From a virus, in the IMG/VR virus record IMGVR_UViG_3300046459_000101, positions 1 to 44,664 of that record: 44,664 nucleotides of DNA; one strand, written 5' to 3'. The translations under genes were made by a program, and so were the position numbers. This document shows, one piece after another, positions 1 to 44,664 of the stretch (the first letter of the stretch is position 1; the number at the start of each line of letters is the position of its first letter). Under the pieces are notes generated by a model. It was not told where the DNA came from, searched no databases, and saw nothing but the letters and a program-made list of their open reading frames with translations.

Positions 1-1
1 C

Positions 2-160
2 GCGGGCGGTCGCTCGGTGAGCTGGAACACCAACATCCGCTTCCCCGATGGCATCGCACCGACTGTCGCTACGGCGGCCAACGGTTGGGCTGTCGTCTTC
101 TCAGGCGTCTACGTCGGGCCGCACACACAGTGGCAGGCGACCGGCTGGAAGAATAGCTGA
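2..160 (+). CDS. Tail fibre protein, C-terminal fragment (contig edge)
   Basis: This open frame runs in from the contig edge and ends in a TGA that overlaps the next ATG. It encodes the last 52 residues of the fibre and matches the end of the complete gene at 42598-43920. Only two synonymous base changes separate the copies. It is cut by the contig start and is not a separate gene or a pseudogene. Confidence 0.85.
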   Translation, partial: AGGRSVSWNTNIRFPDGIAPTVATAANGWAVVFSGVYVGPHTQWQATGWKNS

Positions 161-795
161 TGGATCATCTGATCCTGCCCTCGCTGCGGCGCAGATTGCC
201 GTGGCGGGGGTTCCCCATCGTCCCCGGTAGCGCGAGCTACACCTCGCCCGGCACCTACAGCCTCACAGTCCCCGCCAACTTCAACACGTTCGTCATCGAC
301 GTGCGCGGTGGCGGCGGTGGGGGCGGCGGCGCTGGCACGCTATCTCCGCAGGGCTACGGCACTGCCGGTGGGGCGGGCAGTCAGTCCTACGTCACCATCC
401 CCGGCTGGGCCAGTATGGTGGGCTACGCCGGTGACGGCGGACAGCCTGACACCTACAGCGGCAGCTTCACATGGTACGACGGCGCTGCTGGTGCCAACGG
501 CCCAGCCGTGAACGGGGACAGCAACATCACTGGCGGCGGCGCGGCCGGTGGCGTGGGTGCGAACATCCACGGTGGCTACAACCCGAACCCGCGCAGCGTC
601 GGCGGTAACGGCGGCTACGGCGGTCGTTCTGTCCGCACATTCACGAAGCAGCAGTTGATCGTGCAGCCGAGGCAGACGCTGACCATCGTCGTCGGCGGCG
701 GCGGCGCTGCGGGCACGTTCCCCAATTGGACGCCCGCTGTCTACACCTACCCGCAACCCGGCTCTGCCGGAGCAGTCTACATCTCTTGGAGCTAA
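160..795 (+). CDS. Glycine-rich fibre-tip adhesin, allele A
   Basis: The 211-residue protein starts at an ATG overlapping the fibre stop (TGATG). After a short basic N-terminus comes a beta-rich segment (PGSASYTSPGTYS, then a VPANFNTFVID strand). Several glycine-rich runs follow, and the end is a conserved segment with QPRQTLTIVVGG and a final AVYISWS. Glycine-rich sandwiches of this kind are known in receptor-binding tip proteins, such as T-even gp38-type adhesins. The position directly behind the fibre supports a distal receptor-binding role. The second version at 43920-44558 shares both ends but differs in the glycine-rich loops. Function is inferred from composition and context; no catalytic motif is seen. 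Confidence 0.7.
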   Translation: MDHLILPSLRRRLPWRGFPIVPGSASYTSPGTYSLTVPANFNTFVIDVRGGGGGGGGAGTLSPQGYGTAGGAGSQSYVTIPGWASMVGYAGDGGQPDTYSGSFTWYDGAAGANGPAVNGDSNITGGGAAGGVGANIHGGYNPNPRSVGGNGGYGGRSVRTFTKQQLIVQPRQTLTIVVGGGGAAGTFPNWTPAVYTYPQPGSAGAVYISWS

Positions 796-798
796 CCC

Positions 799-1275
799 AT
801 GTTCGTGGTCGTAGAGACCAAACTCAACCAGTTCGCGGAGCTGACGCCCGGTGAGACCATCGTGTCCGCCGATGGCGTTCAGCACCCGTGGCAGATCACT
901 TCACTGTGGTCTGACGATGAGCTGGAGTTCATCAACGTCTACCGCGTGTCGCCGACGCCTGTCCCTGACGGGAAGCTGAGCACCGACTTCACGTTCGCCC
1001 GCGATGCCTCTGGCGTCGTGCGGCAAGTCCACACCCTCGTGGACGCCCCTGTCCCTCCCGTTACGCCTCGGCAAATCCGCCTCGCCCTTTCCCAGATGGG
1101 ATTGCGCCAAGCGGTCGAGACCTACGTGCAGCAGCAGGACATCACCGTGCAGGATAGCTGGACCTACGCCAGCGAGTTCTTGCGCGACAACGAGCTGATC
1201 ATCGCAGCGGCCCGCGCTCTCAACAAGAGCGACGCCGATCTCGATGGTCTGTTCGCCCTCGCAAGGTCGCTGTGA
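799..1275 (+). CDS. Tail fibre assembly-like protein
   Basis: The 158-residue protein starts at an ATG three bases after the adhesin stop and overlaps the holin start (GTGA). The N-terminal 85 residues are beta-rich. The C-terminal part, from PVPPVTPRQIRLALSQMGL, is helical and resembles the C-termini of small proteins encoded beside tail fibres in many phages, often called assembly proteins. It could be a chaperone or accessory protein for the adhesin. The family name is not certain. Confidence 0.5.
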   Translation: MFVVVETKLNQFAELTPGETIVSADGVQHPWQITSLWSDDELEFINVYRVSPTPVPDGKLSTDFTFARDASGVVRQVHTLVDAPVPPVTPRQIRLALSQMGLRQAVETYVQQQDITVQDSWTYASEFLRDNELIIAAARALNKSDADLDGLFALARSL

Positions 1276-1457
1276 TCCAGCTCGACAACGCAACGAACGC
1301 CACGGCGGTGAGCGCAATCACGCTCCCGTTCTGGCTCCCTTCGTTGCACTCAATCTCCGCCACCTGTGCTGAGTGGGCTCCGGCCTTCGGTATCGGGTGG
1401 ATCGTGATCCAAGTCGGCTTCAAGCTCTGGGACCGCTGGCGCGGCACTGGCGAGTGA
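1272..1457 (+). CDS. Class II-type holin, T7 gp17.5-like
   Basis: The 61-residue protein starts at a GTG overlapping the previous stop. It has a polar N-terminus, one or two hydrophobic stretches, and a C-terminal EWAPAFGIGWIVIQVGFKLW followed by charged residues. T7 gp17.5 has a closely similar layout (an EW start to the membrane segment, then a VQIGAKVVD-like end) and sits at the same place behind the fibre. It would form the inner-membrane lesions that release the lysozyme at 29119. The GTGA overlaps on both sides suggest translational coupling. Confidence 0.75.
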   Translation: MIQLDNATNATAVSAITLPFWLPSLHSISATCAEWAPAFGIGWIVIQVGFKLWDRWRGTGE

Positions 1458-1879
1458 AGCTGCGTATCCGTCAAGTGGATGGCGCGAAGAAGCAAGACCT
1501 TCTGAACCGCCTCCACGACGAATGCTTCGGCGACAGCGCACCACTGATCGAAACGCACTACGGCCACCACTGGGTGGTCTACGACAATTCAGATCCTGTG
1601 GGCTTCGCCTGCCTCGTCCAATCCACCCTGGCCCCCGACGTGGGCTACCTGAAGCGTGCTGGCATTCTCGCCAAGTATCGCGGCAGGGGCCTGCAACGGA
1701 AACTGATCAAGGTCCGTGAAGCGCAGGCTAGGCGCAACGGATGGACGCAGATGATCACCGACACTGCATTCCACAACGTGCAGTCCTCCAACAATCTCAT
1801 CCGCGCAGGCTACCGCTTGTTCGAGCCCGGCTGGCGCTGGGGCCTCACGACCGGCCTGTACTGGGTCAAGGATTTATAA
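1454..1879 (+). CDS. GNAT-family N-acetyltransferase
   Basis: The 141-residue protein starts at a GTG overlapping the holin stop. An in-frame upstream ATG at 1373 lies inside the holin gene and is less likely. The acetyl-CoA binding motif appears as AKYRGRGLQRKLI near residues 78-90, preceded by a beta strand (VGYLKRAGI). A C-terminal strand with NNLIRAGYRLFEP follows, typical of GNAT folds. The substrate is unknown. Its place between holin and TerS implies late expression. It might modify a virion protein, a host protein or a toxin; none of these can be read from the sequence. Confidence 0.75.
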   Translation: MKLRIRQVDGAKKQDLLNRLHDECFGDSAPLIETHYGHHWVVYDNSDPVGFACLVQSTLAPDVGYLKRAGILAKYRGRGLQRKLIKVREAQARRNGWTQMITDTAFHNVQSSNNLIRAGYRLFEPGWRWGLTTGLYWVKDL

Positions 1880-2107
1880 TTGGCGCAAGGCAAAGCGTCC
1901 GCGTCGCTGATGGAGATGCTTCACGGCATCCTCGCATCGGCGCTCGCTGACAAGATCAAAGACGGCACGGCCACTGCCGCAGACCTCTCCGTGGCCCGAC
2001 AGTTTCTCAAGGACAACGGCATCGACGGCATCGCCACTGAGGCGAACCCGCTCGGTCAGCTCGCTGCCCAACTCCCGTTCAACTCTGACGATGAAGAAGA
2101 CGAATGA
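1880..2107 (+). CDS. Terminase small subunit
   Basis: The 75-residue acidic protein probably starts at TTG, directly after the previous TAA. It has helices at the start (SLMEMLHGILASALADKI) and middle (ADLSVARQFLKDNGIDG) and a very acidic tail (DDEEDE). Length and layout fit the short T7 gp18-type DNA-recognition subunits. It lies upstream of the large subunit, with one gene between. The last four bases overlap the next ATG (ATGA). Confidence 0.7.
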   Translation: MAQGKASASLMEMLHGILASALADKIKDGTATAADLSVARQFLKDNGIDGIATEANPLGQLAAQLPFNSDDEEDE

Positions 2108-3414
2108 ACTCTGACAACATCGCTGTCGATAGCACGCTTGCGCTCTACAAGGCGGGGCTCCTCGGCAGCACCGCTGCAACGCGCTTCAACCTGAACACCG
2201 TGGTTGGCCTCGGCGACAGCCGCGTGGCTCAAATCCACGCCGACAGCACCTTCCAGAACAAGAACGCCCAGAACCACTTCACCATCGGTAACGCGCTCGC
2301 GGGCAACCGCGCAGTGCTTGTGAAGAACCTCGGCGTCTCCGGCGACCGCACTGACCAAATCCTCGCGCGGCTCCCCGCAGCTCTCGCGACCGGCGCGAAG
2401 TGGCTCTACATCCACGCGGGCTGCAACGACATCGGTCAGGCGTATCCCTCGGCGACGACCTCGGGCATCACGGCTTGGACGAACATCAAGACCATGATCG
2501 ACGCCGCCGTCGCTCGCGGCATGCACGTCATCTACACGCTCGAACCCGGTGCGACCAACTTCACCACGGCGATGATCGTCCAGTTGGCGATCCTGAACGA
2601 GAAGGCTCGCGAGTACGCAGAGACGTGTCCCGGTCTGGTCCTGTTCGACCTTCCGGCTGCGATCTGGGACGGCACCAACGCCTCGACGACCGCCATCACG
2701 CTGGTCACCTCGCTGGACGGCACGCACGAGAACCTAGCGAGCGCGTACTTGGCCGGTAAGGCGTTCGCCACGCTGCTCACCGCGATCATGCCCCCGCGTC
2801 CGCACGGCTTCCGCAGCTCCGTCGAGGTGCCCGACATCTCGGTGGTGAACCTGCTGAGAAACCCCATGATGGCCAACCAAGCGGGCGGCGTCGTGGGCGC
2901 GGGCGCCAGCGGCACTATCTGCGGCTTCTGGAGCAGCCAGCGCTCCGGCAACGCGACTGGCGTCTACTCTGTCGGCACGGCCAGCGATGGCTCGGGCGTC
3001 AAGGAGCAGATCATCCAGTGCACGTTCACTGCGGCCGGTGAAGAGGTGCGCCTCATTCAGGACGTGGTCCCGGCCAACTGGTCCCCCGGCGACATCCTTC
3101 AGGCTTCGGCCGAAGTCGTGGTTGATGCAGGCTCCTCGAACCTCGCAGGCGTCACGCTGTACATGCAGTCGAACGGCTCCGGCGCACCTGATGGCAGAAC
3201 CGCCGTCACCGCGATGGACGGCTACTGCTCCGGCCCCGGCTGGGGTGCAGCGACCACCGAAGGCTACAAGGTGAACTTGCAGACCGAGAAGCTGCCGGTC
3301 CCGCTCTACACGACCAAGAGCTGGGTGACTTGTCACCTGAAAGCGGTTGGCGCGGGCGCAGGCTCGGCCACCATCCGCATCCGCCGCTTCGGCTGTCGCA
3401 AGCGCTACGCATAA
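2104..3414 (+). CDS. SGNH/GDSL-type esterase with C-terminal beta domain
   Basis: In this 436-residue protein all four SGNH blocks can be seen: GDS (residues 37-39, nucleophile Ser39), the NLGVSG glycine (about 77), GCND (106-109, Asn108), and DGTH (205-208, Asp205/His208). From about residue 240 the protein becomes beta-rich and resembles a carbohydrate-binding or virion-attachment module. Phage SGNH proteins commonly remove acetyl groups from capsule or O-antigen as tail-associated enzymes, so this is likely a virion depolymerase or deacetylase. The location between the terminase genes is unusual. Confidence 0.8.
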   Translation: MNSDNIAVDSTLALYKAGLLGSTAATRFNLNTVVGLGDSRVAQIHADSTFQNKNAQNHFTIGNALAGNRAVLVKNLGVSGDRTDQILARLPAALATGAKWLYIHAGCNDIGQAYPSATTSGITAWTNIKTMIDAAVARGMHVIYTLEPGATNFTTAMIVQLAILNEKAREYAETCPGLVLFDLPAAIWDGTNASTTAITLVTSLDGTHENLASAYLAGKAFATLLTAIMPPRPHGFRSSVEVPDISVVNLLRNPMMANQAGGVVGAGASGTICGFWSSQRSGNATGVYSVGTASDGSGVKEQIIQCTFTAAGEEVRLIQDVVPANWSPGDILQASAEVVVDAGSSNLAGVTLYMQSNGSGAPDGRTAVTAMDGYCSGPGWGAATTEGYKVNLQTEKLPVPLYTTKSWVTCHLKAVGAGAGSATIRIRRFGCRKRYA

Positions 3415-3426
3415 CCGAAAGGCTCA

Positions 3427-5178
3427 ATGAGCAAGGCCACTAAGGCCCACCTGATGGGGACCAGCAGTCACACCGCTGCTGATCCCCTGAAGGCGGACTT
3501 CCGCAACTTCCTCTGGATGGTGTGGCAACACCTCGGGCTCCCGAAGCCCACGCCAGTCCAGTACGACATCGCCAAGTTCCTACAGCACGGCCCACGCCGC
3601 TCCGTCATCGAAGCGTTCCGTGGTGTCGGCAAGAGCTGGGTCACCAGCGCCTTCGTGTGCTGGCTGCTCTACTGCAACCCGCAGCTAAAGATCATGGTGG
3701 TCTCGGCGTCGAAGAACCGCGCCGACGACTTCAGCACCTTCACCCTGCGGCTCATCAACGACATCGAGCTGCTCAACTTCCTGCGCCCCCACGACGACCA
3801 GCGGTCCTCCAAGATCGCCTTCGACGTTGGCCCGGCCAAGCCTGACCATTCGCCCTCGGTGAAGTCGGTTGGTATCACCGGCCAGCTCACGGGCTCCCGC
3901 GCAGACTACATCATCGCCGACGACATCGAGGTCGTGGGCAACTCCGCTACGCAGGCGCTCCGCGACAAGCTGGGCGAGCTGGTGAAGGAGTTCGACGCGG
4001 TGCTCAAGCCGGGTGGTCGCGTGATCTACCTCGGCACTCCTCAGTGCGAGCAGTCGCTCTACAACGCGCTCCCTGAGCGTGGCTACGTGGTCCGAATCTG
4101 GCCAGCCAGGTATCCGACCTCGGACAAGCGCGAGAAGTACGGCGTCAAGCTGGCACCGTTCATCTCCAACATCCTCGACAAGCACCCACACCTAGAAGGC
4201 CACTCGACGGACCCTGATCGGTTCTCCGACGAGGACCTGATGGAGCGCGAGATGTCCTACGGGCGCTCGGGCTTCGCCCTTCAATTCCAACTGGACACCA
4301 GTCTCTCAGATGCGGACAGATACCCTCTTAGGCTTCGCGATCTTGTTGTGCTCCCCCTTGATCCCCTACGTGCTCCAAGCGATCTGGCGTGGGCGGCGGG
4401 GCCGGATCAAATCTTCGACGAAGTCCCAGCGGTCGGCCTGAACGGCGACCACTACTACCGCCCGATCTTCGTCTCGAAGGAGTATCTGGAGTACGAGGGT
4501 TCCGTCATGTTCGTTGACCCCTCCGGTCGCGGCAAGGACGAAACCACCTACGCCGTCGTCAAGATGCTGCACGGTCGCCTGTTCCTCACGGACATCGGGG
4601 CGTTCCTCGGCGGCTACGACGAGAAGACCCTGACCAGCATCTGCATGGCCGCGCGGCGGCAGCACGTGAACCTGATCCTCTGCGAGCCCAACTACGGCGG
4701 CGGCATGTTCACCCAGCTCCTCGGGGCGGTCGCTCAGAAGACCTATCCCGTGGAAGTAAAGGACGCTGAGTGGGCTAAGGTCCAGAAGGAGATGAGGATC
4801 ATCGACACGCTGGAGCCCATCATGAACCAGCACAGGCTCGTGGTGTGCCCTTCTGTGATCGAGAAGGACTACAGGTCCACCGAGAGCTACACGGCCGAGA
4901 ACCAGCAGGCTTACCGGCTGATGTACCAGCTCACCCGCATCACGCGGGACCGTGGCGCTCTGAAGCACGACGACAGGCTAGACGCGGTCGCTGGTGCGGT
5001 GGCGCACTGGACCGAGTTCATGAACCGGGACGCCGAGAAGGCGCATCTGGAGCACCGTGAGGCCCTTGTGGACGCGGAGCTGGAGAAGTTCATGTCTCAG
5101 GTAATCGGGGCCGACCGCTTCAATGGCGGTTCCGGTGACCGCTTCGCCAGCTCGATCATGAGCGGCCGGAGACGGTAA
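3427..5178 (+). CDS. Terminase large subunit
   Basis: The 583-residue protein is of T7 gp19 type and is preceded by an AAAGG ribosome site. The ATPase part shows a Walker A (EAFRGVGKSW, residues 62-71) and a Walker B (YIIADDIE, about 161-168). The nuclease part shows VMFVDPSGRGKDET (Asp364) and a late acidic motif, HDDRLDAVAGA. It packages DNA into the procapsid through the portal at 26544 and cuts the genome ends. It is the last gene of the late transcript, and a promoter-like element and the probable genome-end region follow. Confidence 0.95.
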   Translation: MSKATKAHLMGTSSHTAADPLKADFRNFLWMVWQHLGLPKPTPVQYDIAKFLQHGPRRSVIEAFRGVGKSWVTSAFVCWLLYCNPQLKIMVVSASKNRADDFSTFTLRLINDIELLNFLRPHDDQRSSKIAFDVGPAKPDHSPSVKSVGITGQLTGSRADYIIADDIEVVGNSATQALRDKLGELVKEFDAVLKPGGRVIYLGTPQCEQSLYNALPERGYVVRIWPARYPTSDKREKYGVKLAPFISNILDKHPHLEGHSTDPDRFSDEDLMEREMSYGRSGFALQFQLDTSLSDADRYPLRLRDLVVLPLDPLRAPSDLAWAAGPDQIFDEVPAVGLNGDHYYRPIFVSKEYLEYEGSVMFVDPSGRGKDETTYAVVKMLHGRLFLTDIGAFLGGYDEKTLTSICMAARRQHVNLILCEPNYGGGMFTQLLGAVAQKTYPVEVKDAEWAKVQKEMRIIDTLEPIMNQHRLVVCPSVIEKDYRSTESYTAENQQAYRLMYQLTRITRDRGALKHDDRLDAVAGAVAHWTEFMNRDAEKAHLEHREALVDAELEKFMSQVIGADRFNGGSGDRFASSIMSGRRR

Positions 5179-5185
5179 TGGAACA

Positions 5186-5253
5186 GGGGAGGGGGCGGTA
5201 ACTAAAGGATACTGAATTAGGTTGCAGTATCGCCTTAAGGCCCCCTCCCGGTT
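5186..5253 (+). other. Nested inverted repeats around a phage promoter
   Basis: A G-rich run just after TerL (5187-5196) can pair with the C-rich run at about 5240-5250. Inside it, GATACTG (5208-5214) and CAGTATC (5225-5231) form a perfect 7-bp inverted repeat around the promoter core. A further hairpin follows at about 5266 (GTACAC-tgaa-GTGTAC). No T-run follows, so this is not a clear intrinsic terminator. Confidence 0.5.
5217..5234 (+). promoter_or_regulatory. Candidate phage RNA polymerase promoter 1 (SP6-like)
   Basis: TTAGGTTGCAGTATCGCC matches the SP6 promoter core (TTAGGTGACACTATAG) at 12 of 16 positions, which predicts a start at G5232. Near-identical copies lie at 15958 and 25556. 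Its place just after TerL mirrors T7 phi-OR at the right genome end. Confidence 0.65.
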
Positions 5254-5303
5254 CCTACTATAGTACACTGAAGTGTACCGTAGTTGGTCTAGGGTTTAGT
5301 TCC

Positions 5304-5573
5304 CTATGACTGAAGTCCCTTGTGGGGGCCACCATGACGATCAGACCCCTTAGAGACCGGCTTACGATCCTTGGCCAACTTGGACAGCATCTCAGTGCCG
5401 TGCATGACCAGCTCGGTCCCCAGCTCGATCAGCTCAGCAGGAGTGAGCGCCGCGTGAAAAGTTCCTTCGCCACTCACAGCCAGGAACCCACCTTCACCAC
5501 TCTCGATGTAGCCACATCCCTGTTCCCCCAGTCGAGTGAGGATACGACCGTGCAACTGCCGACGCTTAGGCAT
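5304..5573 (-). CDS. Small unknown protein on the opposite strand
   Basis: The 89-residue protein begins MPKRRQLHGRILTRL and starts at an ATG whose upstream sequence on this strand reads GGAGG with a 7-base spacer. That favours it over longer in-frame starts. It has a basic N-terminus, a predicted beta hairpin (GCGYIESGEGGFLAVSGEG) and a helical part (LTPAELIELGTELV). A TTGACA box lies upstream on this strand, but without a convincing -10. No family is recognised. A leftward gene is rare in T7-like phages and may belong to a lysogeny or immunity control region. Confidence 0.55.
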   Translation of the reverse strand: MPKRRQLHGRILTRLGEQGCGYIESGEGGFLAVSGEGTFHAALTPAELIELGTELVMHGTEMLSKLAKDRKPVSKGSDRHGGPHKGLQS

Positions 5574-6391
5574 TCCCAGACCTCCAATGTCATCGTAAGG
5601 GGCCCCGAGAACTCGCTGTCGCTCGTCTCGGGGCTTGTCAACTCCACTGCACCTCAGAAGCTCCACAGGAGCCCGTACAGTGGCCTTCCAATCGCCCGCA
5701 CCAAACCCTCGGGCACTCCGAAAGAACGCACACACGCCTGCCGCTCGTGGACTGGCTACGGGAATAGATAGTTTCCCAGAGGCGCACGTCAAGTGCCACT
5801 GAGGTTCCCCGGATAGTTGGCGCAAATCTCTGAAGGGCAGGCTCGAACCCTATCGGCCGCGCGTTCCCCCCTAGGCCCCTCGATCCGGCCGCAATCGGGC
5901 CGCCTGCCGTGCCCATTGTCACCGCACCTTGTCACCACCATAGGCTAACCCATTGAAATCATTGGGGTGGCGCGGGATACAGTATCCGCTTGATGCACGA
6001 TAGGGGCGGGTTAGGTGCACGCGAGGGGCCCGGCTAGTGCGGCTCGCTCGCTTTCATTTCCCTATCAGTGTCTTTGCCTCACGTGCACCTACCGTGCACC
6101 ATCACAGGCACCGAGGGCGCACCTCACAGGCACCGAGGGCGCACCGAGGGGCGGGGCATGGCCTAACCGTAGGGCGCACCGAGGGCGCACCATTGGCCGT
6201 CCTAGCGTGTCACCGAGGGCGCACCATCACAGGCACCGAGGGCGCACCGCGAAAGAATGTTGCGGCGGGACAAAAAGTGTCAGTTTGACACTGAGCACGT
6301 GCACCGCTGGCCACTCGGCAAGCCTCGCGAGGGCGCACCTCACAGGCACCGAGGGCGCACCTAGCAGGGCATGGGGCCAGGGTGATTTGTG
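5574..6391. other. Gene-poor region, probable genome-end/packaging zone
   Basis: No convincing gene is seen here. It holds a perfect 8-bp inverted repeat (CCCCGAGA 5603-5610 / TCTCGGGG 5626-5633), a palindrome GGATAC-A-GTATCC (5975-5987) and the iterated repeats at 6101-6361. Lying between TerL and the early genes, it corresponds to where T7-like phages have their terminal repeats, which an assembler would have collapsed. The exact ends cannot be located from sequence alone. Confidence 0.5.
6101..6361. repeat. Iterated 15/23-nt repeats (CACCGAGGGCGCACC)
   Basis: CACCGAGGGCGCACC occurs exactly six times (starts 6109, 6131, 6177, 6211, 6234, 6347), with partial copies near 6168 and 6326. In four copies it is preceded by TCACAGG, giving a longer unit. 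Spacing is irregular and all copies share one orientation. T7 and T3 carry arrays of short repeats next to their terminal repeats, so these may have a role in concatemer processing. An operator array is the alternative. Confidence 0.85.
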
Positions 6392-6529
6392 TCACCGTGC
6401 TCGCCAGATACCGCCAGCGTCATAGCGTCCACCATCGGCGCGAACATGGGCGTCATTGAATGCGAGCAAAGCCGCGACGCCTAACGCTACCGCAAGCCCT
6501 GCAATCAGTTGTTTTGCTCTGTCTGACAT
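6392..6529 (-). CDS. Possible small exported or membrane protein
   Basis: The 45-residue frame begins MSDRAKQLIAGLAVALGVAALLAF, giving one hydrophobic segment (about residues 8-24) with a basic start. A short hydrophilic tail ends in GGIWRAR. Codon use is less GC-rich than in the late genes, and the ribosome site is weak. It reads away from the divergent promoter region at 6530-6711. No family is recognised and the call is tentative. Confidence 0.35.
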   Translation of the reverse strand: MSDRAKQLIAGLAVALGVAALLAFNDAHVRADGGRYDAGGIWRAR

Positions 6530-6711
6530 GATCGAACGCCTACCAAGTCTCGAGACGGGGCGCAAATAGTCGAGTCGCGACAACGGCTTATAAAATAGTT
6601 CGCGACTATCGAAAATAATAGTTGACCTATGATCGTAGATTGACTACCTCTATGGACACCGGGGCGGCGCTGTTGTCGCTCCATCACCTGCCAACCATAG
6701 AGGTTCTACAC
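6530..6711. promoter_or_regulatory. Early promoter region with palindromic operator-like site
   Basis: This AT-richer stretch precedes the first early gene. ATAGTTCGCGACTAT (6595-6609) is an inverted repeat with ATAGT/ACTAT arms. Related AATAGT and TCGCGAC pieces recur at about 6565-6582 and 6616-6622. A TTGACC box (about 6621) could serve as a rightward -35, though the matching -10 (TACCTC) is poor. On the other strand TTTTCG and TTATAA lie about 16 bp apart. It may be a divergent, regulated promoter region. Confidence 0.45.
6684..6709 (+). repeat. Intergenic motif copy 1 (TCACCTGCCAA..TAG..TCTAC)
   Basis: This is the first of six related 22-29-nt elements with consensus TCACCTGCCAAACGTAG-N4-TCTAC. 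This copy reads TCACCTGCCAACCATAG-AGGT-TCTAC and overlaps the ribosome site of the 6712 gene. Spacing does not fit a sigma70 promoter. The role is unknown. Confidence 0.65.
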
Positions 6712-7515
6712 ATGACGACCCGTGCATTGATGGCCGCCAAGCTCGCCAACTATCCCGTGTCTAACAACTTCCGCCTTCTCTCGCCGTCCAATCCCAAAAT
6801 TAACAAGGGGCGGGGCGCTGGCTTCTGGACGTTCATTCTGCACCTCTCGCCCGCCTCTCTGTCTGGCTTCAACACCTGTCCGATGGCCACTGCTGGCTGC
6901 AAGGCCGCATGCCTCAACACTGCGGGGCGGGGCGGCATCGCTGCTGGCGTCGGTATCCTCACTGCGGAGGACGTTGCTGCTGGCAAGCGAAACGCAATCC
7001 AGAACGCTCGCATCCGCAAAACTCGCCTGTTCTTCACTGACCGCGCCAACTTCATGGACGTGCTTGCTGGCGACATCGCCAAGGCGATCCGGGTTGCTCG
7101 CGCCAAGGGCTATACGCCGGTCTTCCGCCTCAACGGCACCTCTGACATTCGGTGGGAAGCAATCCCTGCTGGCGGCCATGCCAACCTGATGGCCATGTTC
7201 CCTGACGTGCAGTTCTATGACTACACCAAGATTGCTAACCGCAAGCGCGTGCCTGCCAACTACGCCCTCACGTTCTCGCTTGCTGACGGCAATGACGAGG
7301 CCGCTGCTACCGCCCTCGCCAATGGCATGAACGTGGCTGCTGTCTTCCGGTCTAAGGATGCCGTGGCCAAGGTCGAGGCTGCTGGCTTCATGGGCTATCC
7401 CGTCTTCAACGGTGACGAAAGCGACCTCCGCTTTCTCGACCCTGCGCACCACGTGATTGCGCTCTACGCCAAGGGCAACGCGAAGCGCGACGCCTCCGGC
7501 TTTGTTCGTGACTAG
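6712..7515 (+). CDS. GP88-like protein, first early gene
   Basis: The 267-residue protein starts at an ATG preceded by AGAGGTT; upstream in-frame ATGs lack such a site. It resembles the phage GP88 family (named after a mycobacteriophage product). It has a cysteine cluster CPMATAGCKAACLN near residues 56-69, then a conserved LFFTDRANFMD, RLNGTSDIRWE and YDYTKIANR. The spaced cysteines suggest metal binding. The biochemical role of the family is not known to me. Being first to enter and be expressed, it occupies the place of T7 gp0.3 and may act on host defences or takeover, which is inference from position only. Confidence 0.7.
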   Translation: MTTRALMAAKLANYPVSNNFRLLSPSNPKINKGRGAGFWTFILHLSPASLSGFNTCPMATAGCKAACLNTAGRGGIAAGVGILTAEDVAAGKRNAIQNARIRKTRLFFTDRANFMDVLAGDIAKAIRVARAKGYTPVFRLNGTSDIRWEAIPAGGHANLMAMFPDVQFYDYTKIANRKRVPANYALTFSLADGNDEAAATALANGMNVAAVFRSKDAVAKVEAAGFMGYPVFNGDESDLRFLDPAHHVIALYAKGNAKRDASGFVRD

Positions 7516-7537
7516 ACACCTGCCAAACGTAGTCTAG
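7516..7537 (+). repeat. Intergenic motif copy 2
   Basis: ACACCTGCCAAACGTAG followed directly by TCTAG is the second copy of the six-copy motif. It begins where the 6712 gene ends. Confidence 0.6.
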
Positions 7538-7629
7538 CGCGAAACCTAGGGTGTCTTTGCTGGCACCCGATGGTCTCACCGTAGGGCGGTGACTGACGAG
7601 CGCGTCAGCAACACTTCGGAGGAACTACC
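7538..7629 (+). other. Structured leader before the early small-gene operon
   Basis: Three consecutive short inverted repeats lie here: GGGTG/CACCC, CACCG-taggg-CGGTG and CTGACG-agcg-CGTCAG. They are followed by a strong GGAGGA ribosome site for the GTG at 7630. There is no T-run. The role could be mRNA processing or stability. Confidence 0.45.
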
Positions 7630-7911
7630 GTGGCACGTAACAGCAACACCAGCGGCATCGCCAATGTCCGCCCGTCCTCAATGGACGCATTCGACAAGCT
7701 GCCCAAAGCCGTGCGCCTCGCGATGCACGCTGCGGATCACAACTGGTCAGGCGAGCAACTGTATCGCGCCTACCGCAAGCGCAACGCCAAGGCCCGCAAC
7801 ACTGCGGCCATGCTCGCCACCATCCGGCTCGCTGACGCTGAGCTGCACATCAAAACCGCGACTGACACCAGCGGCATCATGCCCGGTCAACGCTCGCTGG
7901 TGGAGGGCTGA
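7630..7911 (+). CDS. Small early protein, possibly DUF6525-like
   Basis: The 93-residue basic protein starts at GTG behind a strong GGAGGA site. The stretch MDAFDKLPKAVRLAMHAADHNWSG followed by a Tyr/Arg-rich helix recalls the DUF6525 pattern (DxLP, W-S, then YR/WR), but the family call is from memory of the pattern. It is probably a helical nucleic-acid or protein binder. It is the first gene of a run of closely spaced small genes up to 9078. Confidence 0.6.
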   Translation: MARNSNTSGIANVRPSSMDAFDKLPKAVRLAMHAADHNWSGEQLYRAYRKRNAKARNTAAMLATIRLADAELHIKTATDTSGIMPGQRSLVEG

Positions 7912-7914
7912 ACG

Positions 7915-8154
7915 ATGGCGAAGGCTCGCAAATACTACACGCTGGTCAGCCAGCGCCTGCGCCGCGAGTGGTGCATCGAGTTTGGCGACTACGACCGCCA
8001 GACCGTGGTCGAGGAGCGCGAGGACATCCTTGATGGTCTCGAACACAGCGACGACCCCGCTGATCAATTAGTGCTCTTCAAGATCATCACCACCGCCGAC
8101 GACCAAGACGCGATTGAGGCCGCTGTGGCCAAGCTGAACGGAGTTGCACAATGA
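7915..8154 (+). CDS. Small unknown early protein
   Basis: The 79-residue protein has a basic N-terminus (MAKARKYYTLVSQRLRREW) and an acidic, helical C-terminal half. It starts three bases after the 7630 gene and overlaps the next ATG (ATGA). No family is recognised. Coupling within the early cluster suggests a host-takeover accessory. Confidence 0.6.
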   Translation: MAKARKYYTLVSQRLRREWCIEFGDYDRQTVVEEREDILDGLEHSDDPADQLVLFKIITTADDQDAIEAAVAKLNGVAQ

Positions 8155-8396
8155 GCCGCTTCACCAAAGCCGTAGACATCTGGGCAACGCCCGTCGAGCA
8201 ACTTCAGCCCGGTCAGTGGGTCTTCGCTGGCACCGACGAGGGCGCAGGATCACCGACGCGCGGTCGCTTCCTCGGTGTGAAGCCAAGCGGCTCCATCGTG
8301 GTCGCGTGGATGGGCAACGCCCGTTCTCACCGCCGCAGCCCTGAAGGCATCAAGGGCTATCTCGCATCACTCCGCAACTACGCAAAGGGGCACTGA
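8151..8396 (+). CDS. Small unknown early protein with SH3-like barrel features
   Basis: The 81-residue protein contains a beta-rich centre (VEQLQPGQWVFAG, then GRFLGVKPSGSIVVAW) like a small barrel, and a basic C-terminal helix. It overlaps the 7915 gene by four bases and is separated from the 8400 gene by three. No family is recognised. Confidence 0.6.
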   Translation: MSRFTKAVDIWATPVEQLQPGQWVFAGTDEGAGSPTRGRFLGVKPSGSIVVAWMGNARSHRRSPEGIKGYLASLRNYAKGH

Positions 8397-8399
8397 GCC

Positions 8400-8738
8400 A
8401 TGAACTACACTCACCAGCATGTCGAGGCCGCGCTGTGCCTCTGGGAAGCGGTTCTGGAAAGCCGCAACGACGCCACCATCGACGCTGCATTCGAGCGTCA
8501 CGGCGCATGGGCGCTGCGTCAGGCGATGATGGACATGTCGCACCACTGCGACGACGTTTGGCTCGCGCTGACCGATCTCGGCAACGACGACCGCGTGTCG
8601 TTTGATTGGGAGTTCTGCCCGGCCTTCATCGCGCATTGCGTTGACTGGCAGCACTGCACGCCGCTCGCACTGCACGACTGCGTCACCAAGCTGCGCACCG
8701 CGCTGGATCACATCCTCAACCCTGCGGTGGCTGCGTGA
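8400..8738 (+). CDS. Small unknown early protein, His/Cys-rich
   Basis: The 112-residue acidic, mostly helical protein has an unusual number of histidines and cysteines (SHHCDD, FIAHCVDWQHC, LHDC). Metal binding is possible, but no standard zinc motif is clear. It overlaps the next gene by one base (TGATG). Confidence 0.6.
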   Translation: MNYTHQHVEAALCLWEAVLESRNDATIDAAFERHGAWALRQAMMDMSHHCDDVWLALTDLGNDDRVSFDWEFCPAFIAHCVDWQHCTPLALHDCVTKLRTALDHILNPAVAA

Positions 8739-8887
8739 TGGTCGCAATGTCATTCGAGCGCATCAGCACCAAGCCGCGCAAGGCTCGCCGCGCGTACTCC
8801 CTCGAAAGCCTGTTCGTGGTCGCGTTCGGTCTCGCGTTCATGACCGCAGGCGCTGCCATCGCCATCATTGCGAAGGTGCACCCATGA
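8738..8887 (+). CDS. Small single-pass membrane protein
   Basis: The 49-residue protein has a basic N-terminal half (RISTKPRKARRAYS) followed by one hydrophobic segment (LFVVAFGLAFMTAGAAIAII). It is therefore predicted to sit in the inner membrane with its N-terminus inside. Overlapping stops and starts on both sides support translation. Role unknown. Confidence 0.55.
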   Translation: MVAMSFERISTKPRKARRAYSLESLFVVAFGLAFMTAGAAIAIIAKVHP

Positions 8888-9078
8888 AGACGTGGCAACA
8901 GTGGATCGACTACGCCACCGGCAAGGGCTGGAAGGTGGCATGGCGTGAGGAGCTGCAAGGCTACGTCTACATCACGCCGAAGGCTTACCGCCGTCCGCCT
9001 GAAGAGCTGGGCCACTTCACCGATCAACACGCTGCGTGGAAGGCCGCTGCCTTCGCCTGCTTCAAGCGTGGGGACTGA
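8884..9078 (+). CDS. Small unknown early protein
   Basis: The 64-residue aromatic-rich protein begins MKTWQQWIDYATGKGWKV and contains many Trp and Tyr residues. The ATG overlaps the previous stop. No family is recognised. It is the last gene of the 7630-9078 cluster and is followed by a hairpin. Confidence 0.55.
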   Translation: MKTWQQWIDYATGKGWKVAWREELQGYVYITPKAYRRPPEELGHFTDQHAAWKAAAFACFKRGD

Positions 9079-9091
9079 CGAGAGCACATCC

Positions 9092-9113
9092 GAGGGGCAC
9101 AGCGCTGCCCCTC
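9092..9113 (+). other. Hairpin between the small-gene cluster and the kinase
   Basis: GAGGGGCA and TGCCCCTC form a perfect 8-bp stem with a six-base loop. No T-run follows, so it is more likely an mRNA processing or stability element than a terminator. Confidence 0.5.
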
Positions 9114-9161
9114 CAGTGTGTTCTGCGTACTCCCTGTCATCACCCATCTGAGGCTACTGCA

Positions 9162-10187
9162 ATGCACCTCCGCTATGATCCCCTCGCTGAAGTCGTCATG
9201 TCTGGCGCGACCAATGCCCGCGACGTGCCGACGCGCGATCTCCACATCATCCGCCGCTACATGCGCGAAGCATGCCGCAACTGGAACGGCTCGCGCCGCT
9301 ATGTGATCCGCCTCCCGGAAGAGATGCGCCTCGCTCGCCACTTCGATCCGCGCATGATGCCGTTCACGCGCGGTGTGATGCGAACCGCTGAGGTCGAGCT
9401 GGTCCGCGAGCCTCGCCGGGCACCGGGCCCGATGACCTTCGCGAAGCGCTGGGCCTTCAACCCGATCATGCGCGACATGGTCAACGAGAAGGCGCTCGCG
9501 ATGCAGGCGCTGCGGGACTACTGCGTGAAGGACGTTGAGGCGGTGATGGCGATGGAGCCGAAGATGCCGCCGCTCGACGCACCGAAGCCCGCACCAAGGG
9601 CCAGGGTGAAAAGTGTCACCAGCGATGACTTCATCGAACGCCTGAAGCGTCGCGGCTACCGCACGCTCGGCGCTGGCTGCTTCTCCACGGTGCTCGCCAA
9701 GGGCAAGAGCGACCGCGTGATCAAGGTCAATCGTCGGCCCGATGGCTGGCTCGACTATGTGCTGTGGGCTGCGGAGCGTGGCCACATGGGGAAGAACGCG
9801 CCCATGGTCTACAGCTTCAAGCGCTTCAACGAGGGCACCGACGACGAGTTCTACGTGGCTGTCGTCGAGCGCTGCAAGAACACCGTCGATGACCTCTATC
9901 CGCAGAACAAGCGGGTCACCGAGTTGTTCAGCAGCTTGACCAGCGGCATGCGTGGCAGGGTTGGCAGCGAGCGCGATGCGCTGAAGGCCGACGACATGCA
10001 GCCCGGCTCGCTGCGCTTCGCCATCGAGTTCAGGCTGGAGTTCAACGGCGGCGGCCTCGATCTCCACAGCGGCAACTTCATGGTCCGCGAAGACGGCTCG
10101 CTCGTCTGCACCGATCCCATCAGCGGCGATGCCAAGGGCACCGCCCCGTCTCGCTGGCGTGCGTCCTCCGCGCGTCTCGCTGCCTAG
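9162..10187 (+). CDS. Protein kinase, T7 gp0.7-like, with long N-terminal domain
   Basis: The 341-residue protein starts at the ATG behind TGAGG. The kinase core begins near residue 155. It shows a glycine loop (LGAGCFSTV), the VIKVN lysine (near 186), the catalytic-loop variant LDLHSGN (His302, Asn305), and TDPISG in place of DFG. This is the style of T7 gp0.7, which phosphorylates host proteins including RNA polymerase early in infection. The first 150 residues are basic and helical with no recognised domain. A six-copy motif follows its stop. Confidence 0.8.
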   Translation: MHLRYDPLAEVVMSGATNARDVPTRDLHIIRRYMREACRNWNGSRRYVIRLPEEMRLARHFDPRMMPFTRGVMRTAEVELVREPRRAPGPMTFAKRWAFNPIMRDMVNEKALAMQALRDYCVKDVEAVMAMEPKMPPLDAPKPAPRARVKSVTSDDFIERLKRRGYRTLGAGCFSTVLAKGKSDRVIKVNRRPDGWLDYVLWAAERGHMGKNAPMVYSFKRFNEGTDDEFYVAVVERCKNTVDDLYPQNKRVTELFSSLTSGMRGRVGSERDALKADDMQPGSLRFAIEFRLEFNGGGLDLHSGNFMVREDGSLVCTDPISGDAKGTAPSRWRASSARLAA

Positions 10188-10213
10188 TCACCTTCAGAAC
10201 GTAGGAAGTCTAC
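10188..10213 (+). repeat. Intergenic motif copy 3
   Basis: TCACCTTCAGAACGTAG-GAAG-TCTAC fills the whole gap between the kinase stop and the next ATG, so it overlaps the ribosome site region (GGAAG). Confidence 0.65.
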
Positions 10214-10405
10214 ATGTCACGTCGAGTTTTCATCAGCCCCAAGTCGGCCCGCAAAGCGGGTCGCAAGGCGGTCGAGGGCAGGGCGCTGCGGTTCAAGGTC
10301 GAGCCGCACTTCATCTTCAACAGGGATGGCTCGGTCGATCAGGGCTTTGTTGTGTCGCTCTGGTCGCAGATCGGCATCATTCACCGGGGGTTCATCCGTC
10401 AATGA
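10214..10405 (+). CDS. Small basic unknown protein
   Basis: The 63-residue basic protein begins MSRRVFISPKSARKAGRKA and is followed by a beta-rich half (RFKVEPHFIFN, GFVVSLWSQIG). Its charge suggests nucleic-acid binding. It overlaps the next ATG (ATGA). No family is recognised. Confidence 0.55.
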   Translation: MSRRVFISPKSARKAGRKAVEGRALRFKVEPHFIFNRDGSVDQGFVVSLWSQIGIIHRGFIRQ

Positions 10406-10590
10406 GCTATGAACAGGCGATGGAGCTGGTCGGCGGCGACGCCCCAGCTTGGGTGCTTCAGGGCATCATCGAGCGCCAGCCTCGGTCCTCCCGCTACGCG
10501 CGGGCAGCTCTCGTGCTCCTCAAGATGGGCCACAAACAATCTTCTGGTTTTGCGAAGGATTCGCTTGACCCGAAATCGCGTTCACGGTAG
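10402..10590 (+). CDS. Small unknown protein
   Basis: The 62-residue helical protein begins MSYEQAMELVGGDAPAWVL and has a basic C-terminal half. The start codon overlaps the previous stop. No family is recognised, and the gap that follows holds regulatory-looking repeats. Confidence 0.5.
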   Translation: MSYEQAMELVGGDAPAWVLQGIIERQPRSSRYARAALVLLKMGHKQSSGFAKDSLDPKSRSR

Positions 10591-10807
10591 GTTCTCATCA
10601 CGCGGTTCGGGAAAAAGGGGAAAGGGGGAACGCCACCTGACATGAGGCTTACAGGTCACACCGTGCGACAACACGACTCATCCGTATAAGTTCGGGGTTG
10701 TGACCTGCAAATCGTAGGACTATCCACTGTTGGTCAGAGCCACTGACCAAGATGAAACGAGGGGGGCTTGGCGGCTTCACCCCTGAAACTGAGCGGTAGA
10801 GAGAAGA
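10591..10807 (+). promoter_or_regulatory. Intergenic region with two inverted repeats
   Basis: CAGGTCACA (10652-10660) and TGTGACCTG (10699-10707) form a perfect 9-bp inverted repeat 38 bases apart. TTGGTCAG-agcca-CTGACCAA (10730-10750) forms an 8-bp hairpin. The second arm of the first repeat overlaps motif copy 4. These may be operator half-sites or RNA structure controlling the 10808 gene, whose own ribosome site is AGAGAAG. Confidence 0.5.
10699..10724 (+). repeat. Intergenic motif copy 4 (divergent)
   Basis: TGTGACCTGCAAATCGTAGGACTATCC keeps the ACCTGC-AAA-CGTAG core, but the TCTAC end is degenerate. Confidence 0.5.
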
Positions 10808-11122
10808 ATGCGTCACCTGTTTGGGGTTATAGAGCTTCCGACTGAAGTTGAGCCGGACGAGTTGGTGTCACCAGATACGCCGGAGGGCTACGAGACGGTC
10901 GCGGGTTGGTGGGCGACACGGGAAGAAGCGGCACTGGAGATGCTGAGCGATCCAATCGCAACGCTCTTCGACGATGAGGAAAAGATCATCACCATCGCCG
11001 ACAAGTTGGGCATCCTCTGGAAGTGGTGCACGGCACCGGCAGCGTACCAGCGGATGGGCTTCAAGGTCTCGAAGGCATTTCCTTTGGAGCTTCTCCAGCA
11101 ATTCTATCCGCTGTACCCATAG
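10808..11122 (+). CDS. Acidic unknown early protein
   Basis: The 104-residue acidic protein begins MRHLFGVIELPTEVEPDELV. It has a helical middle (WATREEAALEMLSDPI) and ends QQFYPLYP. It is preceded by AGAGAAG and followed by a strong terminator, so it is probably the last gene of the early transcript. The charge would suit a DNA mimic or inhibitor, but there is no motif evidence for this. Confidence 0.6.
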   Translation: MRHLFGVIELPTEVEPDELVSPDTPEGYETVAGWWATREEAALEMLSDPIATLFDDEEKIITIADKLGILWKWCTAPAAYQRMGFKVSKAFPLELLQQFYPLYP

Positions 11123-11159
11123 CGGACACAATCGGTCCCTAGTAGGACTACGATCAGAG

Positions 11160-11184
11160 GGGGCCCAAGACGGGCCCCTTTTGT
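11160..11184 (+). terminator. Intrinsic terminator ending the early block
   Basis: GGGGCCC-aagac-GGGCCCC is followed by TTTTGTT, a 7-bp all-GC stem with a short T-run. It separates the early genes from the regulator-integrase unit. Confidence 0.85.
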
Positions 11185-11207
11185 TAACTAAGGCTAGGGA
11201 ACCACTC

Positions 11208-11236
11208 TTGACGTAGACAGTTGCAGAGCGTAGAGT
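11208..11236 (+). promoter_or_regulatory. Sigma70-like promoter for the regulator-integrase unit
   Basis: TTGACG and TAGAGT are separated by exactly 17 bases. The pair lies just downstream of the terminator and 43 bases before the 11279 start. This would let host RNA polymerase transcribe the module independently of the lytic programme. Confidence 0.7.
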
Positions 11237-11278
11237 TTCACACGTAAGCGACTTTCAACGAAACAAAGGAGACTAGCC

Positions 11279-11668
11279 ATGATCACGAAGGGGGCTTCGC
11301 ACATGACCAGTAACGACAACAACACCAGCATCGAAGACGCGAAGTGGGTTGAGACCCTGACGCTGATCATCAACGAGTTCAGGAAGATCAGCTCGGACAT
11401 CACCGCCAACCAGATGCTGGTTCTGCTGCACGCTGGTGCGAAGCCGGGCATCACTCAGAAGGAGCTGTCCAAGGTGACTGACATCGCGGACGGCACCATC
11501 TCGCGCATCTGCGCTCTTATGTCTGACCGTGGCCATCAGGGCCGCGATGGGCTCAACGTCCTGAGCATCGACCCTGTCCCCGGCGACTTCCGCTCGAAGG
11601 GCCAGAAGCTGATCGGCGCTGGCAAGAAGATGTACGCCAGCATCAAAGCCCACATGATCAACCGCTGA
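11279..11668 (+). CDS. MarR-like winged-helix regulator
   Basis: The 129-residue protein has a perfect AAGGAG site seven bases before the chosen ATG. The pattern NQMLVLLHAGAKPGITQKEL followed by TDIADGTISRICALMSDRG fits a MarR-type winged helix-turn-helix with the recognition helix near residues 68-83. It lies between its own sigma70-like promoter and the integrase gene. It could be the lysogeny repressor, an integrase regulator or an excision factor. Candidate operators are the palindromes at 6595 and 10652. Assignment of a specific role is inference. Confidence 0.65.
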   Translation: MITKGASHMTSNDNNTSIEDAKWVETLTLIINEFRKISSDITANQMLVLLHAGAKPGITQKELSKVTDIADGTISRICALMSDRGHQGRDGLNVLSIDPVPGDFRSKGQKLIGAGKKMYASIKAHMINR

Positions 11669-11699
11669 AGACCCGCGTTCTACCGTTCAATTAGAGGCT

Positions 11700-12773
11700 A
11701 TGCCGATGGCGACTTATCCCAAGGGCAACAAGTTCATTACGAAGTTCATGGTGGACGGCAAGCGTCACACCAAGATGCACGACACGGCGGCCGAGGGCGA
11801 GGCGTGGGAATTGACCGCACGCGGTGCCCTGAAGCTCGGCAAGGCCATCCCCGAGGGCGAGAAGAAGATCGGCGGCTCCGACGCTGGCTCCCTCGGCAAC
11901 CTGCTGCGCGAGACCGCGACGCTCCACTGGTCGAAGGGCAAGGACAGCTCGAAGTGCGAGCTGAATGCCTCCACCTTCGTCAACTGGTGCGGCAAGGACA
12001 TGGGCGTGGTCGAGGCGTTCTCGCAGGAGAACATCGACGAGTTCCTCCAGTACCTGCTCAACGAGCGCGAGGTCGAGGGCTCGACGGTCAACCGCTACAA
12101 GTCGGCGATCCGCGTCATGATGGAGCGGGTGAAGCACAAGCTGCCCGCCGTCCCGACCTTCCCAAAGTTCAGGGAGAACAAGGGCCGCTTCCGGTTCTTC
12201 TCGCACGAGGAGGAGCTGGCCATCCTGTCGCTCTGGACTGTCTGGGAGCGATACCACGAGAGCGAGTTCTTCCAGTTCCTGATCGACACCGGGGCCCGCA
12301 CCTACACCGAGGGCCAGGTACTGAAGTGGGACGACATCCACAAGGACCGTGTCATCTTCTGGGACACCAAGAACGGCTCGTTCAGGGCAGTGCCGCTGTC
12401 CAACCGGGCGCAGGACATCATCGCCTCGCTCAGGAAGCGTAAGGGCAACCAGCCGGGCCCGTTCACCGAACTGACCAAGCCGCACATGCGCTGGCTCTGG
12501 GAGCGCACCCGCGCCCAGCTCCCGCAGGTCGAGGACGCCGTGGTCTACTGCACCCGGCACACCTACGGCTCCCGCATGGTCATGAACGGGGTGCCCCTGT
12601 CGGTCCTGAAGAAGCTCATGGGCCACAGCGACATCAAGATGACTGAGCGCTACGCCGTGTTCGAGGACAGCGCCGCCTTCGAGGTCGCCTTCAAGGCCCT
12701 CAACGGTGGGGGCTTCGCACCGGCCCGGCCGTCCCCGATTGGGCTGGTCGTAGACAACGCCGCCGGGGGATAG
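11700..12773 (+). CDS. int: Tyrosine recombinase (phage integrase)
   Basis: The 357-residue protein (an alternative ATG lies two codons later) has the expected order of domains. A DNA-contacting N-terminal part is followed by a core-binding SAM-like domain (about 75-150). The catalytic domain holds Arg200 (DTGARTYTEGQ), Lys224 (WDTKNGSF), Arg286 (TRHTYGSR), His309 (MGHSD) and Tyr318 (ERYAVF). A tyrosine takes the place of the usual first histidine of the HxxR box. The neighbouring tRNA-Leu with flanking repeats is its probable attP. Integrases upstream of the RNA polymerase are known in some T7-like phages, for example pelagiphages. Confidence 0.93.
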   Translation: MPMATYPKGNKFITKFMVDGKRHTKMHDTAAEGEAWELTARGALKLGKAIPEGEKKIGGSDAGSLGNLLRETATLHWSKGKDSSKCELNASTFVNWCGKDMGVVEAFSQENIDEFLQYLLNEREVEGSTVNRYKSAIRVMMERVKHKLPAVPTFPKFRENKGRFRFFSHEEELAILSLWTVWERYHESEFFQFLIDTGARTYTEGQVLKWDDIHKDRVIFWDTKNGSFRAVPLSNRAQDIIASLRKRKGNQPGPFTELTKPHMRWLWERTRAQLPQVEDAVVYCTRHTYGSRMVMNGVPLSVLKKLMGHSDIKMTERYAVFEDSAAFEVAFKALNGGGFAPARPSPIGLVVDNAAGG

Positions 12774-12853
12774 TAGAGGGCTGTCCACCGTTGCTGGACT
12801 GGGTGACAATTCGGGTGCCAATTAGGTGTCAGATTGGCACCGGAGGTGACAAA

Positions 12854-12940
12854 GCGGGTGTGGTGGAATTGGTAGACACGTCAGGTTTAGGTCCTGATTT
12901 CCTTACGGAATTACGGGTTCAAGTCCTGTCACCCGCACCA
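12854..12940 (+). tRNA. tRNA-Leu (anticodon TAG)
   Basis: The 87-base gene has an encoded CCA end. The acceptor stem GCGGGTG/CACCCGC is perfect. The D arm (GGAATTGGTAGAC), the anticodon stem TCAGG/CCTGA around loop TTTAGGT, a class II variable arm (TTTCCTTACGGAA) and a TTCAAGT T-loop are all present. It looks fully functional. It could decode CTN leucine codons, restore a host tRNA after integration, or serve mainly as the attP core. Confidence 0.95.
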
Positions 12941-13010
12941 TCGCCCAGTAGATTTAGGTTCTGGCCACATACGTCCTACGATAGTCGATCTTCTCGCAAC
13001 CCCTTGAGAT

Positions 13011-13040
13011 AAGCCCAGAATTTGCTGGGCTTTTCTTTTG
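13011..13040 (+). terminator. Intrinsic terminator after the tRNA
   Basis: AAGCCCAG-aatttg-CTGGGCTT is followed by TTCTTTTG. It closes the integrase-tRNA unit and insulates it from the RNA polymerase operon. Confidence 0.88.
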
Positions 13041-13130
13041 CCCTGTCACTCTACGATTGGCAGGAGATTGCGGTGACACCCCCCTTTGGTGACAATCCGA
13101 GGTGACAATCCGTCACTGCCGAAAATAGGT

Positions 13131-13157
13131 ACTTGCCAAATCAGGATGGTCTACGAT
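13131..13157 (+). repeat. Intergenic motif copy 5
   Basis: ACTTGCCAAATCAGGAT then GGTCTACGAT. The GGTCTACGAT-AG part is identical to copy 6. It lies upstream of the 13169 gene and the RNA polymerase. Confidence 0.55.
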
Positions 13158-13168
13158 AAGCAGGTGAC

Positions 13169-13600
13169 ATGACCCAAGACGAGATCGACGACTGGCAGTG
13201 CAAGCTGCACCTCTGGTCCTGCTACCTCTACGAGGTCGAGGCCAACGCACCGCTCAGCGACGAGCAGTACGACCAGCAGTGTCAGTACCTGCTCCGCATC
13301 TACGCCCGGCTCCCCGACTGGTATCGCCAGCGGGTCACCGAGGGCGACCTGACCAGCGGCAGCGGAGCGTCCATCGCCCGCTCCCTCACCCCCGACGAAA
13401 TCGCAGCCGCCCGGTGGTGGCGCGACGAACACATACCAGCCATGCGAAAGGAAGCCCATGACCGACATCAGCACCTCCTCGACGAACAGCGCCGACGTGA
13501 TGGATCGCGAGCACCAGCTCGAAAAGCAGGCGGCCGAAAAGGGCGCGGCAAAGGTCCGCAAGATGGTCGCCAAGGCCAAGGAGAAGGGGCTCGGGGCTGA
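13169..13600 (+). CDS. Protein resembling DNA ligase LigA domain Ia
   Basis: The open frame gives 143 residues. The first 110 hold the signature LYEVEANAPLSDEQYDQQCQYL, which follows the (Y/L)-Y-x3-AP-x-(I/L)SD-x2-YD pattern of the NMN-binding Ia domain of NAD-dependent ligases. A helical part with LTSGSGASIA follows. No adenylation or OB domain follows, so it cannot be a complete ligase. The last 143 bases overlap the RNA polymerase gene, and the encoded tail is Gly/Arg/Lys-rich, perhaps only a by-product of that frame. It may bind NAD/NMN or act with a host ligase. T7 encodes its ligase just after, not before, the polymerase. Confidence 0.6.
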   Translation: MTQDEIDDWQCKLHLWSCYLYEVEANAPLSDEQYDQQCQYLLRIYARLPDWYRQRVTEGDLTSGSGASIARSLTPDEIAAARWWRDEHIPAMRKEAHDRHQHLLDEQRRRDGSRAPARKAGGRKGRGKGPQDGRQGQGEGARG

Positions 13601-15929
13601 CACGCCCGGTGGTGTGGCGCTGATGAAGCGGGCGGTCGAACCGCTCTCCAAGGCCATCACTGCCACGCTGGAAGCCGCCAAGTCGGGCAAGGCCGGTCGC
13701 CGCCATGTGGCCCTCGCCACGATGGAGCTGCTGCCCGCCGACGTGCTCGCCTACCTGACCATCCGCGAAGCACTGAGCGCGGCCATCGGGTCCAACCGGC
13801 TGACCACCACCGCCATCGAGATCGGCAGCATGGTCGAGGAGGAGCTGCGGCTCCAGACCTTCGACGACGCGGAGCCCGGCCTCTACGCCACCGTCATGCG
13901 CCGCCTGAAGGAGCGCGGGGCGCAGGCTGGCCATGCCCGTGCGGTCTTCGTCCACACCGCCAACAAGAACAACGTCGAGCTGCCGTCCCTGACCAAGGTC
14001 GAGAAGCTGCACCTCGGCACCCGGCTGATCGAGCTGCTGATGGAGAGCACCGGCTTCGTCGAGAAGCAGAACGTGCGCGACGGCAAGAAGGAGAAGGCCA
14101 TCCTCCGGCCCGCCGAGGCGGCCATGAAGTGGATCGAGGACGCCAACATCCGCGCTGAGCTGCTGGCACCGTCCTATGCCCCGATGGTGTGCCCGCCGAA
14201 GGACTGGGAGGGCTTCTCCGGGGGCGGCTACATGTCCCAGTCGTTCAAGGCCCTGCCGCTGGTCAAGGCGTGCAGCAAGCGCCAGCGCGAGATGCTGGAG
14301 GCGGCCGACCTGACGCTGGTCCTCCGGTCGCTCAACGCGATCCAGCGCACCCCGTGGCGCATCAACACCCAGGTCTTGGAAGTCATGACCGAGGTGTGGG
14401 AGCGGGGGCTGGAGATCGCCATGCCGCACCGTGAGGACAGGCTGGTCCCGCCGTTCCCGGCTGGGCATGTCGCCGCCGCTACGCCTGCCGAGAGCTGGGC
14501 GAACGTGGCACCCGAGGTGAAGCAGCGCTGGATGCGAGCGGCCCGTAACGTGCACGAGCTGAACGCCTCGTCGCGCGGCAAGCGCATCGGCATCACCCGC
14601 ACCCTGAAGACGGCGCAGGAGCTGGCAGGCGAGCCGGAGATTTTCTTCCCGCACCAGCTCGACTTCCGGGGCCGTGCCTACGCTGTGCCGGAGGGGCTGA
14701 ACCCGCAGGGCAACGACCACGCCAAGGCGCTGCTGACCTTCGCGGCCTCGCGCGGCAAGCCGATCATGGACGCTCGCGCTGCGGGCTGGCTGGCCATCGA
14801 CGGCGCGAACCGCTTCGGCTTCGACAAGGCTGAGCTGGAGGAGCGCATCCAGTGGGTCGCGGATCGCGAGGAGCAAATCCTGTACACCGCCGAGTGCCCG
14901 CTCGGTGACCTCTGGTGGACTGAGGCGGACGAGCCGTGGCGCTTCCTCGCCTTCATCTTCGACTACGCAGGCTTCCTGCGCGAGGGCTACGGCTACGTCT
15001 CGACACTGCCTTGCAGCAGCGACGGGAGCTGCAACGGATTGCAGCACTATTCGGCAGCACTCCGCGACCCGGTTGGTGGCGCAGCGGTCAACCTCGTGCC
15101 GCAGAAGAAGCCCGCCGACATCTACCAGCGGGTCGCTGATCGCGTGCTGGAGAAGCTGCGTGAGAACGAAGACGACTGGCAGGCTCGCGGCTGGATCGAC
15201 TTCGGCATCAACCGCAAGATCACCAAGCGGCCGGTGATGGTGCTGCCCTACGGCGGCAAGTTCAAGAGCTGCATGGGCTACGTGAGGGACGCGGTCGATG
15301 AGAAGATCGCGGACGGCGCGGAGAACCCGTTCGGCGACGAGCTGAGCAAGGCATCGACGGCGCTGGCTCGCGTGGTGTGGGACAGCATCGGCGACGTTGT
15401 CGTGGCTGCACGTGCGGCGATGGACTGGCTCCAGAGCTGCGCCCGCGTCGCGACGAAGCACGGGCAGGCCATCTCTTGGACGGCACCGTCAGGCTTCCCG
15501 GCCTACCAGTGCTACATGGACAAGAAGGACAGGCGGGTGAAGACCCGGCTGCAAGGCTCGCTGGTCTATCTCTCGGTCAAGGAGGAGACCGACAAGATCG
15601 ACGGCTCCCGGCAGGCGCTGGCCATCGCACCCAACTTCGTGCACTCGCTCGACGCGGCGGCCATGATGCTGACCATCGACATGTCGCTGGACAACGGCAT
15701 CACCTCGTTCGCCATGATCCACGACAGCTACGGCACCGTGGCGGCCGACATGGACATGCTCGCGGCCTGCATCCGGCACGCCTTCGTGGACATGTACAAG
15801 GAGCATGACGTGCTCGATGAGTTCCGCAACAGCCTCCCCGAGGAGGTGAGGGTGATGACCAATGAGCGCCCGCCGCTCGGTGACTTGGAGATCGAGGGAG
15901 TGCTGGAGAGCCAGTTCTTTTTCGCCTAG
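13458..15929 (+). CDS. Single-subunit phage DNA-dependent RNA polymerase
   Basis: The 823-residue protein (T7: 883) starts at an ATG behind AAAGGAAG. The catalytic motifs are all present: LDFRGRAYAV (about 401-410), motif A SSDGSCNGLQHYSAALRDP (catalytic Asp near 521), motif B ITKRPVMVLPYGG (about 588-600) and motif C IHDSYGT (Asp near 756). It should transcribe the middle and late genes from the SP6-like elements at 5217, 15958 and 25556. The gene overlaps the end of the 13169 frame. The short distance from its stop to a promoter copy matches T7 class II gene organisation. Confidence 0.97.
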   Translation: MTDISTSSTNSADVMDREHQLEKQAAEKGAAKVRKMVAKAKEKGLGADTPGGVALMKRAVEPLSKAITATLEAAKSGKAGRRHVALATMELLPADVLAYLTIREALSAAIGSNRLTTTAIEIGSMVEEELRLQTFDDAEPGLYATVMRRLKERGAQAGHARAVFVHTANKNNVELPSLTKVEKLHLGTRLIELLMESTGFVEKQNVRDGKKEKAILRPAEAAMKWIEDANIRAELLAPSYAPMVCPPKDWEGFSGGGYMSQSFKALPLVKACSKRQREMLEAADLTLVLRSLNAIQRTPWRINTQVLEVMTEVWERGLEIAMPHREDRLVPPFPAGHVAAATPAESWANVAPEVKQRWMRAARNVHELNASSRGKRIGITRTLKTAQELAGEPEIFFPHQLDFRGRAYAVPEGLNPQGNDHAKALLTFAASRGKPIMDARAAGWLAIDGANRFGFDKAELEERIQWVADREEQILYTAECPLGDLWWTEADEPWRFLAFIFDYAGFLREGYGYVSTLPCSSDGSCNGLQHYSAALRDPVGGAAVNLVPQKKPADIYQRVADRVLEKLRENEDDWQARGWIDFGINRKITKRPVMVLPYGGKFKSCMGYVRDAVDEKIADGAENPFGDELSKASTALARVVWDSIGDVVVAARAAMDWLQSCARVATKHGQAISWTAPSGFPAYQCYMDKKDRRVKTRLQGSLVYLSVKEETDKIDGSRQALAIAPNFVHSLDAAAMMLTIDMSLDNGITSFAMIHDSYGTVAADMDMLAACIRHAFVDMYKEHDVLDEFRNSLPEEVRVMTNERPPLGDLEIEGVLESQFFFA

Positions 15930-15957
15930 TCACCTGCCAAACGTAGACGGTCTACGA
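15929..15957 (+). repeat. Intergenic motif copy 6
   Basis: GTCACCTGCCAAACGTAG-ACGG-TCTACGA is the fullest copy. GTAGAC-g-GTCTAC within it is palindromic. It directly abuts the SP6-like promoter at 15958. Confidence 0.65.
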
Positions 15958-15975
15958 TTAGGTTGCAGGTTCGCC
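15958..15975 (+). promoter_or_regulatory. Candidate phage RNA polymerase promoter 2
   Basis: TTAGGTTGCAGGTTCGCC is the second copy of the SP6-like element, predicted to start at G15973. It lies directly downstream of the polymerase gene and upstream of the DNA-metabolism genes. Confidence 0.65.
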
Positions 15976-16004
15976 TCCTCGAACGTTTCCACTGAAAGGT
16001 TCCT

Positions 16005-16184
16005 ATGAAAGCTACCTGCAACCACTCCCTCACCATCCGTATGGGAGCCACCGCTTGGGACGCTACCCTCGCTGACGGCACCCGGTTCGACTTCCGCACC
16101 ATGAAGACCCCAGACCGCAAGCGTTGGTACGGGGCCTTCATGTCCTCGGTTCGCAAGGTCTACCGCAGGCCGGTGGTCTCCTGA
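16005..16184 (+). CDS. Small basic unknown protein
   Basis: The 59-residue protein begins MKATCNHSLTIRMGATAWDA. It is preceded by GAAAGG and overlaps the next ATG (TGATG). It is basic and beta-rich at the start. It is the first gene after promoter 2, the place of the T7 1.1-1.7 genes. No family is recognised. Confidence 0.55.
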   Translation: MKATCNHSLTIRMGATAWDATLADGTRFDFRTMKTPDRKRWYGAFMSSVRKVYRRPVVS

Positions 16185-16369
16185 TGGACCGCCCCTTCTT
16201 CATCCACTTCGTAGCCGGGCTTCTACTGCTCGGCTTTTTCTTGGTGGTCGCACTGTTCGCCACCTATCCGGTCCTGCTGGGCCTCATCTGCGTCCTGGCC
16301 CTTCTCGGCATGGCGCTGAGCGGCCTCTACCAGATCGCCCACGCGGTCGCGGAGAAGCTGGTCGGATGA
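16184..16369 (+). CDS. Small two-pass membrane protein
   Basis: The 61-residue protein has two hydrophobic segments (about 6-27 and 29-50; LLLLGFFLVVALFATYPVLL spans the junction) and a short charged tail. It overlaps the genes on both sides. It could be a second holin or an inhibitor acting at the membrane. Its position in the middle gene block argues against a pure lysis role. Confidence 0.55.
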   Translation: MDRPFFIHFVAGLLLLGFFLVVALFATYPVLLGLICVLALLGMALSGLYQIAHAVAEKLVG

Positions 16370-16500
16370 ATGATCCCGTCCTCACCCACATCGTCGCGCT
16401 GCTCGTCGGTCTCCTGATCGGCGGTGGCGTCACCTCGTTCTTCACCATCCGTGCAGCTCTCAAAGACATCCGAGAACTAAGTGCCCATGCTCAATCGTGA
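16366..16500 (+). CDS. Small single-pass membrane protein
   Basis: The 44-residue protein has one hydrophobic segment (HIVALLVGLLIGGGVTSFF) followed by a charged helix. Its ATG overlaps the previous TGA, and its end overlaps the 16481 gene. The pairing with the 16184 membrane protein suggests a joint function. No family is recognised. Confidence 0.5.
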   Translation: MNDPVLTHIVALLVGLLIGGGVTSFFTIRAALKDIRELSAHAQS

Positions 16501-16747
16501 TCAGCTCAACAACGCTGACGCCGAGAAGACCGCTCGCGCCAGCATCGACATCCTCGACAGGATGCAGAACCACCCGCAGCACATTCAGCCCGTCGCTCTG
16601 TGCGCTGCCTTCCTCACGCTCGCCAACCACCTTCGCGTCCCTGCTCAGGACCTTTTCACCGTCACCACCAACATGCTGACGGACGAACAGAACATCGCGG
16701 AGTTCAAGGCGCTGCGCGACTACGTCAAGTACGAGATCAAACGCTGA
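16481..16747 (+). CDS. Small helical unknown protein
   Basis: The protein is 88 residues from the GTG, or 86 from the ATG two codons on. It is mainly helical (AEKTARASIDILDRMQ, VALCAAFLTLANHL, NIAEFKALRDYVKYEIK). No membrane segment or catalytic motif is seen. The stop overlaps the next ATG. Confidence 0.55.
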   Translation: MPMLNRDQLNNADAEKTARASIDILDRMQNHPQHIQPVALCAAFLTLANHLRVPAQDLFTVTTNMLTDEQNIAEFKALRDYVKYEIKR

Positions 16748-16941
16748 TGTGGCTGCTCACCGTTCTGGTGCTCGCAGCTCACAAGCCGACGATCACGGCA
16801 CACATCCCATACCCCACACGGTTCACCTGCGAAGCAGCCTCGGATCATCCGGCGCTGCCTCGTGCGTTCGCCGGTCTGGCCAAGGGCAAGCACGTCAAGG
16901 TGCGCGTCCTCAAATGCAAAGAGATCAACCACCTTGCGTAA
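16747..16941 (+). CDS. Small unknown protein with possible signal peptide
   Basis: The 64-residue frame begins MWLLTVLVLAAHKPTITAHI, a short hydrophobic start that could be an export signal. A basic C-terminal half follows (AKGKHVKVRVLKCKEI). Two cysteines are present. Start and stop overlap the neighbouring genes. Confidence 0.45.
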   Translation: MWLLTVLVLAAHKPTITAHIPYPTRFTCEAASDHPALPRAFAGLAKGKHVKVRVLKCKEINHLA

Positions 16942-17059
16942 CCTCGACCTTGCAATCGCGATCTGGCGCTCCGGCCGACGCATCTCCCTCATCCTCGAAA
17001 CCAAACTGATCGCCGCTGGCTACGACGTGGCCCGGCTCGAAGCGCGTCACGCGCAGTAA
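16934..17059 (+). CDS. Very small unknown protein
   Basis: The 41-residue frame starts at TTG inside the end of the previous gene and begins (M)RNLDLAIAIWRSGRRISL. It is helical and basic. The call rests on the coupled layout and open frame only. The ribosome site is weak. Confidence 0.35.
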   Translation: MRNLDLAIAIWRSGRRISLILETKLIAAGYDVARLEARHAQ

Positions 17060-17071
17060 GGACATCAACGA

Positions 17072-17830
17072 ATGGCAAACACCAAGCGACCGCAGTCCCC
17101 GAAGGGCACCTCGTTCAAGGGCGTCTACAAGTGGCCCAAGCTGAACGACCCCGACTACGGCACCAAGGAATACCCGAAGGAGAACGGCGAGTTCTCCGTG
17201 AAGCTGGTCGGCGAGCTGTCCGACAAGGAAGTGCAGGCGTTCATCGCCAAGTGGCAGCCGATGCACGACGAGGCGATCAAGCGGGCTCAGGAAGAGTTCA
17301 AGGGTCTGAAGGTTGAGGTTCGCAAGAAGCTCAAGGAGATCACCGTCAACCCGCTCTACACCGAAATCTACGATCAGGAGACCGAGGAGCCGACCGGCAA
17401 GGTCGAGTTCAAGTTCGCCATGACGTACAGCGGCGTCTACAAGTCGGGCCCGAAGCAGGGCAAGAAGTGGTTCCGTCGCCCGGCGATCTTCGACGCCAAG
17501 GGCAACCAGATGCAGCCCGCTCCGTCGATCTGGGGCGGCACCATCGGGCGCGTTGCGTTCGAGGTCGGCCTCAACAAGGAAGGTCTGCCCGGCTACTTCA
17601 TCCCGGCGACCGGCGCTGCTGGTCTGACGCTGCGGCTTCAGGCTGCTCGCGTTCTCCAGCTCGTCTCCGAAGGTCAGCGTGACGCTGGCTCCTACGGCTT
17701 CGGCGAGGAGGAAGAGGGCTACGAGTACGACCCGTCGCAGGCTCCGTCGTCGAACGAAGACGCGGGCCAGGACGAACAGTCTGACACCTCGGGCAGCACG
17801 GCGGGTGGCGAGAGCAACCCGGACTTCTAA
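17072..17830 (+). CDS. Single-stranded DNA-binding protein, T7 gp2.5-like
   Basis: The 252-residue protein has a beta-rich core (FSVKLVGEL, VEFKFAMTYSGVYKSGPKQG, IWGGTIGRVAFEV) typical of the gp2.5 OB fold. A long acidic disordered tail starts with GEEEEGYEYD and ends NPDF. The terminal Phe after an acidic tail is the hallmark used by gp2.5 to bind the DNA polymerase and primase-helicase. The gene is followed by endonuclease I, exactly as in T7. Confidence 0.85.
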   Translation: MANTKRPQSPKGTSFKGVYKWPKLNDPDYGTKEYPKENGEFSVKLVGELSDKEVQAFIAKWQPMHDEAIKRAQEEFKGLKVEVRKKLKEITVNPLYTEIYDQETEEPTGKVEFKFAMTYSGVYKSGPKQGKKWFRRPAIFDAKGNQMQPAPSIWGGTIGRVAFEVGLNKEGLPGYFIPATGAAGLTLRLQAARVLQLVSEGQRDAGSYGFGEEEEGYEYDPSQAPSSNEDAGQDEQSDTSGSTAGGESNPDF

Positions 17831-18260
17831 GGTTCGGGCGCTCGTCGAAGGCTACCGCAGCGGTCTTGAAGAAAAGGTCGCTGCGCAGCTCGCCGGGCTC
17901 GAACTCCCCGCTCACTACGAGCAGTACAAGCTGAACTACGAGGTGCCCGCTCGGGTCGCCACGTACACTCCCGACTTCGTGCTCCCCAACGGGATCATCA
18001 TCGAGACCAAGGGTCGGTTCGTCACCGAGGACCGGAAGAAGCACAAGCTGATCCAGCAGTGCCATCCCGAACTCGACATCCGCTTCGTGTTCTCGAACCC
18101 AAACACCAAGATCGGCAAGAAGTCCAAGACCACATACGCGATGTGGTGCGACCAGCTCGGCTTCCAGTACGCGAAGCTGCTGATCCCAACGGGATGGGCC
18201 AACGAGCCCGCATGTCCGAAGCGTATCGCTGCCAACGCAGCAATCCTGAAGTCCAAGTGA
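17805..18260 (+). CDS. Endonuclease I (Holliday junction resolvase), T7 gp3-like
   Basis: The 151-residue protein closely follows T7 gp3: YRSGLEEKV, YTPDFVLPNG, IIETKGR, DRKKHKLI, HPELDIRFVFS and LLIPTGW. The metal-binding Asp (in YTPDF) and Glu-x-Lys (in IETKG) are intact. No ATG is available; a GTG at 17805, 26 bases inside the SSB gene, is the nearest start. It debranches replicating DNA and degrades host DNA. A terminator follows. Confidence 0.9.
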   Translation: MARATRTSKVRALVEGYRSGLEEKVAAQLAGLELPAHYEQYKLNYEVPARVATYTPDFVLPNGIIIETKGRFVTEDRKKHKLIQQCHPELDIRFVFSNPNTKIGKKSKTTYAMWCDQLGFQYAKLLIPTGWANEPACPKRIAANAAILKSK

Positions 18261-18267
18261 CCACAAC

Positions 18268-18302
18268 GCGGGGAGGGCATCCGTCCTCCTCGCTCGCTTT
18301 TT
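18268..18302 (+). terminator. Intrinsic terminator after endonuclease I
   Basis: GCGGGGAGG-gcatccgt-CCTCCTCGC, a 9-bp stem with one G-T pair, is followed by TCGCTTTTTAG. Confidence 0.75.
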
Positions 18303-18328
18303 AGCATCCAACATCTGGAAAGATCACA

Positions 18329-18748
18329 ATGACCAACCTCACTGTCGGCGACACCGTTCGCGTCCGCGATACCTACTCCAACCGCTGCGCCGCTTCGCTA
18401 AAGCCCTACGTCGGCGCTCACCTCCGGGTGGCGAAGGTCTACCAAGCGACCGGCTGGGTCGAACTCGAAGGCGTCAACCCGCGCCGCTCCGGTGGCTGGA
18501 TGCCGTCCCGCTTCGAGCTGGTCGAGCAGCCCACCGCTGACGAGATCAAGGTCGGCAAGTACATCATCTCGCTGGAGCGCGATGGCGAGCTGCTGCCCGC
18601 CACCAAGCCGAAGCAGTACGTCTCCGACGCACAGGCGCTCAAGGTCGCCGAGAGCATGGCTGCGAAGCACGGCGGCAAGTTCATCGTCTTCCGCGCTGTC
18701 GGCGAGTTCGAGATGCCGACCCTCAAGCCCACCTTCCGCGCACTGTGA
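18329..18748 (+). CDS. Unknown protein with SH3-like N-terminus
   Basis: The 139-residue protein starts behind GGAAAG. Its first 75 residues resemble a small barrel (VGDTVRVRDTYS, HLRVAKVYQATGWVELEG, GGWMPSRFELVE). The second half holds a lysine-rich helix and strand (YVSDAQALKVAESMAAKHGG). No family is recognised. Its stop overlaps the next GTG. Confidence 0.55.
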   Translation: MTNLTVGDTVRVRDTYSNRCAASLKPYVGAHLRVAKVYQATGWVELEGVNPRRSGGWMPSRFELVEQPTADEIKVGKYIISLERDGELLPATKPKQYVSDAQALKVAESMAAKHGGKFIVFRAVGEFEMPTLKPTFRAL

Positions 18749-18846
18749 AGTTCACCGTCGCCTTCCTCGGCGGCGTCGCTCTCCTCGTCATCGCCAACAA
18801 CACTGGTCTGCTGCGCCTCGCAGCGGACTGGTTCTTCTCCTCATAA
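18745..18846 (+). CDS. Very small membrane peptide
   Basis: The 33-residue frame starts at a GTG overlapping the previous stop (GTGA). It is mostly one hydrophobic helix (FTVAFLGGVALLVIANNTGL) with an aromatic end. Support comes from the coupling and the clean membrane segment. Confidence 0.4.
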   Translation: MKFTVAFLGGVALLVIANNTGLLRLAADWFFSS

Positions 18847-18857
18847 GGATCATCATC

Positions 18858-19097
18858 ATGAAGCAAGACCTCCGCATCGTCGGCGAGAAGCCGCAGGTTG
18901 ACATGCTGCTCGACCACTTCCAGCAGCGCCCGTCCATCACCGCAGTGGAAGCCGCCGCGCTCTACCGCATCCGCTCGCTCAGCCGTCGCATCGTCGATCT
19001 GACGAAGATGGGCTTCCGGTTCTCGAAGCAGCACAGCGTTGACCCGACCGGGCAGCGCTACGTCCGCTACCACTTCGTTGGTGTGCAGGCTCGGTGA
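18858..19097 (+). CDS. Winged helix-turn-helix protein (HTH_39 type)
   Basis: The 79-residue protein shows LLDHFQQRPSITAVEAAALY, a recognition helix RIRSLSRRIVDLTKMG, and a beta wing ending RYVRYHFVG. This order is typical of the small phage helix-turn-helix family HTH_39. Its DNA target is unknown. It could regulate the phage's own transcription. The stop overlaps the next GTG. Confidence 0.7.
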   Translation: MKQDLRIVGEKPQVDMLLDHFQQRPSITAVEAAALYRIRSLSRRIVDLTKMGFRFSKQHSVDPTGQRYVRYHFVGVQAR

Positions 19098-19210
19098 ACC
19101 TCTGGTTCTGGTGGTGGGACCTGTCTGTCGATCTCTTCGACGCGGGTCTCACCAAAGCAATGGATGCCTACTGGCAAGCAGAATACGAACGAGTAGTGAA
19201 AGGTCTCTGA
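19094..19210 (+). CDS. Very small unknown protein
   Basis: The 38-residue frame has a Trp-rich start (MNLWFWWWDLSVDLFDAGL) and a charged helical end. It is linked by GTGA and TGATG overlaps to both neighbours. No family is recognised. Confidence 0.4.
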   Translation: MNLWFWWWDLSVDLFDAGLTKAMDAYWQAEYERVVKGL

Positions 19211-19497
19211 TGGCAGGAATGTCATACGACAAGATCGTCGCCGCGCTCAAAGCAGCGGGCAAGCACGATGCGATCCCCGTGATCGACAGCATCCGAGTTC
19301 GCGTGAAGCGGCGGCCCTATCGCATGGGCAGGCACAAGCTCACCTTCGATGACGCAGTGAACATCCACAAGCTCTACCACGGCGCTGAGATGAACACCGC
19401 CGAGATCGCCGCACGCATTGGCGTCAACCAAGGCCGTGTCAGCATGGTGCTGAACGGGCATCAATTCCCAGAGGCCCGCCAACACTACGGTGACTGA
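19210..19497 (+). CDS. Helix-turn-helix protein upstream of the primase-helicase
   Basis: The 95-residue basic protein has a C-terminal helix-turn-helix (NTAEIAARIGVNQGRVSMVL), preceded by a basic linker (RVRVKRRPYRMGRHKL). The layout suggests a site-specific DNA binder, perhaps a replication or transcription factor. The stop overlaps the primase-helicase GTG. Confidence 0.65.
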   Translation: MAGMSYDKIVAALKAAGKHDAIPVIDSIRVRVKRRPYRMGRHKLTFDDAVNIHKLYHGAEMNTAEIAARIGVNQGRVSMVLNGHQFPEARQHYGD

Positions 19498-21181
19498 AGA
19501 CGACAGCGTATTCGTCGCGAAGGAGCCATGCCCCGCGTGTGGCTCCCGCGACAACCTCGCTCGTTACTCGGACGGCCACGCATACTGCTTTGGCTGCGAG
19601 CACTACGAGCCGCCAGAAGGTGAGGAGCGCACCTACACCGCACCCGAAAGGAGAGTGACCGGCTTGATCCCAACCGGCGAGTACATCGCGCTGACGAAGC
19701 GCAAACTGACCGAAGAAGACTGCCGCCGCACCGGCTACTCCGTGTCTGAACTGAACGGCCAGCCTGTTCAGGTTGCTGCGATCAAGGACCCGCTGACCGG
19801 CGAGACGGTCGCGCAGAAGGTCCGCTTCCCCGACAAAGACTTCCGCTATCTCGGCGACACCAAAGACGACCCGTTCTTCATGCAGCACATGTGGAAGGAC
19901 GGCGGCAAGCGTGTCGTCATCACCGAAGGCGAAGTGGACGCGGTTACACTGAGCGCAATTCAATCGCACAAGTGGCCCGTCGTCTCCATCACCAAGGGTG
20001 TGAAGGGCGCGAAGAAGCAAATCCAGCAGCAGCTCAAGTGGCTCGACAAGTTCGACGAAGTCGTCCTGATGTTCGACAACGACGAGCTGCACACCAAGCC
20101 TGACGGCACGACGTGGTATCCCGGTCAAGACACTGCGGCCGAGTGCGCCACGGTGTTCAAGCCCGGCAAGTGCAAGATCGCGCGGCTCCCGCTCAAGGAT
20201 GTCAGCGACATGCACGTGGCGGGTCGCGACGATGAGGTGATCACCGCTGTCTGGCAGGCCAAGACCTACCGGCCTGACGGTGTCGTCACCCTGGCTGATC
20301 TGCGCGAACGCATCCTCGCTCCACCGGAGCAGGGCTTCCCGTGGTGGGACGAGCGGCTCACTGAGCTGACCTTCGGCCGCCGCCTCGGCGAGACCTACGC
20401 ATTCGGCGCGGGCACCGGCGTGGGCAAGACCGACTGGTTCACAGAGCAGATGATGTTCGACATCACCACGCTCAACGAGCCCATCGGCATCTTCGCACTG
20501 GAGCAGCCGCCCGACGAAACCGGCAAGCGTCTCGCTGGTAAGTTCGCAGGGCAACGCTTCCACGTCCCCGCCGTCAAAGCGGGATGGACGCAGGAGCAAC
20601 TGGTCTCGACGCTCGACACGCTCGAAGCCAGCGGCAAGGTGTTCTTCTACGACAACTTCGGTGCCACCGACTGGGGCATCATCGCGTCCACCATCCGCTA
20701 CCTCGCGCACAGCGAGGGCGTTCGGCTGTTCTATCTCGACCACCTCACGGCGCTCGCCGCAGGGGAGGACGATGATCTGGCAGCGCTGAAGCGCATCATG
20801 TCGGAGATGGCCGCGCTCGCGAAGGAGCTGAAGATCGTGATCCACTTCATCTCGCATCTCAGCCGACCGAAGGAGGGCAAGCCTCACGAGGAGGGCGGGC
20901 GCGTGATGATCCGACACTTCTACGGCTCATCCGCCATCGGCTTCTGGTCCCACTACATGTTCGGCCTCGAACGTGACCAGCAGGCCGACGACCCAGCGGT
21001 GCGCGGCATCACCACGTTCCGCTGCCTGAAGGATCGCTACACCGGCCAAGCGACCGGCGAGTGCATCTTCTACGGCTACGACGACAAGGCAGGACGCCTC
21101 GTCCCCACCGACAAACCCCCAGAGCCCGACGCTGACAACAGCCACGGCTTCAACCGACCGGAGCCCAACACTGACTTCTGA
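19490..21181 (+). CDS. Primase-helicase, T7 gp4-like
   Basis: The 563-residue protein starts at a GTG overlapping the previous gene. An N-terminal zinc ribbon has Cys14, Cys17, Cys33 and Cys36. TOPRIM motifs follow (VVITEGEVDAV, VLMFDNDE), and a RecA-type helicase has Walker A GAGTGVGKTD (about 305-314), Walker B FYLDHLTAL and ISHLSRPKEG. The end is acidic with a terminal Phe (NTDF), as in T7 gp4, where this tail contacts the polymerase. It unwinds DNA and primes the lagging strand. Confidence 0.95.
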   Translation: MTEDDSVFVAKEPCPACGSRDNLARYSDGHAYCFGCEHYEPPEGEERTYTAPERRVTGLIPTGEYIALTKRKLTEEDCRRTGYSVSELNGQPVQVAAIKDPLTGETVAQKVRFPDKDFRYLGDTKDDPFFMQHMWKDGGKRVVITEGEVDAVTLSAIQSHKWPVVSITKGVKGAKKQIQQQLKWLDKFDEVVLMFDNDELHTKPDGTTWYPGQDTAAECATVFKPGKCKIARLPLKDVSDMHVAGRDDEVITAVWQAKTYRPDGVVTLADLRERILAPPEQGFPWWDERLTELTFGRRLGETYAFGAGTGVGKTDWFTEQMMFDITTLNEPIGIFALEQPPDETGKRLAGKFAGQRFHVPAVKAGWTQEQLVSTLDTLEASGKVFFYDNFGATDWGIIASTIRYLAHSEGVRLFYLDHLTALAAGEDDDLAALKRIMSEMAALAKELKIVIHFISHLSRPKEGKPHEEGGRVMIRHFYGSSAIGFWSHYMFGLERDQQADDPAVRGITTFRCLKDRYTGQATGECIFYGYDDKAGRLVPTDKPPEPDADNSHGFNRPEPNTDF

Positions 21182-21359
21182 CGACATCCACCCGCTTCGC
21201 ATTGAGGGCGGCCCCTTCGATCTCGTGGTCAAGCATGATCCGAGGACCGAGGTGTGCACCATCAGCGCGAGGCGGGATGACGGCAAGCTGGCTTTCAGCT
21301 TCGCCGTTCCATTCTTCAAGCTGGCCGAGTTCAGGCTGGCGCTAGTCCCAAACACGTAA
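21171..21359 (+). CDS. Small unknown protein between helicase and polymerase
   Basis: The frame has no ATG. A CTG at 21171, seven bases after GGAG, would give 62 residues overlapping the helicase stop; a later GTG is possible. The product is beta-rich (LRIEGGPFDLVVKHD, VCTISARRDDGKLAFSFAVP). The open frame fills the gap exactly. The start is uncertain and no family is recognised. Confidence 0.45.
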   Translation: MTSDDIHPLRIEGGPFDLVVKHDPRTEVCTISARRDDGKLAFSFAVPFFKLAEFRLALVPNT

Positions 21360-21366
21360 GGATACA

Positions 21367-23334
21367 TTGAAGGCTGACTTCGACTGCGAGACGGACGGCC
21401 TCCTCCCGGAGCTGTCGGTCATCCACTCGCTGGTGCTCCGAGACATCGACAAGGGCACCGTTCACTCGTTCGCCAACCAGCCGAACTACCCCAAGGTTGA
21501 CGAGGGTCTCCGCGAGCTGATGGACGCTGAGTTCATCTGCGGACACAACGTCATCAAGTTCGACATCCCTGCGCTGAAGAAGGTGTACCCGTGGTTCAAG
21601 CCACGTGGCCTCGTGCGCGACACACTGGTCCTGTCACGCCTCATCAAGGCGGACATCAAGGACGACGACTTCGCCTTCGCCAAGAAGATGGATCGTAAGG
21701 GGACGCCGCATCTCTTCCCGAAGCACATGATCGGCAAGCACTCGCTGGAAAGCTGGGGCTACCGACTGGGCGAATGGAAGGGCGACTACAGCGACGCCCG
21801 CAAGGCTGAGGCGAAAGCACTCGGCATCAAGGACAAGGCTGAGATCATGCGCTTCATCTGGGGCACATGGAATAAGCCGATGCAGGACTACTGCGAGCAG
21901 GACGTTGCCGTCACTGCGAAGCTGCGGGAGTTCTTCGAGAAGAAACTGCTCGACGATTGGGGCGAGCACTGCGTTGAGCTGGAGCACGAGATCGCTTGGC
22001 TCATCGCGCGGCAGGAACAGTACGGCGTCGGCTTCGATGAGGAGCGTGCTGTGCAGTTCTACGCCACGCTGGTTGGACACCGGCAGCGGCTGGAGAACCA
22101 GCTACAGCAGGCGTTCCCGCCCAAGACAGTCGAGACCGTGTTCGTCCCGAAGGTCAACAACAAGAAGATGGGCTACGTCAAAGGCGAGCCCTTCATCAAG
22201 CGACAGGTGGTCCCGTTCAATCCCGGCTCGCGTCAGCAGATTGCTGAGCGGCTGATGGAGAAGGGCTGGGAGCCAATCGCCTACGGCAAGGACGGTGTCC
22301 CAACCGTGGACGACGAGGTGCTGAGCACGCTGAAGATACCCGAGGCCGAAGTGCTGAAGGAGTTCTTCGTGATCGACAAGCGCCTCGGTGCGCTGGCCAA
22401 CGGCAAGCAGGCGTGGATGAAGCACGTCCGCAATGGTCGCATCCACCCGGAGGTGATCACCAATGGCGCAGTCACCGGACGCATGACCCACCGCGTGGTG
22501 GTGAACGTGCCCGGCGAGATCGACAAGAAGACCGGCGAGAAGCAACTGTACGGCAAGGAGTGCCGCGAGCTGTTCATCCCCAGCAAGGGCAAGGTGCAAG
22601 TCGGCTGCGACGCTGACAGCCTTGAGGGCCGCGTCATGGGCCACTTCATGGGCTTCTACGATGGCGGCGCGTACACCCAGTCGCTCCTCTACGGCAACAA
22701 GAAGGACGGCACCGACAACCATAGCCGCACCGCTGCGGCGCTGGCTGAGTGGCACTGTCACCGTGAGACGGCCAAGACGTTCTTCTACGCCCTGATCTAC
22801 GGTGCGTTCGATCCCAAGCTGGGCGACATCCTCAGCGCCAAGGGCGGCAAGAAGGCGAAGGAAGCTGTCGGCAAGAAGGCCCGCGCTGCGGTCATGAAGG
22901 GCATCCCCGGCCTCGGTACGCTGGTGGATGCGCTCACCAAGAAGGCCAAGCAGAGCGGCTACATCAAGGGCATCGACGGTCGCAAGCTGCGCGTCCGCTC
23001 GACCCACGCCATCCTCAACACGCTCTTCCAGTCGGCCGGTGCGGTCGTCATGAAGGAAGCCGCGATCATCCTCGACACCGAACTGTGCGGCGTGAAGCCA
23101 AGCGTGATCGGGACACAGGGCATTGAGGCGGCAACCAAGCTGATCCCCGGCGACGACTACGAGTTCATGTTGAACTACCACGATGAGTGGCAGCTCGACG
23201 TGAAGCCGGAGCATCAGGATCACGTCAGCAACGAAGCGTGTGATGCCATCCGCAAGGCTGGCGACTTCTACAAGTTCAGGTGCCCCCTCAAGGGCAACGC
23301 AGATGTCGGCACGAGCTGGGCTGCAACGCACTGA
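21367..23334 (+). CDS. DNA polymerase, family A, T7 gp5-like
   Basis: The 655-residue protein (T7: 704) starts at TTG behind AAGGA. The 3'-5' exonuclease is intact (DCET with Asp6/Glu8; GHNVIKFDIP; YCEQD). The polymerase shows motif A CDADSLEGRVMG (about 413-424), motif B HRETAKTFFYALIYGA and motif C HDEWQ (605-609). The thumb segment between the tip of the thumb and FNPGSRQQI is short compared with T7, so the thioredoxin-binding loop looks reduced. It works with the SSB and primase-helicase. Confidence 0.95.
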   Translation: MKADFDCETDGLLPELSVIHSLVLRDIDKGTVHSFANQPNYPKVDEGLRELMDAEFICGHNVIKFDIPALKKVYPWFKPRGLVRDTLVLSRLIKADIKDDDFAFAKKMDRKGTPHLFPKHMIGKHSLESWGYRLGEWKGDYSDARKAEAKALGIKDKAEIMRFIWGTWNKPMQDYCEQDVAVTAKLREFFEKKLLDDWGEHCVELEHEIAWLIARQEQYGVGFDEERAVQFYATLVGHRQRLENQLQQAFPPKTVETVFVPKVNNKKMGYVKGEPFIKRQVVPFNPGSRQQIAERLMEKGWEPIAYGKDGVPTVDDEVLSTLKIPEAEVLKEFFVIDKRLGALANGKQAWMKHVRNGRIHPEVITNGAVTGRMTHRVVVNVPGEIDKKTGEKQLYGKECRELFIPSKGKVQVGCDADSLEGRVMGHFMGFYDGGAYTQSLLYGNKKDGTDNHSRTAAALAEWHCHRETAKTFFYALIYGAFDPKLGDILSAKGGKKAKEAVGKKARAAVMKGIPGLGTLVDALTKKAKQSGYIKGIDGRKLRVRSTHAILNTLFQSAGAVVMKEAAIILDTELCGVKPSVIGTQGIEAATKLIPGDDYEFMLNYHDEWQLDVKPEHQDHVSNEACDAIRKAGDFYKFRCPLKGNADVGTSWAATH

Positions 23335-23347
23335 CCCGGAAGGGTTC

Positions 23348-23704
23348 GTGTACATCCTGACAAATCCCGCGTGGCCATCACACTGCAAGATCGGCAAGGC
23401 GCTCGTCATGAAGGACCGCATCAAGGTCTATCAGACGGGCTCGCCCTTCCGTGACTACAGGGTGATCGCTCACGCGCATTTCGATGACCGCAAGTCGGCC
23501 GAGGCCGAACTGCACGAGCAACTGCGAGGACACCGCGTCGGCAAGACCGAGTGGTTCTTCGTTCACCCCGAAGACGCCAGCGCAATGCTGCGTCGTATCT
23601 CCCGAAGAAAGAAGAGAAAGCATGAGCGAGCAAGAGCGAAGCGAGTGGTCAAACGATCTCCGAAACAAGTACGGGATCGCGCAGCCCGAGGCCCCCGAAA
23701 GTGA
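23348..23704 (+). CDS. GIY-YIG/T5orf172-type nuclease-like protein
   Basis: The protein is about 118 residues from the GTG behind GGAAGG. It begins VYILTNPAWPSHCKIGKAL, then shows KVYQTGSPFRDY and a conserved AEAELHEQLRG, ending with TEWFFVHPEDA. This is the T5orf172/MUG113 subgroup of GIY-YIG folds. The C-terminal tail is very basic and overlaps the 23622 gene. It could be a homing-type or DNA-repair nuclease; activity is not assured. Confidence 0.75.
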   Translation: MYILTNPAWPSHCKIGKALVMKDRIKVYQTGSPFRDYRVIAHAHFDDRKSAEAELHEQLRGHRVGKTEWFFVHPEDASAMLRRISRRKKRKHERARAKRVVKRSPKQVRDRAARGPRK

Positions 23705-23765
23705 AGAGGTGCTCACCATGAGCATGTTCCTGACCAGAGCTGATCTGGAGGAGGCACGCGCATGA
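23622..23765 (+). CDS. Small acidic unknown protein
   Basis: The 47-residue acidic protein begins MSEQERSEWSNDLRNKYG. It has a good GAAGAGAAAG site and overlaps the end of the nuclease gene by 83 bases in another frame. The stop overlaps the next ATG. Confidence 0.5.
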   Translation: MSEQERSEWSNDLRNKYGIAQPEAPESEEVLTMSMFLTRADLEEARA

Positions 23766-23890
23766 AGGCGTTCTTCAAGCAACTGTTCTGCTGGCACGAC
23801 TGGCAGACCACCGGAAGTGACGAGCACTGGTTCATCCTCGAACGGAAGTGCGCGAAGTGCAAAGCGGAGCAAGTGATCGTATGCTGCTGA
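23762..23890 (+). CDS. Small cysteine-rich protein
   Basis: The 42-residue protein contains FCWHDW, a CAKC pair and a C-terminal CC, which suggests a single zinc knuckle. Starts and stops overlap the neighbouring genes. No family is recognised. Confidence 0.5.
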   Translation: MKAFFKQLFCWHDWQTTGSDEHWFILERKCAKCKAEQVIVCC

Positions 23891-24066
23891 AGCGAGAGAA
23901 GGTGACGGCCAAGATCGTCCACCACAACAAGATGAAGGTGCAGTGTGCGAAGCTCGCTGCCCGATACCTGGCCCAACACGACTTCAACGAAGCCGCTCGC
24001 TGGGCCGACGCTGCGAAGAACCACCGCTTCGCAGGCGATAGTCTGCGCGAGCTGCTGGGTGAGTGA
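23881..24066 (+). CDS. Small basic helical protein
   Basis: The 61-residue protein begins MLLKREKVTAKIVHHNKMKV, followed by helices that recall a TPR-like hairpin (LAARYLAQHDFNEAARWADA). It overlaps both neighbours. The role may be tied to the exonuclease that follows. Confidence 0.5.
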   Translation: MLLKREKVTAKIVHHNKMKVQCAKLAARYLAQHDFNEAARWADAAKNHRFAGDSLRELLGE

Positions 24067-24853
24067 CAAGCTAGTCGTCCTCATCGACGGTGACATCTTC
24101 GCCTACAAGGCAGCGTGTGTGAACCAAGAGGACATCGATCTCGGCGACGGGATCGTGTCCGCTCAGACCAACCCCCAGCAAGCCGCGAGCGACGTGGAGA
24201 GCCTGATCGACAACATCGTCATGGGGCTCTCGGACGCATCTCCCAGCTCTGCCGTCGATGTGCATGTGTGCCTCACCGGGCCACTGCAAGAGATCAGCGG
24301 TCGCAACTTCCGCAAGGAGGTCTACGCCGAATACAAGAACAACCGTGATCCCAAGGCCAAGCCTGTGCTGCTCCCGTTCGTGAAGGAGCACATGCGCAAG
24401 GTCTACTCGACGAAGATCAAGGACGGCATCGAGGCTGACGACGTGATCGGCATCCTCATGACGCACCCGACGTTGATGCCCGGCAAGAAGGTCTGCGTGA
24501 CCATCGACAAGGACCTCCTGCAAATCCCCGGCCGCCACTTCAATCCCGACAAGGACCTGAAGCGCATGGTCAGTGAACAGGAGGGTGACCGCTGGTTCAT
24601 GTATCAGACACTCGTCGGTGATCAGGTTGACAACTATCCCGGCTGTCGCGGTGTCGGCCCGGTGAACGCCGAGAAGATACTGAGGGGCAAGACGACGCTG
24701 GCCGAGATGTGGCCTGCGGTGGTCGATGCGTTCCTCAAGAAGAAGCTCTCCATCGACGACGCCCTCGTGCAGGCGCGGTGCGCCCGCATGCTCCGACACA
24801 CCGACTACGACTTCAAGCGAAAGGAAGCGATCCTGTGGACGCCAAACTTCTAA
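24059..24853 (+). CDS. 5'-3' exonuclease (FEN-type), T7 gp6 position
   Basis: The 264-residue protein starts at a GTG overlapping the previous stop. It shows the FEN/PIN order of acidic motifs: LIDGDIFAYKAA, RKEVYAEYKNNRD, DGIEADDVIGIL, VTIDKDLLQIPG, then the helix-hairpin-helix GDQVDNYPGCRGVGPVNAEK. In T7 the gp6 exonuclease removes primers and degrades host DNA for nucleotides. It ends just before the small genes leading to the virion block. Confidence 0.9.
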   Translation: MSDKLVVLIDGDIFAYKAACVNQEDIDLGDGIVSAQTNPQQAASDVESLIDNIVMGLSDASPSSAVDVHVCLTGPLQEISGRNFRKEVYAEYKNNRDPKAKPVLLPFVKEHMRKVYSTKIKDGIEADDVIGILMTHPTLMPGKKVCVTIDKDLLQIPGRHFNPDKDLKRMVSEQEGDRWFMYQTLVGDQVDNYPGCRGVGPVNAEKILRGKTTLAEMWPAVVDAFLKKKLSIDDALVQARCARMLRHTDYDFKRKEAILWTPNF

Positions 24854-25086
24854 CCAAGGTGCTCGACGTGGTCGCCTCGACCCGCAGCACCATTCCTGCC
24901 GGGCAGGGGACAGGCGCTGCAATCATGCAGGCCGACATCATCCGACACCTCCGTGAGGCGTTCGGGACCCGCCCCGGCTACGACCCCCGCTGTTGCCACC
25001 GCACGGTGGTGCAGCGCTGCCCAGCCTGCCCCTACGACATCGACACCAAGGGCTGGCCAGATCACCTCAACAACAAGGACCAATGA
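24835..25086 (+). CDS. Small unknown protein with cysteine pairs
   Basis: The 83-residue protein starts at a GTG behind AAGGAAG, inside the end of the exonuclease gene. It has helices at the start and a C-terminal cysteine group (RCCHRTVVQRCPACPY) suggestive of zinc binding. The stop overlaps the next ATG. Confidence 0.55.
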   Translation: MDAKLLTKVLDVVASTRSTIPAGQGTGAAIMQADIIRHLREAFGTRPGYDPRCCHRTVVQRCPACPYDIDTKGWPDHLNNKDQ

Positions 25087-25355
25087 GCCGCAAACCCAAG
25101 CAAGCCCCTTCCGCCGCGTCTGACGCGGTCGTCCGTCCCTCCCATTACACGAAGTGGCTGATCCAGCCGCTCACCTTCATCCAGCGCAACAAGATGGAGT
25201 TCTGGCGGGGCAACATCATCAAGTACGCCTGCCGCGCAGGCTCGAAGTCCTATGACGGCATGGATGAGGTCCAGTCGGAGATCACCGATCTGCGCAAGAC
25301 CATCCGCTACGCCGAAGTGCGGATCAACGAACTCGAAGGCAACCTCGACCTGTGA
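25083..25355 (+). CDS. DUF3310-type protein
   Basis: The 90-residue protein shows the typical DUF3310 order: HYTKWLIQPLTFI, then FWRGNIIKYACRAGSK and a helix with TDLRKTIRYAEVRI. I recall this domain also in T7 gp1.7, which acts in nucleotide metabolism, but catalysis is not evident from this short form. It overlaps both neighbours. Confidence 0.75.
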   Translation: MSRKPKQAPSAASDAVVRPSHYTKWLIQPLTFIQRNKMEFWRGNIIKYACRAGSKSYDGMDEVQSEITDLRKTIRYAEVRINELEGNLDL

Positions 25356-25513
25356 ACCCGTTCCGCGATGACCCCATCATCGCAGCTAGGAAGGCCGTGC
25401 GCGACGCGAAGTCCGCACTGGCCGACCGGCCCAGCCCCAAGGCGGCGCTCGCCGTGCAGCGGGCAGAGCTGGGCTGGAAAGCAGCGAAGGCATTACGAAA
25501 GGTGACAGAATAG
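25352..25513 (+). CDS. Small basic helical protein
   Basis: The 53-residue protein begins MNPFRDDPIIAARKAVRDA and is Ala/Lys/Arg-rich and helical throughout. It is linked by GTGA and TAGTG overlaps to both neighbours. No family is recognised. Confidence 0.5.
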   Translation: MNPFRDDPIIAARKAVRDAKSALADRPSPKAALAVQRAELGWKAAKALRKVTE

Positions 25514-25830
25514 TGGCACGGCTCAACCGAGGTGCACCCGAGACTGACGAAACAATTGGGTTGCAGTCTCGCCCTAAACAGCCCGTCGAGGTTCCCGTAC
25601 CGGACATCTCCGACGACATCATCAATTACCTGAACGCGGTGTTCCCCGATGCGCTCCCTCCCGTTGGCTCGGCCTACAGTGAGGTCGAACGCGCGTGGGG
25701 TCGGCGCGAGGTCATCGAGCACCTGATCAGGGCCAAGGATCAGATCGAGACAGACAACCATGTGCTTCGGCGGCGGATCATCTCCACCCCCAGCCCAGAC
25801 GCCGGCTCCACCGCCGCCGCCTCCGGCTGA
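25513..25830 (+). CDS. Unknown protein before the virion genes
   Basis: The 105-residue protein begins MARLNRGAPETDETIGLQ. It has a helical middle (DISDDIINYLNAVFPDAL, EVIEHLIRAKDQIETD) with a coiled-coil look. Its N-terminal coding region contains the third SP6-like promoter. The last 71 bases overlap the 25760 gene. Confidence 0.6.
   Translation: MARLNRGAPETDETIGLQSRPKQPVEVPVPDISDDIINYLNAVFPDALPPVGSAYSEVERAWGRREVIEHLIRAKDQIETDNHVLRRRIISTPSPDAGSTAAASG
25556..25573 (+). promoter_or_regulatory. Candidate phage RNA polymerase promoter 3
   Basis: TTGGGTTGCAGTCTCGCC matches promoters 1 and 2, with a predicted start at G25571. It lies within the 25513 coding region and would drive the virion genes. 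Confidence 0.6.
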
Positions 25831-25993
25831 CACTCCCAGCGCTCCCGTCTACAACGAGAGCAACACTGACGCGAAGGATGCCAAGACCTACGTCGCCAAC
25901 TCGCGGCGCGGTCGCAGCTCCCTCCTCATCAAGCGTAACTCCACCAGCTCGGCCAGCAGCGAAAGCGGCAGCGGCCTGAACATCCCCACCTAA
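25760..25993 (+). CDS. gp6.7/7.3-like small virion protein, paralog 1
   Basis: The 77-residue protein has a MCFGGGSS start, a Pro-rich linker, then SSLLIKRN and a terminal GSGLNIPT. T7 gp6.7 begins MCF and T7 gp7.3 ends SLSVARSSGGGINI. Both are small virion proteins ejected into the host. The shared ends and T7 position support the same class. It is the first of three tandem copies with the same ends. Confidence 0.65.
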   Translation: MCFGGGSSPPPAQTPAPPPPPPADTPSAPVYNESNTDAKDAKTYVANSRRGRSSLLIKRNSTSSASSESGSGLNIPT

Positions 25994-26289
25994 TGTGTAG
26001 TGGGGGAGGCGGAAGCGGAGGAGGCGGCGTCGCACAGCGAGTGCTGGACAACCCGAACCTTCCCGGCGTCTTGGGCGTCAGCCCGAGTAGCGGCGGCACC
26101 ACGCCAACAACAACACCGGGCGGCTCAACAGCAGCCGTCCCGACCACACCCAGCGGCGACATCAACGGCACCTCGCCGGAGCAGTCGTCGGCTCAGTCGT
26201 CACTCCTCATCACCCGCAATCGCAAGCGTGCCAGTGGCACCGCCTCTGCGCCTGGGGGTGGCGGCAGTGGCCTGAACATCCCAACGTAA
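25993..26289 (+). CDS. gp6.7/7.3-like small virion protein, paralog 2
   Basis: The 98-residue protein has the same MC-G-rich start (MCSGGGGSGGGG), a Thr/Ser/Pro-rich low-complexity middle, SSLLITRNRKR and a terminal GSGLNIPT. The ATG overlaps the previous stop (TAATG). The middle differs from paralogs 1 and 3, so only the ends are conserved. Confidence 0.65.
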   Translation: MCSGGGGSGGGGVAQRVLDNPNLPGVLGVSPSSGGTTPTTTPGGSTAAVPTTPSGDINGTSPEQSSAQSSLLITRNRKRASGTASAPGGGGSGLNIPT

Positions 26290-26298
26290 GGAGCGCTC

Positions 26299-26544
26299 AT
26301 GTGCATGGGCGGCGGCGGATCATCCGCGCCAGCAACCACTCCGCTCCCGTCTCAGGCAGCGGCCAACCCGAACAACGGACAGACGGCCATCCAGAATGCG
26401 CCGAAGACCACGACCGTTGACGAAACGACCACCGATAGCAGCCCCACTGATCGCGGCGTCTCTTCGCTCCGCATCAAGCGCAGCAAGGGTGGTAGCGGCA
26501 CCAGCGTGCCCCCATCGGGCACCGGGCTGAACATCCCGACCTAA
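26299..26544 (+). CDS. gp6.7/7.3-like small virion protein, paralog 3
   Basis: The 81-residue protein has a MCMGGGGSS start, a Thr/Asp/Asn-rich middle, SSLRIKRSKGGSG and a terminal GLNIPT. It has a strong AAGGAG site, unlike the first two copies, so it may be the best expressed. The stop overlaps the portal ATG (TAATG). Confidence 0.65.
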   Translation: MCMGGGGSSAPATTPLPSQAAANPNNGQTAIQNAPKTTTVDETTTDSSPTDRGVSSLRIKRSKGGSGTSVPPSGTGLNIPT

Positions 26545-28136
26545 TGGCAGAACCCGAACAGGGCTCGGCGAAGTCTCGCTATCTCCAACTCGAAAGCCTC
26601 CGGCTCCCGTTCCTACAGCGGGCTCGAGATTGCGCGACCTTGACCGTCCCATACCTGATGCCGCCCGAAGGCATGACGGCAGGCACGACCCTGCCGACGC
26701 CATACCAGTCCCTAGGGGCTCGCGGCATCAGGACCCTCTCAGCGAAGCTACTGCTGAGCCTCTTCCCACCGAACACCACCTTCTTCAAGTACAGCATCGA
26801 CGACTTCCTGCTCCAGAAACTCACTGGCAAGGATGACATGCGAGGCGAAGTCGAGAAGGCGCTCAGCTCACGCGAACGCGCCACGCTCGATGAGATGGAA
26901 GGTGCGCAGATGCGTCTCAACGCGAGCACGGCGCTCCAGCATCTGCTTGTGTCCGGTAACTTCCTCGTTCACGTGCCCCCGAAGGGCCGCGTCCGTGGCT
27001 TCCGCCTCGACCAGTTCGTGGTGAAGCGCGACGCCTCTGGCAACGTCCTCGAAATCATCGTGAAGGAAATGGTCTCCCCGACCGTTCTCCCGCATGTCAT
27101 TGCAGAAGCCGTCAAGGCTGACAGCAAGAAACAGCACGGCTCCGAGGACAAGAGCGCAGAACTCTACACGCACATCATCCGTCGCCCTGATGGATGGGAA
27201 GTGTACCAAGAGTGCGCTGGCGCCAAACTGCCGGGCACTGAAGGTTCGTATCCCGTGGACCGCTGCCCGTGGCTCGTCCTGCGTCTCGCAACGCAGCCCG
27301 GCGAGGACTACGGCCGTTCCTACGTCGAGGAGTTCCTCGGTGATCTGGACAGCCTTGAAGGGTTGTCTGAGACGCTGGTCGAAGGCTCCGCTGCTGCGGC
27401 CCGTATCGTCTTCCTAGTCAAGCCCAACGGCGTCACCTCGGTGAAGGTCGTTAGTAAGGCGAAGAACGGTGACGTAGCAGTCGGCAACGCTGACGACGTG
27501 ACAGTGATCCAAGCGCAGAAGCAGGCCGACCTCGGTGTCGCGCAGAAGCAAGCGCAGGAGATCGCACAGCGCCTCGCTTACGCATTCCTCCTCAACACTG
27601 CCGTCCAACGGCAGGCTGATCGAGTGACTGCGGAAGAGATCAAGTACATGGCGCAGGAGCTGGATGATGCCCTCGGTGGCATGTACGCGCTCCTCTCTGC
27701 TGAGTTTCAGCTCCCTGTCGTGCTCCTCTTCGAGGACCGCATGGAGGGTGCTCGTCAGGTCCCGCCGTTGCCGAAGGGCTTCGTCAAGCCGACGATCACC
27801 ACCGGCATGGCCGCCATCGGCCGAGGCATCGACCTCCGCAACCTCCGTGCCTTCACGGCAGACATCGTTCAGACACTCGGCCCCGAGATCGCCTTCCGCT
27901 ATCTCCAGCCGACTGAGTACATCAAGCGTGCCGCTGCCGCCTATGGCATCGACACAGGTGGGCTCGTGAAGCCCGACACTGTCATCGCTCAGGAAGAGCA
28001 GATGGCGCAACTCCAAGCACTCGTTCAGAACCTCGGCCCACAGGCGCTCCAGCAACTTGGAGGCATGGGCAAGGAGGTCGTGAAGGGTGCCGTTCAACAG
28101 CAAGGTAACAATGACCAAAGCAGCCCCCAAGGCTGA
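26544..28136 (+). CDS. Portal (head-tail connector) protein, T7 gp8-like
   Basis: The 530-residue protein (T7: 536) is recognisable by SRYLQLESLRLPFLQRARDC, the TPYQSLGARGIRTLSAKLLL segment, GRSYVEEFLGDLDSLEGLSE, and the helical C-terminal region RVTAEEIKYMAQELDDALGG. It forms the dodecameric vertex ring to which the terminase and tail tube attach. Its end overlaps the 28111 gene. Confidence 0.95.
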   Translation: MAEPEQGSAKSRYLQLESLRLPFLQRARDCATLTVPYLMPPEGMTAGTTLPTPYQSLGARGIRTLSAKLLLSLFPPNTTFFKYSIDDFLLQKLTGKDDMRGEVEKALSSRERATLDEMEGAQMRLNASTALQHLLVSGNFLVHVPPKGRVRGFRLDQFVVKRDASGNVLEIIVKEMVSPTVLPHVIAEAVKADSKKQHGSEDKSAELYTHIIRRPDGWEVYQECAGAKLPGTEGSYPVDRCPWLVLRLATQPGEDYGRSYVEEFLGDLDSLEGLSETLVEGSAAAARIVFLVKPNGVTSVKVVSKAKNGDVAVGNADDVTVIQAQKQADLGVAQKQAQEIAQRLAYAFLLNTAVQRQADRVTAEEIKYMAQELDDALGGMYALLSAEFQLPVVLLFEDRMEGARQVPPLPKGFVKPTITTGMAAIGRGIDLRNLRAFTADIVQTLGPEIAFRYLQPTEYIKRAAAAYGIDTGGLVKPDTVIAQEEQMAQLQALVQNLGPQALQQLGGMGKEVVKGAVQQQGNNDQSSPQG

Positions 28137-28263
28137 GGTCGTCGCAGAAGCCCCCTCGGTGAAGATCGAGGAGGGCACTGTCGATGCCGCAGCAATCAAC
28201 GTGATCCCCGCCGCGAAGAACGTCTCGACCGACGTGCACGGCAACAAGATCGAAGAGCTGTAA
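28111..28263 (+). CDS. Small protein between portal and scaffold
   Basis: The 50-residue frame begins MTKAAPKAEVVAEAPSVKIE and is Ala/Lys/Glu-rich. It starts at an ATG after CAAGGT inside the portal gene. It ends one base before the scaffold TTG and is probably disordered. A scaffold- or head-associated role is suggested by position only. Confidence 0.55.
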   Translation: MTKAAPKAEVVAEAPSVKIEEGTVDAAAINVIPAAKNVSTDVHGNKIEEL

Positions 28264-28264
28264 T

Positions 28265-29113
28265 TTGAGCACCGCTTCGGTCTCTTTCCAGCAGGCCCCG
28301 ACCGGCGCTGAGGCTCCGGCTGCGGACCCCAGCAAGGACATCAATGCGCAAGCAACGAACCCCGCCCCAACTGGTGACGGGTCCAATCCCGCTCGCCCCG
28401 AGTGGCTCCCGTCGAACTTCAACTCGGTCGAAGACTTCGTCAAGTCAAGCAACGACGCCAGAGCAGAACTCACCCGCACCCAGCAGGAACTCGCGAAACT
28501 CCGCAAACCCAGCGACAGTGCCAGTGAAAAGCCTGCCGAAGGGACAGAGAAGGCTCCGCAGACCGAGGCCGAACGAGCCGCAAGCGACGCAGTAGCGACC
28601 GCCGGGCTCGACGTTACGTCATGGCAAGCCGAGTTCAACGAGACCCGAGACGTGTCCGAGAAGGGCCGTGCGGAGATCGCCAAGGCACTCGAAGCGCAGT
28701 TCGGCCCGAACGCGCGGACGCTGGTTGACGACTTCATCGAAGGCCAGAAGGTTCGCCTTCAGAACGTCGAGAACCAAGTCCATCAGGTCGCGGGCGGCAA
28801 GGACCAGTACGCTGCGATGATGCAGTGGGCGGGCTCCAACCTGAGTGATCAGGAGGTCAACGCCTACAACAAGGCGATGGGCTCCGGCGACTTCAATGCG
28901 ATGTCGCTCGCTGTCGATGGCCTGAAGGCACGCTTCGTCAAGGCGAAGGGCTCTGCCCCGAACCTGATCAGCGGCGACGGCTCCATCGGCGACAGCAACG
29001 CGGGCTTCGGCTCCACGTTCGAGATGACCAAGGCAATGAAGGACCCGCGCTACGGCAAGGACCCGGCATACACCAAGTCCATCGAACAGCGGGCCATGCG
29101 CTCCAACTTCTAA
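28265..29113 (+). CDS. Capsid assembly scaffolding protein, T7 gp9-like
   Basis: The 282-residue protein probably starts at TTG, as no ATG lies near. It has a low-complexity acidic N-terminal half and a helical C-terminal half (LEAQFGPNARTLVDDFIEGQ, VNAYNKAMGSGDFNAMSLAV) typical of T7-like scaffolds, ending SIEQRAMRSNF. It directs procapsid assembly and leaves before maturation. Unlike in T7, four lysis genes separate it from the capsid gene. Confidence 0.85.
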   Translation: MSTASVSFQQAPTGAEAPAADPSKDINAQATNPAPTGDGSNPARPEWLPSNFNSVEDFVKSSNDARAELTRTQQELAKLRKPSDSASEKPAEGTEKAPQTEAERAASDAVATAGLDVTSWQAEFNETRDVSEKGRAEIAKALEAQFGPNARTLVDDFIEGQKVRLQNVENQVHQVAGGKDQYAAMMQWAGSNLSDQEVNAYNKAMGSGDFNAMSLAVDGLKARFVKAKGSAPNLISGDGSIGDSNAGFGSTFEMTKAMKDPRYGKDPAYTKSIEQRAMRSNF

Positions 29114-29118
29114 GGACA

Positions 29119-29844
29119 ATGAACGACCACCTTCACATCTCGAAGGCTGGCCTCAATCTGATCAAGTCGTTCGAGGGCCTCTTCCTGACAGCCTATTACT
29201 GTCCGGCAGGGGTCCTCACGATTGGCTACGGCCACACCAACATGGACGGCGTCGAGCCGCGTGTTGTGAAGGGATTGAAGATCACGGAAGAGCAGGCGCT
29301 GGACATCCTGCGTCGCTCTCTCGTGGGCTACGAGAACGCTGTGAAGCGCCTCGTGAAGGTCCGCCTTACCCAAAGCGAGTTCGACGCTCTTGTGTCGTTC
29401 GCTTACAACTGCGGCATCGGCGCTCTCCAGAAGAGCACGTTGCTCCGCAAGCTCAACAAGGGCGACTACGATTGCGTCCCCAGCGAGCTGATGAAGTACA
29501 CGATGGCCACCACCAAGAAGGGCCGCGTGCAGCTTGCCGGTCTCGTCCGCCGCCGTAAGGCCGAAGGCGCGATGTGGATCGCCACCAAGCATGCCGAAAT
29601 CCTCCAGCCCGCCATCACTGGCGTGGCACCACAGGAAGAGGCTGAAGACGAAACCCCGATGGCGCAGGACGTGGCAACGCCACCCACCAGCACGGTCGAG
29701 AAGACCATCGCCACCGCCACCTCAGCCGCACCGATGCTGTCCTTCATGGCAGGCATCGACTGGAAGATCGTCGCCATCGTCGCTGCATCCGCAGTGGCTG
29801 GCCTCGCGCTCTGGGTCTGGTATCGGCACAACAACCACGCCTGA
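29119..29844 (+). CDS. GH24 lysozyme with C-terminal membrane segment
   Basis: The 241-residue protein has a GH24 (T4-lysozyme type) domain at residues 7-160 with the E-8-C-5-T catalytic spacing (Glu19, Cys28, Thr34 in SFEG...CPAGVLTIGYGHT). A Cys in place of Asp occurs in active relatives. NCGIGALQKSTLLRKLNKGDY is the usual second lobe. After an acidic, Thr/Pro-rich linker, residues 215-234 form a hydrophobic helix (WKIVAIVAASAVAGLALWVW) followed by YRHNNHA. A C-terminal anchor is unusual; signal-arrest endolysins carry it at the N-terminus. Confidence 0.88.
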   Translation: MNDHLHISKAGLNLIKSFEGLFLTAYYCPAGVLTIGYGHTNMDGVEPRVVKGLKITEEQALDILRRSLVGYENAVKRLVKVRLTQSEFDALVSFAYNCGIGALQKSTLLRKLNKGDYDCVPSELMKYTMATTKKGRVQLAGLVRRRKAEGAMWIATKHAEILQPAITGVAPQEEAEDETPMAQDVATPPTSTVEKTIATATSAAPMLSFMAGIDWKIVAIVAASAVAGLALWVWYRHNNHA

Positions 29845-29921
29845 TGTTCGAGCACATCTTCGCATCATTCGCAGTCGTGGTCGCGTTCCTCGGCCTCGTC
29901 TCACTCATCACCGGAAGCTGA
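29844..29921 (+). CDS. 25-residue membrane peptide in the lysis cassette
   Basis: The frame MFEHIFASFAVVVAFLGLVS plus a short end is almost entirely one membrane helix. Its ATG overlaps the lysozyme stop, and it ends just before the i-spanin. It could modulate the holin or be a small pinholin-like protein. It is too short for family assignment. Confidence 0.45.
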   Translation: MFEHIFASFAVVVAFLGLVSLITGS

Positions 29922-29922
29922 C

Positions 29923-30246
29923 ATGTTCTCCATCTCCTCCCTGTTCAATCTCAAGGGACTGAGCATCGCAATCGTCATTGCGTTCCTCGCTGGCTCTGCC
30001 GGTGGCTGGAAGGCCCGTGACGCGCTGTGCGATGCTGCCGAAGCCAAGGCCCAGGTTGTCGTGTTGCGCAAGCAGCTCGAAGCCCGTGACGCTGCCGCGA
30101 AGGCAGACGCTGGCAAGGCCGCGCTCCAGTCCGCCACGATTGACAAACTCGAAAGCGCAATTCGTGACGCTGAAAGCAAAACTGCTCCTACCGTTTGTCT
30201 TGATCGCGATGACACTCGGCGGCTGCGTAACCTCTGGAAGCACTAG
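29923..30246 (+). CDS. Inner-membrane spanin (Rz-like)
   Basis: The 107-residue protein has an N-terminal membrane anchor (LSIAIVIAFLAGSAGGW, about 13-29). A long periplasmic coiled coil follows (AEAKAQVVVLRKQLEARDAA), then a short charged end. The nested lipoprotein gene at 30164 is diagnostic of an Rz/Rz1 pair. Together they fuse the inner and outer membranes at the end of lysis. Confidence 0.85.
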   Translation: MFSISSLFNLKGLSIAIVIAFLAGSAGGWKARDALCDAAEAKAQVVVLRKQLEARDAAAKADAGKAALQSATIDKLESAIRDAESKTAPTVCLDRDDTRRLRNLWKH

Positions 30247-30448
30247 CTCTCCAAGCCTCGCTCCCATCCCCGGCGACATCGTGACGTGCTTCAACAGCAT
30301 CGTCCCTGCGCCGAAGCAGGACACCCTGACCAAGCGTGACATCGTCCGCCTGATCGGTGACCTGAAGAAGTCCGAAGCTGCCAAGTCAGCTTGCGGCAAA
30401 CGACTGATTGGTTTCTACGACGCTCAACGCGAAGTGTTCGAGAACTGA
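30164..30448 (+). CDS. Outer-membrane spanin lipoprotein (Rz1-like)
   Basis: The 94-residue protein starts at a GTG inside the i-spanin gene in another frame. It carries a lipoprotein signal (KLLLPFVLIAMTLGGC) with the lipobox LGGC. A periplasmic domain follows that ends FYDAQREVFEN. The cysteine becomes the lipidated N-terminus in the outer membrane. Start codon choice is uncertain, but the signal and nesting are clear. Confidence 0.82.
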   Translation: MTLKAKLLLPFVLIAMTLGGCVTSGSTSSPSLAPIPGDIVTCFNSIVPAPKQDTLTKRDIVRLIGDLKKSEAAKSACGKRLIGFYDAQREVFEN

Positions 30449-30680
30449 TCAACATGGCCAGCGCCTCTGCCCCGAAAGGGGTACGCGCGGGTCTTCCTAC
30501 CAGTGTGAGAAGAACGTGCTGTCCTATCTAGGCGGCGTTCAGGTCCAAGACCACCGAACATCACGAGACCATTTGGCTCGACCTACGGTGCACCTGCGGG
30601 TGCGCTGAGGCGAATAACCTCGTGCGTCCTCCGATGTCGGGTTCGAGGCCATTTCCTCAATCCACACTGGAGACTACCAA
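30449..30680 (+). other. Structured untranslated region before the capsid gene
   Basis: No convincing gene is seen. Short hairpins are CCCC-gaaa-GGGG (about 30470), GCACC-tgcg-GGTGC (about 30590) and GAGG-cgaataa-CCTC (about 30608). GGAG lies before the capsid ATG. It may be a 5' leader that stabilises the capsid mRNA. No SP6-like promoter copy was found in it. Confidence 0.4.
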
Positions 30681-31619
30681 ATGACCGACACTGTTGTGTC
30701 CCGTACCGGCCAGATCAACCATACCGGCGATGCGCTGGCCATGTTCCTCAAGGTGTTCTCGGGTGAAGTCCTCACCGAGTTCGAGCGCACCACGCTTTTC
30801 ACGGATAAGCACTTCATCCGTGCGATCACCAGCGGCAAGTCCGCTCAGTTCCCGCTGATCGGTAAGGCTTCGAGCCGTTACCACACGCCGGGTCAGTGGA
30901 TCGATGGCACCGTCATCGACCACGCTGAGAAGGTGATCACCATCGACGATCTGCTGATCGCCGACACCTTCATCGCCAACATCGACGAAGCGATGAACCA
31001 CTACGACGTTCGCGGTCCCTACTCGCAGGAGCTGGGTCGTGAGCTGGCGCAGGCGTTCGACACCAACGTCGCCCGCGTGATCGCGCTCGCAGCCCGCGCT
31101 GCCAACCCGATGACCTCGCGTCCGGGCGGCACCCGCATCTCGAACGTGAACATGGACACCGACAAGGACGTGCTCCGCACCTCCCTGTTCTCGGCGGCCC
31201 AGAAGCTGGACGAAAAGAACGTCCCGGCTCAGGATCGCACCGCGTTCTTCCGTCCCGCCCAGTTCTACATCATGGCGCAGGACCCGACGCTCGTGAACAA
31301 GTTCTACGGCAACACCGGCGCTGACCTCGGTCAGGGCACGCTGGAGACCGTCGCTGGCTTCCCGATCGTCAAGTCGAACAACGTCCCCGGCGCGAACGAC
31401 ACGGCCAACACCGCCGTTCACTCCAAGTATCGCGCTGACTTCAGCACGACTGTCGGCCTCATCTCTCACAAGATGGCCGCTGGCACCGTCAAGCTGATGG
31501 ACCTCGCGATGGACGCTCAGTACGAGCCCCGCCGTCAGGGCACCTTCATGGTCGCCAAGTACGCGGTCGGCCACGACTGGCTGCGCCCCGAGTGCGCGGT
31601 CGAACTCTACAAGGGCTAA
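30681..31619 (+). CDS. Major capsid protein, T7 gp10-like
   Basis: The 312-residue protein has the HK97-type features of T7-like capsids: GDALAMFLKVFSGEVLTEFE, GKSAQFPLIGKASSRYHTPG, DDLLIADTFIANIDEAMNHY, and an end WLRPECAVELYKG. It starts behind GGAG. There is no sign of a frameshift extension. A structured RNA and a strong terminator follow, consistent with very high expression. Confidence 0.95.
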   Translation: MTDTVVSRTGQINHTGDALAMFLKVFSGEVLTEFERTTLFTDKHFIRAITSGKSAQFPLIGKASSRYHTPGQWIDGTVIDHAEKVITIDDLLIADTFIANIDEAMNHYDVRGPYSQELGRELAQAFDTNVARVIALAARAANPMTSRPGGTRISNVNMDTDKDVLRTSLFSAAQKLDEKNVPAQDRTAFFRPAQFYIMAQDPTLVNKFYGNTGADLGQGTLETVAGFPIVKSNNVPGANDTANTAVHSKYRADFSTTVGLISHKMAAGTVKLMDLAMDAQYEPRRQGTFMVAKYAVGHDWLRPECAVELYKG

Positions 31620-31628
31620 TCCCCTTGC

Positions 31629-31685
31629 TGTGTGGCGTAGGGCTCTAACACGTAACGAGGGGACTAGCCGCCCCCTCACCACACA
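31629..31685 (+). other. Nested stem-loop downstream of the capsid gene
   Basis: An outer stem TGTGTGG (31629-31635)/CCACACA (31679-31685) encloses an inner stem GAGGGG (31657-31662)/CCCCTC (31672-31677). It precedes the terminator and may be an mRNA stability or processing element. Confidence 0.5.
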
Positions 31686-31698
31686 CCTCCAACCACAG

Positions 31699-31727
31699 CC
31701 GGGGACCTTCGGGTCCTCGGTTTTTTT
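31699..31727 (+). terminator. Strong terminator after the capsid gene
   Basis: CCGGGGACC-ttcg-GGTCCTCGG is a 9-bp stem with one G-T pair and a UUCG tetraloop, followed by seven Ts. It corresponds in position to T7 T-phi downstream of gene 10. Confidence 0.93.
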
Positions 31728-31741
31728 GCATAAGGACCCCA

Positions 31742-32332
31742 ATGGATACCACTGCGCTCGCTCCCATGACGGAGCTTGAGGCCATCAACGACATGCTCTC
31801 ACTGATCTCGGAGAGCCCGGTGGCCTCCCTTGACGAGGCATCGCGCGTTGCTGACGCACAGATCGCCATGCAGATACTCCGGCGTGAAAGCCGGGACGTG
31901 CAGACCCGTGGCTGGGACTGGAACACCGAAGAGAACCTGATGCTGTCGCCCGACATCGACGGCAACATCATCGTCCCTCGGAACACCGTCTCTGTCGATC
32001 CGACCGACCCGCAGCTCGACTACGTGGTTCGCGGCGGCAAGCTCTGGGATCGCACGAACAAGACCTACAACATCGGCAAGAAGGTCTCTGTGAAGATCGT
32101 CTTCCTGTACTCCTTCGAGGAGCTGCCGGAGACTGCCCGCCGCTACATCTCTCAGGCGGCCGGGCGCAAGTTCGAGAACCGCACCATCGGCGATGGCGGC
32201 TCCCACCAGATCAACGAGATGGATGTGCTGAAGGCGTGGTCGATCCTCCTACAAGAGGAGTGCGACAACTCCGAGAGCAACGTCCTCCAATCAACGACCG
32301 TGCGGCGCATCGCCCACGGACGCTTCAGGTAA
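31742..32332 (+). CDS. Tail tubular protein A, T7 gp11-like
   Basis: The 196-residue protein starts behind AAGGA. It shows the typical ELEAINDMLSLISESPVASL start, QILRRESRDVQTRGWDWNTE, and the DYVVRGGKLWDRTNKTYNIG segment. It forms the ring between portal and nozzle. It abuts the tail tube B gene directly. Confidence 0.9.
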   Translation: MDTTALAPMTELEAINDMLSLISESPVASLDEASRVADAQIAMQILRRESRDVQTRGWDWNTEENLMLSPDIDGNIIVPRNTVSVDPTDPQLDYVVRGGKLWDRTNKTYNIGKKVSVKIVFLYSFEELPETARRYISQAAGRKFENRTIGDGGSHQINEMDVLKAWSILLQEECDNSESNVLQSTTVRRIAHGRFR

Positions 32333-34717
32333 ATGACCAAGCCCGTTACAGGTTCTATCCCCAACCTCGTCAACGGCGTATCCCAACAGGCCCCAGCGCT
32401 TCGACTGCCCACGCAGGCCGACAGCCAGGACAACTTCTACTCGACCATCGTCGAGGGCCTGAAGGATCGCCCACCGACTGAGCACATCGCGAAGATACTC
32501 GATACGCTCCCGCCCAAGGTCTTCACGCACATCATCAACCGCGACATCAACGAGAAGTACCTCGTGGTGTTCGACCCGGAGGATGGCATCCTGCGTGTGT
32601 TCGACTTCTTCGGCGAGGAGAGGGAGGTCTTCTATCCGCGTGGCTTCGGCTACATCGACGGCGCAGACGCCTCGACACTCCGTGGCATCACGGTGGCCGA
32701 CTACACCTTCATCACCAACACCACCGTTGCCACCGCGATGGACACCGAAGTCTTCCCGCTGAGGAAGCCCGAGGCGCTCGTCAACGTGCTGGCGGGCAAC
32801 TACGGCAAGACCTACGCGATCTACATCAACGGCGCTCTCGCGGCATCGTATGAGACGCCTGACGGCGACGTGGCCTCCGAGGCTGCGTACATCGACACGG
32901 TCTTCATCGCGAACAAGCTGGACGAGAGCTTGACGGCCAACGGCTTCAACTCCGGTGGCTGGCACGCGAACCGCTACCAGAACGCCATCCACATCTTCCA
33001 TGAGCTGGGCACCGCCTTCAACATCGAAGTGCAGGACGGATACAACGGCAACGCCATGAAGGCGGCGAAGGGGCGCGTGCAGCGCTTCTCCGATCTGCCG
33101 TCGTTCGGCCCTGACGGCTTCACCATCGAAGTGGTGGGCGACAAGGGCACGGCGGGCGACAACTACTACGTCCAATTCCAGAAGGGCTCTGACGGGCCCG
33201 GCGTCTGGAAGGAATGCCCCAAGCCCGGCGAGAAGCTGTACATCAAGGCGGCCACGATGCCGCACGCTCTGATCTCTGAGGCGGACGGCACGTTCACCTT
33301 CGACGAGATCGAGTGGGACCCGCGCAAGTGCGGCGACAGCATCGAGCATCCCGACCCGTCGTTCATCGGCGACTACATCGAAGACGTGTTCTTCCATCGC
33401 AACCGGCTGGGCTTCCTGTCGGGCGAGAACAACATCATGTCGCGCAACGGCTCGTTCTTCGACTTCTACCGCACGACCGCGACCGCGATCCTCGACGACG
33501 ATCCCATCGACGTTGGCGCATCGCACGTCAAGGTCTCGCTGCTGAAGCATGCGGTGCCCTATCAGGACCAGCTCGTGCTCTTCTCGGAGCAGACGCAGTT
33601 CTCTGTCGGGGGCAACGATCTGCTCACGCCGAAGACGGTCTCGATCAAGCCTCAGACTGAGTACGTCTGTGACGGCACGGTGCGCCCTGTGGGCATCGGC
33701 CAGTCGATCTTCTTCGCGGCCCGGCGAGGCGACTACATGTCGCTCTGGGAATACTCCATCGACAAGACCTCGCAGACTGCGGCGGCCTCGGAGATCACGG
33801 CACACGTCCCGGCCTATGTGCCGAAGGGCGCGTTCAAGATGGCAGGCACCTCCAACGAGAGTGTCCTGGCCCTGCTGTGCTCCAGCGACCCGACGCGCAT
33901 CTTCATCTACCGCTACTACGTCTCAACGGACGGGCAGCGGCTGCAAGCTGCGTGGCAGAAGTGGACGCTCCCCGGCAACCCCGAGATACTCAACATCGAG
34001 TTCATCGAGAGCAATCTCTACGTGGTCTGCAAGCGCGAGGATGGTGTCTATCTGGAGAAGATCAGGATGCAGCCGAACGCCTTCGACGAGGGCCTAGGCT
34101 TCCTAGTCCATCTGGATCGCCGCGTGCACACCGACCAGCTCCCGGCTCCGACCTACAGCGCGGCCTTCAACTACACCGTCTACACGCTGCCCTACATGCC
34201 GTCCGCGAACATCACGGCGGTCACGTCCCCCGGAGGCTCCACGCTTCCTGCCATTGAGCTGCCCGTCGCTGTGATCAGCACGGATGGACTTCAGGTGGCA
34301 CTGAGGGGCGACACGAGGACAGCGAAGGTGTGGTTCGGTGAGCCTTATGAGAGGCGCTACCGCTTCTCGCGGTTCTTCCTCCGGCAGCAGTCGGCGAACG
34401 GTGGCACCACCGCTGTGCAGTCCGGTCGCTTGCAGCTCAAGCAGATGACGCTGGCCTACAACAACTCGGCATACTTCCGTGTCGAGGTCACTCCCGAGGG
34501 GCGATCAACGTACCAGTACGACTTCACTGGACGCACCTTGGGCGACGCCAACAACGTCCTCGGTCACATCCCGCTGAGAACCGGCAAGTTCAACGTGCCC
34601 CTCATGTCACGCAACGACAGGGTCACCATCGATCTTGTGTCGGATAGCTGGATGCCTTCGGCATTCATCAACGCGGAATGGACTGGGGTCCACAACGAGA
34701 AGGCAAGAGAGCTTTAG
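32333..34717 (+). CDS. Tail tubular protein B (nozzle), T7 gp12-like
   Basis: The 794-residue protein is the same length as T7 gp12. It has the characteristic VNGVSQQAPALRLPTQADSQ start and later DYIEDVFFHRNRLGFLSGEN and DQLVLFSEQTQFSVGG. It forms the tail nozzle and closes the channel. The stop overlaps the GTG of the next gene (TAGTG). Confidence 0.95.
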   Translation: MTKPVTGSIPNLVNGVSQQAPALRLPTQADSQDNFYSTIVEGLKDRPPTEHIAKILDTLPPKVFTHIINRDINEKYLVVFDPEDGILRVFDFFGEEREVFYPRGFGYIDGADASTLRGITVADYTFITNTTVATAMDTEVFPLRKPEALVNVLAGNYGKTYAIYINGALAASYETPDGDVASEAAYIDTVFIANKLDESLTANGFNSGGWHANRYQNAIHIFHELGTAFNIEVQDGYNGNAMKAAKGRVQRFSDLPSFGPDGFTIEVVGDKGTAGDNYYVQFQKGSDGPGVWKECPKPGEKLYIKAATMPHALISEADGTFTFDEIEWDPRKCGDSIEHPDPSFIGDYIEDVFFHRNRLGFLSGENNIMSRNGSFFDFYRTTATAILDDDPIDVGASHVKVSLLKHAVPYQDQLVLFSEQTQFSVGGNDLLTPKTVSIKPQTEYVCDGTVRPVGIGQSIFFAARRGDYMSLWEYSIDKTSQTAAASEITAHVPAYVPKGAFKMAGTSNESVLALLCSSDPTRIFIYRYYVSTDGQRLQAAWQKWTLPGNPEILNIEFIESNLYVVCKREDGVYLEKIRMQPNAFDEGLGFLVHLDRRVHTDQLPAPTYSAAFNYTVYTLPYMPSANITAVTSPGGSTLPAIELPVAVISTDGLQVALRGDTRTAKVWFGEPYERRYRFSRFFLRQQSANGGTTAVQSGRLQLKQMTLAYNNSAYFRVEVTPEGRSTYQYDFTGRTLGDANNVLGHIPLRTGKFNVPLMSRNDRVTIDLVSDSWMPSAFINAEWTGVHNEKAREL

Positions 34718-35187
34718 TGGGATACGTGCAACGCGCGACCCTGGAAGACGTGACGTACATCGCCAAGAATCTGAGGCAGGCTGATCGCCAAGAGTGCGAC
34801 GCTACGGTGGGCATGCCCCCGGAGTTGGTCCTGCCTCAGTCCGTGGGGGCCGGTCGAGACGTGTGGACATTCCACCGTAACGACGGCCTCCCGGTCGGCG
34901 TGTTCGGAGCGGACCCAACAACAATCCCCGAAGTCGGCATCGTATGGATGGTCTCGACGGGGGAGGTGAACAACCACAAGCGTGAGTTTCTCACCGAGAG
35001 CCGCCCCTTCGTCTGGGCGCTCAACGACACATACCCGATCATCACCAACATGGTGGATGCTCGCAACACCCTACATCATCGCTGGCTCAAGTGGCTCGGC
35101 TTCTCCTTCCTTCGCAGGATCGAGCATTGGGGTGCGCGTAGCGTCCCCTTCTACGAGTTCGCAAGGATGAAACAAACATGTGCGTAA
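34717..35187 (+). CDS. Internal virion protein A-like (gp13 position, GNAT-like fold)
   Basis: The 156-residue protein starts at a GTG overlapping the nozzle stop; an ATG 13 codons upstream lies inside gp12. The sequence YVQRATLEDVTYIAKNLRQA, then VGVFGADPTTIPEVGIVWMV and a late WLKWLGFSFLRRIE resembles gp13-type proteins, which often look like acetyltransferases. The acetyl-CoA loop is not clear, so enzymatic activity is doubtful. It probably assists head-core assembly. Confidence 0.75.
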   Translation: MGYVQRATLEDVTYIAKNLRQADRQECDATVGMPPELVLPQSVGAGRDVWTFHRNDGLPVGVFGADPTTIPEVGIVWMVSTGEVNNHKREFLTESRPFVWALNDTYPIITNMVDARNTLHHRWLKWLGFSFLRRIEHWGARSVPFYEFARMKQTCA

Positions 35188-35744
35188 TGGCACTAGGAGC
35201 GCTCGCTCCGATCTTGGGCATGATCAGCAGCATCGGCTCTGCGGTTGTCGGCTACGCCGCACAGCAGAAGGCCGCTGACGATCAGAACGCCTACTACGCT
35301 GCGAATGCTCGCGCCGCACAGATGGCTGCTGTCAACCAGTATGCCAACGAGCAGAACTCGATCATCCAGAAGCGCAACGCAGCTTCTCAGCAGGTCGAGG
35401 AGACCCACATCTCAGCGCTCAAGGCGCGAGGCACGGCGTGGGCTGCGGCAGGCGAGAGTGGCGTCACCGGCTTGTCCGTGGATGCACTGATCGACGACTA
35501 CTACGGTCGCGAAGGTCGCCGCGTGGACAGCATCGATCAGAACTACGAAATGGACCGCGACTACATGCGGGCCCAGATGGAAAGCACCCGCGCTCAGGCT
35601 GAGCAGCGGATCAACAGCGTGCGGCAGGCCAGTGAGCCTTCGTTCGCTGACGCCGCAATTCGTATCGTCGGCGGCATCGCCAGCGGTATGGGCTCAATGG
35701 CCAAGGCTGGCACAGCCGGTCTAGCACAGGAGATGGCATTCTAA
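35178..35744 (+). CDS. Internal virion protein B, T7 gp14-like
   Basis: The 188-residue protein has a hydrophobic N-terminal stretch (LGMISSIGSAVVGYAAQQ). A long Ala/Gln-rich helical region follows, with VSGL-type turn AGESGVTGLSVDALIDDYYG. The length fits gp14 (196), which inserts into the outer membrane during ejection. It overlaps both neighbours. Confidence 0.85.
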   Translation: MCVMALGALAPILGMISSIGSAVVGYAAQQKAADDQNAYYAANARAAQMAAVNQYANEQNSIIQKRNAASQQVEETHISALKARGTAWAAAGESGVTGLSVDALIDDYYGREGRRVDSIDQNYEMDRDYMRAQMESTRAQAEQRINSVRQASEPSFADAAIRIVGGIASGMGSMAKAGTAGLAQEMAF

Positions 35745-38029
35745 TGGCACGTGGACGAGTACAGGCCCCCGAGATCGAAGGGCCGGTCGCGCTCCAACCT
35801 CCGGGTCTGCCGGGCGACACCTTCACGGGTGCCGCTCAGGCCCCGATCAACACCGACCTGACGCGCCTCGCTGACGCGCTCAGCTCCTTCAACACCCAGC
35901 TCAGCAGCTTCGGCACCGCCTCAATGGCCGCGCAGAAGAAACAGCAGGCTGAGATCGAGGGCGCTCGCGCGAACAAGATGATCATGGGCATGACCCGTGA
36001 CGAGGCCATCGAGCGGGTCCAGAACGGCACCATGCCCAACTTCGCCGACCCGTTCGCCCGTGCGATGGTCGAGAAGAACGCCGGGCAGGCATACGGCGAG
36101 CGGCTCGTGCAGGGCATCCAGCAGCAGATCAAGACGGGTCAGATCGACCTGTCGGCTGAGGGGCCAGGTACGAACATTGAGGACTACATCACGAAGGCCG
36201 CGCAGGACGACATGCAGGGCATGCCGGGCACGTTCCAGTCCTCCAAGGCTGGCATGTCGGGCTACCAGCAGCGCGTTGAGAGTGCACGTGATGCGCTCAT
36301 GAAGGCGCAGCTCGAACAGCGCTCCGCTGCGTTCACGCGCAAGCAGGAAGGCGTGGCCTACGATCAGTTCAACAAGATGTTCGAGCAGACGGCTGGCGAC
36401 AGCCCCGAGGTCACCCAGCAGAAGGTGAGGGGCGTCTACCTCGACCTCGGCAACAACAAGTTCCTGAAGAACGATCAGCTCGACCAGCAGCTCATGAACG
36501 TGCTGCGCAACCGCGCCTCAGACCCTAACTCGGTCGAGTCTGTGGTTCACGCGCTCGGCGTTGATCGTGTCGGCAAGGACGGCGAGAAGATACCGGCCCT
36601 CGGCGCTAACCCGCGCTACGCTGCTGACATCCAGCAGATCAGGGACACGGCTCGCGCCACGCTCACCAAGAAGTTCGACGACACGATGGAGACGCAGGCC
36701 GTCGCCAATGTGAAGTCGGCGATGGAGCGGCAGGACGGTTCGCTGTGGACGATGAACAACGCCACCTACAAGAACCCCTACGACCGCGCTAACGGCGACC
36801 GCACCATCAACGTGGACAAGGTCAAGCAGTCGGCAGTCAACGACTGGCTGACGTGGAGCAAGCAGCTCGCGGCCTCGCGCCAAGAGACGCCCGACCTCCA
36901 GTATCAGCGCGAGTGGTCGGTCCTCACCGCGAACAACATCGCCAACCCCGCGTGGAAGGAGATGCTCACCGGCCCGCCGAAGGCATTCGCCAACCCGCAG
37001 GCTCTGACCAACCCGGTCACCCGGCAGGCCGCGATGGCCGCTGGCGAGAAGTTCATGGAGATGGACAGCGCCAACCATCCCTACGTGAAGAATACGCTGG
37101 GCTTGGACAGCAACACCACGGACTTCTATCAGGTCTACTCGGCTGCACGTCAGCAGCTCGGGAAGAACGCTGATGAGGCCCTCGACATGGCCGCCTCCGC
37201 GATCCGCACACCGGACAACGAGAACGATCTGGCCGTCCGCGCTCAGCGGGCCAAGGACGTTGAGGCGAAGGTGAAGTCGATGGACTTCGGCAGTGGCTGG
37301 ACAAGCTACATGCCGTTCGTCAACAGCGACGCCAAGAACAGCGGAGCGTTGCAGAAGCGCGTCCTCGACGTGGCGACCCTGTACACCCGCATCCCCGGCA
37401 TGAACCTCGACGACGCCGTGAAGGCCGCTGTCGATACCGTGCAGAAGCGTTCGGTCTACATCAACGGTCACGTGGTCGCGGACACCGGCTGGCTCCCGCC
37501 GCCGCAGTTCAAGGGCAACATCGAGAGCGCTTTGGAGCACTTCCACAAGCAGTACGGTGACGCCAACCACGTCTCGAAGCCGACTGACCTGTCCATCGAA
37601 CCGATGGGCGGTGGCACCTTCAGGATCATCGACGCATCGCAGGAGGGCGGCAAGCCGCTCTACGCGCGAGACGCCAGTGGTCGCACGGTGCCCGCGACGA
37701 TCTCGATGCCCATGCTCCTCGGCTTGCAGAAGCAGAAGGATGCAGCGAAGGCTGACGAGATACAGCAGTCGCAGCAGCAGAACCAGCAGTCGGCCATCAC
37801 GGCTGAGCAGGACAAGCTGCGATCCACACCCGACCGCTTACTCTCGCCCGCCAAGCGAGCAGAGAAGGCGGCCCTCGCACCGGCTGATCCCGGCATGACG
37901 ACGGGCCCGGCGCTGTCACCGCAAGTGGTGATGCCGCGCTCGATCACCGAGGCAGTCCCTCCGAAGGCATTCGAGGACTTCTTCCAGAACCTACTGCGCT
38001 CTCACAACCCGCGCATGGGTAAGCACTAA
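35744..38029 (+). CDS. Internal virion protein C, T7 gp15-like
   Basis: The 761-residue, largely helical protein (T7: 747) begins MARGRVQAPEIEGPVALQPP, the usual gp15 style start. No catalytic motif is seen. In T7, gp15 and gp16 form the periplasmic ejection tunnel. A 9-bp hairpin follows. Confidence 0.85.
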   Translation: MARGRVQAPEIEGPVALQPPGLPGDTFTGAAQAPINTDLTRLADALSSFNTQLSSFGTASMAAQKKQQAEIEGARANKMIMGMTRDEAIERVQNGTMPNFADPFARAMVEKNAGQAYGERLVQGIQQQIKTGQIDLSAEGPGTNIEDYITKAAQDDMQGMPGTFQSSKAGMSGYQQRVESARDALMKAQLEQRSAAFTRKQEGVAYDQFNKMFEQTAGDSPEVTQQKVRGVYLDLGNNKFLKNDQLDQQLMNVLRNRASDPNSVESVVHALGVDRVGKDGEKIPALGANPRYAADIQQIRDTARATLTKKFDDTMETQAVANVKSAMERQDGSLWTMNNATYKNPYDRANGDRTINVDKVKQSAVNDWLTWSKQLAASRQETPDLQYQREWSVLTANNIANPAWKEMLTGPPKAFANPQALTNPVTRQAAMAAGEKFMEMDSANHPYVKNTLGLDSNTTDFYQVYSAARQQLGKNADEALDMAASAIRTPDNENDLAVRAQRAKDVEAKVKSMDFGSGWTSYMPFVNSDAKNSGALQKRVLDVATLYTRIPGMNLDDAVKAAVDTVQKRSVYINGHVVADTGWLPPPQFKGNIESALEHFHKQYGDANHVSKPTDLSIEPMGGGTFRIIDASQEGGKPLYARDASGRTVPATISMPMLLGLQKQKDAAKADEIQQSQQQNQQSAITAEQDKLRSTPDRLLSPAKRAEKAALAPADPGMTTGPALSPQVVMPRSITEAVPPKAFEDFFQNLLRSHNPRMGKH

Positions 38030-38043
38030 CCATTCAACAGGCG

Positions 38044-38065
38044 AGGGGGAGCTGAGGCTCCTCCT
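38044..38065 (+). other. Hairpin between gp15- and gp16-like genes
   Basis: AGGGGGAGC-tgag-GCTCCTCCT forms a 9-bp stem with one G-T pair and no T-run. It is probably an mRNA processing or stability element. Confidence 0.5.
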
Positions 38066-38085
38066 GCGCCCATTAGGAACCATTC

Positions 38086-41000
38086 ATGGATGAACTGATG
38101 ATGGACGGCTGGGCACCCGAGGGTGTCGCCGTTCCTCCCGCAACTCCCGTTGTGCAGCCCGATCTGCCGCAGCCCGAGGTGCAACCCGCGCCGTCACCGG
38201 CTCCGTCTCCCGACGCTGTCGTGACTGCCCCCGAGGTTGACCCGGCGCTCGCCAAGGGTCTCGAACAGCAGACGCCCGTCGTCGCGCAGCCCGAGGCTCC
38301 GAAGGCAGCGAACGAGCAGCAGGCGATGCCTACGCTGACCACCTCTGTGCAGTCGCTGACGCCGTTCCTGGCCCAAGGCAAAGACCTGTCGCACCTCAAC
38401 GGGATGCAGGACACGTTGGCCGAACGGCTGACGCGGCTCATCACCGAAGCCCCGCAAGACATTCGCGACGGGCTCAAGATCAATTCTGGCTACCGCTCCG
38501 TCGAGCGGCAAGCGCAAATCTATAAGGAAGCCGTCGCCAAGTACGGCTCCGAGGCAGAGGCCCGCAAGTGGGCTGCGCCTCCCGGCCGCTCGAACCATAA
38601 CCACGGCTTCGCGGCTGACCTCGGCTACGGCAACCCCGCCGTCGAGAAGTATGTGCACGACAACGCTGCCAAGTACGGCCTGTCGTTCCCAATGGCGCAC
38701 GAGCCGTGGCACATCGAGACCGCTGAAGCTCGCTCTGGCGTGAAGCCTGTCACCGTCCCTGCGGACGTGAAGGGCCACATTGAAGAGGCGGCGCAGCGGG
38801 CTGGCGTGCCAGTGAGCGTGCTCATGGCTACGGCCAAGCAGGAGAGCGACTTCGGCCGCAACCTCGCCAACCCGAAGGGCTCCGCGAAGGGTCTCTTCCA
38901 GTTCGTCGATGGCACGTGGTCAGACATGATCACCAAGTACGGCCCGGTCTACGGCCTGCCGACGACGACGCCCGTCACCGACAATCGCGCCAACGCCTTG
39001 ATGGCGGCCGAGTACATGCGCCAGAACAACGCGCTGTTCACGAAGCAAATGGGCCGCGCTCCGAAGGACGGCGAGATGTACATCTCCCACTTCATGGGCG
39101 GGCAGGGCGCTGTCAACTTCGTCAAGGCGTATGAGAGCAATCCCAGCGCCAACGCTGTGGAGCTGTTCCCCAAGGAAGCCTCCTACAACAAGAGCATCTT
39201 CTACGAGAAGAACGGCACGCCTCGCAGCGTCGCTCAGGTCTACGGCAAGCTGTCGTCCTACATCGACGGCAACACCAACTACGCCAGCGCCCCCGGCCTC
39301 GACTTCGGCGCTCAGCGCACCGCGCAGGACTTCAAGCCTGCACCGCCCGCGACAACGCAGGCTGAGGTGATGACGCAGAACGAGGCGATGGCCAAGCGTG
39401 AACGTGAGATGCCTTGGTATCAGACCACGGCGGACGCGATCAGCCAGTCCTCGATCACGGCGCGGCTGCTCCAGAACAACCCGCACTTCACTCCCGACGC
39501 ATCCTTCGTGATGACGCCGGAGGTGCAGACCTCGCTCCAGAAGGAGTACGGCCTCGCGCCCGAGATGATGCCCCGCTTCGAGAGCGCGGTGTCCGCCAAC
39601 CATGCCGTCTACATCGCCCAGCAGGCGCAGCGTGACCAAGTCGCGCAGCAGCACCTGTCTGACGCGGGATGGACCGGCACGGCCCTCCAGCTCGCCACGA
39701 CGTTGCTCGACCCGGTCTCTCTGGGCGTCGGCGTCGCGACTGGTGGTCTCGGTGACGTGGCTGCTGCGGCAGTCGGCGCAGGCCGGGTTGGGCGCGTAGT
39801 CGCTCAGGCAGGCGCGGGCGCGGCTGCGAACGTCGGGCTCGAACTCGGCGAGCGGCGGCTCAACATGAGCGGCGAGGAGCACAGCCTCCTGATGACCGCT
39901 GCGATGGGCGCACTGTTCGGCGGCTCCTACGGACTGATCTCGCGCAACCCGGCCACGGCTGAGGAAGCGATGAAGATGGCCAACCTCGGCCAGTCCATGA
40001 AGCAGCAGCTCGAAGGCACCAGCTCGCACACCAGCCCCAACTCGATGGGCGCTGCGGGCAACCCCAACGCCAACATGCCGTTCCTCAACGACAAGGCTTT
40101 CATTGCCACGCAGGACGCTGACGCGCCCTACACCGTGGACAAGATCGCTGGCGTGAAGGTCGGCCGGGGTGACAGCGTGGGCCAGCTCAAGACTGTGCCC
40201 GATGCGAACACCCGATTGCTCGGCGGCGCGCTGGGCGAGGACGGTGTCGCCAACGCGGACGGTCGCATCAACACCTTCTCGGCCTCCGAGGAGATGGAGC
40301 TGTTCCACCGCAAGGACATCGCTCAGCTCAACCAGATGTGGGCTCCGGCTGCATCGGAGTGGGCGAAGGACAATGGCTACAAGCTCGGCCGCCTCACGGG
40401 CGGTGCGGAGTTCAACGACCTCGTCACCTCCTACATCCGCAACACCGACCCGACGCTCGACTGGCATCCCGCTGTGAAGCGGCTCGGCGATCACATCGCC
40501 ACCATGAACCGCGAGAAGCTGCTCGACGCGCAGAACCCGCTGCGTCGTGAAGGGCTCGTCGGTCGGCCCGTGAAGGGCTTCGAGGAGACGCCCAGCAACC
40601 CGAACTACATGATGCGTATCTACGACGCTCACAAGATCAACCAGCTCCTCGACGAGGCGGTCGCCCACGGCGTCGGTCAGAAGGGACTGGAGGCTTGGTT
40701 CAAGGGCGCGATGAAGTCGGCCCAGACTTGGATCGACGAAGACCTCCTCGACAAGATCGCAGAGGGCACCGTCAAGCGCCTCCGCAACAAGGCCAACGGG
40801 ATCGATGAGGCGATGAACCTCATGCACTCCGGCTTCGACGTGGAGCACCTGAAGGACATCCTCCGTGACGTGGATGTGCCCGAGGAGCGCATCGACAAGC
40901 TGCTCGGCACCGTCCGCCTCAACGCAGAGACGGGCGCTGACGTTCGCGCGAAGCATCGTCTGTTGCTCGACGAGACGTTCACGCTGCGTGGCTACCGCAC

Positions 41001-42549
41001 CTACAGCGGTGAGCTGCGCGACCTGAAGCTCAGCGACTTCACCGTCACCGACGCGAAGCTGCTCTCGGACATGTACTTCCGTCACATGAACGGACGCATC
41101 GCCCTGGCACGTGTTCGCGTTAAGAACCCGACGACCGGCGAGATGCTGATCAACGGCATCACCTCGGACAACGAGTGGGCCACTGTGAAGAACAAGCTCG
41201 TGCAGTCGATGGCGGACAGCAAGATGTCCCCGGCCGACATCAAGAAGGCCACGGCCAACTTGGACTTCCTCTACGACCGCACTCTCGGTCGCCCTGATCC
41301 TGCACAGCAGGGGCAGTGGGCGGATTGGCTGCGGCGTGTCCGCAAGTTCAACTTCCTCCGGCAGGGCGGCTCGTTCGGTATGGCGCAGATACCCGAAATG
41401 GCGATGATCCCGGCGCAGCTCGGCATGAAGGCGTTCCTTCAGCACGTGCCTGCGTTCAAGCGCATCGTCACTGCGGATGGACGCTCGATCCTCAACGACG
41501 GCCTTGGGGCTGAGTTGGAGGCAGCGTTCGGCGTCGGCACCGACCGGCTCCGTGGCATGCAGTTCTTCAAGAGTGACGAGTTCGGCTTCCATGAGACTGG
41601 CAAGCTGGGCAAGCTCGACAACGGCCTCGACTTCGCACAGATGGCGGTGGCTGAGGCGTCGGGCATGACGACCATCAACACGATGCTCCAGCGCACCACC
41701 GCGAAGGTGATCGCGCAGAAGTTCGCGGACATGGCGCTCGACCCGACCTCGGTCAACCTGAAGCGCATGGCCTCCATCGGCCTCTCCGACGCGATGCTGA
41801 AGCGCATCACGAAGGAAGTGAACACCCACTTCACCAAGGAAGATGGGCTCCTGTTCAGCGGCAAGGTGACCCGGATGAACCTCGACAAGTGGGGCGACCT
41901 CGAAGCCCGTGCGGCGTTCGAGAACGCACTCTTCCGCTGGTCGCGCCGGATCATCCAAGAGAACGACATCGGCAACATGCACCGCTGGTCCTCGGGCCCG
42001 CTGTGGCAGATGCTCTTCCAGTTCCGCACCTTCTCGATCAACGCATGGAATAAGCAGTTCATGCTGAACATGCACATGCGCGACATGACCTCGTTCCACG
42101 TCATGACCTACTCGCTACTAGCTGGCGCTGCCGCCTACGCGGCTCGCATGCAGCTTCAGGCGGTCGGTCGCTCGGACAAGGAAGACTTCCTCGCGAAGCG
42201 TCTGTCCCCCGAGAAGATGGCGCTGGGTGCTTTCCAGAACACCGGCTGGTCCTCGCTGCTTCCAATGGCGACGGACACCGCAGCCTACCTCACTGGCAAC
42301 AGCCCCGTGTTCGATGCACGAACCTCCGGCAACGCTTCGGACGTGATCTTCGGGTCGCCGACTATCGGCCTCATGGATGACTTCGCGAAGGCCGCCAAGG
42401 GTGTCGTGCAGCCGATCAAGGATGGCCGTCAGCGGTCTCAGATGGAGAGCAGGCAGATCGCCCGCGTCGCTCCGTTCCAGAACTGGATGCCCGCCTCGGC
42501 GCTGCTCTCGACGATGATCTCGTCACAGCCCGAACGTCCAGCCAAGTAA
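38086..42549 (+). CDS. Internal virion protein D (gp16-like) with M15 peptidase and lytic transglycosylase domains
   Basis: The 1487-residue protein (T7 gp16: 1318) opens with a Pro/Ala-rich linker (1-80). Residues about 110-215 hold an M15/VanY-type peptidase with the zinc motif SNHNHGFAAD (Ser169, His171, Asp178) and PWHIE (His209). Residues about 220-350 hold an SLT transglycosylase: ATAKQESDFGRN with catalytic Glu253, GSAKGLFQFVDGTW and YISHFMGGQGA. The remaining 1100 residues are the helical ejection-tunnel part. The protein enters the periplasm during ejection and opens the wall. T7 gp16 has only the transglycosylase. Confidence 0.92.
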   Translation: MDELMMDGWAPEGVAVPPATPVVQPDLPQPEVQPAPSPAPSPDAVVTAPEVDPALAKGLEQQTPVVAQPEAPKAANEQQAMPTLTTSVQSLTPFLAQGKDLSHLNGMQDTLAERLTRLITEAPQDIRDGLKINSGYRSVERQAQIYKEAVAKYGSEAEARKWAAPPGRSNHNHGFAADLGYGNPAVEKYVHDNAAKYGLSFPMAHEPWHIETAEARSGVKPVTVPADVKGHIEEAAQRAGVPVSVLMATAKQESDFGRNLANPKGSAKGLFQFVDGTWSDMITKYGPVYGLPTTTPVTDNRANALMAAEYMRQNNALFTKQMGRAPKDGEMYISHFMGGQGAVNFVKAYESNPSANAVELFPKEASYNKSIFYEKNGTPRSVAQVYGKLSSYIDGNTNYASAPGLDFGAQRTAQDFKPAPPATTQAEVMTQNEAMAKREREMPWYQTTADAISQSSITARLLQNNPHFTPDASFVMTPEVQTSLQKEYGLAPEMMPRFESAVSANHAVYIAQQAQRDQVAQQHLSDAGWTGTALQLATTLLDPVSLGVGVATGGLGDVAAAAVGAGRVGRVVAQAGAGAAANVGLELGERRLNMSGEEHSLLMTAAMGALFGGSYGLISRNPATAEEAMKMANLGQSMKQQLEGTSSHTSPNSMGAAGNPNANMPFLNDKAFIATQDADAPYTVDKIAGVKVGRGDSVGQLKTVPDANTRLLGGALGEDGVANADGRINTFSASEEMELFHRKDIAQLNQMWAPAASEWAKDNGYKLGRLTGGAEFNDLVTSYIRNTDPTLDWHPAVKRLGDHIATMNREKLLDAQNPLRREGLVGRPVKGFEETPSNPNYMMRIYDAHKINQLLDEAVAHGVGQKGLEAWFKGAMKSAQTWIDEDLLDKIAEGTVKRLRNKANGIDEAMNLMHSGFDVEHLKDILRDVDVPEERIDKLLGTVRLNAETGADVRAKHRLLLDETFTLRGYRTYSGELRDLKLSDFTVTDAKLLSDMYFRHMNGRIALARVRVKNPTTGEMLINGITSDNEWATVKNKLVQSMADSKMSPADIKKATANLDFLYDRTLGRPDPAQQGQWADWLRRVRKFNFLRQGGSFGMAQIPEMAMIPAQLGMKAFLQHVPAFKRIVTADGRSILNDGLGAELEAAFGVGTDRLRGMQFFKSDEFGFHETGKLGKLDNGLDFAQMAVAEASGMTTINTMLQRTTAKVIAQKFADMALDPTSVNLKRMASIGLSDAMLKRITKEVNTHFTKEDGLLFSGKVTRMNLDKWGDLEARAAFENALFRWSRRIIQENDIGNMHRWSSGPLWQMLFQFRTFSINAWNKQFMLNMHMRDMTSFHVMTYSLLAGAAAYAARMQLQAVGRSDKEDFLAKRLSPEKMALGAFQNTGWSSLLPMATDTAAYLTGNSPVFDARTSGNASDVIFGSPTIGLMDDFAKAAKGVVQPIKDGRQRSQMESRQIARVAPFQNWMPASALLSTMISSQPERPAK

Positions 42550-42555
42550 CAACTC

Positions 42556-42579
42556 GCGGGGGAGGGCAACCTCCCTCGC
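42556..42579 (+). other. Hairpin before the tail fibre gene
   Basis: GCGGGGGAGG-gcaa-CCTCCCTCGC gives a 10-bp stem with one G-T pair and a GCAA tetraloop. There is no T-run, so termination would at most be weak. Confidence 0.55.
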
Positions 42580-42597
42580 TTCCCCGAACAAAGGACA

Positions 42598-43920
42598 ATG
42601 GCAAGCTACGTTATTTATCCGGGTGACGGTGTACAGACCGACTTCTCTGTGCCGTTCCCCTACCTCTCGAAGGACCACGTAAAGGTCTACTCCGGCGGCG
42701 TCGCAGTGACGCCGAACTGGATCAATGCGGCTCTCATCCGCGTGTCGCCTGCCGTCGCGTCCGGTGCTGTGCTGCTCGTGCAGCGCAAGACTGACAAGGC
42801 ACCGCTCACGGTGTTTGAGAACACCAACAACCTCACGGCCGAGAACCTCACGCTCGCGGAGACGCAGGCGCTGTTCATTGCCGAGGAGGCGAGCGACCGC
42901 GCTGAGCAGTCGATCATCGTCAGCGAAGCGAACGGCCAGTACGACTTCAACGGCCGACGCGCCACGAACGTCTCCGACCCGATCAACGATCAGGACGTGG
43001 TCACGAAGAAGTGGGCGGTCACCTCGCAGACCGCGACGCTCGCGCAGGCGATCCAGCAGGCACAGAACGCGGCGGCCTCGGCCACGCAGGCTGACACCGA
43101 CGCTGGCTACGCTGCGGCTGAGCGGCTCACCATCAGCGGCTGGAAGGACACCATCTTCGGATGGATGAACACCATCAGCGGCTGGAAGGACACGATCAAC
43201 GGTTGGTACACGTCCGTGCAGGGCTGGTACAATTCGGTGAACACGTGGCAGGCCCAGGTCTCGCAGGACAAGGGCACGGTCGCGGCTGATAAGGCCACGG
43301 TCGCGCAGGACAAGGCCACCGTCGCTGCCGACAAGGGCATCGTCGCGGGCTACAAGTCCGATGCGAACACCAGCGCCACGAACGCTGCGGCCTCGGCTGC
43401 TGCGGCTGCGCTCTCTGCGGGCTCTGTCGATGGACCGAATCTGCTCACGAAGAGTGGCAACCTCGGCGGCCTGACGGACGTGCCTGCGGCGCGGACCAAC
43501 CTAGCCCTCGGTGATGTGGCTACCAAGAACGTCGCGACCGTCTCCCAGATCAGGCAGGGCAACAGCTCCGTCGCGGTCACCGTCGATCAGGCGTGGGCTG
43601 CGGGTGCCTTCATCGACTTCGGCAACAGCGGCTCCGGCAACATCAACATCGACTGCAACAACGGCTCGCGCTTCCGCGTGCTCCTCACCGGCAACGTCAC
43701 GGTCAACCTTCTCAACCCGAAGGATGGTCAGGTGGTGGACATCGTGTTCATCCAAGACGGCGCGGGCGGTCGCTCGGTGAGCTGGAACACCAACATCCGC
43801 TTCCCCGATGGCATCGCACCGACTGTCGCTACGGCGGCCAACGGTTGGGCTGTCGTCTTCTCAGGCGTCTACGTCGGGCCGCACACGCAGTGGCAGGCGA
43901 CTGGCTGGAAGAATAGCTGA
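42598..43920 (+). CDS. Tail fibre protein, gp17-like N-terminus
   Basis: In this 440-residue protein residues 1-110 match the T7 gp17 tail-attachment domain (YVIYPGDGVQTDFSVPFPYL, NNLTAENLTLAETQALFIAE). A shaft follows with two repeat types: Trp-containing heptads (about 181-217, GWKDTI/GWYTSV) and four DK-x-TVAA heptads (about 223-248), both pointing to a trimeric coiled coil. The C-terminal 150 residues are beta-rich (NINIDCNNGSRFRVLLTGNV). It is short compared with T7 gp17 (553), and the adhesin at 43920 probably completes the tip. Confidence 0.9.
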   Translation: MASYVIYPGDGVQTDFSVPFPYLSKDHVKVYSGGVAVTPNWINAALIRVSPAVASGAVLLVQRKTDKAPLTVFENTNNLTAENLTLAETQALFIAEEASDRAEQSIIVSEANGQYDFNGRRATNVSDPINDQDVVTKKWAVTSQTATLAQAIQQAQNAAASATQADTDAGYAAAERLTISGWKDTIFGWMNTISGWKDTINGWYTSVQGWYNSVNTWQAQVSQDKGTVAADKATVAQDKATVAADKGIVAGYKSDANTSATNAAASAAAAALSAGSVDGPNLLTKSGNLGGLTDVPAARTNLALGDVATKNVATVSQIRQGNSSVAVTVDQAWAAGAFIDFGNSGSGNINIDCNNGSRFRVLLTGNVTVNLLNPKDGQVVDIVFIQDGAGGRSVSWNTNIRFPDGIAPTVATAANGWAVVFSGVYVGPHTQWQATGWKNS

Positions 43921-44558
43921 TGGATCATCTGATCCTGCCCTCGCTGCGGCGCAGATTGCCGTGGCGGGGGTTCCCCATCACTCCCGGCTCAGCCAGCTAC
44001 ACCTCGCCCGGCACCTACAGCCTCGTCGTCCCCGCCAACTTCAACACGTTCGTCATCGACGCTCGTGGCGCTGGTGGCGGCGGCGGTGGCGCGGGCTGCT
44101 ACTACCCTCCGGTCCAGTACGGCAGCGCAGGTGCAGCCGGTGGTGCGTCCTACGTCACCATCCCCGGCTGGGCGAGCGTAATCGGCTACGCTGGCGATGG
44201 TGGTGGGGCCGCCGTTTACACCGGCAGCTTCACATGGAACGACGGCGCGGGTGGCGCTCACGGCACTGCGGTCAACGGCGACAGTAACATCACTGGCGGC
44301 GGCGCGGCCGGTGGCGGCGGTGGCAACCAGTACGGTGGCTACAACCCCAACCCGCGTAGCGTCGGTGGCGCTGGTGGTTACGGTGGCCGCGCAGTCCGCA
44401 CATTCACCAAACAGCAACTGATCGTGCAACCGAGGCAGACGCTGACAATCGTTGTCGGCGGCACAGGCCCGGCAGGCGCGAACTCCCCATGTTCGGGAAG
44501 CGTCTACGCAGTCCCTCAGCCCGGCGGTGCCGGTGCTGTCTACATCTCTTGGAGCTAA
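43920..44558 (+). CDS. Glycine-rich fibre-tip adhesin, allele B
   Basis: The 212-residue protein starts at an ATG overlapping the fibre stop. It shares the first 20 residues, the PGSASYTSPGTYS segment, the GDSNITGGGAAGG and GGYNPNPRSVGG blocks and the end (KQQLIVQPRQTLTIVVGG ... AVYISWS) with allele A at 160-795. It differs in the exposed glycine-rich loops (for example GCYYPPVQYGSAG against GTLSPQGYGTAGG). Such loop variation with constant framework is expected for a receptor-binding tip. Confidence 0.7.
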   Translation: MDHLILPSLRRRLPWRGFPITPGSASYTSPGTYSLVVPANFNTFVIDARGAGGGGGGAGCYYPPVQYGSAGAAGGASYVTIPGWASVIGYAGDGGGAAVYTGSFTWNDGAGGAHGTAVNGDSNITGGGAAGGGGGNQYGGYNPNPRSVGGAGGYGGRAVRTFTKQQLIVQPRQTLTIVVGGTGPAGANSPCSGSVYAVPQPGGAGAVYISWS

Positions 44559-44561
44559 CCC

Positions 44562-44664
44562 ATGTTCGTGGTCGTAGAGACCAAACTCAACCAGTTCGCG
44601 GAGCTGACGCCCGGTGAGACCATCGTGTCCGCCGATGGCGTTCAGCACCCGTGGCAGATCACTT
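44562..44664 (+). CDS. Tail fibre assembly-like protein, N-terminal fragment (contig edge)
   Basis: The first 34 codons are identical to the gene at 799-1275, and the frame is then cut by the contig end. It represents the same gene, reached by the second path of the assembly, rather than a truncated paralog. Confidence 0.8.
   Translation, partial: MFVVVETKLNQFAELTPGETIVSADGVQHPWQIT

Follow-up and report, generated by a model that had tools for sequence, protein, structure and literature searches.

A lysis module with a probably C-terminally anchored lysozyme in the exchangeable scaffold–capsid slot of a T7-like phage

Gene content of the scaffold–capsid slot

The window (the whole stretch of DNA analysed) is a virus record of 44,664 bases. 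On its + strand, a region that runs from a scaffold gene to the major capsid gene (28265–31619) contains, in this order, the scaffold gene, a GH24 lysozyme gene, a hydrophobic open reading frame (ORF) of 25 codons, an i-spanin gene, an o-spanin gene, a structured RNA and the capsid gene. We refer to the space between the two flanking genes as the slot. The gene calls confirm the initial annotation in placing a lysozyme, the short hydrophobic ORF and a spanin pair between the scaffold gene, which ends at 29113, and the capsid gene, which starts at 30681. The features of the region, and a holin candidate that lies far from it, are as follows.

28265–29113, + strand: scaffold gene, T7 gp9-like (PHROG 1052, E 6.5e-49; Pfam Phage_T7_Capsid, PF05396, E 3.7e-13)
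29119–29844, + strand: GH24 lysozyme (endolysin), 241 amino acids (Pfam Phage_lysozyme, PF00959, E 5.7e-43)
29767–29823, + strand: predicted membrane helix at the C-terminus of the lysozyme (about residues 217–235), then RHNNHA (hydropathy 2.1; kept in four of four relatives)
29844–29921, + strand: hydrophobic ORF of 25 codons, putatively coding (equal length in five of five copies)
29923–30246, + strand: putative i-spanin (Rz-like), 107 amino acids, with an N-terminal membrane helix (PHROG 1327, E 0.01, a weak match; hydropathy 1.92)
30164–30448, + strand: putative o-spanin (Rz1-like lipoprotein) from a probable GTG start (lipobox LGGC; 51% identity over 76 amino acids to the annotated o-spanin of Rhizobium phage Pasto)
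30513–30651, + strand: conserved structured RNA, 3' border of the slot (z -3.97 for 30512–30680; covariance models; no Rfam match at E ≤1 in 30440–30700)
30681–31619, + strand: major capsid gene, MCP (Pfam Gp10A-like, PF21703, E 1.4e-71)
1272–1457, + strand: candidate gp17.5-like holin, 61 amino acids, after a fibre-assembly gene (PHROG 920, E 0.0029; homologues in seven relatives; comparison with T7)

Genes 9 (scaffold) and 10 (capsid) of T7 adjoin one another (22873 and 22967), separated by 93 bases that contain the promoter phi10. The T7 holin gene 17.5 lies between the fibre and small terminase genes, and one T7 spanin gene is embedded in the other.

Residues 16–149 of the lysozyme form the Phage_lysozyme match, and a search of PDB sequences returns 15 distinct sequences, all of them named lysozyme, endolysin or muramidase. 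E19, C28 and T34 align with the triad E15, D24 and T30 of LysAP, the endolysin of Acidovorax phage AP1 (triad positions as given in PMC8879335), and the protein thus has the GH24 domain with E, D-or-C and T residues of LysAP-type endolysins. An acidic, proline-rich linker of about 60 residues separates this domain from a hydrophobic segment, in which the best 19-residue Kyte-Doolittle window reaches 2.1 at residue 217; outside the last 60 residues the maximum is 1.13. By hydropathy the lysozyme has a single C-terminal helix, as LysAP-type enzymes do, and lacks the N-terminal membrane segment of N-terminal SAR endolysins. The tail YRHNNHA is identical, and the hydrophobic segment is kept, in the window and in all four relatives with the same cassette (type A: L001, L003, L008 and L011, of which L003 is partial and L008 and L011 are near-copies). 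The AlphaFold model (mean pLDDT 42.4, from a three-sequence alignment) is unusable for the helix. K and D precede the helix and R and two H follow it, which gives only a slight charge bias. If the helix inserts in the membrane, there is a weak preference for the lysozyme outside and the tail inside. Since the sole predicted membrane segment is C-terminal and conserved, a lysozyme held by its C-terminus, and in this differing from N-terminal SAR endolysins, is the likeliest reading of the sequence.

The 25-codon ORF, which the initial annotation took for a membrane peptide, is indeed hydrophobic (2.3–2.7 across copies), but its variable sites number 11, 8 and 11 at the three codon positions, so that no clear coding constraint on a peptide is apparent. 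It has no match in PHROG or Pfam. A spacer that couples translation of the lysozyme and the i-spanin, instead of a functional peptide, has in our judgement a little less than an even chance. Several features fit a spacer: the start overlaps the lysozyme stop (TGATG), no Shine-Dalgarno sequence precedes the ORF, and the ORF ends one base before the i-spanin start and carries the Shine-Dalgarno sequence of the i-spanin gene within its end. The codon-position counts fit as well, and amino acid identity is no better than under random substitution (0.77, 0.31 and 0.13 of trials reach the observed value in three comparisons, which are not independent). A mere spacer accounts less readily for the equal length at all five type A loci (the window, L001, L003, L008 and L011; four distinct) and for the kept hydrophobicity, since in the same three interdependent comparisons 10%, 15% and 2% of the random-substitution trials leave the ORF stop-free and equally hydrophobic. 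Coupling would be enough to explain the ORF, a function of the peptide is possible, and the spacer reading is compatible with the mechanism that we prefer below.

The spanin pair is present, although not nested as first described. The i-spanin gene extends to 30246, and the o-spanin most likely starts within it, at the GTG at 30164, and runs on to 30448; the genes overlap, and nesting is rejected. The hydropathy maximum of the i-spanin lies at residue 4. This protein is similar to proteins of Pasto and Mesorhizobium phage Lo5R7ANS (E about 1e-5), and the o-spanin is also 44% identical over 70 amino acids to a Lo5R7ANS protein. An i-spanin with an N-terminal helix, overlapped by an o-spanin with a lipobox, is the layout of two-component (Rz/Rz1) spanins, and the pair presumably functions as such. 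In the slot of phage LUZ100 (L083), an ORF that ends at 3820 has a hydrophobic stretch and overlaps gp38 (3735–3926), which has the lipobox LSGC. These two are likely an overlooked spanin pair; the LUZ100 paper, in the part available, reports no apparent spanin genes.

Exchange of the lysis module among relatives

The lysis module between the scaffold and capsid genes is exchanged as a unit among relatives, with precise borders. Seven near relatives (L004, L005, L007, L009, L010, L018 and L020), whose capsid proteins are 89–95% identical, carry a different cassette in the slot, and a Rhodopseudomonas palustris prophage (L109) has the same slot cassette as L005. When 28265–31619 is compared with L020 by blastn, a match of 83.5% identity breaks off at 29111, within the stop codon of the scaffold gene, and one of 89.9% identity starts at 30492, with nothing at E 1e-3 within the cassette. 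The scaffold gene forms the 5' border of the slot. In the comparison with L005, the second stretch of similarity starts exactly where the RNA element does, at 30513.

The alternative cassette (4224–5670 in L004, and equivalents) encodes a protein of 245–267 amino acids, a membrane protein of about 80 amino acids and a protein of 133–137 amino acids, the last matching PHROG 12264 in both cases examined. The first of these proteins gives no match in Pfam, PHROG or PDB sequences (L004, L020 and a profile of six). Its structural model (mean pLDDT 64.3) has 24 Foldseek matches, all at E >1; by our own count 17 of them are goose-type lysozymes, lytic transglycosylases or related glycosidases, a hint only that the protein has a lysozyme- or transglycosylase-like fold.

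Other phages also have lysis genes in the slot. Pasto and Lo5R7ANS have a gp3.5-type amidase there, next to a homologous o-spanin. The Pasto record annotates an endolysin, a two-helix holin and both spanins in the slot, the endolysin being the amidase and not a GH24 enzyme; the available part of the Pasto announcement does not discuss the position of the lysis genes. In two Xanthobacter prophages (L110 and L111), whose capsid proteins are 62–63% identical, overlapping spanins occupy the slot together with a GH24 lysozyme that has a C-terminal helix; we noticed no 25-codon ORF there, and the o-spanin of these prophages has no significant similarity to that of the window.

We scanned 80 loci at which both flanking genes are present, several of them near-copies. 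The gap between scaffold and capsid genes is at most 500 bases in 34, 500–1,000 bases in 22 and more than 1,000 bases in 24. A recognised endolysin lies in the slot at 15 of the 80 loci (GH24, five; alternative cassette, eight; amidase, two). An o-spanin-like lipobox ORF without an endolysin is found at eight and neither at 57, by a rough scan that misses some (the lipobox ORF of L012 is uncounted). The initial description of an insertion between genes adjacent in T7 thus holds against T7 itself; in this phage group, however, the slot is a recurrent site of lysis genes. A literature search, made largely on sources short of full text, found no description of the slot as an exchange site.

Two other kinds of insertion were seen at these loci. 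tRNA genes lie in the slot ahead of the capsid gene in L083 (4140–4215), L086 (4170–4243) and L016 (5746–5816). In L018 the capsid gene (5338–6777) is interrupted by an ORF (5509–5973) with an endonuclease VII domain, which looks like an intron or an insertion.

A structured RNA before the capsid gene

The 169 bases that precede the capsid gene (30512–30680) fold better than shuffled sequences, with only one of 200 shuffles as good. A covariance model built from ten close relatives (R1) matches 33 of 64 sources at E ≤0.2, always immediately ahead of the capsid gene and on the coding strand; ten of the 33 had built the model, and at least five others duplicate or nearly duplicate other members. 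At E 1.2–2.7 there are six additional matches, two before capsid genes (L036 and L037) and four elsewhere. In 29 more sources, stretches of T7 and phiKMV included, the sole match is L006, a copy of L001. Across an alignment of 28 matches, itself fitted to the model, 93.1% of the cells pair and 199 change on both sides, compared with 55 in shuffles. RNAalifold, rerun on this alignment, keeps four helices, with both-side changes in 16 of 17 pairs, and drops the other R1 helices.

A second covariance model (R2), consisting of those four helices and two additional pairs, was searched in 52 sources outside its building set. It gives eight matches at E ≤1, of which seven lie directly before the capsid gene (five of these at E ≤0.004) and one, in L055, lies elsewhere; the remaining 44 sources, which include T7 and phiKMV, are without a match. 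R2 adds seven pre-capsid sources, two of them weak, to the 33 of R1. Copies of the element lie directly before the capsid gene at the following positions.

L085, 4326–4462: RNA element
L087, 4316–4451: RNA element
L083 (LUZ100), 4335–4467: RNA element
L110 (Xanthobacter prophage), 4859–4967: RNA element

The match is clear in L035 and L036 (scaffold–capsid gaps of 422 and 247 bases) and weak in two other short-gap relatives, L019 and L029 (E 0.2 and 0.42). Since these short-gap relatives carry the RNA match, the order scaffold–RNA–capsid may represent the unoccupied form of the slot, before it received a cassette.

In LUZ100, terminator T15, a mapped transcript end, falls near the 5' foot of the RNA if its offset within the annotated stretch is the same as in T16, and the same rule puts T14 near the 5' end of a tRNA. 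On this assumed offset the two positions hint at RNA processing. The ends T14 and T15 are not named in the available part of the LUZ100 paper.

The RNA is possibly the most novel object of the region; a narrow literature search returned nothing relevant to it. Tentatively, and with rather more doubt than confidence, we propose that the slot is bounded by an undescribed pre-capsid RNA, that cassettes with at least three unrelated endolysins have replaced one another between this RNA and the stop codon of the scaffold gene, and that the RNA is cut or serves as a leader, sparing capsid expression. If this is true, lysis genes could come and go without disturbing expression of the capsid. The lysis modules of the group are in any case swapped as a unit at a precise site beside a conserved RNA.

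Proposed anchoring and release of the lysozyme

Is the lysozyme the main endolysin of this phage? GH24 has one match in the window and Amidase_2 has none, and a gp3.5-type amidase as main endolysin is accordingly rejected. Amidase_2 occurs in nine of 18 records. Among the eight with the GH24 or the alternative cassette (the window and seven relatives), it occurs in one, G010, inside a frame of 1,558 codons. The large protein encoded at 38086–42549 of the window contains VanY and SLT domains, which we interpret as the wall enzymes that relatives of T7 usually carry in the virion. Because no gp3.5-type amidase was found, the lysozyme is the only recognised endolysin besides these virion-protein domains.

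The holin candidate is identified mainly by synteny. As the initial annotation stated, it occupies the position of gp17.5, between fibre and small terminase genes, and it has homologues in all seven long near relatives; the sequence match itself, to the holin family PHROG 920, is weak. Pfam gives no match, and blastp finds no match to T7 gp17.5, with which the C-termini can be aligned. The two hydrophobic segments are weak (1.14 and 1.34, compared with 1.38 and 1.47 in T7 gp17.5). In the window an acetyltransferase-like ORF lies between the holin candidate and the small-terminase-like ORF. The same order of fibre-assembly-like gene, holin candidate, acetyltransferase-like gene and small-terminase-like ORF is found in L092. 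Homologues occur in seven of the 18 records searched, namely the seven long relatives with the alternative cassette, and are absent from seven more distant records; the four type A relatives are fragments of 4–9 kb, not assessable in this count. Because it is kept with either cassette, the gp17.5-like protein is the best candidate for a common trigger.

When the lysozyme is compared with 50,697 phage records by tblastn, 2,956 have a match, and 13 of these match at least 80% of the query at a single site. We read six of the matches. A single hydrophobic segment at the C-terminus is present in LysAP, two Manatee Spring phages and Roseobacter phage CRP-738; none was apparent by eye in the translations of Pseudomonas phage PP9W2 and Bradyrhizobium phage ppBeUSDA76-2. 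Profile searches of genome contigs confirmed nothing with the lysozyme alignment and found five loci with the capsid protein.

LysAP is 36.8% identical to the lysozyme over 85% of the query and shares with it the GH24 domain, the absence of an N-terminal helix, the one C-terminal helix and a short basic tail (PMC8879335). AP1 is not T7-like in the stretch compared. Its holin gene lies directly upstream of the endolysin gene, whereas in the window the holin candidate is far away, the spanin pair follows the lysozyme and only the 25-codon ORF adjoins it; we treat the adjoining holin as a trait of the AP1 cassette that does not define LysAP-type enzymes. According to the available text, the C-terminal helix of LysAP is needed for localisation and lysis in E. 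coli, azide delays this lysis, and a C-terminal SAR model is proposed (PMC8879335). M4Lys of phage BSPM4 is reported to lyse without a holin and, by an azide test, without Sec; its helix is needed and is bacteriostatic on its own (PMC7143992). The two papers, as far as available, disagree on Sec (PMC8879335, PMC7143992). M4Lys (PMC7143992) and Enc34 ORF39 (PMC8943055) likewise combine an N-terminal catalytic domain with a C-terminal membrane domain, but the catalytic family is another one (PHA02564) and the Enc34 protein has two membrane helices. The N-terminal SAR endolysins of P1, 21 and phiKMV, named in PMC7143992, are also membrane-held, presumably under control of the membrane state, but are anchored at the opposite end of the protein. 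Because the layouts of LysAP, M4Lys and Enc34 are published, the idea of an anchored lysozyme is not new: the proposal of a lysozyme held by its C-terminus, unlike N-terminal SAR enzymes, survives as a reading of the sequence and not as a novel arrangement. Since Pasto and the Xanthobacter prophages also have lysis genes in the slot, neither the C-terminal anchor nor the site of the lysis genes is new in kind.

Our preferred explanation, to which we give a probability of about 60%, is that a temperate-type T7-like phage carries its lysis module here, in an exchangeable slot, and that the module is made up of a C-terminally anchored GH24 endolysin and spanins, with a distant gp17.5-like holin. 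The GH24 lysozyme would be the main endolysin, anchored in the inner membrane through its C-terminal helix by way of the roughly 60-residue linker, a model already put forward for LysAP. The gp17.5-like holin would then depolarise or open the membrane, on which the lysozyme would cut the wall; the outer membrane would finally be removed by the overlapping i-spanin and o-spanin. The 25-codon ORF would couple translation from the lysozyme to the i-spanin and may also yield a small membrane peptide. Gene content, the conserved helix, the absence of a second recognised endolysin gene and the exchange of the module are observed, whereas insertion in the membrane, topology, dependence on the holin and the action of the spanins are inferred.

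Tail-anchored proteins normally keep their N-terminal domain inside. The helix might accordingly tether the lysozyme at the inner face of the membrane, or not insert at all, with release through large holin holes much as in canonical lysis. The gp17.5-like gene is kept, and T7 gp17.5-type holins are thought to pass endolysins (note in the T7 record). We nevertheless regard storage on the cytoplasmic side as unlikely, given that LysAP and M4Lys, which have the same layout, are reported to lyse E. coli alone (PMC8879335, PMC7143992). Another possibility is that the membrane lesion comes from the C-terminal helix together with the 25-residue peptide, in which case the cassette is self-sufficient in holin function and the gp17.5-like protein is unneeded. 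The bacteriostatic helix and the holin-free lysis reported for M4Lys (PMC7143992) would agree with this, and the alternative cassettes likewise carry small membrane proteins. A gp17.5-like gene is present, however, both in the window and in seven of seven long relatives with the other cassette, and the peptide shows no clear coding constraint; we consider a self-sufficient cassette quite improbable. The anchored, holin-triggered lysozyme is favoured by the GH24 domain with its aligned triad, the conserved C-terminal segment, the absence of another recognised endolysin gene, the homology of the o-spanin to that of Pasto, the exchange of the cassette with precise borders and the LysAP layout, found also in three further phages and in the Xanthobacter prophages. 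The small charge bias, the weakly identified holin and the disagreement of the two experimental papers on Sec speak against it, as does the statement, in the available part of PMC8943055, that no known mechanism would let a C-terminal signal move an N-terminal domain through the membrane.

On this preferred explanation, C-terminally anchored GH24 endolysins would be added to T7-like phages related to Rhodopseudomonas and Xanthobacter prophages, and the small cassette would suit the question of how an N-terminal enzyme whose sole helix is C-terminal crosses the membrane.

Elsewhere in the window, a MarR-like regulator (11279–11668), an integrase (11700–12773) and a tRNA-Leu gene (12854–12940) are followed by an RNA polymerase gene (13458–15929). 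This order is that of LUZ100 and other temperate T7-like phages, as described in the available part of the LUZ100 paper. The two ends of the contig (160–795 and 43920–44558) carry similar genes with the same start, MDHLILPSLRRRLPWRGFPI, which represent either a duplicated fibre-region gene or an effect of assembly.

Follow-up and report, generated by a model that had tools for sequence, protein, structure and literature searches.

Both Ends of the Window Carry the Same Locus

The window, a DNA stretch of 44,664 nt that makes up the whole of IMG/VR record IMGVR_UViG_3300046459_000101, begins and ends with a tail fiber locus. Each of the two arms (positions 1-901 for allele A and 43761-44664 for allele B) contains the 3' end of a fiber gene, a whole ORF for a glycine-rich adhesin, and the start of a gene of 158 aa, all on the + strand. 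The complete copy of the fiber gene (42598-43920, + strand) lies directly upstream of the adhesin and is of the T7 type (PF03906 Phage_T7_tail, 5.1e-29; phrog_26630 tail fiber, 2.3e-25); in the left arm, its 3' end extends to position 160. Adhesin allele A (160-795; 211 aa) has a weak match to the Pfam family Gly_rich_2, below cutoff, and allele B (43920-44558) encodes 212 aa; the two proteins are 80% identical, and the adhesin ATG overlaps the fiber stop codon by one base. The 158-aa gene is complete at 799-1275 (+ strand; phrog_6034, 2.7e-11), and its first part is repeated at the right end of the window. As a lone query it retrieved no viral contigs; its homologs come after the adhesin in four of the relatives described below (L003, L009, L004, and L010) and in Bradyrhizobium phage BDU-MI-1.

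The two arms align over 916 columns with 85.4% identity (E=0). Their outer edges are identical over 126 bases on the left and 127 bases on the right, the longest identical run inside them is 77 bases, and self-comparison revealed no further copy of the end segment elsewhere in the window. A reading made earlier from the sequence had already placed one locus at both contig ends, and the coordinates, lengths, and flanks that it gave proved correct.

Divergence Is Concentrated in the Adhesin Tip

The differences between the arms are distributed very unevenly: 2 of 159 sites in the fiber 3' end, 0 of 60 in the N-terminal anchor of the adhesin, 135 of 555 in the tip, and 0 of 127 in the adhesin 3' end and next gene. 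The contrast between the tip (135/555) and its flanks (2/346) is highly significant (Fisher p=7e-29), and the divergent segment, at 220-774 in allele A (+ strand), differs by ~24% in nucleotide sequence, with almost no change on either side of it. The changes comprise 71 synonymous and 66 nonsynonymous ones (dN/dS 0.25), in agreement with the many synonymous changes that had been reported; since half of the changes are synonymous and dN/dS is low, the alleles are old, diverged versions of the gene and not fresh mutants. The overall dN/dS of 0.25 does not support positive selection on the adhesin.

It had also been claimed that the changes are concentrated in loops. We do find them clustered, at residues 60-76, 96-101, and 187-198, but the excess outside predicted strands (30/124 vs. 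14/68) is not significant in the predicted structure (p=0.35), so that the clustering stands and the loop assignment does not. The differences avoid all columns that are invariant among six adhesins, across which there are invariant glycines.

A Candidate Receptor-Binding Tip

An AlphaFold2 model of allele B is of fair quality (pLDDT 84.9), and its best Foldseek match in BFVD is an uncharacterized protein of Pseudomonas phage Itty13 (TM 0.71, 40% identity). Against the PDB, Foldseek gave weak matches only, to ALK glycine-rich domains and a Bxb1 tail-tip chain (PDB 7nx3 and 9d93, respectively); the glycine-rich part bears a weak structural resemblance to both, with E-values of 2.4e-3 or worse and low TM-scores, and we claim no homology. 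Based on its position, glycine-rich design, and variability, the protein is likely to be the receptor-binding tip of the fiber, and the two alleles would then alter host recognition.

In position and design, the protein would function in the manner of gp38, whose gene lies directly after that for the gp37 long tail fiber. The adhesin of the window resembles gp38 of T2-type and S16-like phages (PDB 6F45; PMC12892980) in that its gene comes right after the tail fiber gene, glycine-rich motifs alternate with hypervariable stretches, and variation is confined to the tip, whereas it differs in sitting on a T7-like fiber and in having a different short N-terminal anchor. The gp38 adhesins have a polyglycine-II core from which hypervariable loops project (PMC12892980). 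Searches of solved structures in the PDB with the single sequence (E≤1) and with a profile (E≤5) returned no match, and thus no sequence relationship to gp38. As regards a polyglycine-II sandwich fold, the model of fair quality had only weak PDB matches, with S16 gp38 absent among the best 50 matches listed.

The Window Is a T7-Like Phage Genome

The backbone is that of a T7-like phage (Autographivirus-type), with a single-subunit RNA polymerase (phrog_414, 1.5e-257), the T7-type fiber, a head-tail connector, endonuclease I, and SSB (PF12236, PF05367, and PF21265, respectively), in addition to helicase-primase, DNA polymerase A, terminase, and tail protein genes. The order of these genes is unbroken from the large terminase subunit gene terL (3427-5178, + strand; phrog_38, 1.2e-114) through the early genes and round to the fiber, with the sole break at the adhesin, which indicates that the assembler had closed the sequence into a circle. 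The physical genome ends of T7 lie after terL; several near-identical repeats of 28-39 bases follow terL in the window (6096-6362) and may be close to such ends. A gene for a GDSL-type lipase (2104-3414; PF13472) is located between the adhesin region and terL; L004 and L010 encode a different SGNH-like protein in its position, so this slot is variable too.

The window also encodes a tyrosine-type integrase (11700-12773), with a MarR-like gene just upstream (11279-11668), in an otherwise T7-like genome. The genome of Rhodopseudomonas palustris XCP has, on one of its contigs (206 kb), a terminase 89% identical to that of the window, which, together with the integrase, suggests a temperate lifestyle; the same terminase points to a host that may be a relative of Rhodopseudomonas or Bradyrhizobium.

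Close Relatives Carry One Adhesin

Using terL as the query, we identified close relatives of the window. A single adhesin lies between the fiber and the next gene in the four nearest relatives that have this gene, namely L009, L004, and both halves (L010 and L030) of IMGVR_UViG_3300046665_000193 (G008; L028-L031). The cultured Bradyrhizobium phage BDU-MI-1 likewise has the order fiber, adhesin, and 799-type gene in single copy. Its glycine-rich protein (ARQ95333.1, annotated as "hypothetical protein") shares with the adhesin of the window the gene order, the glycine-rich signature, and the GAVYISWS end, and it is 42-44% identical to the window alleles and 69% to L009, but the phage itself differs in having a 121-kb genome in which a tail sheath gene is annotated. 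Single-sequence adhesin queries found nothing in viral contigs or phages; given that BDU-MI-1 does carry an adhesin, these searches probably missed relatives because glycine-rich sequence is masked.

Other relatives depart from this arrangement. Three found through the terminase (L005, L006, and L007) have different fiber ends in the adhesin slot, and L050, a more distant phage, has two intact adhesins side by side after the fiber (4995-5597 and 5601-6290), neighboring glycine-rich genes that differ from each other. The 5.8-kb contig L003, with a terminase 95% identical to that of the window, starts inside the adhesin gene, as if the assembly had broken there too. We also considered G008, of 78,980 bases, as a second case of the end effect seen in the window and rejected it, because it consists of two related but distinct genomes joined end to end, which for the most part are ~77-92% alike.

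A Probable Case of Two Tip Alleles on One Circular Assembly

Taken together, these observations make it very probable that the record is one circularly closed assembly of ~43.76 kb (43,760 bases with one allele and 43,763 with the other) to which both tip alleles are attached, one at each contig end. The assembler would have closed the circle, left a bubble open at the adhesin gene, and written one allele at each end. The arms have the form expected of such a bubble at k=127: about k bases are common to both at each outer edge, the left edge being one base short, and with a maximum internal run of 77 no k-mer is shared inside, leaving one clean bubble. Another IMG/VR contig of the same phage group, G002, ends in an exact 127-base repeat, which makes this k plausible for such records, and we infer the assembler and k=127 for the sample of the window. 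The k-sized edges, the terminal repeat of G002, and the single-copy relatives all support the earlier proposal of a bubble traversed twice around a circular graph. Among the other contigs checked, none has an imperfect terminal overlap.

On this reading of the record as a circular assembly, the sampled population would hold at least two tip versions, with a backbone that is elsewhere common to them or collapsed, and each virion would presumably carry only one version. Because assemblers of the metaSPAdes type collapse minor differences between strains (PMC8021871), further variation may be concealed in the backbone; the additional statement in the sequence-only reading, that the populations differ mainly in their tip, therefore goes beyond what a consensus contig can show.

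A true tandem duplication, in which every genome would have a second adhesin together with copies of the flanks and use the pair to switch hosts or mix tips, has a precedent in another form in the tandem glycine-rich adhesins of the related cassette in L050. We consider it improbable here. Nowhere does the contig lead from the next gene back into the fiber end, the repeated unit would hold gene fragments on both sides where L050 has intact adhesins next to each other, and it would be by chance that the identical edges at both ends come so close to an assembly k. Moreover, in the window a single adhesin comes after the complete fiber gene with the next gene directly behind it, and the close relatives have one copy, in keeping with the lower rank that the tandem pair had been given from the outset. 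About as improbable is a chimeric contig, in which the assembler would have joined two clearly different phages instead of alleles of one population: G008 proves that such contigs occur, but its halves differ throughout, whereas no more than 2 of 346 flanking sites distinguish A from B and the window has a single backbone.

Restriction of the variation to one tail-tip gene might also recall a program that diversifies the adhesin, such as a diversity-generating retroelement or an inversion switch, an origin that we regard as extremely unlikely. The window contains no third copy that could serve as a template repeat, no reverse transcriptase is present among the ORFs scanned (a subset of all ORFs), half of the changes are synonymous, and the substitutions (CT 40, CG 31, AG 19, AC 18, AT 15, and GT 12) show no adenine bias, so that a diversity-generating retroelement in particular appears disfavored as the source of the alleles.

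Tips May Be Exchanged among Phages

An independent case of phages whose backbones are nearly identical while their tips are not is provided by G002 and the first half of G008: their identity is 99.3% upstream of the fiber and 95.8-99.2% in the sequence right after the adhesin, yet it falls to 53.6% in the tip. The fiber and the N-terminal domain of the adhesin are 90% alike in this pair, indicating that the tip does not sharply delimit the exchanged block. The G002 tip has a closer match in the second half of G008 (65.8%), even though the backbone there is only ~74-87% alike. Similarly, the adhesin of L009, which has a T7-like backbone, shares 69-73% identity with its counterparts in BDU-MI-1 and L050 and only 47-48% with the adhesins of the window.

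The tips of G002 and G008, the affinities of L009, and the sharp boundaries between alleles A and B would all be explained best by recombination that replaces the tip, swapping it between the conserved gene ends (the N-terminal anchor and the 3' end) and so creating alleles. We give an even chance to the broader idea that phages with differing body plans, infecting related Alphaproteobacteria, exchange the tip as a cassette by recombination, so that a single sampled population has several tips on one backbone, drawn from a shared pool.

Implications

The tail-fiber region is also the variable spot of otherwise conserved genomes in the host-recognition hypervariable (metaviromic) islands of marine phages (PMC7029224), although those are large gene clusters, unlike the single small gene of the window phage. 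The variation described here is of a known kind, of which the window is a good example, and it implies no new mechanism. An imperfect terminal overlap with k-sized identical edges is, however, a signature of complete phage genomes that can be read from the sequence only, and end-repeat detection would call such genomes linear. Our comparisons further indicate a little-known family of glycine-rich tips in phages of Bradyrhizobium and Rhodopseudomonas relatives. Because the signature also identifies the gene that distinguishes phages of one sample from each other, it would make tip polymorphism searchable across viral contig collections.
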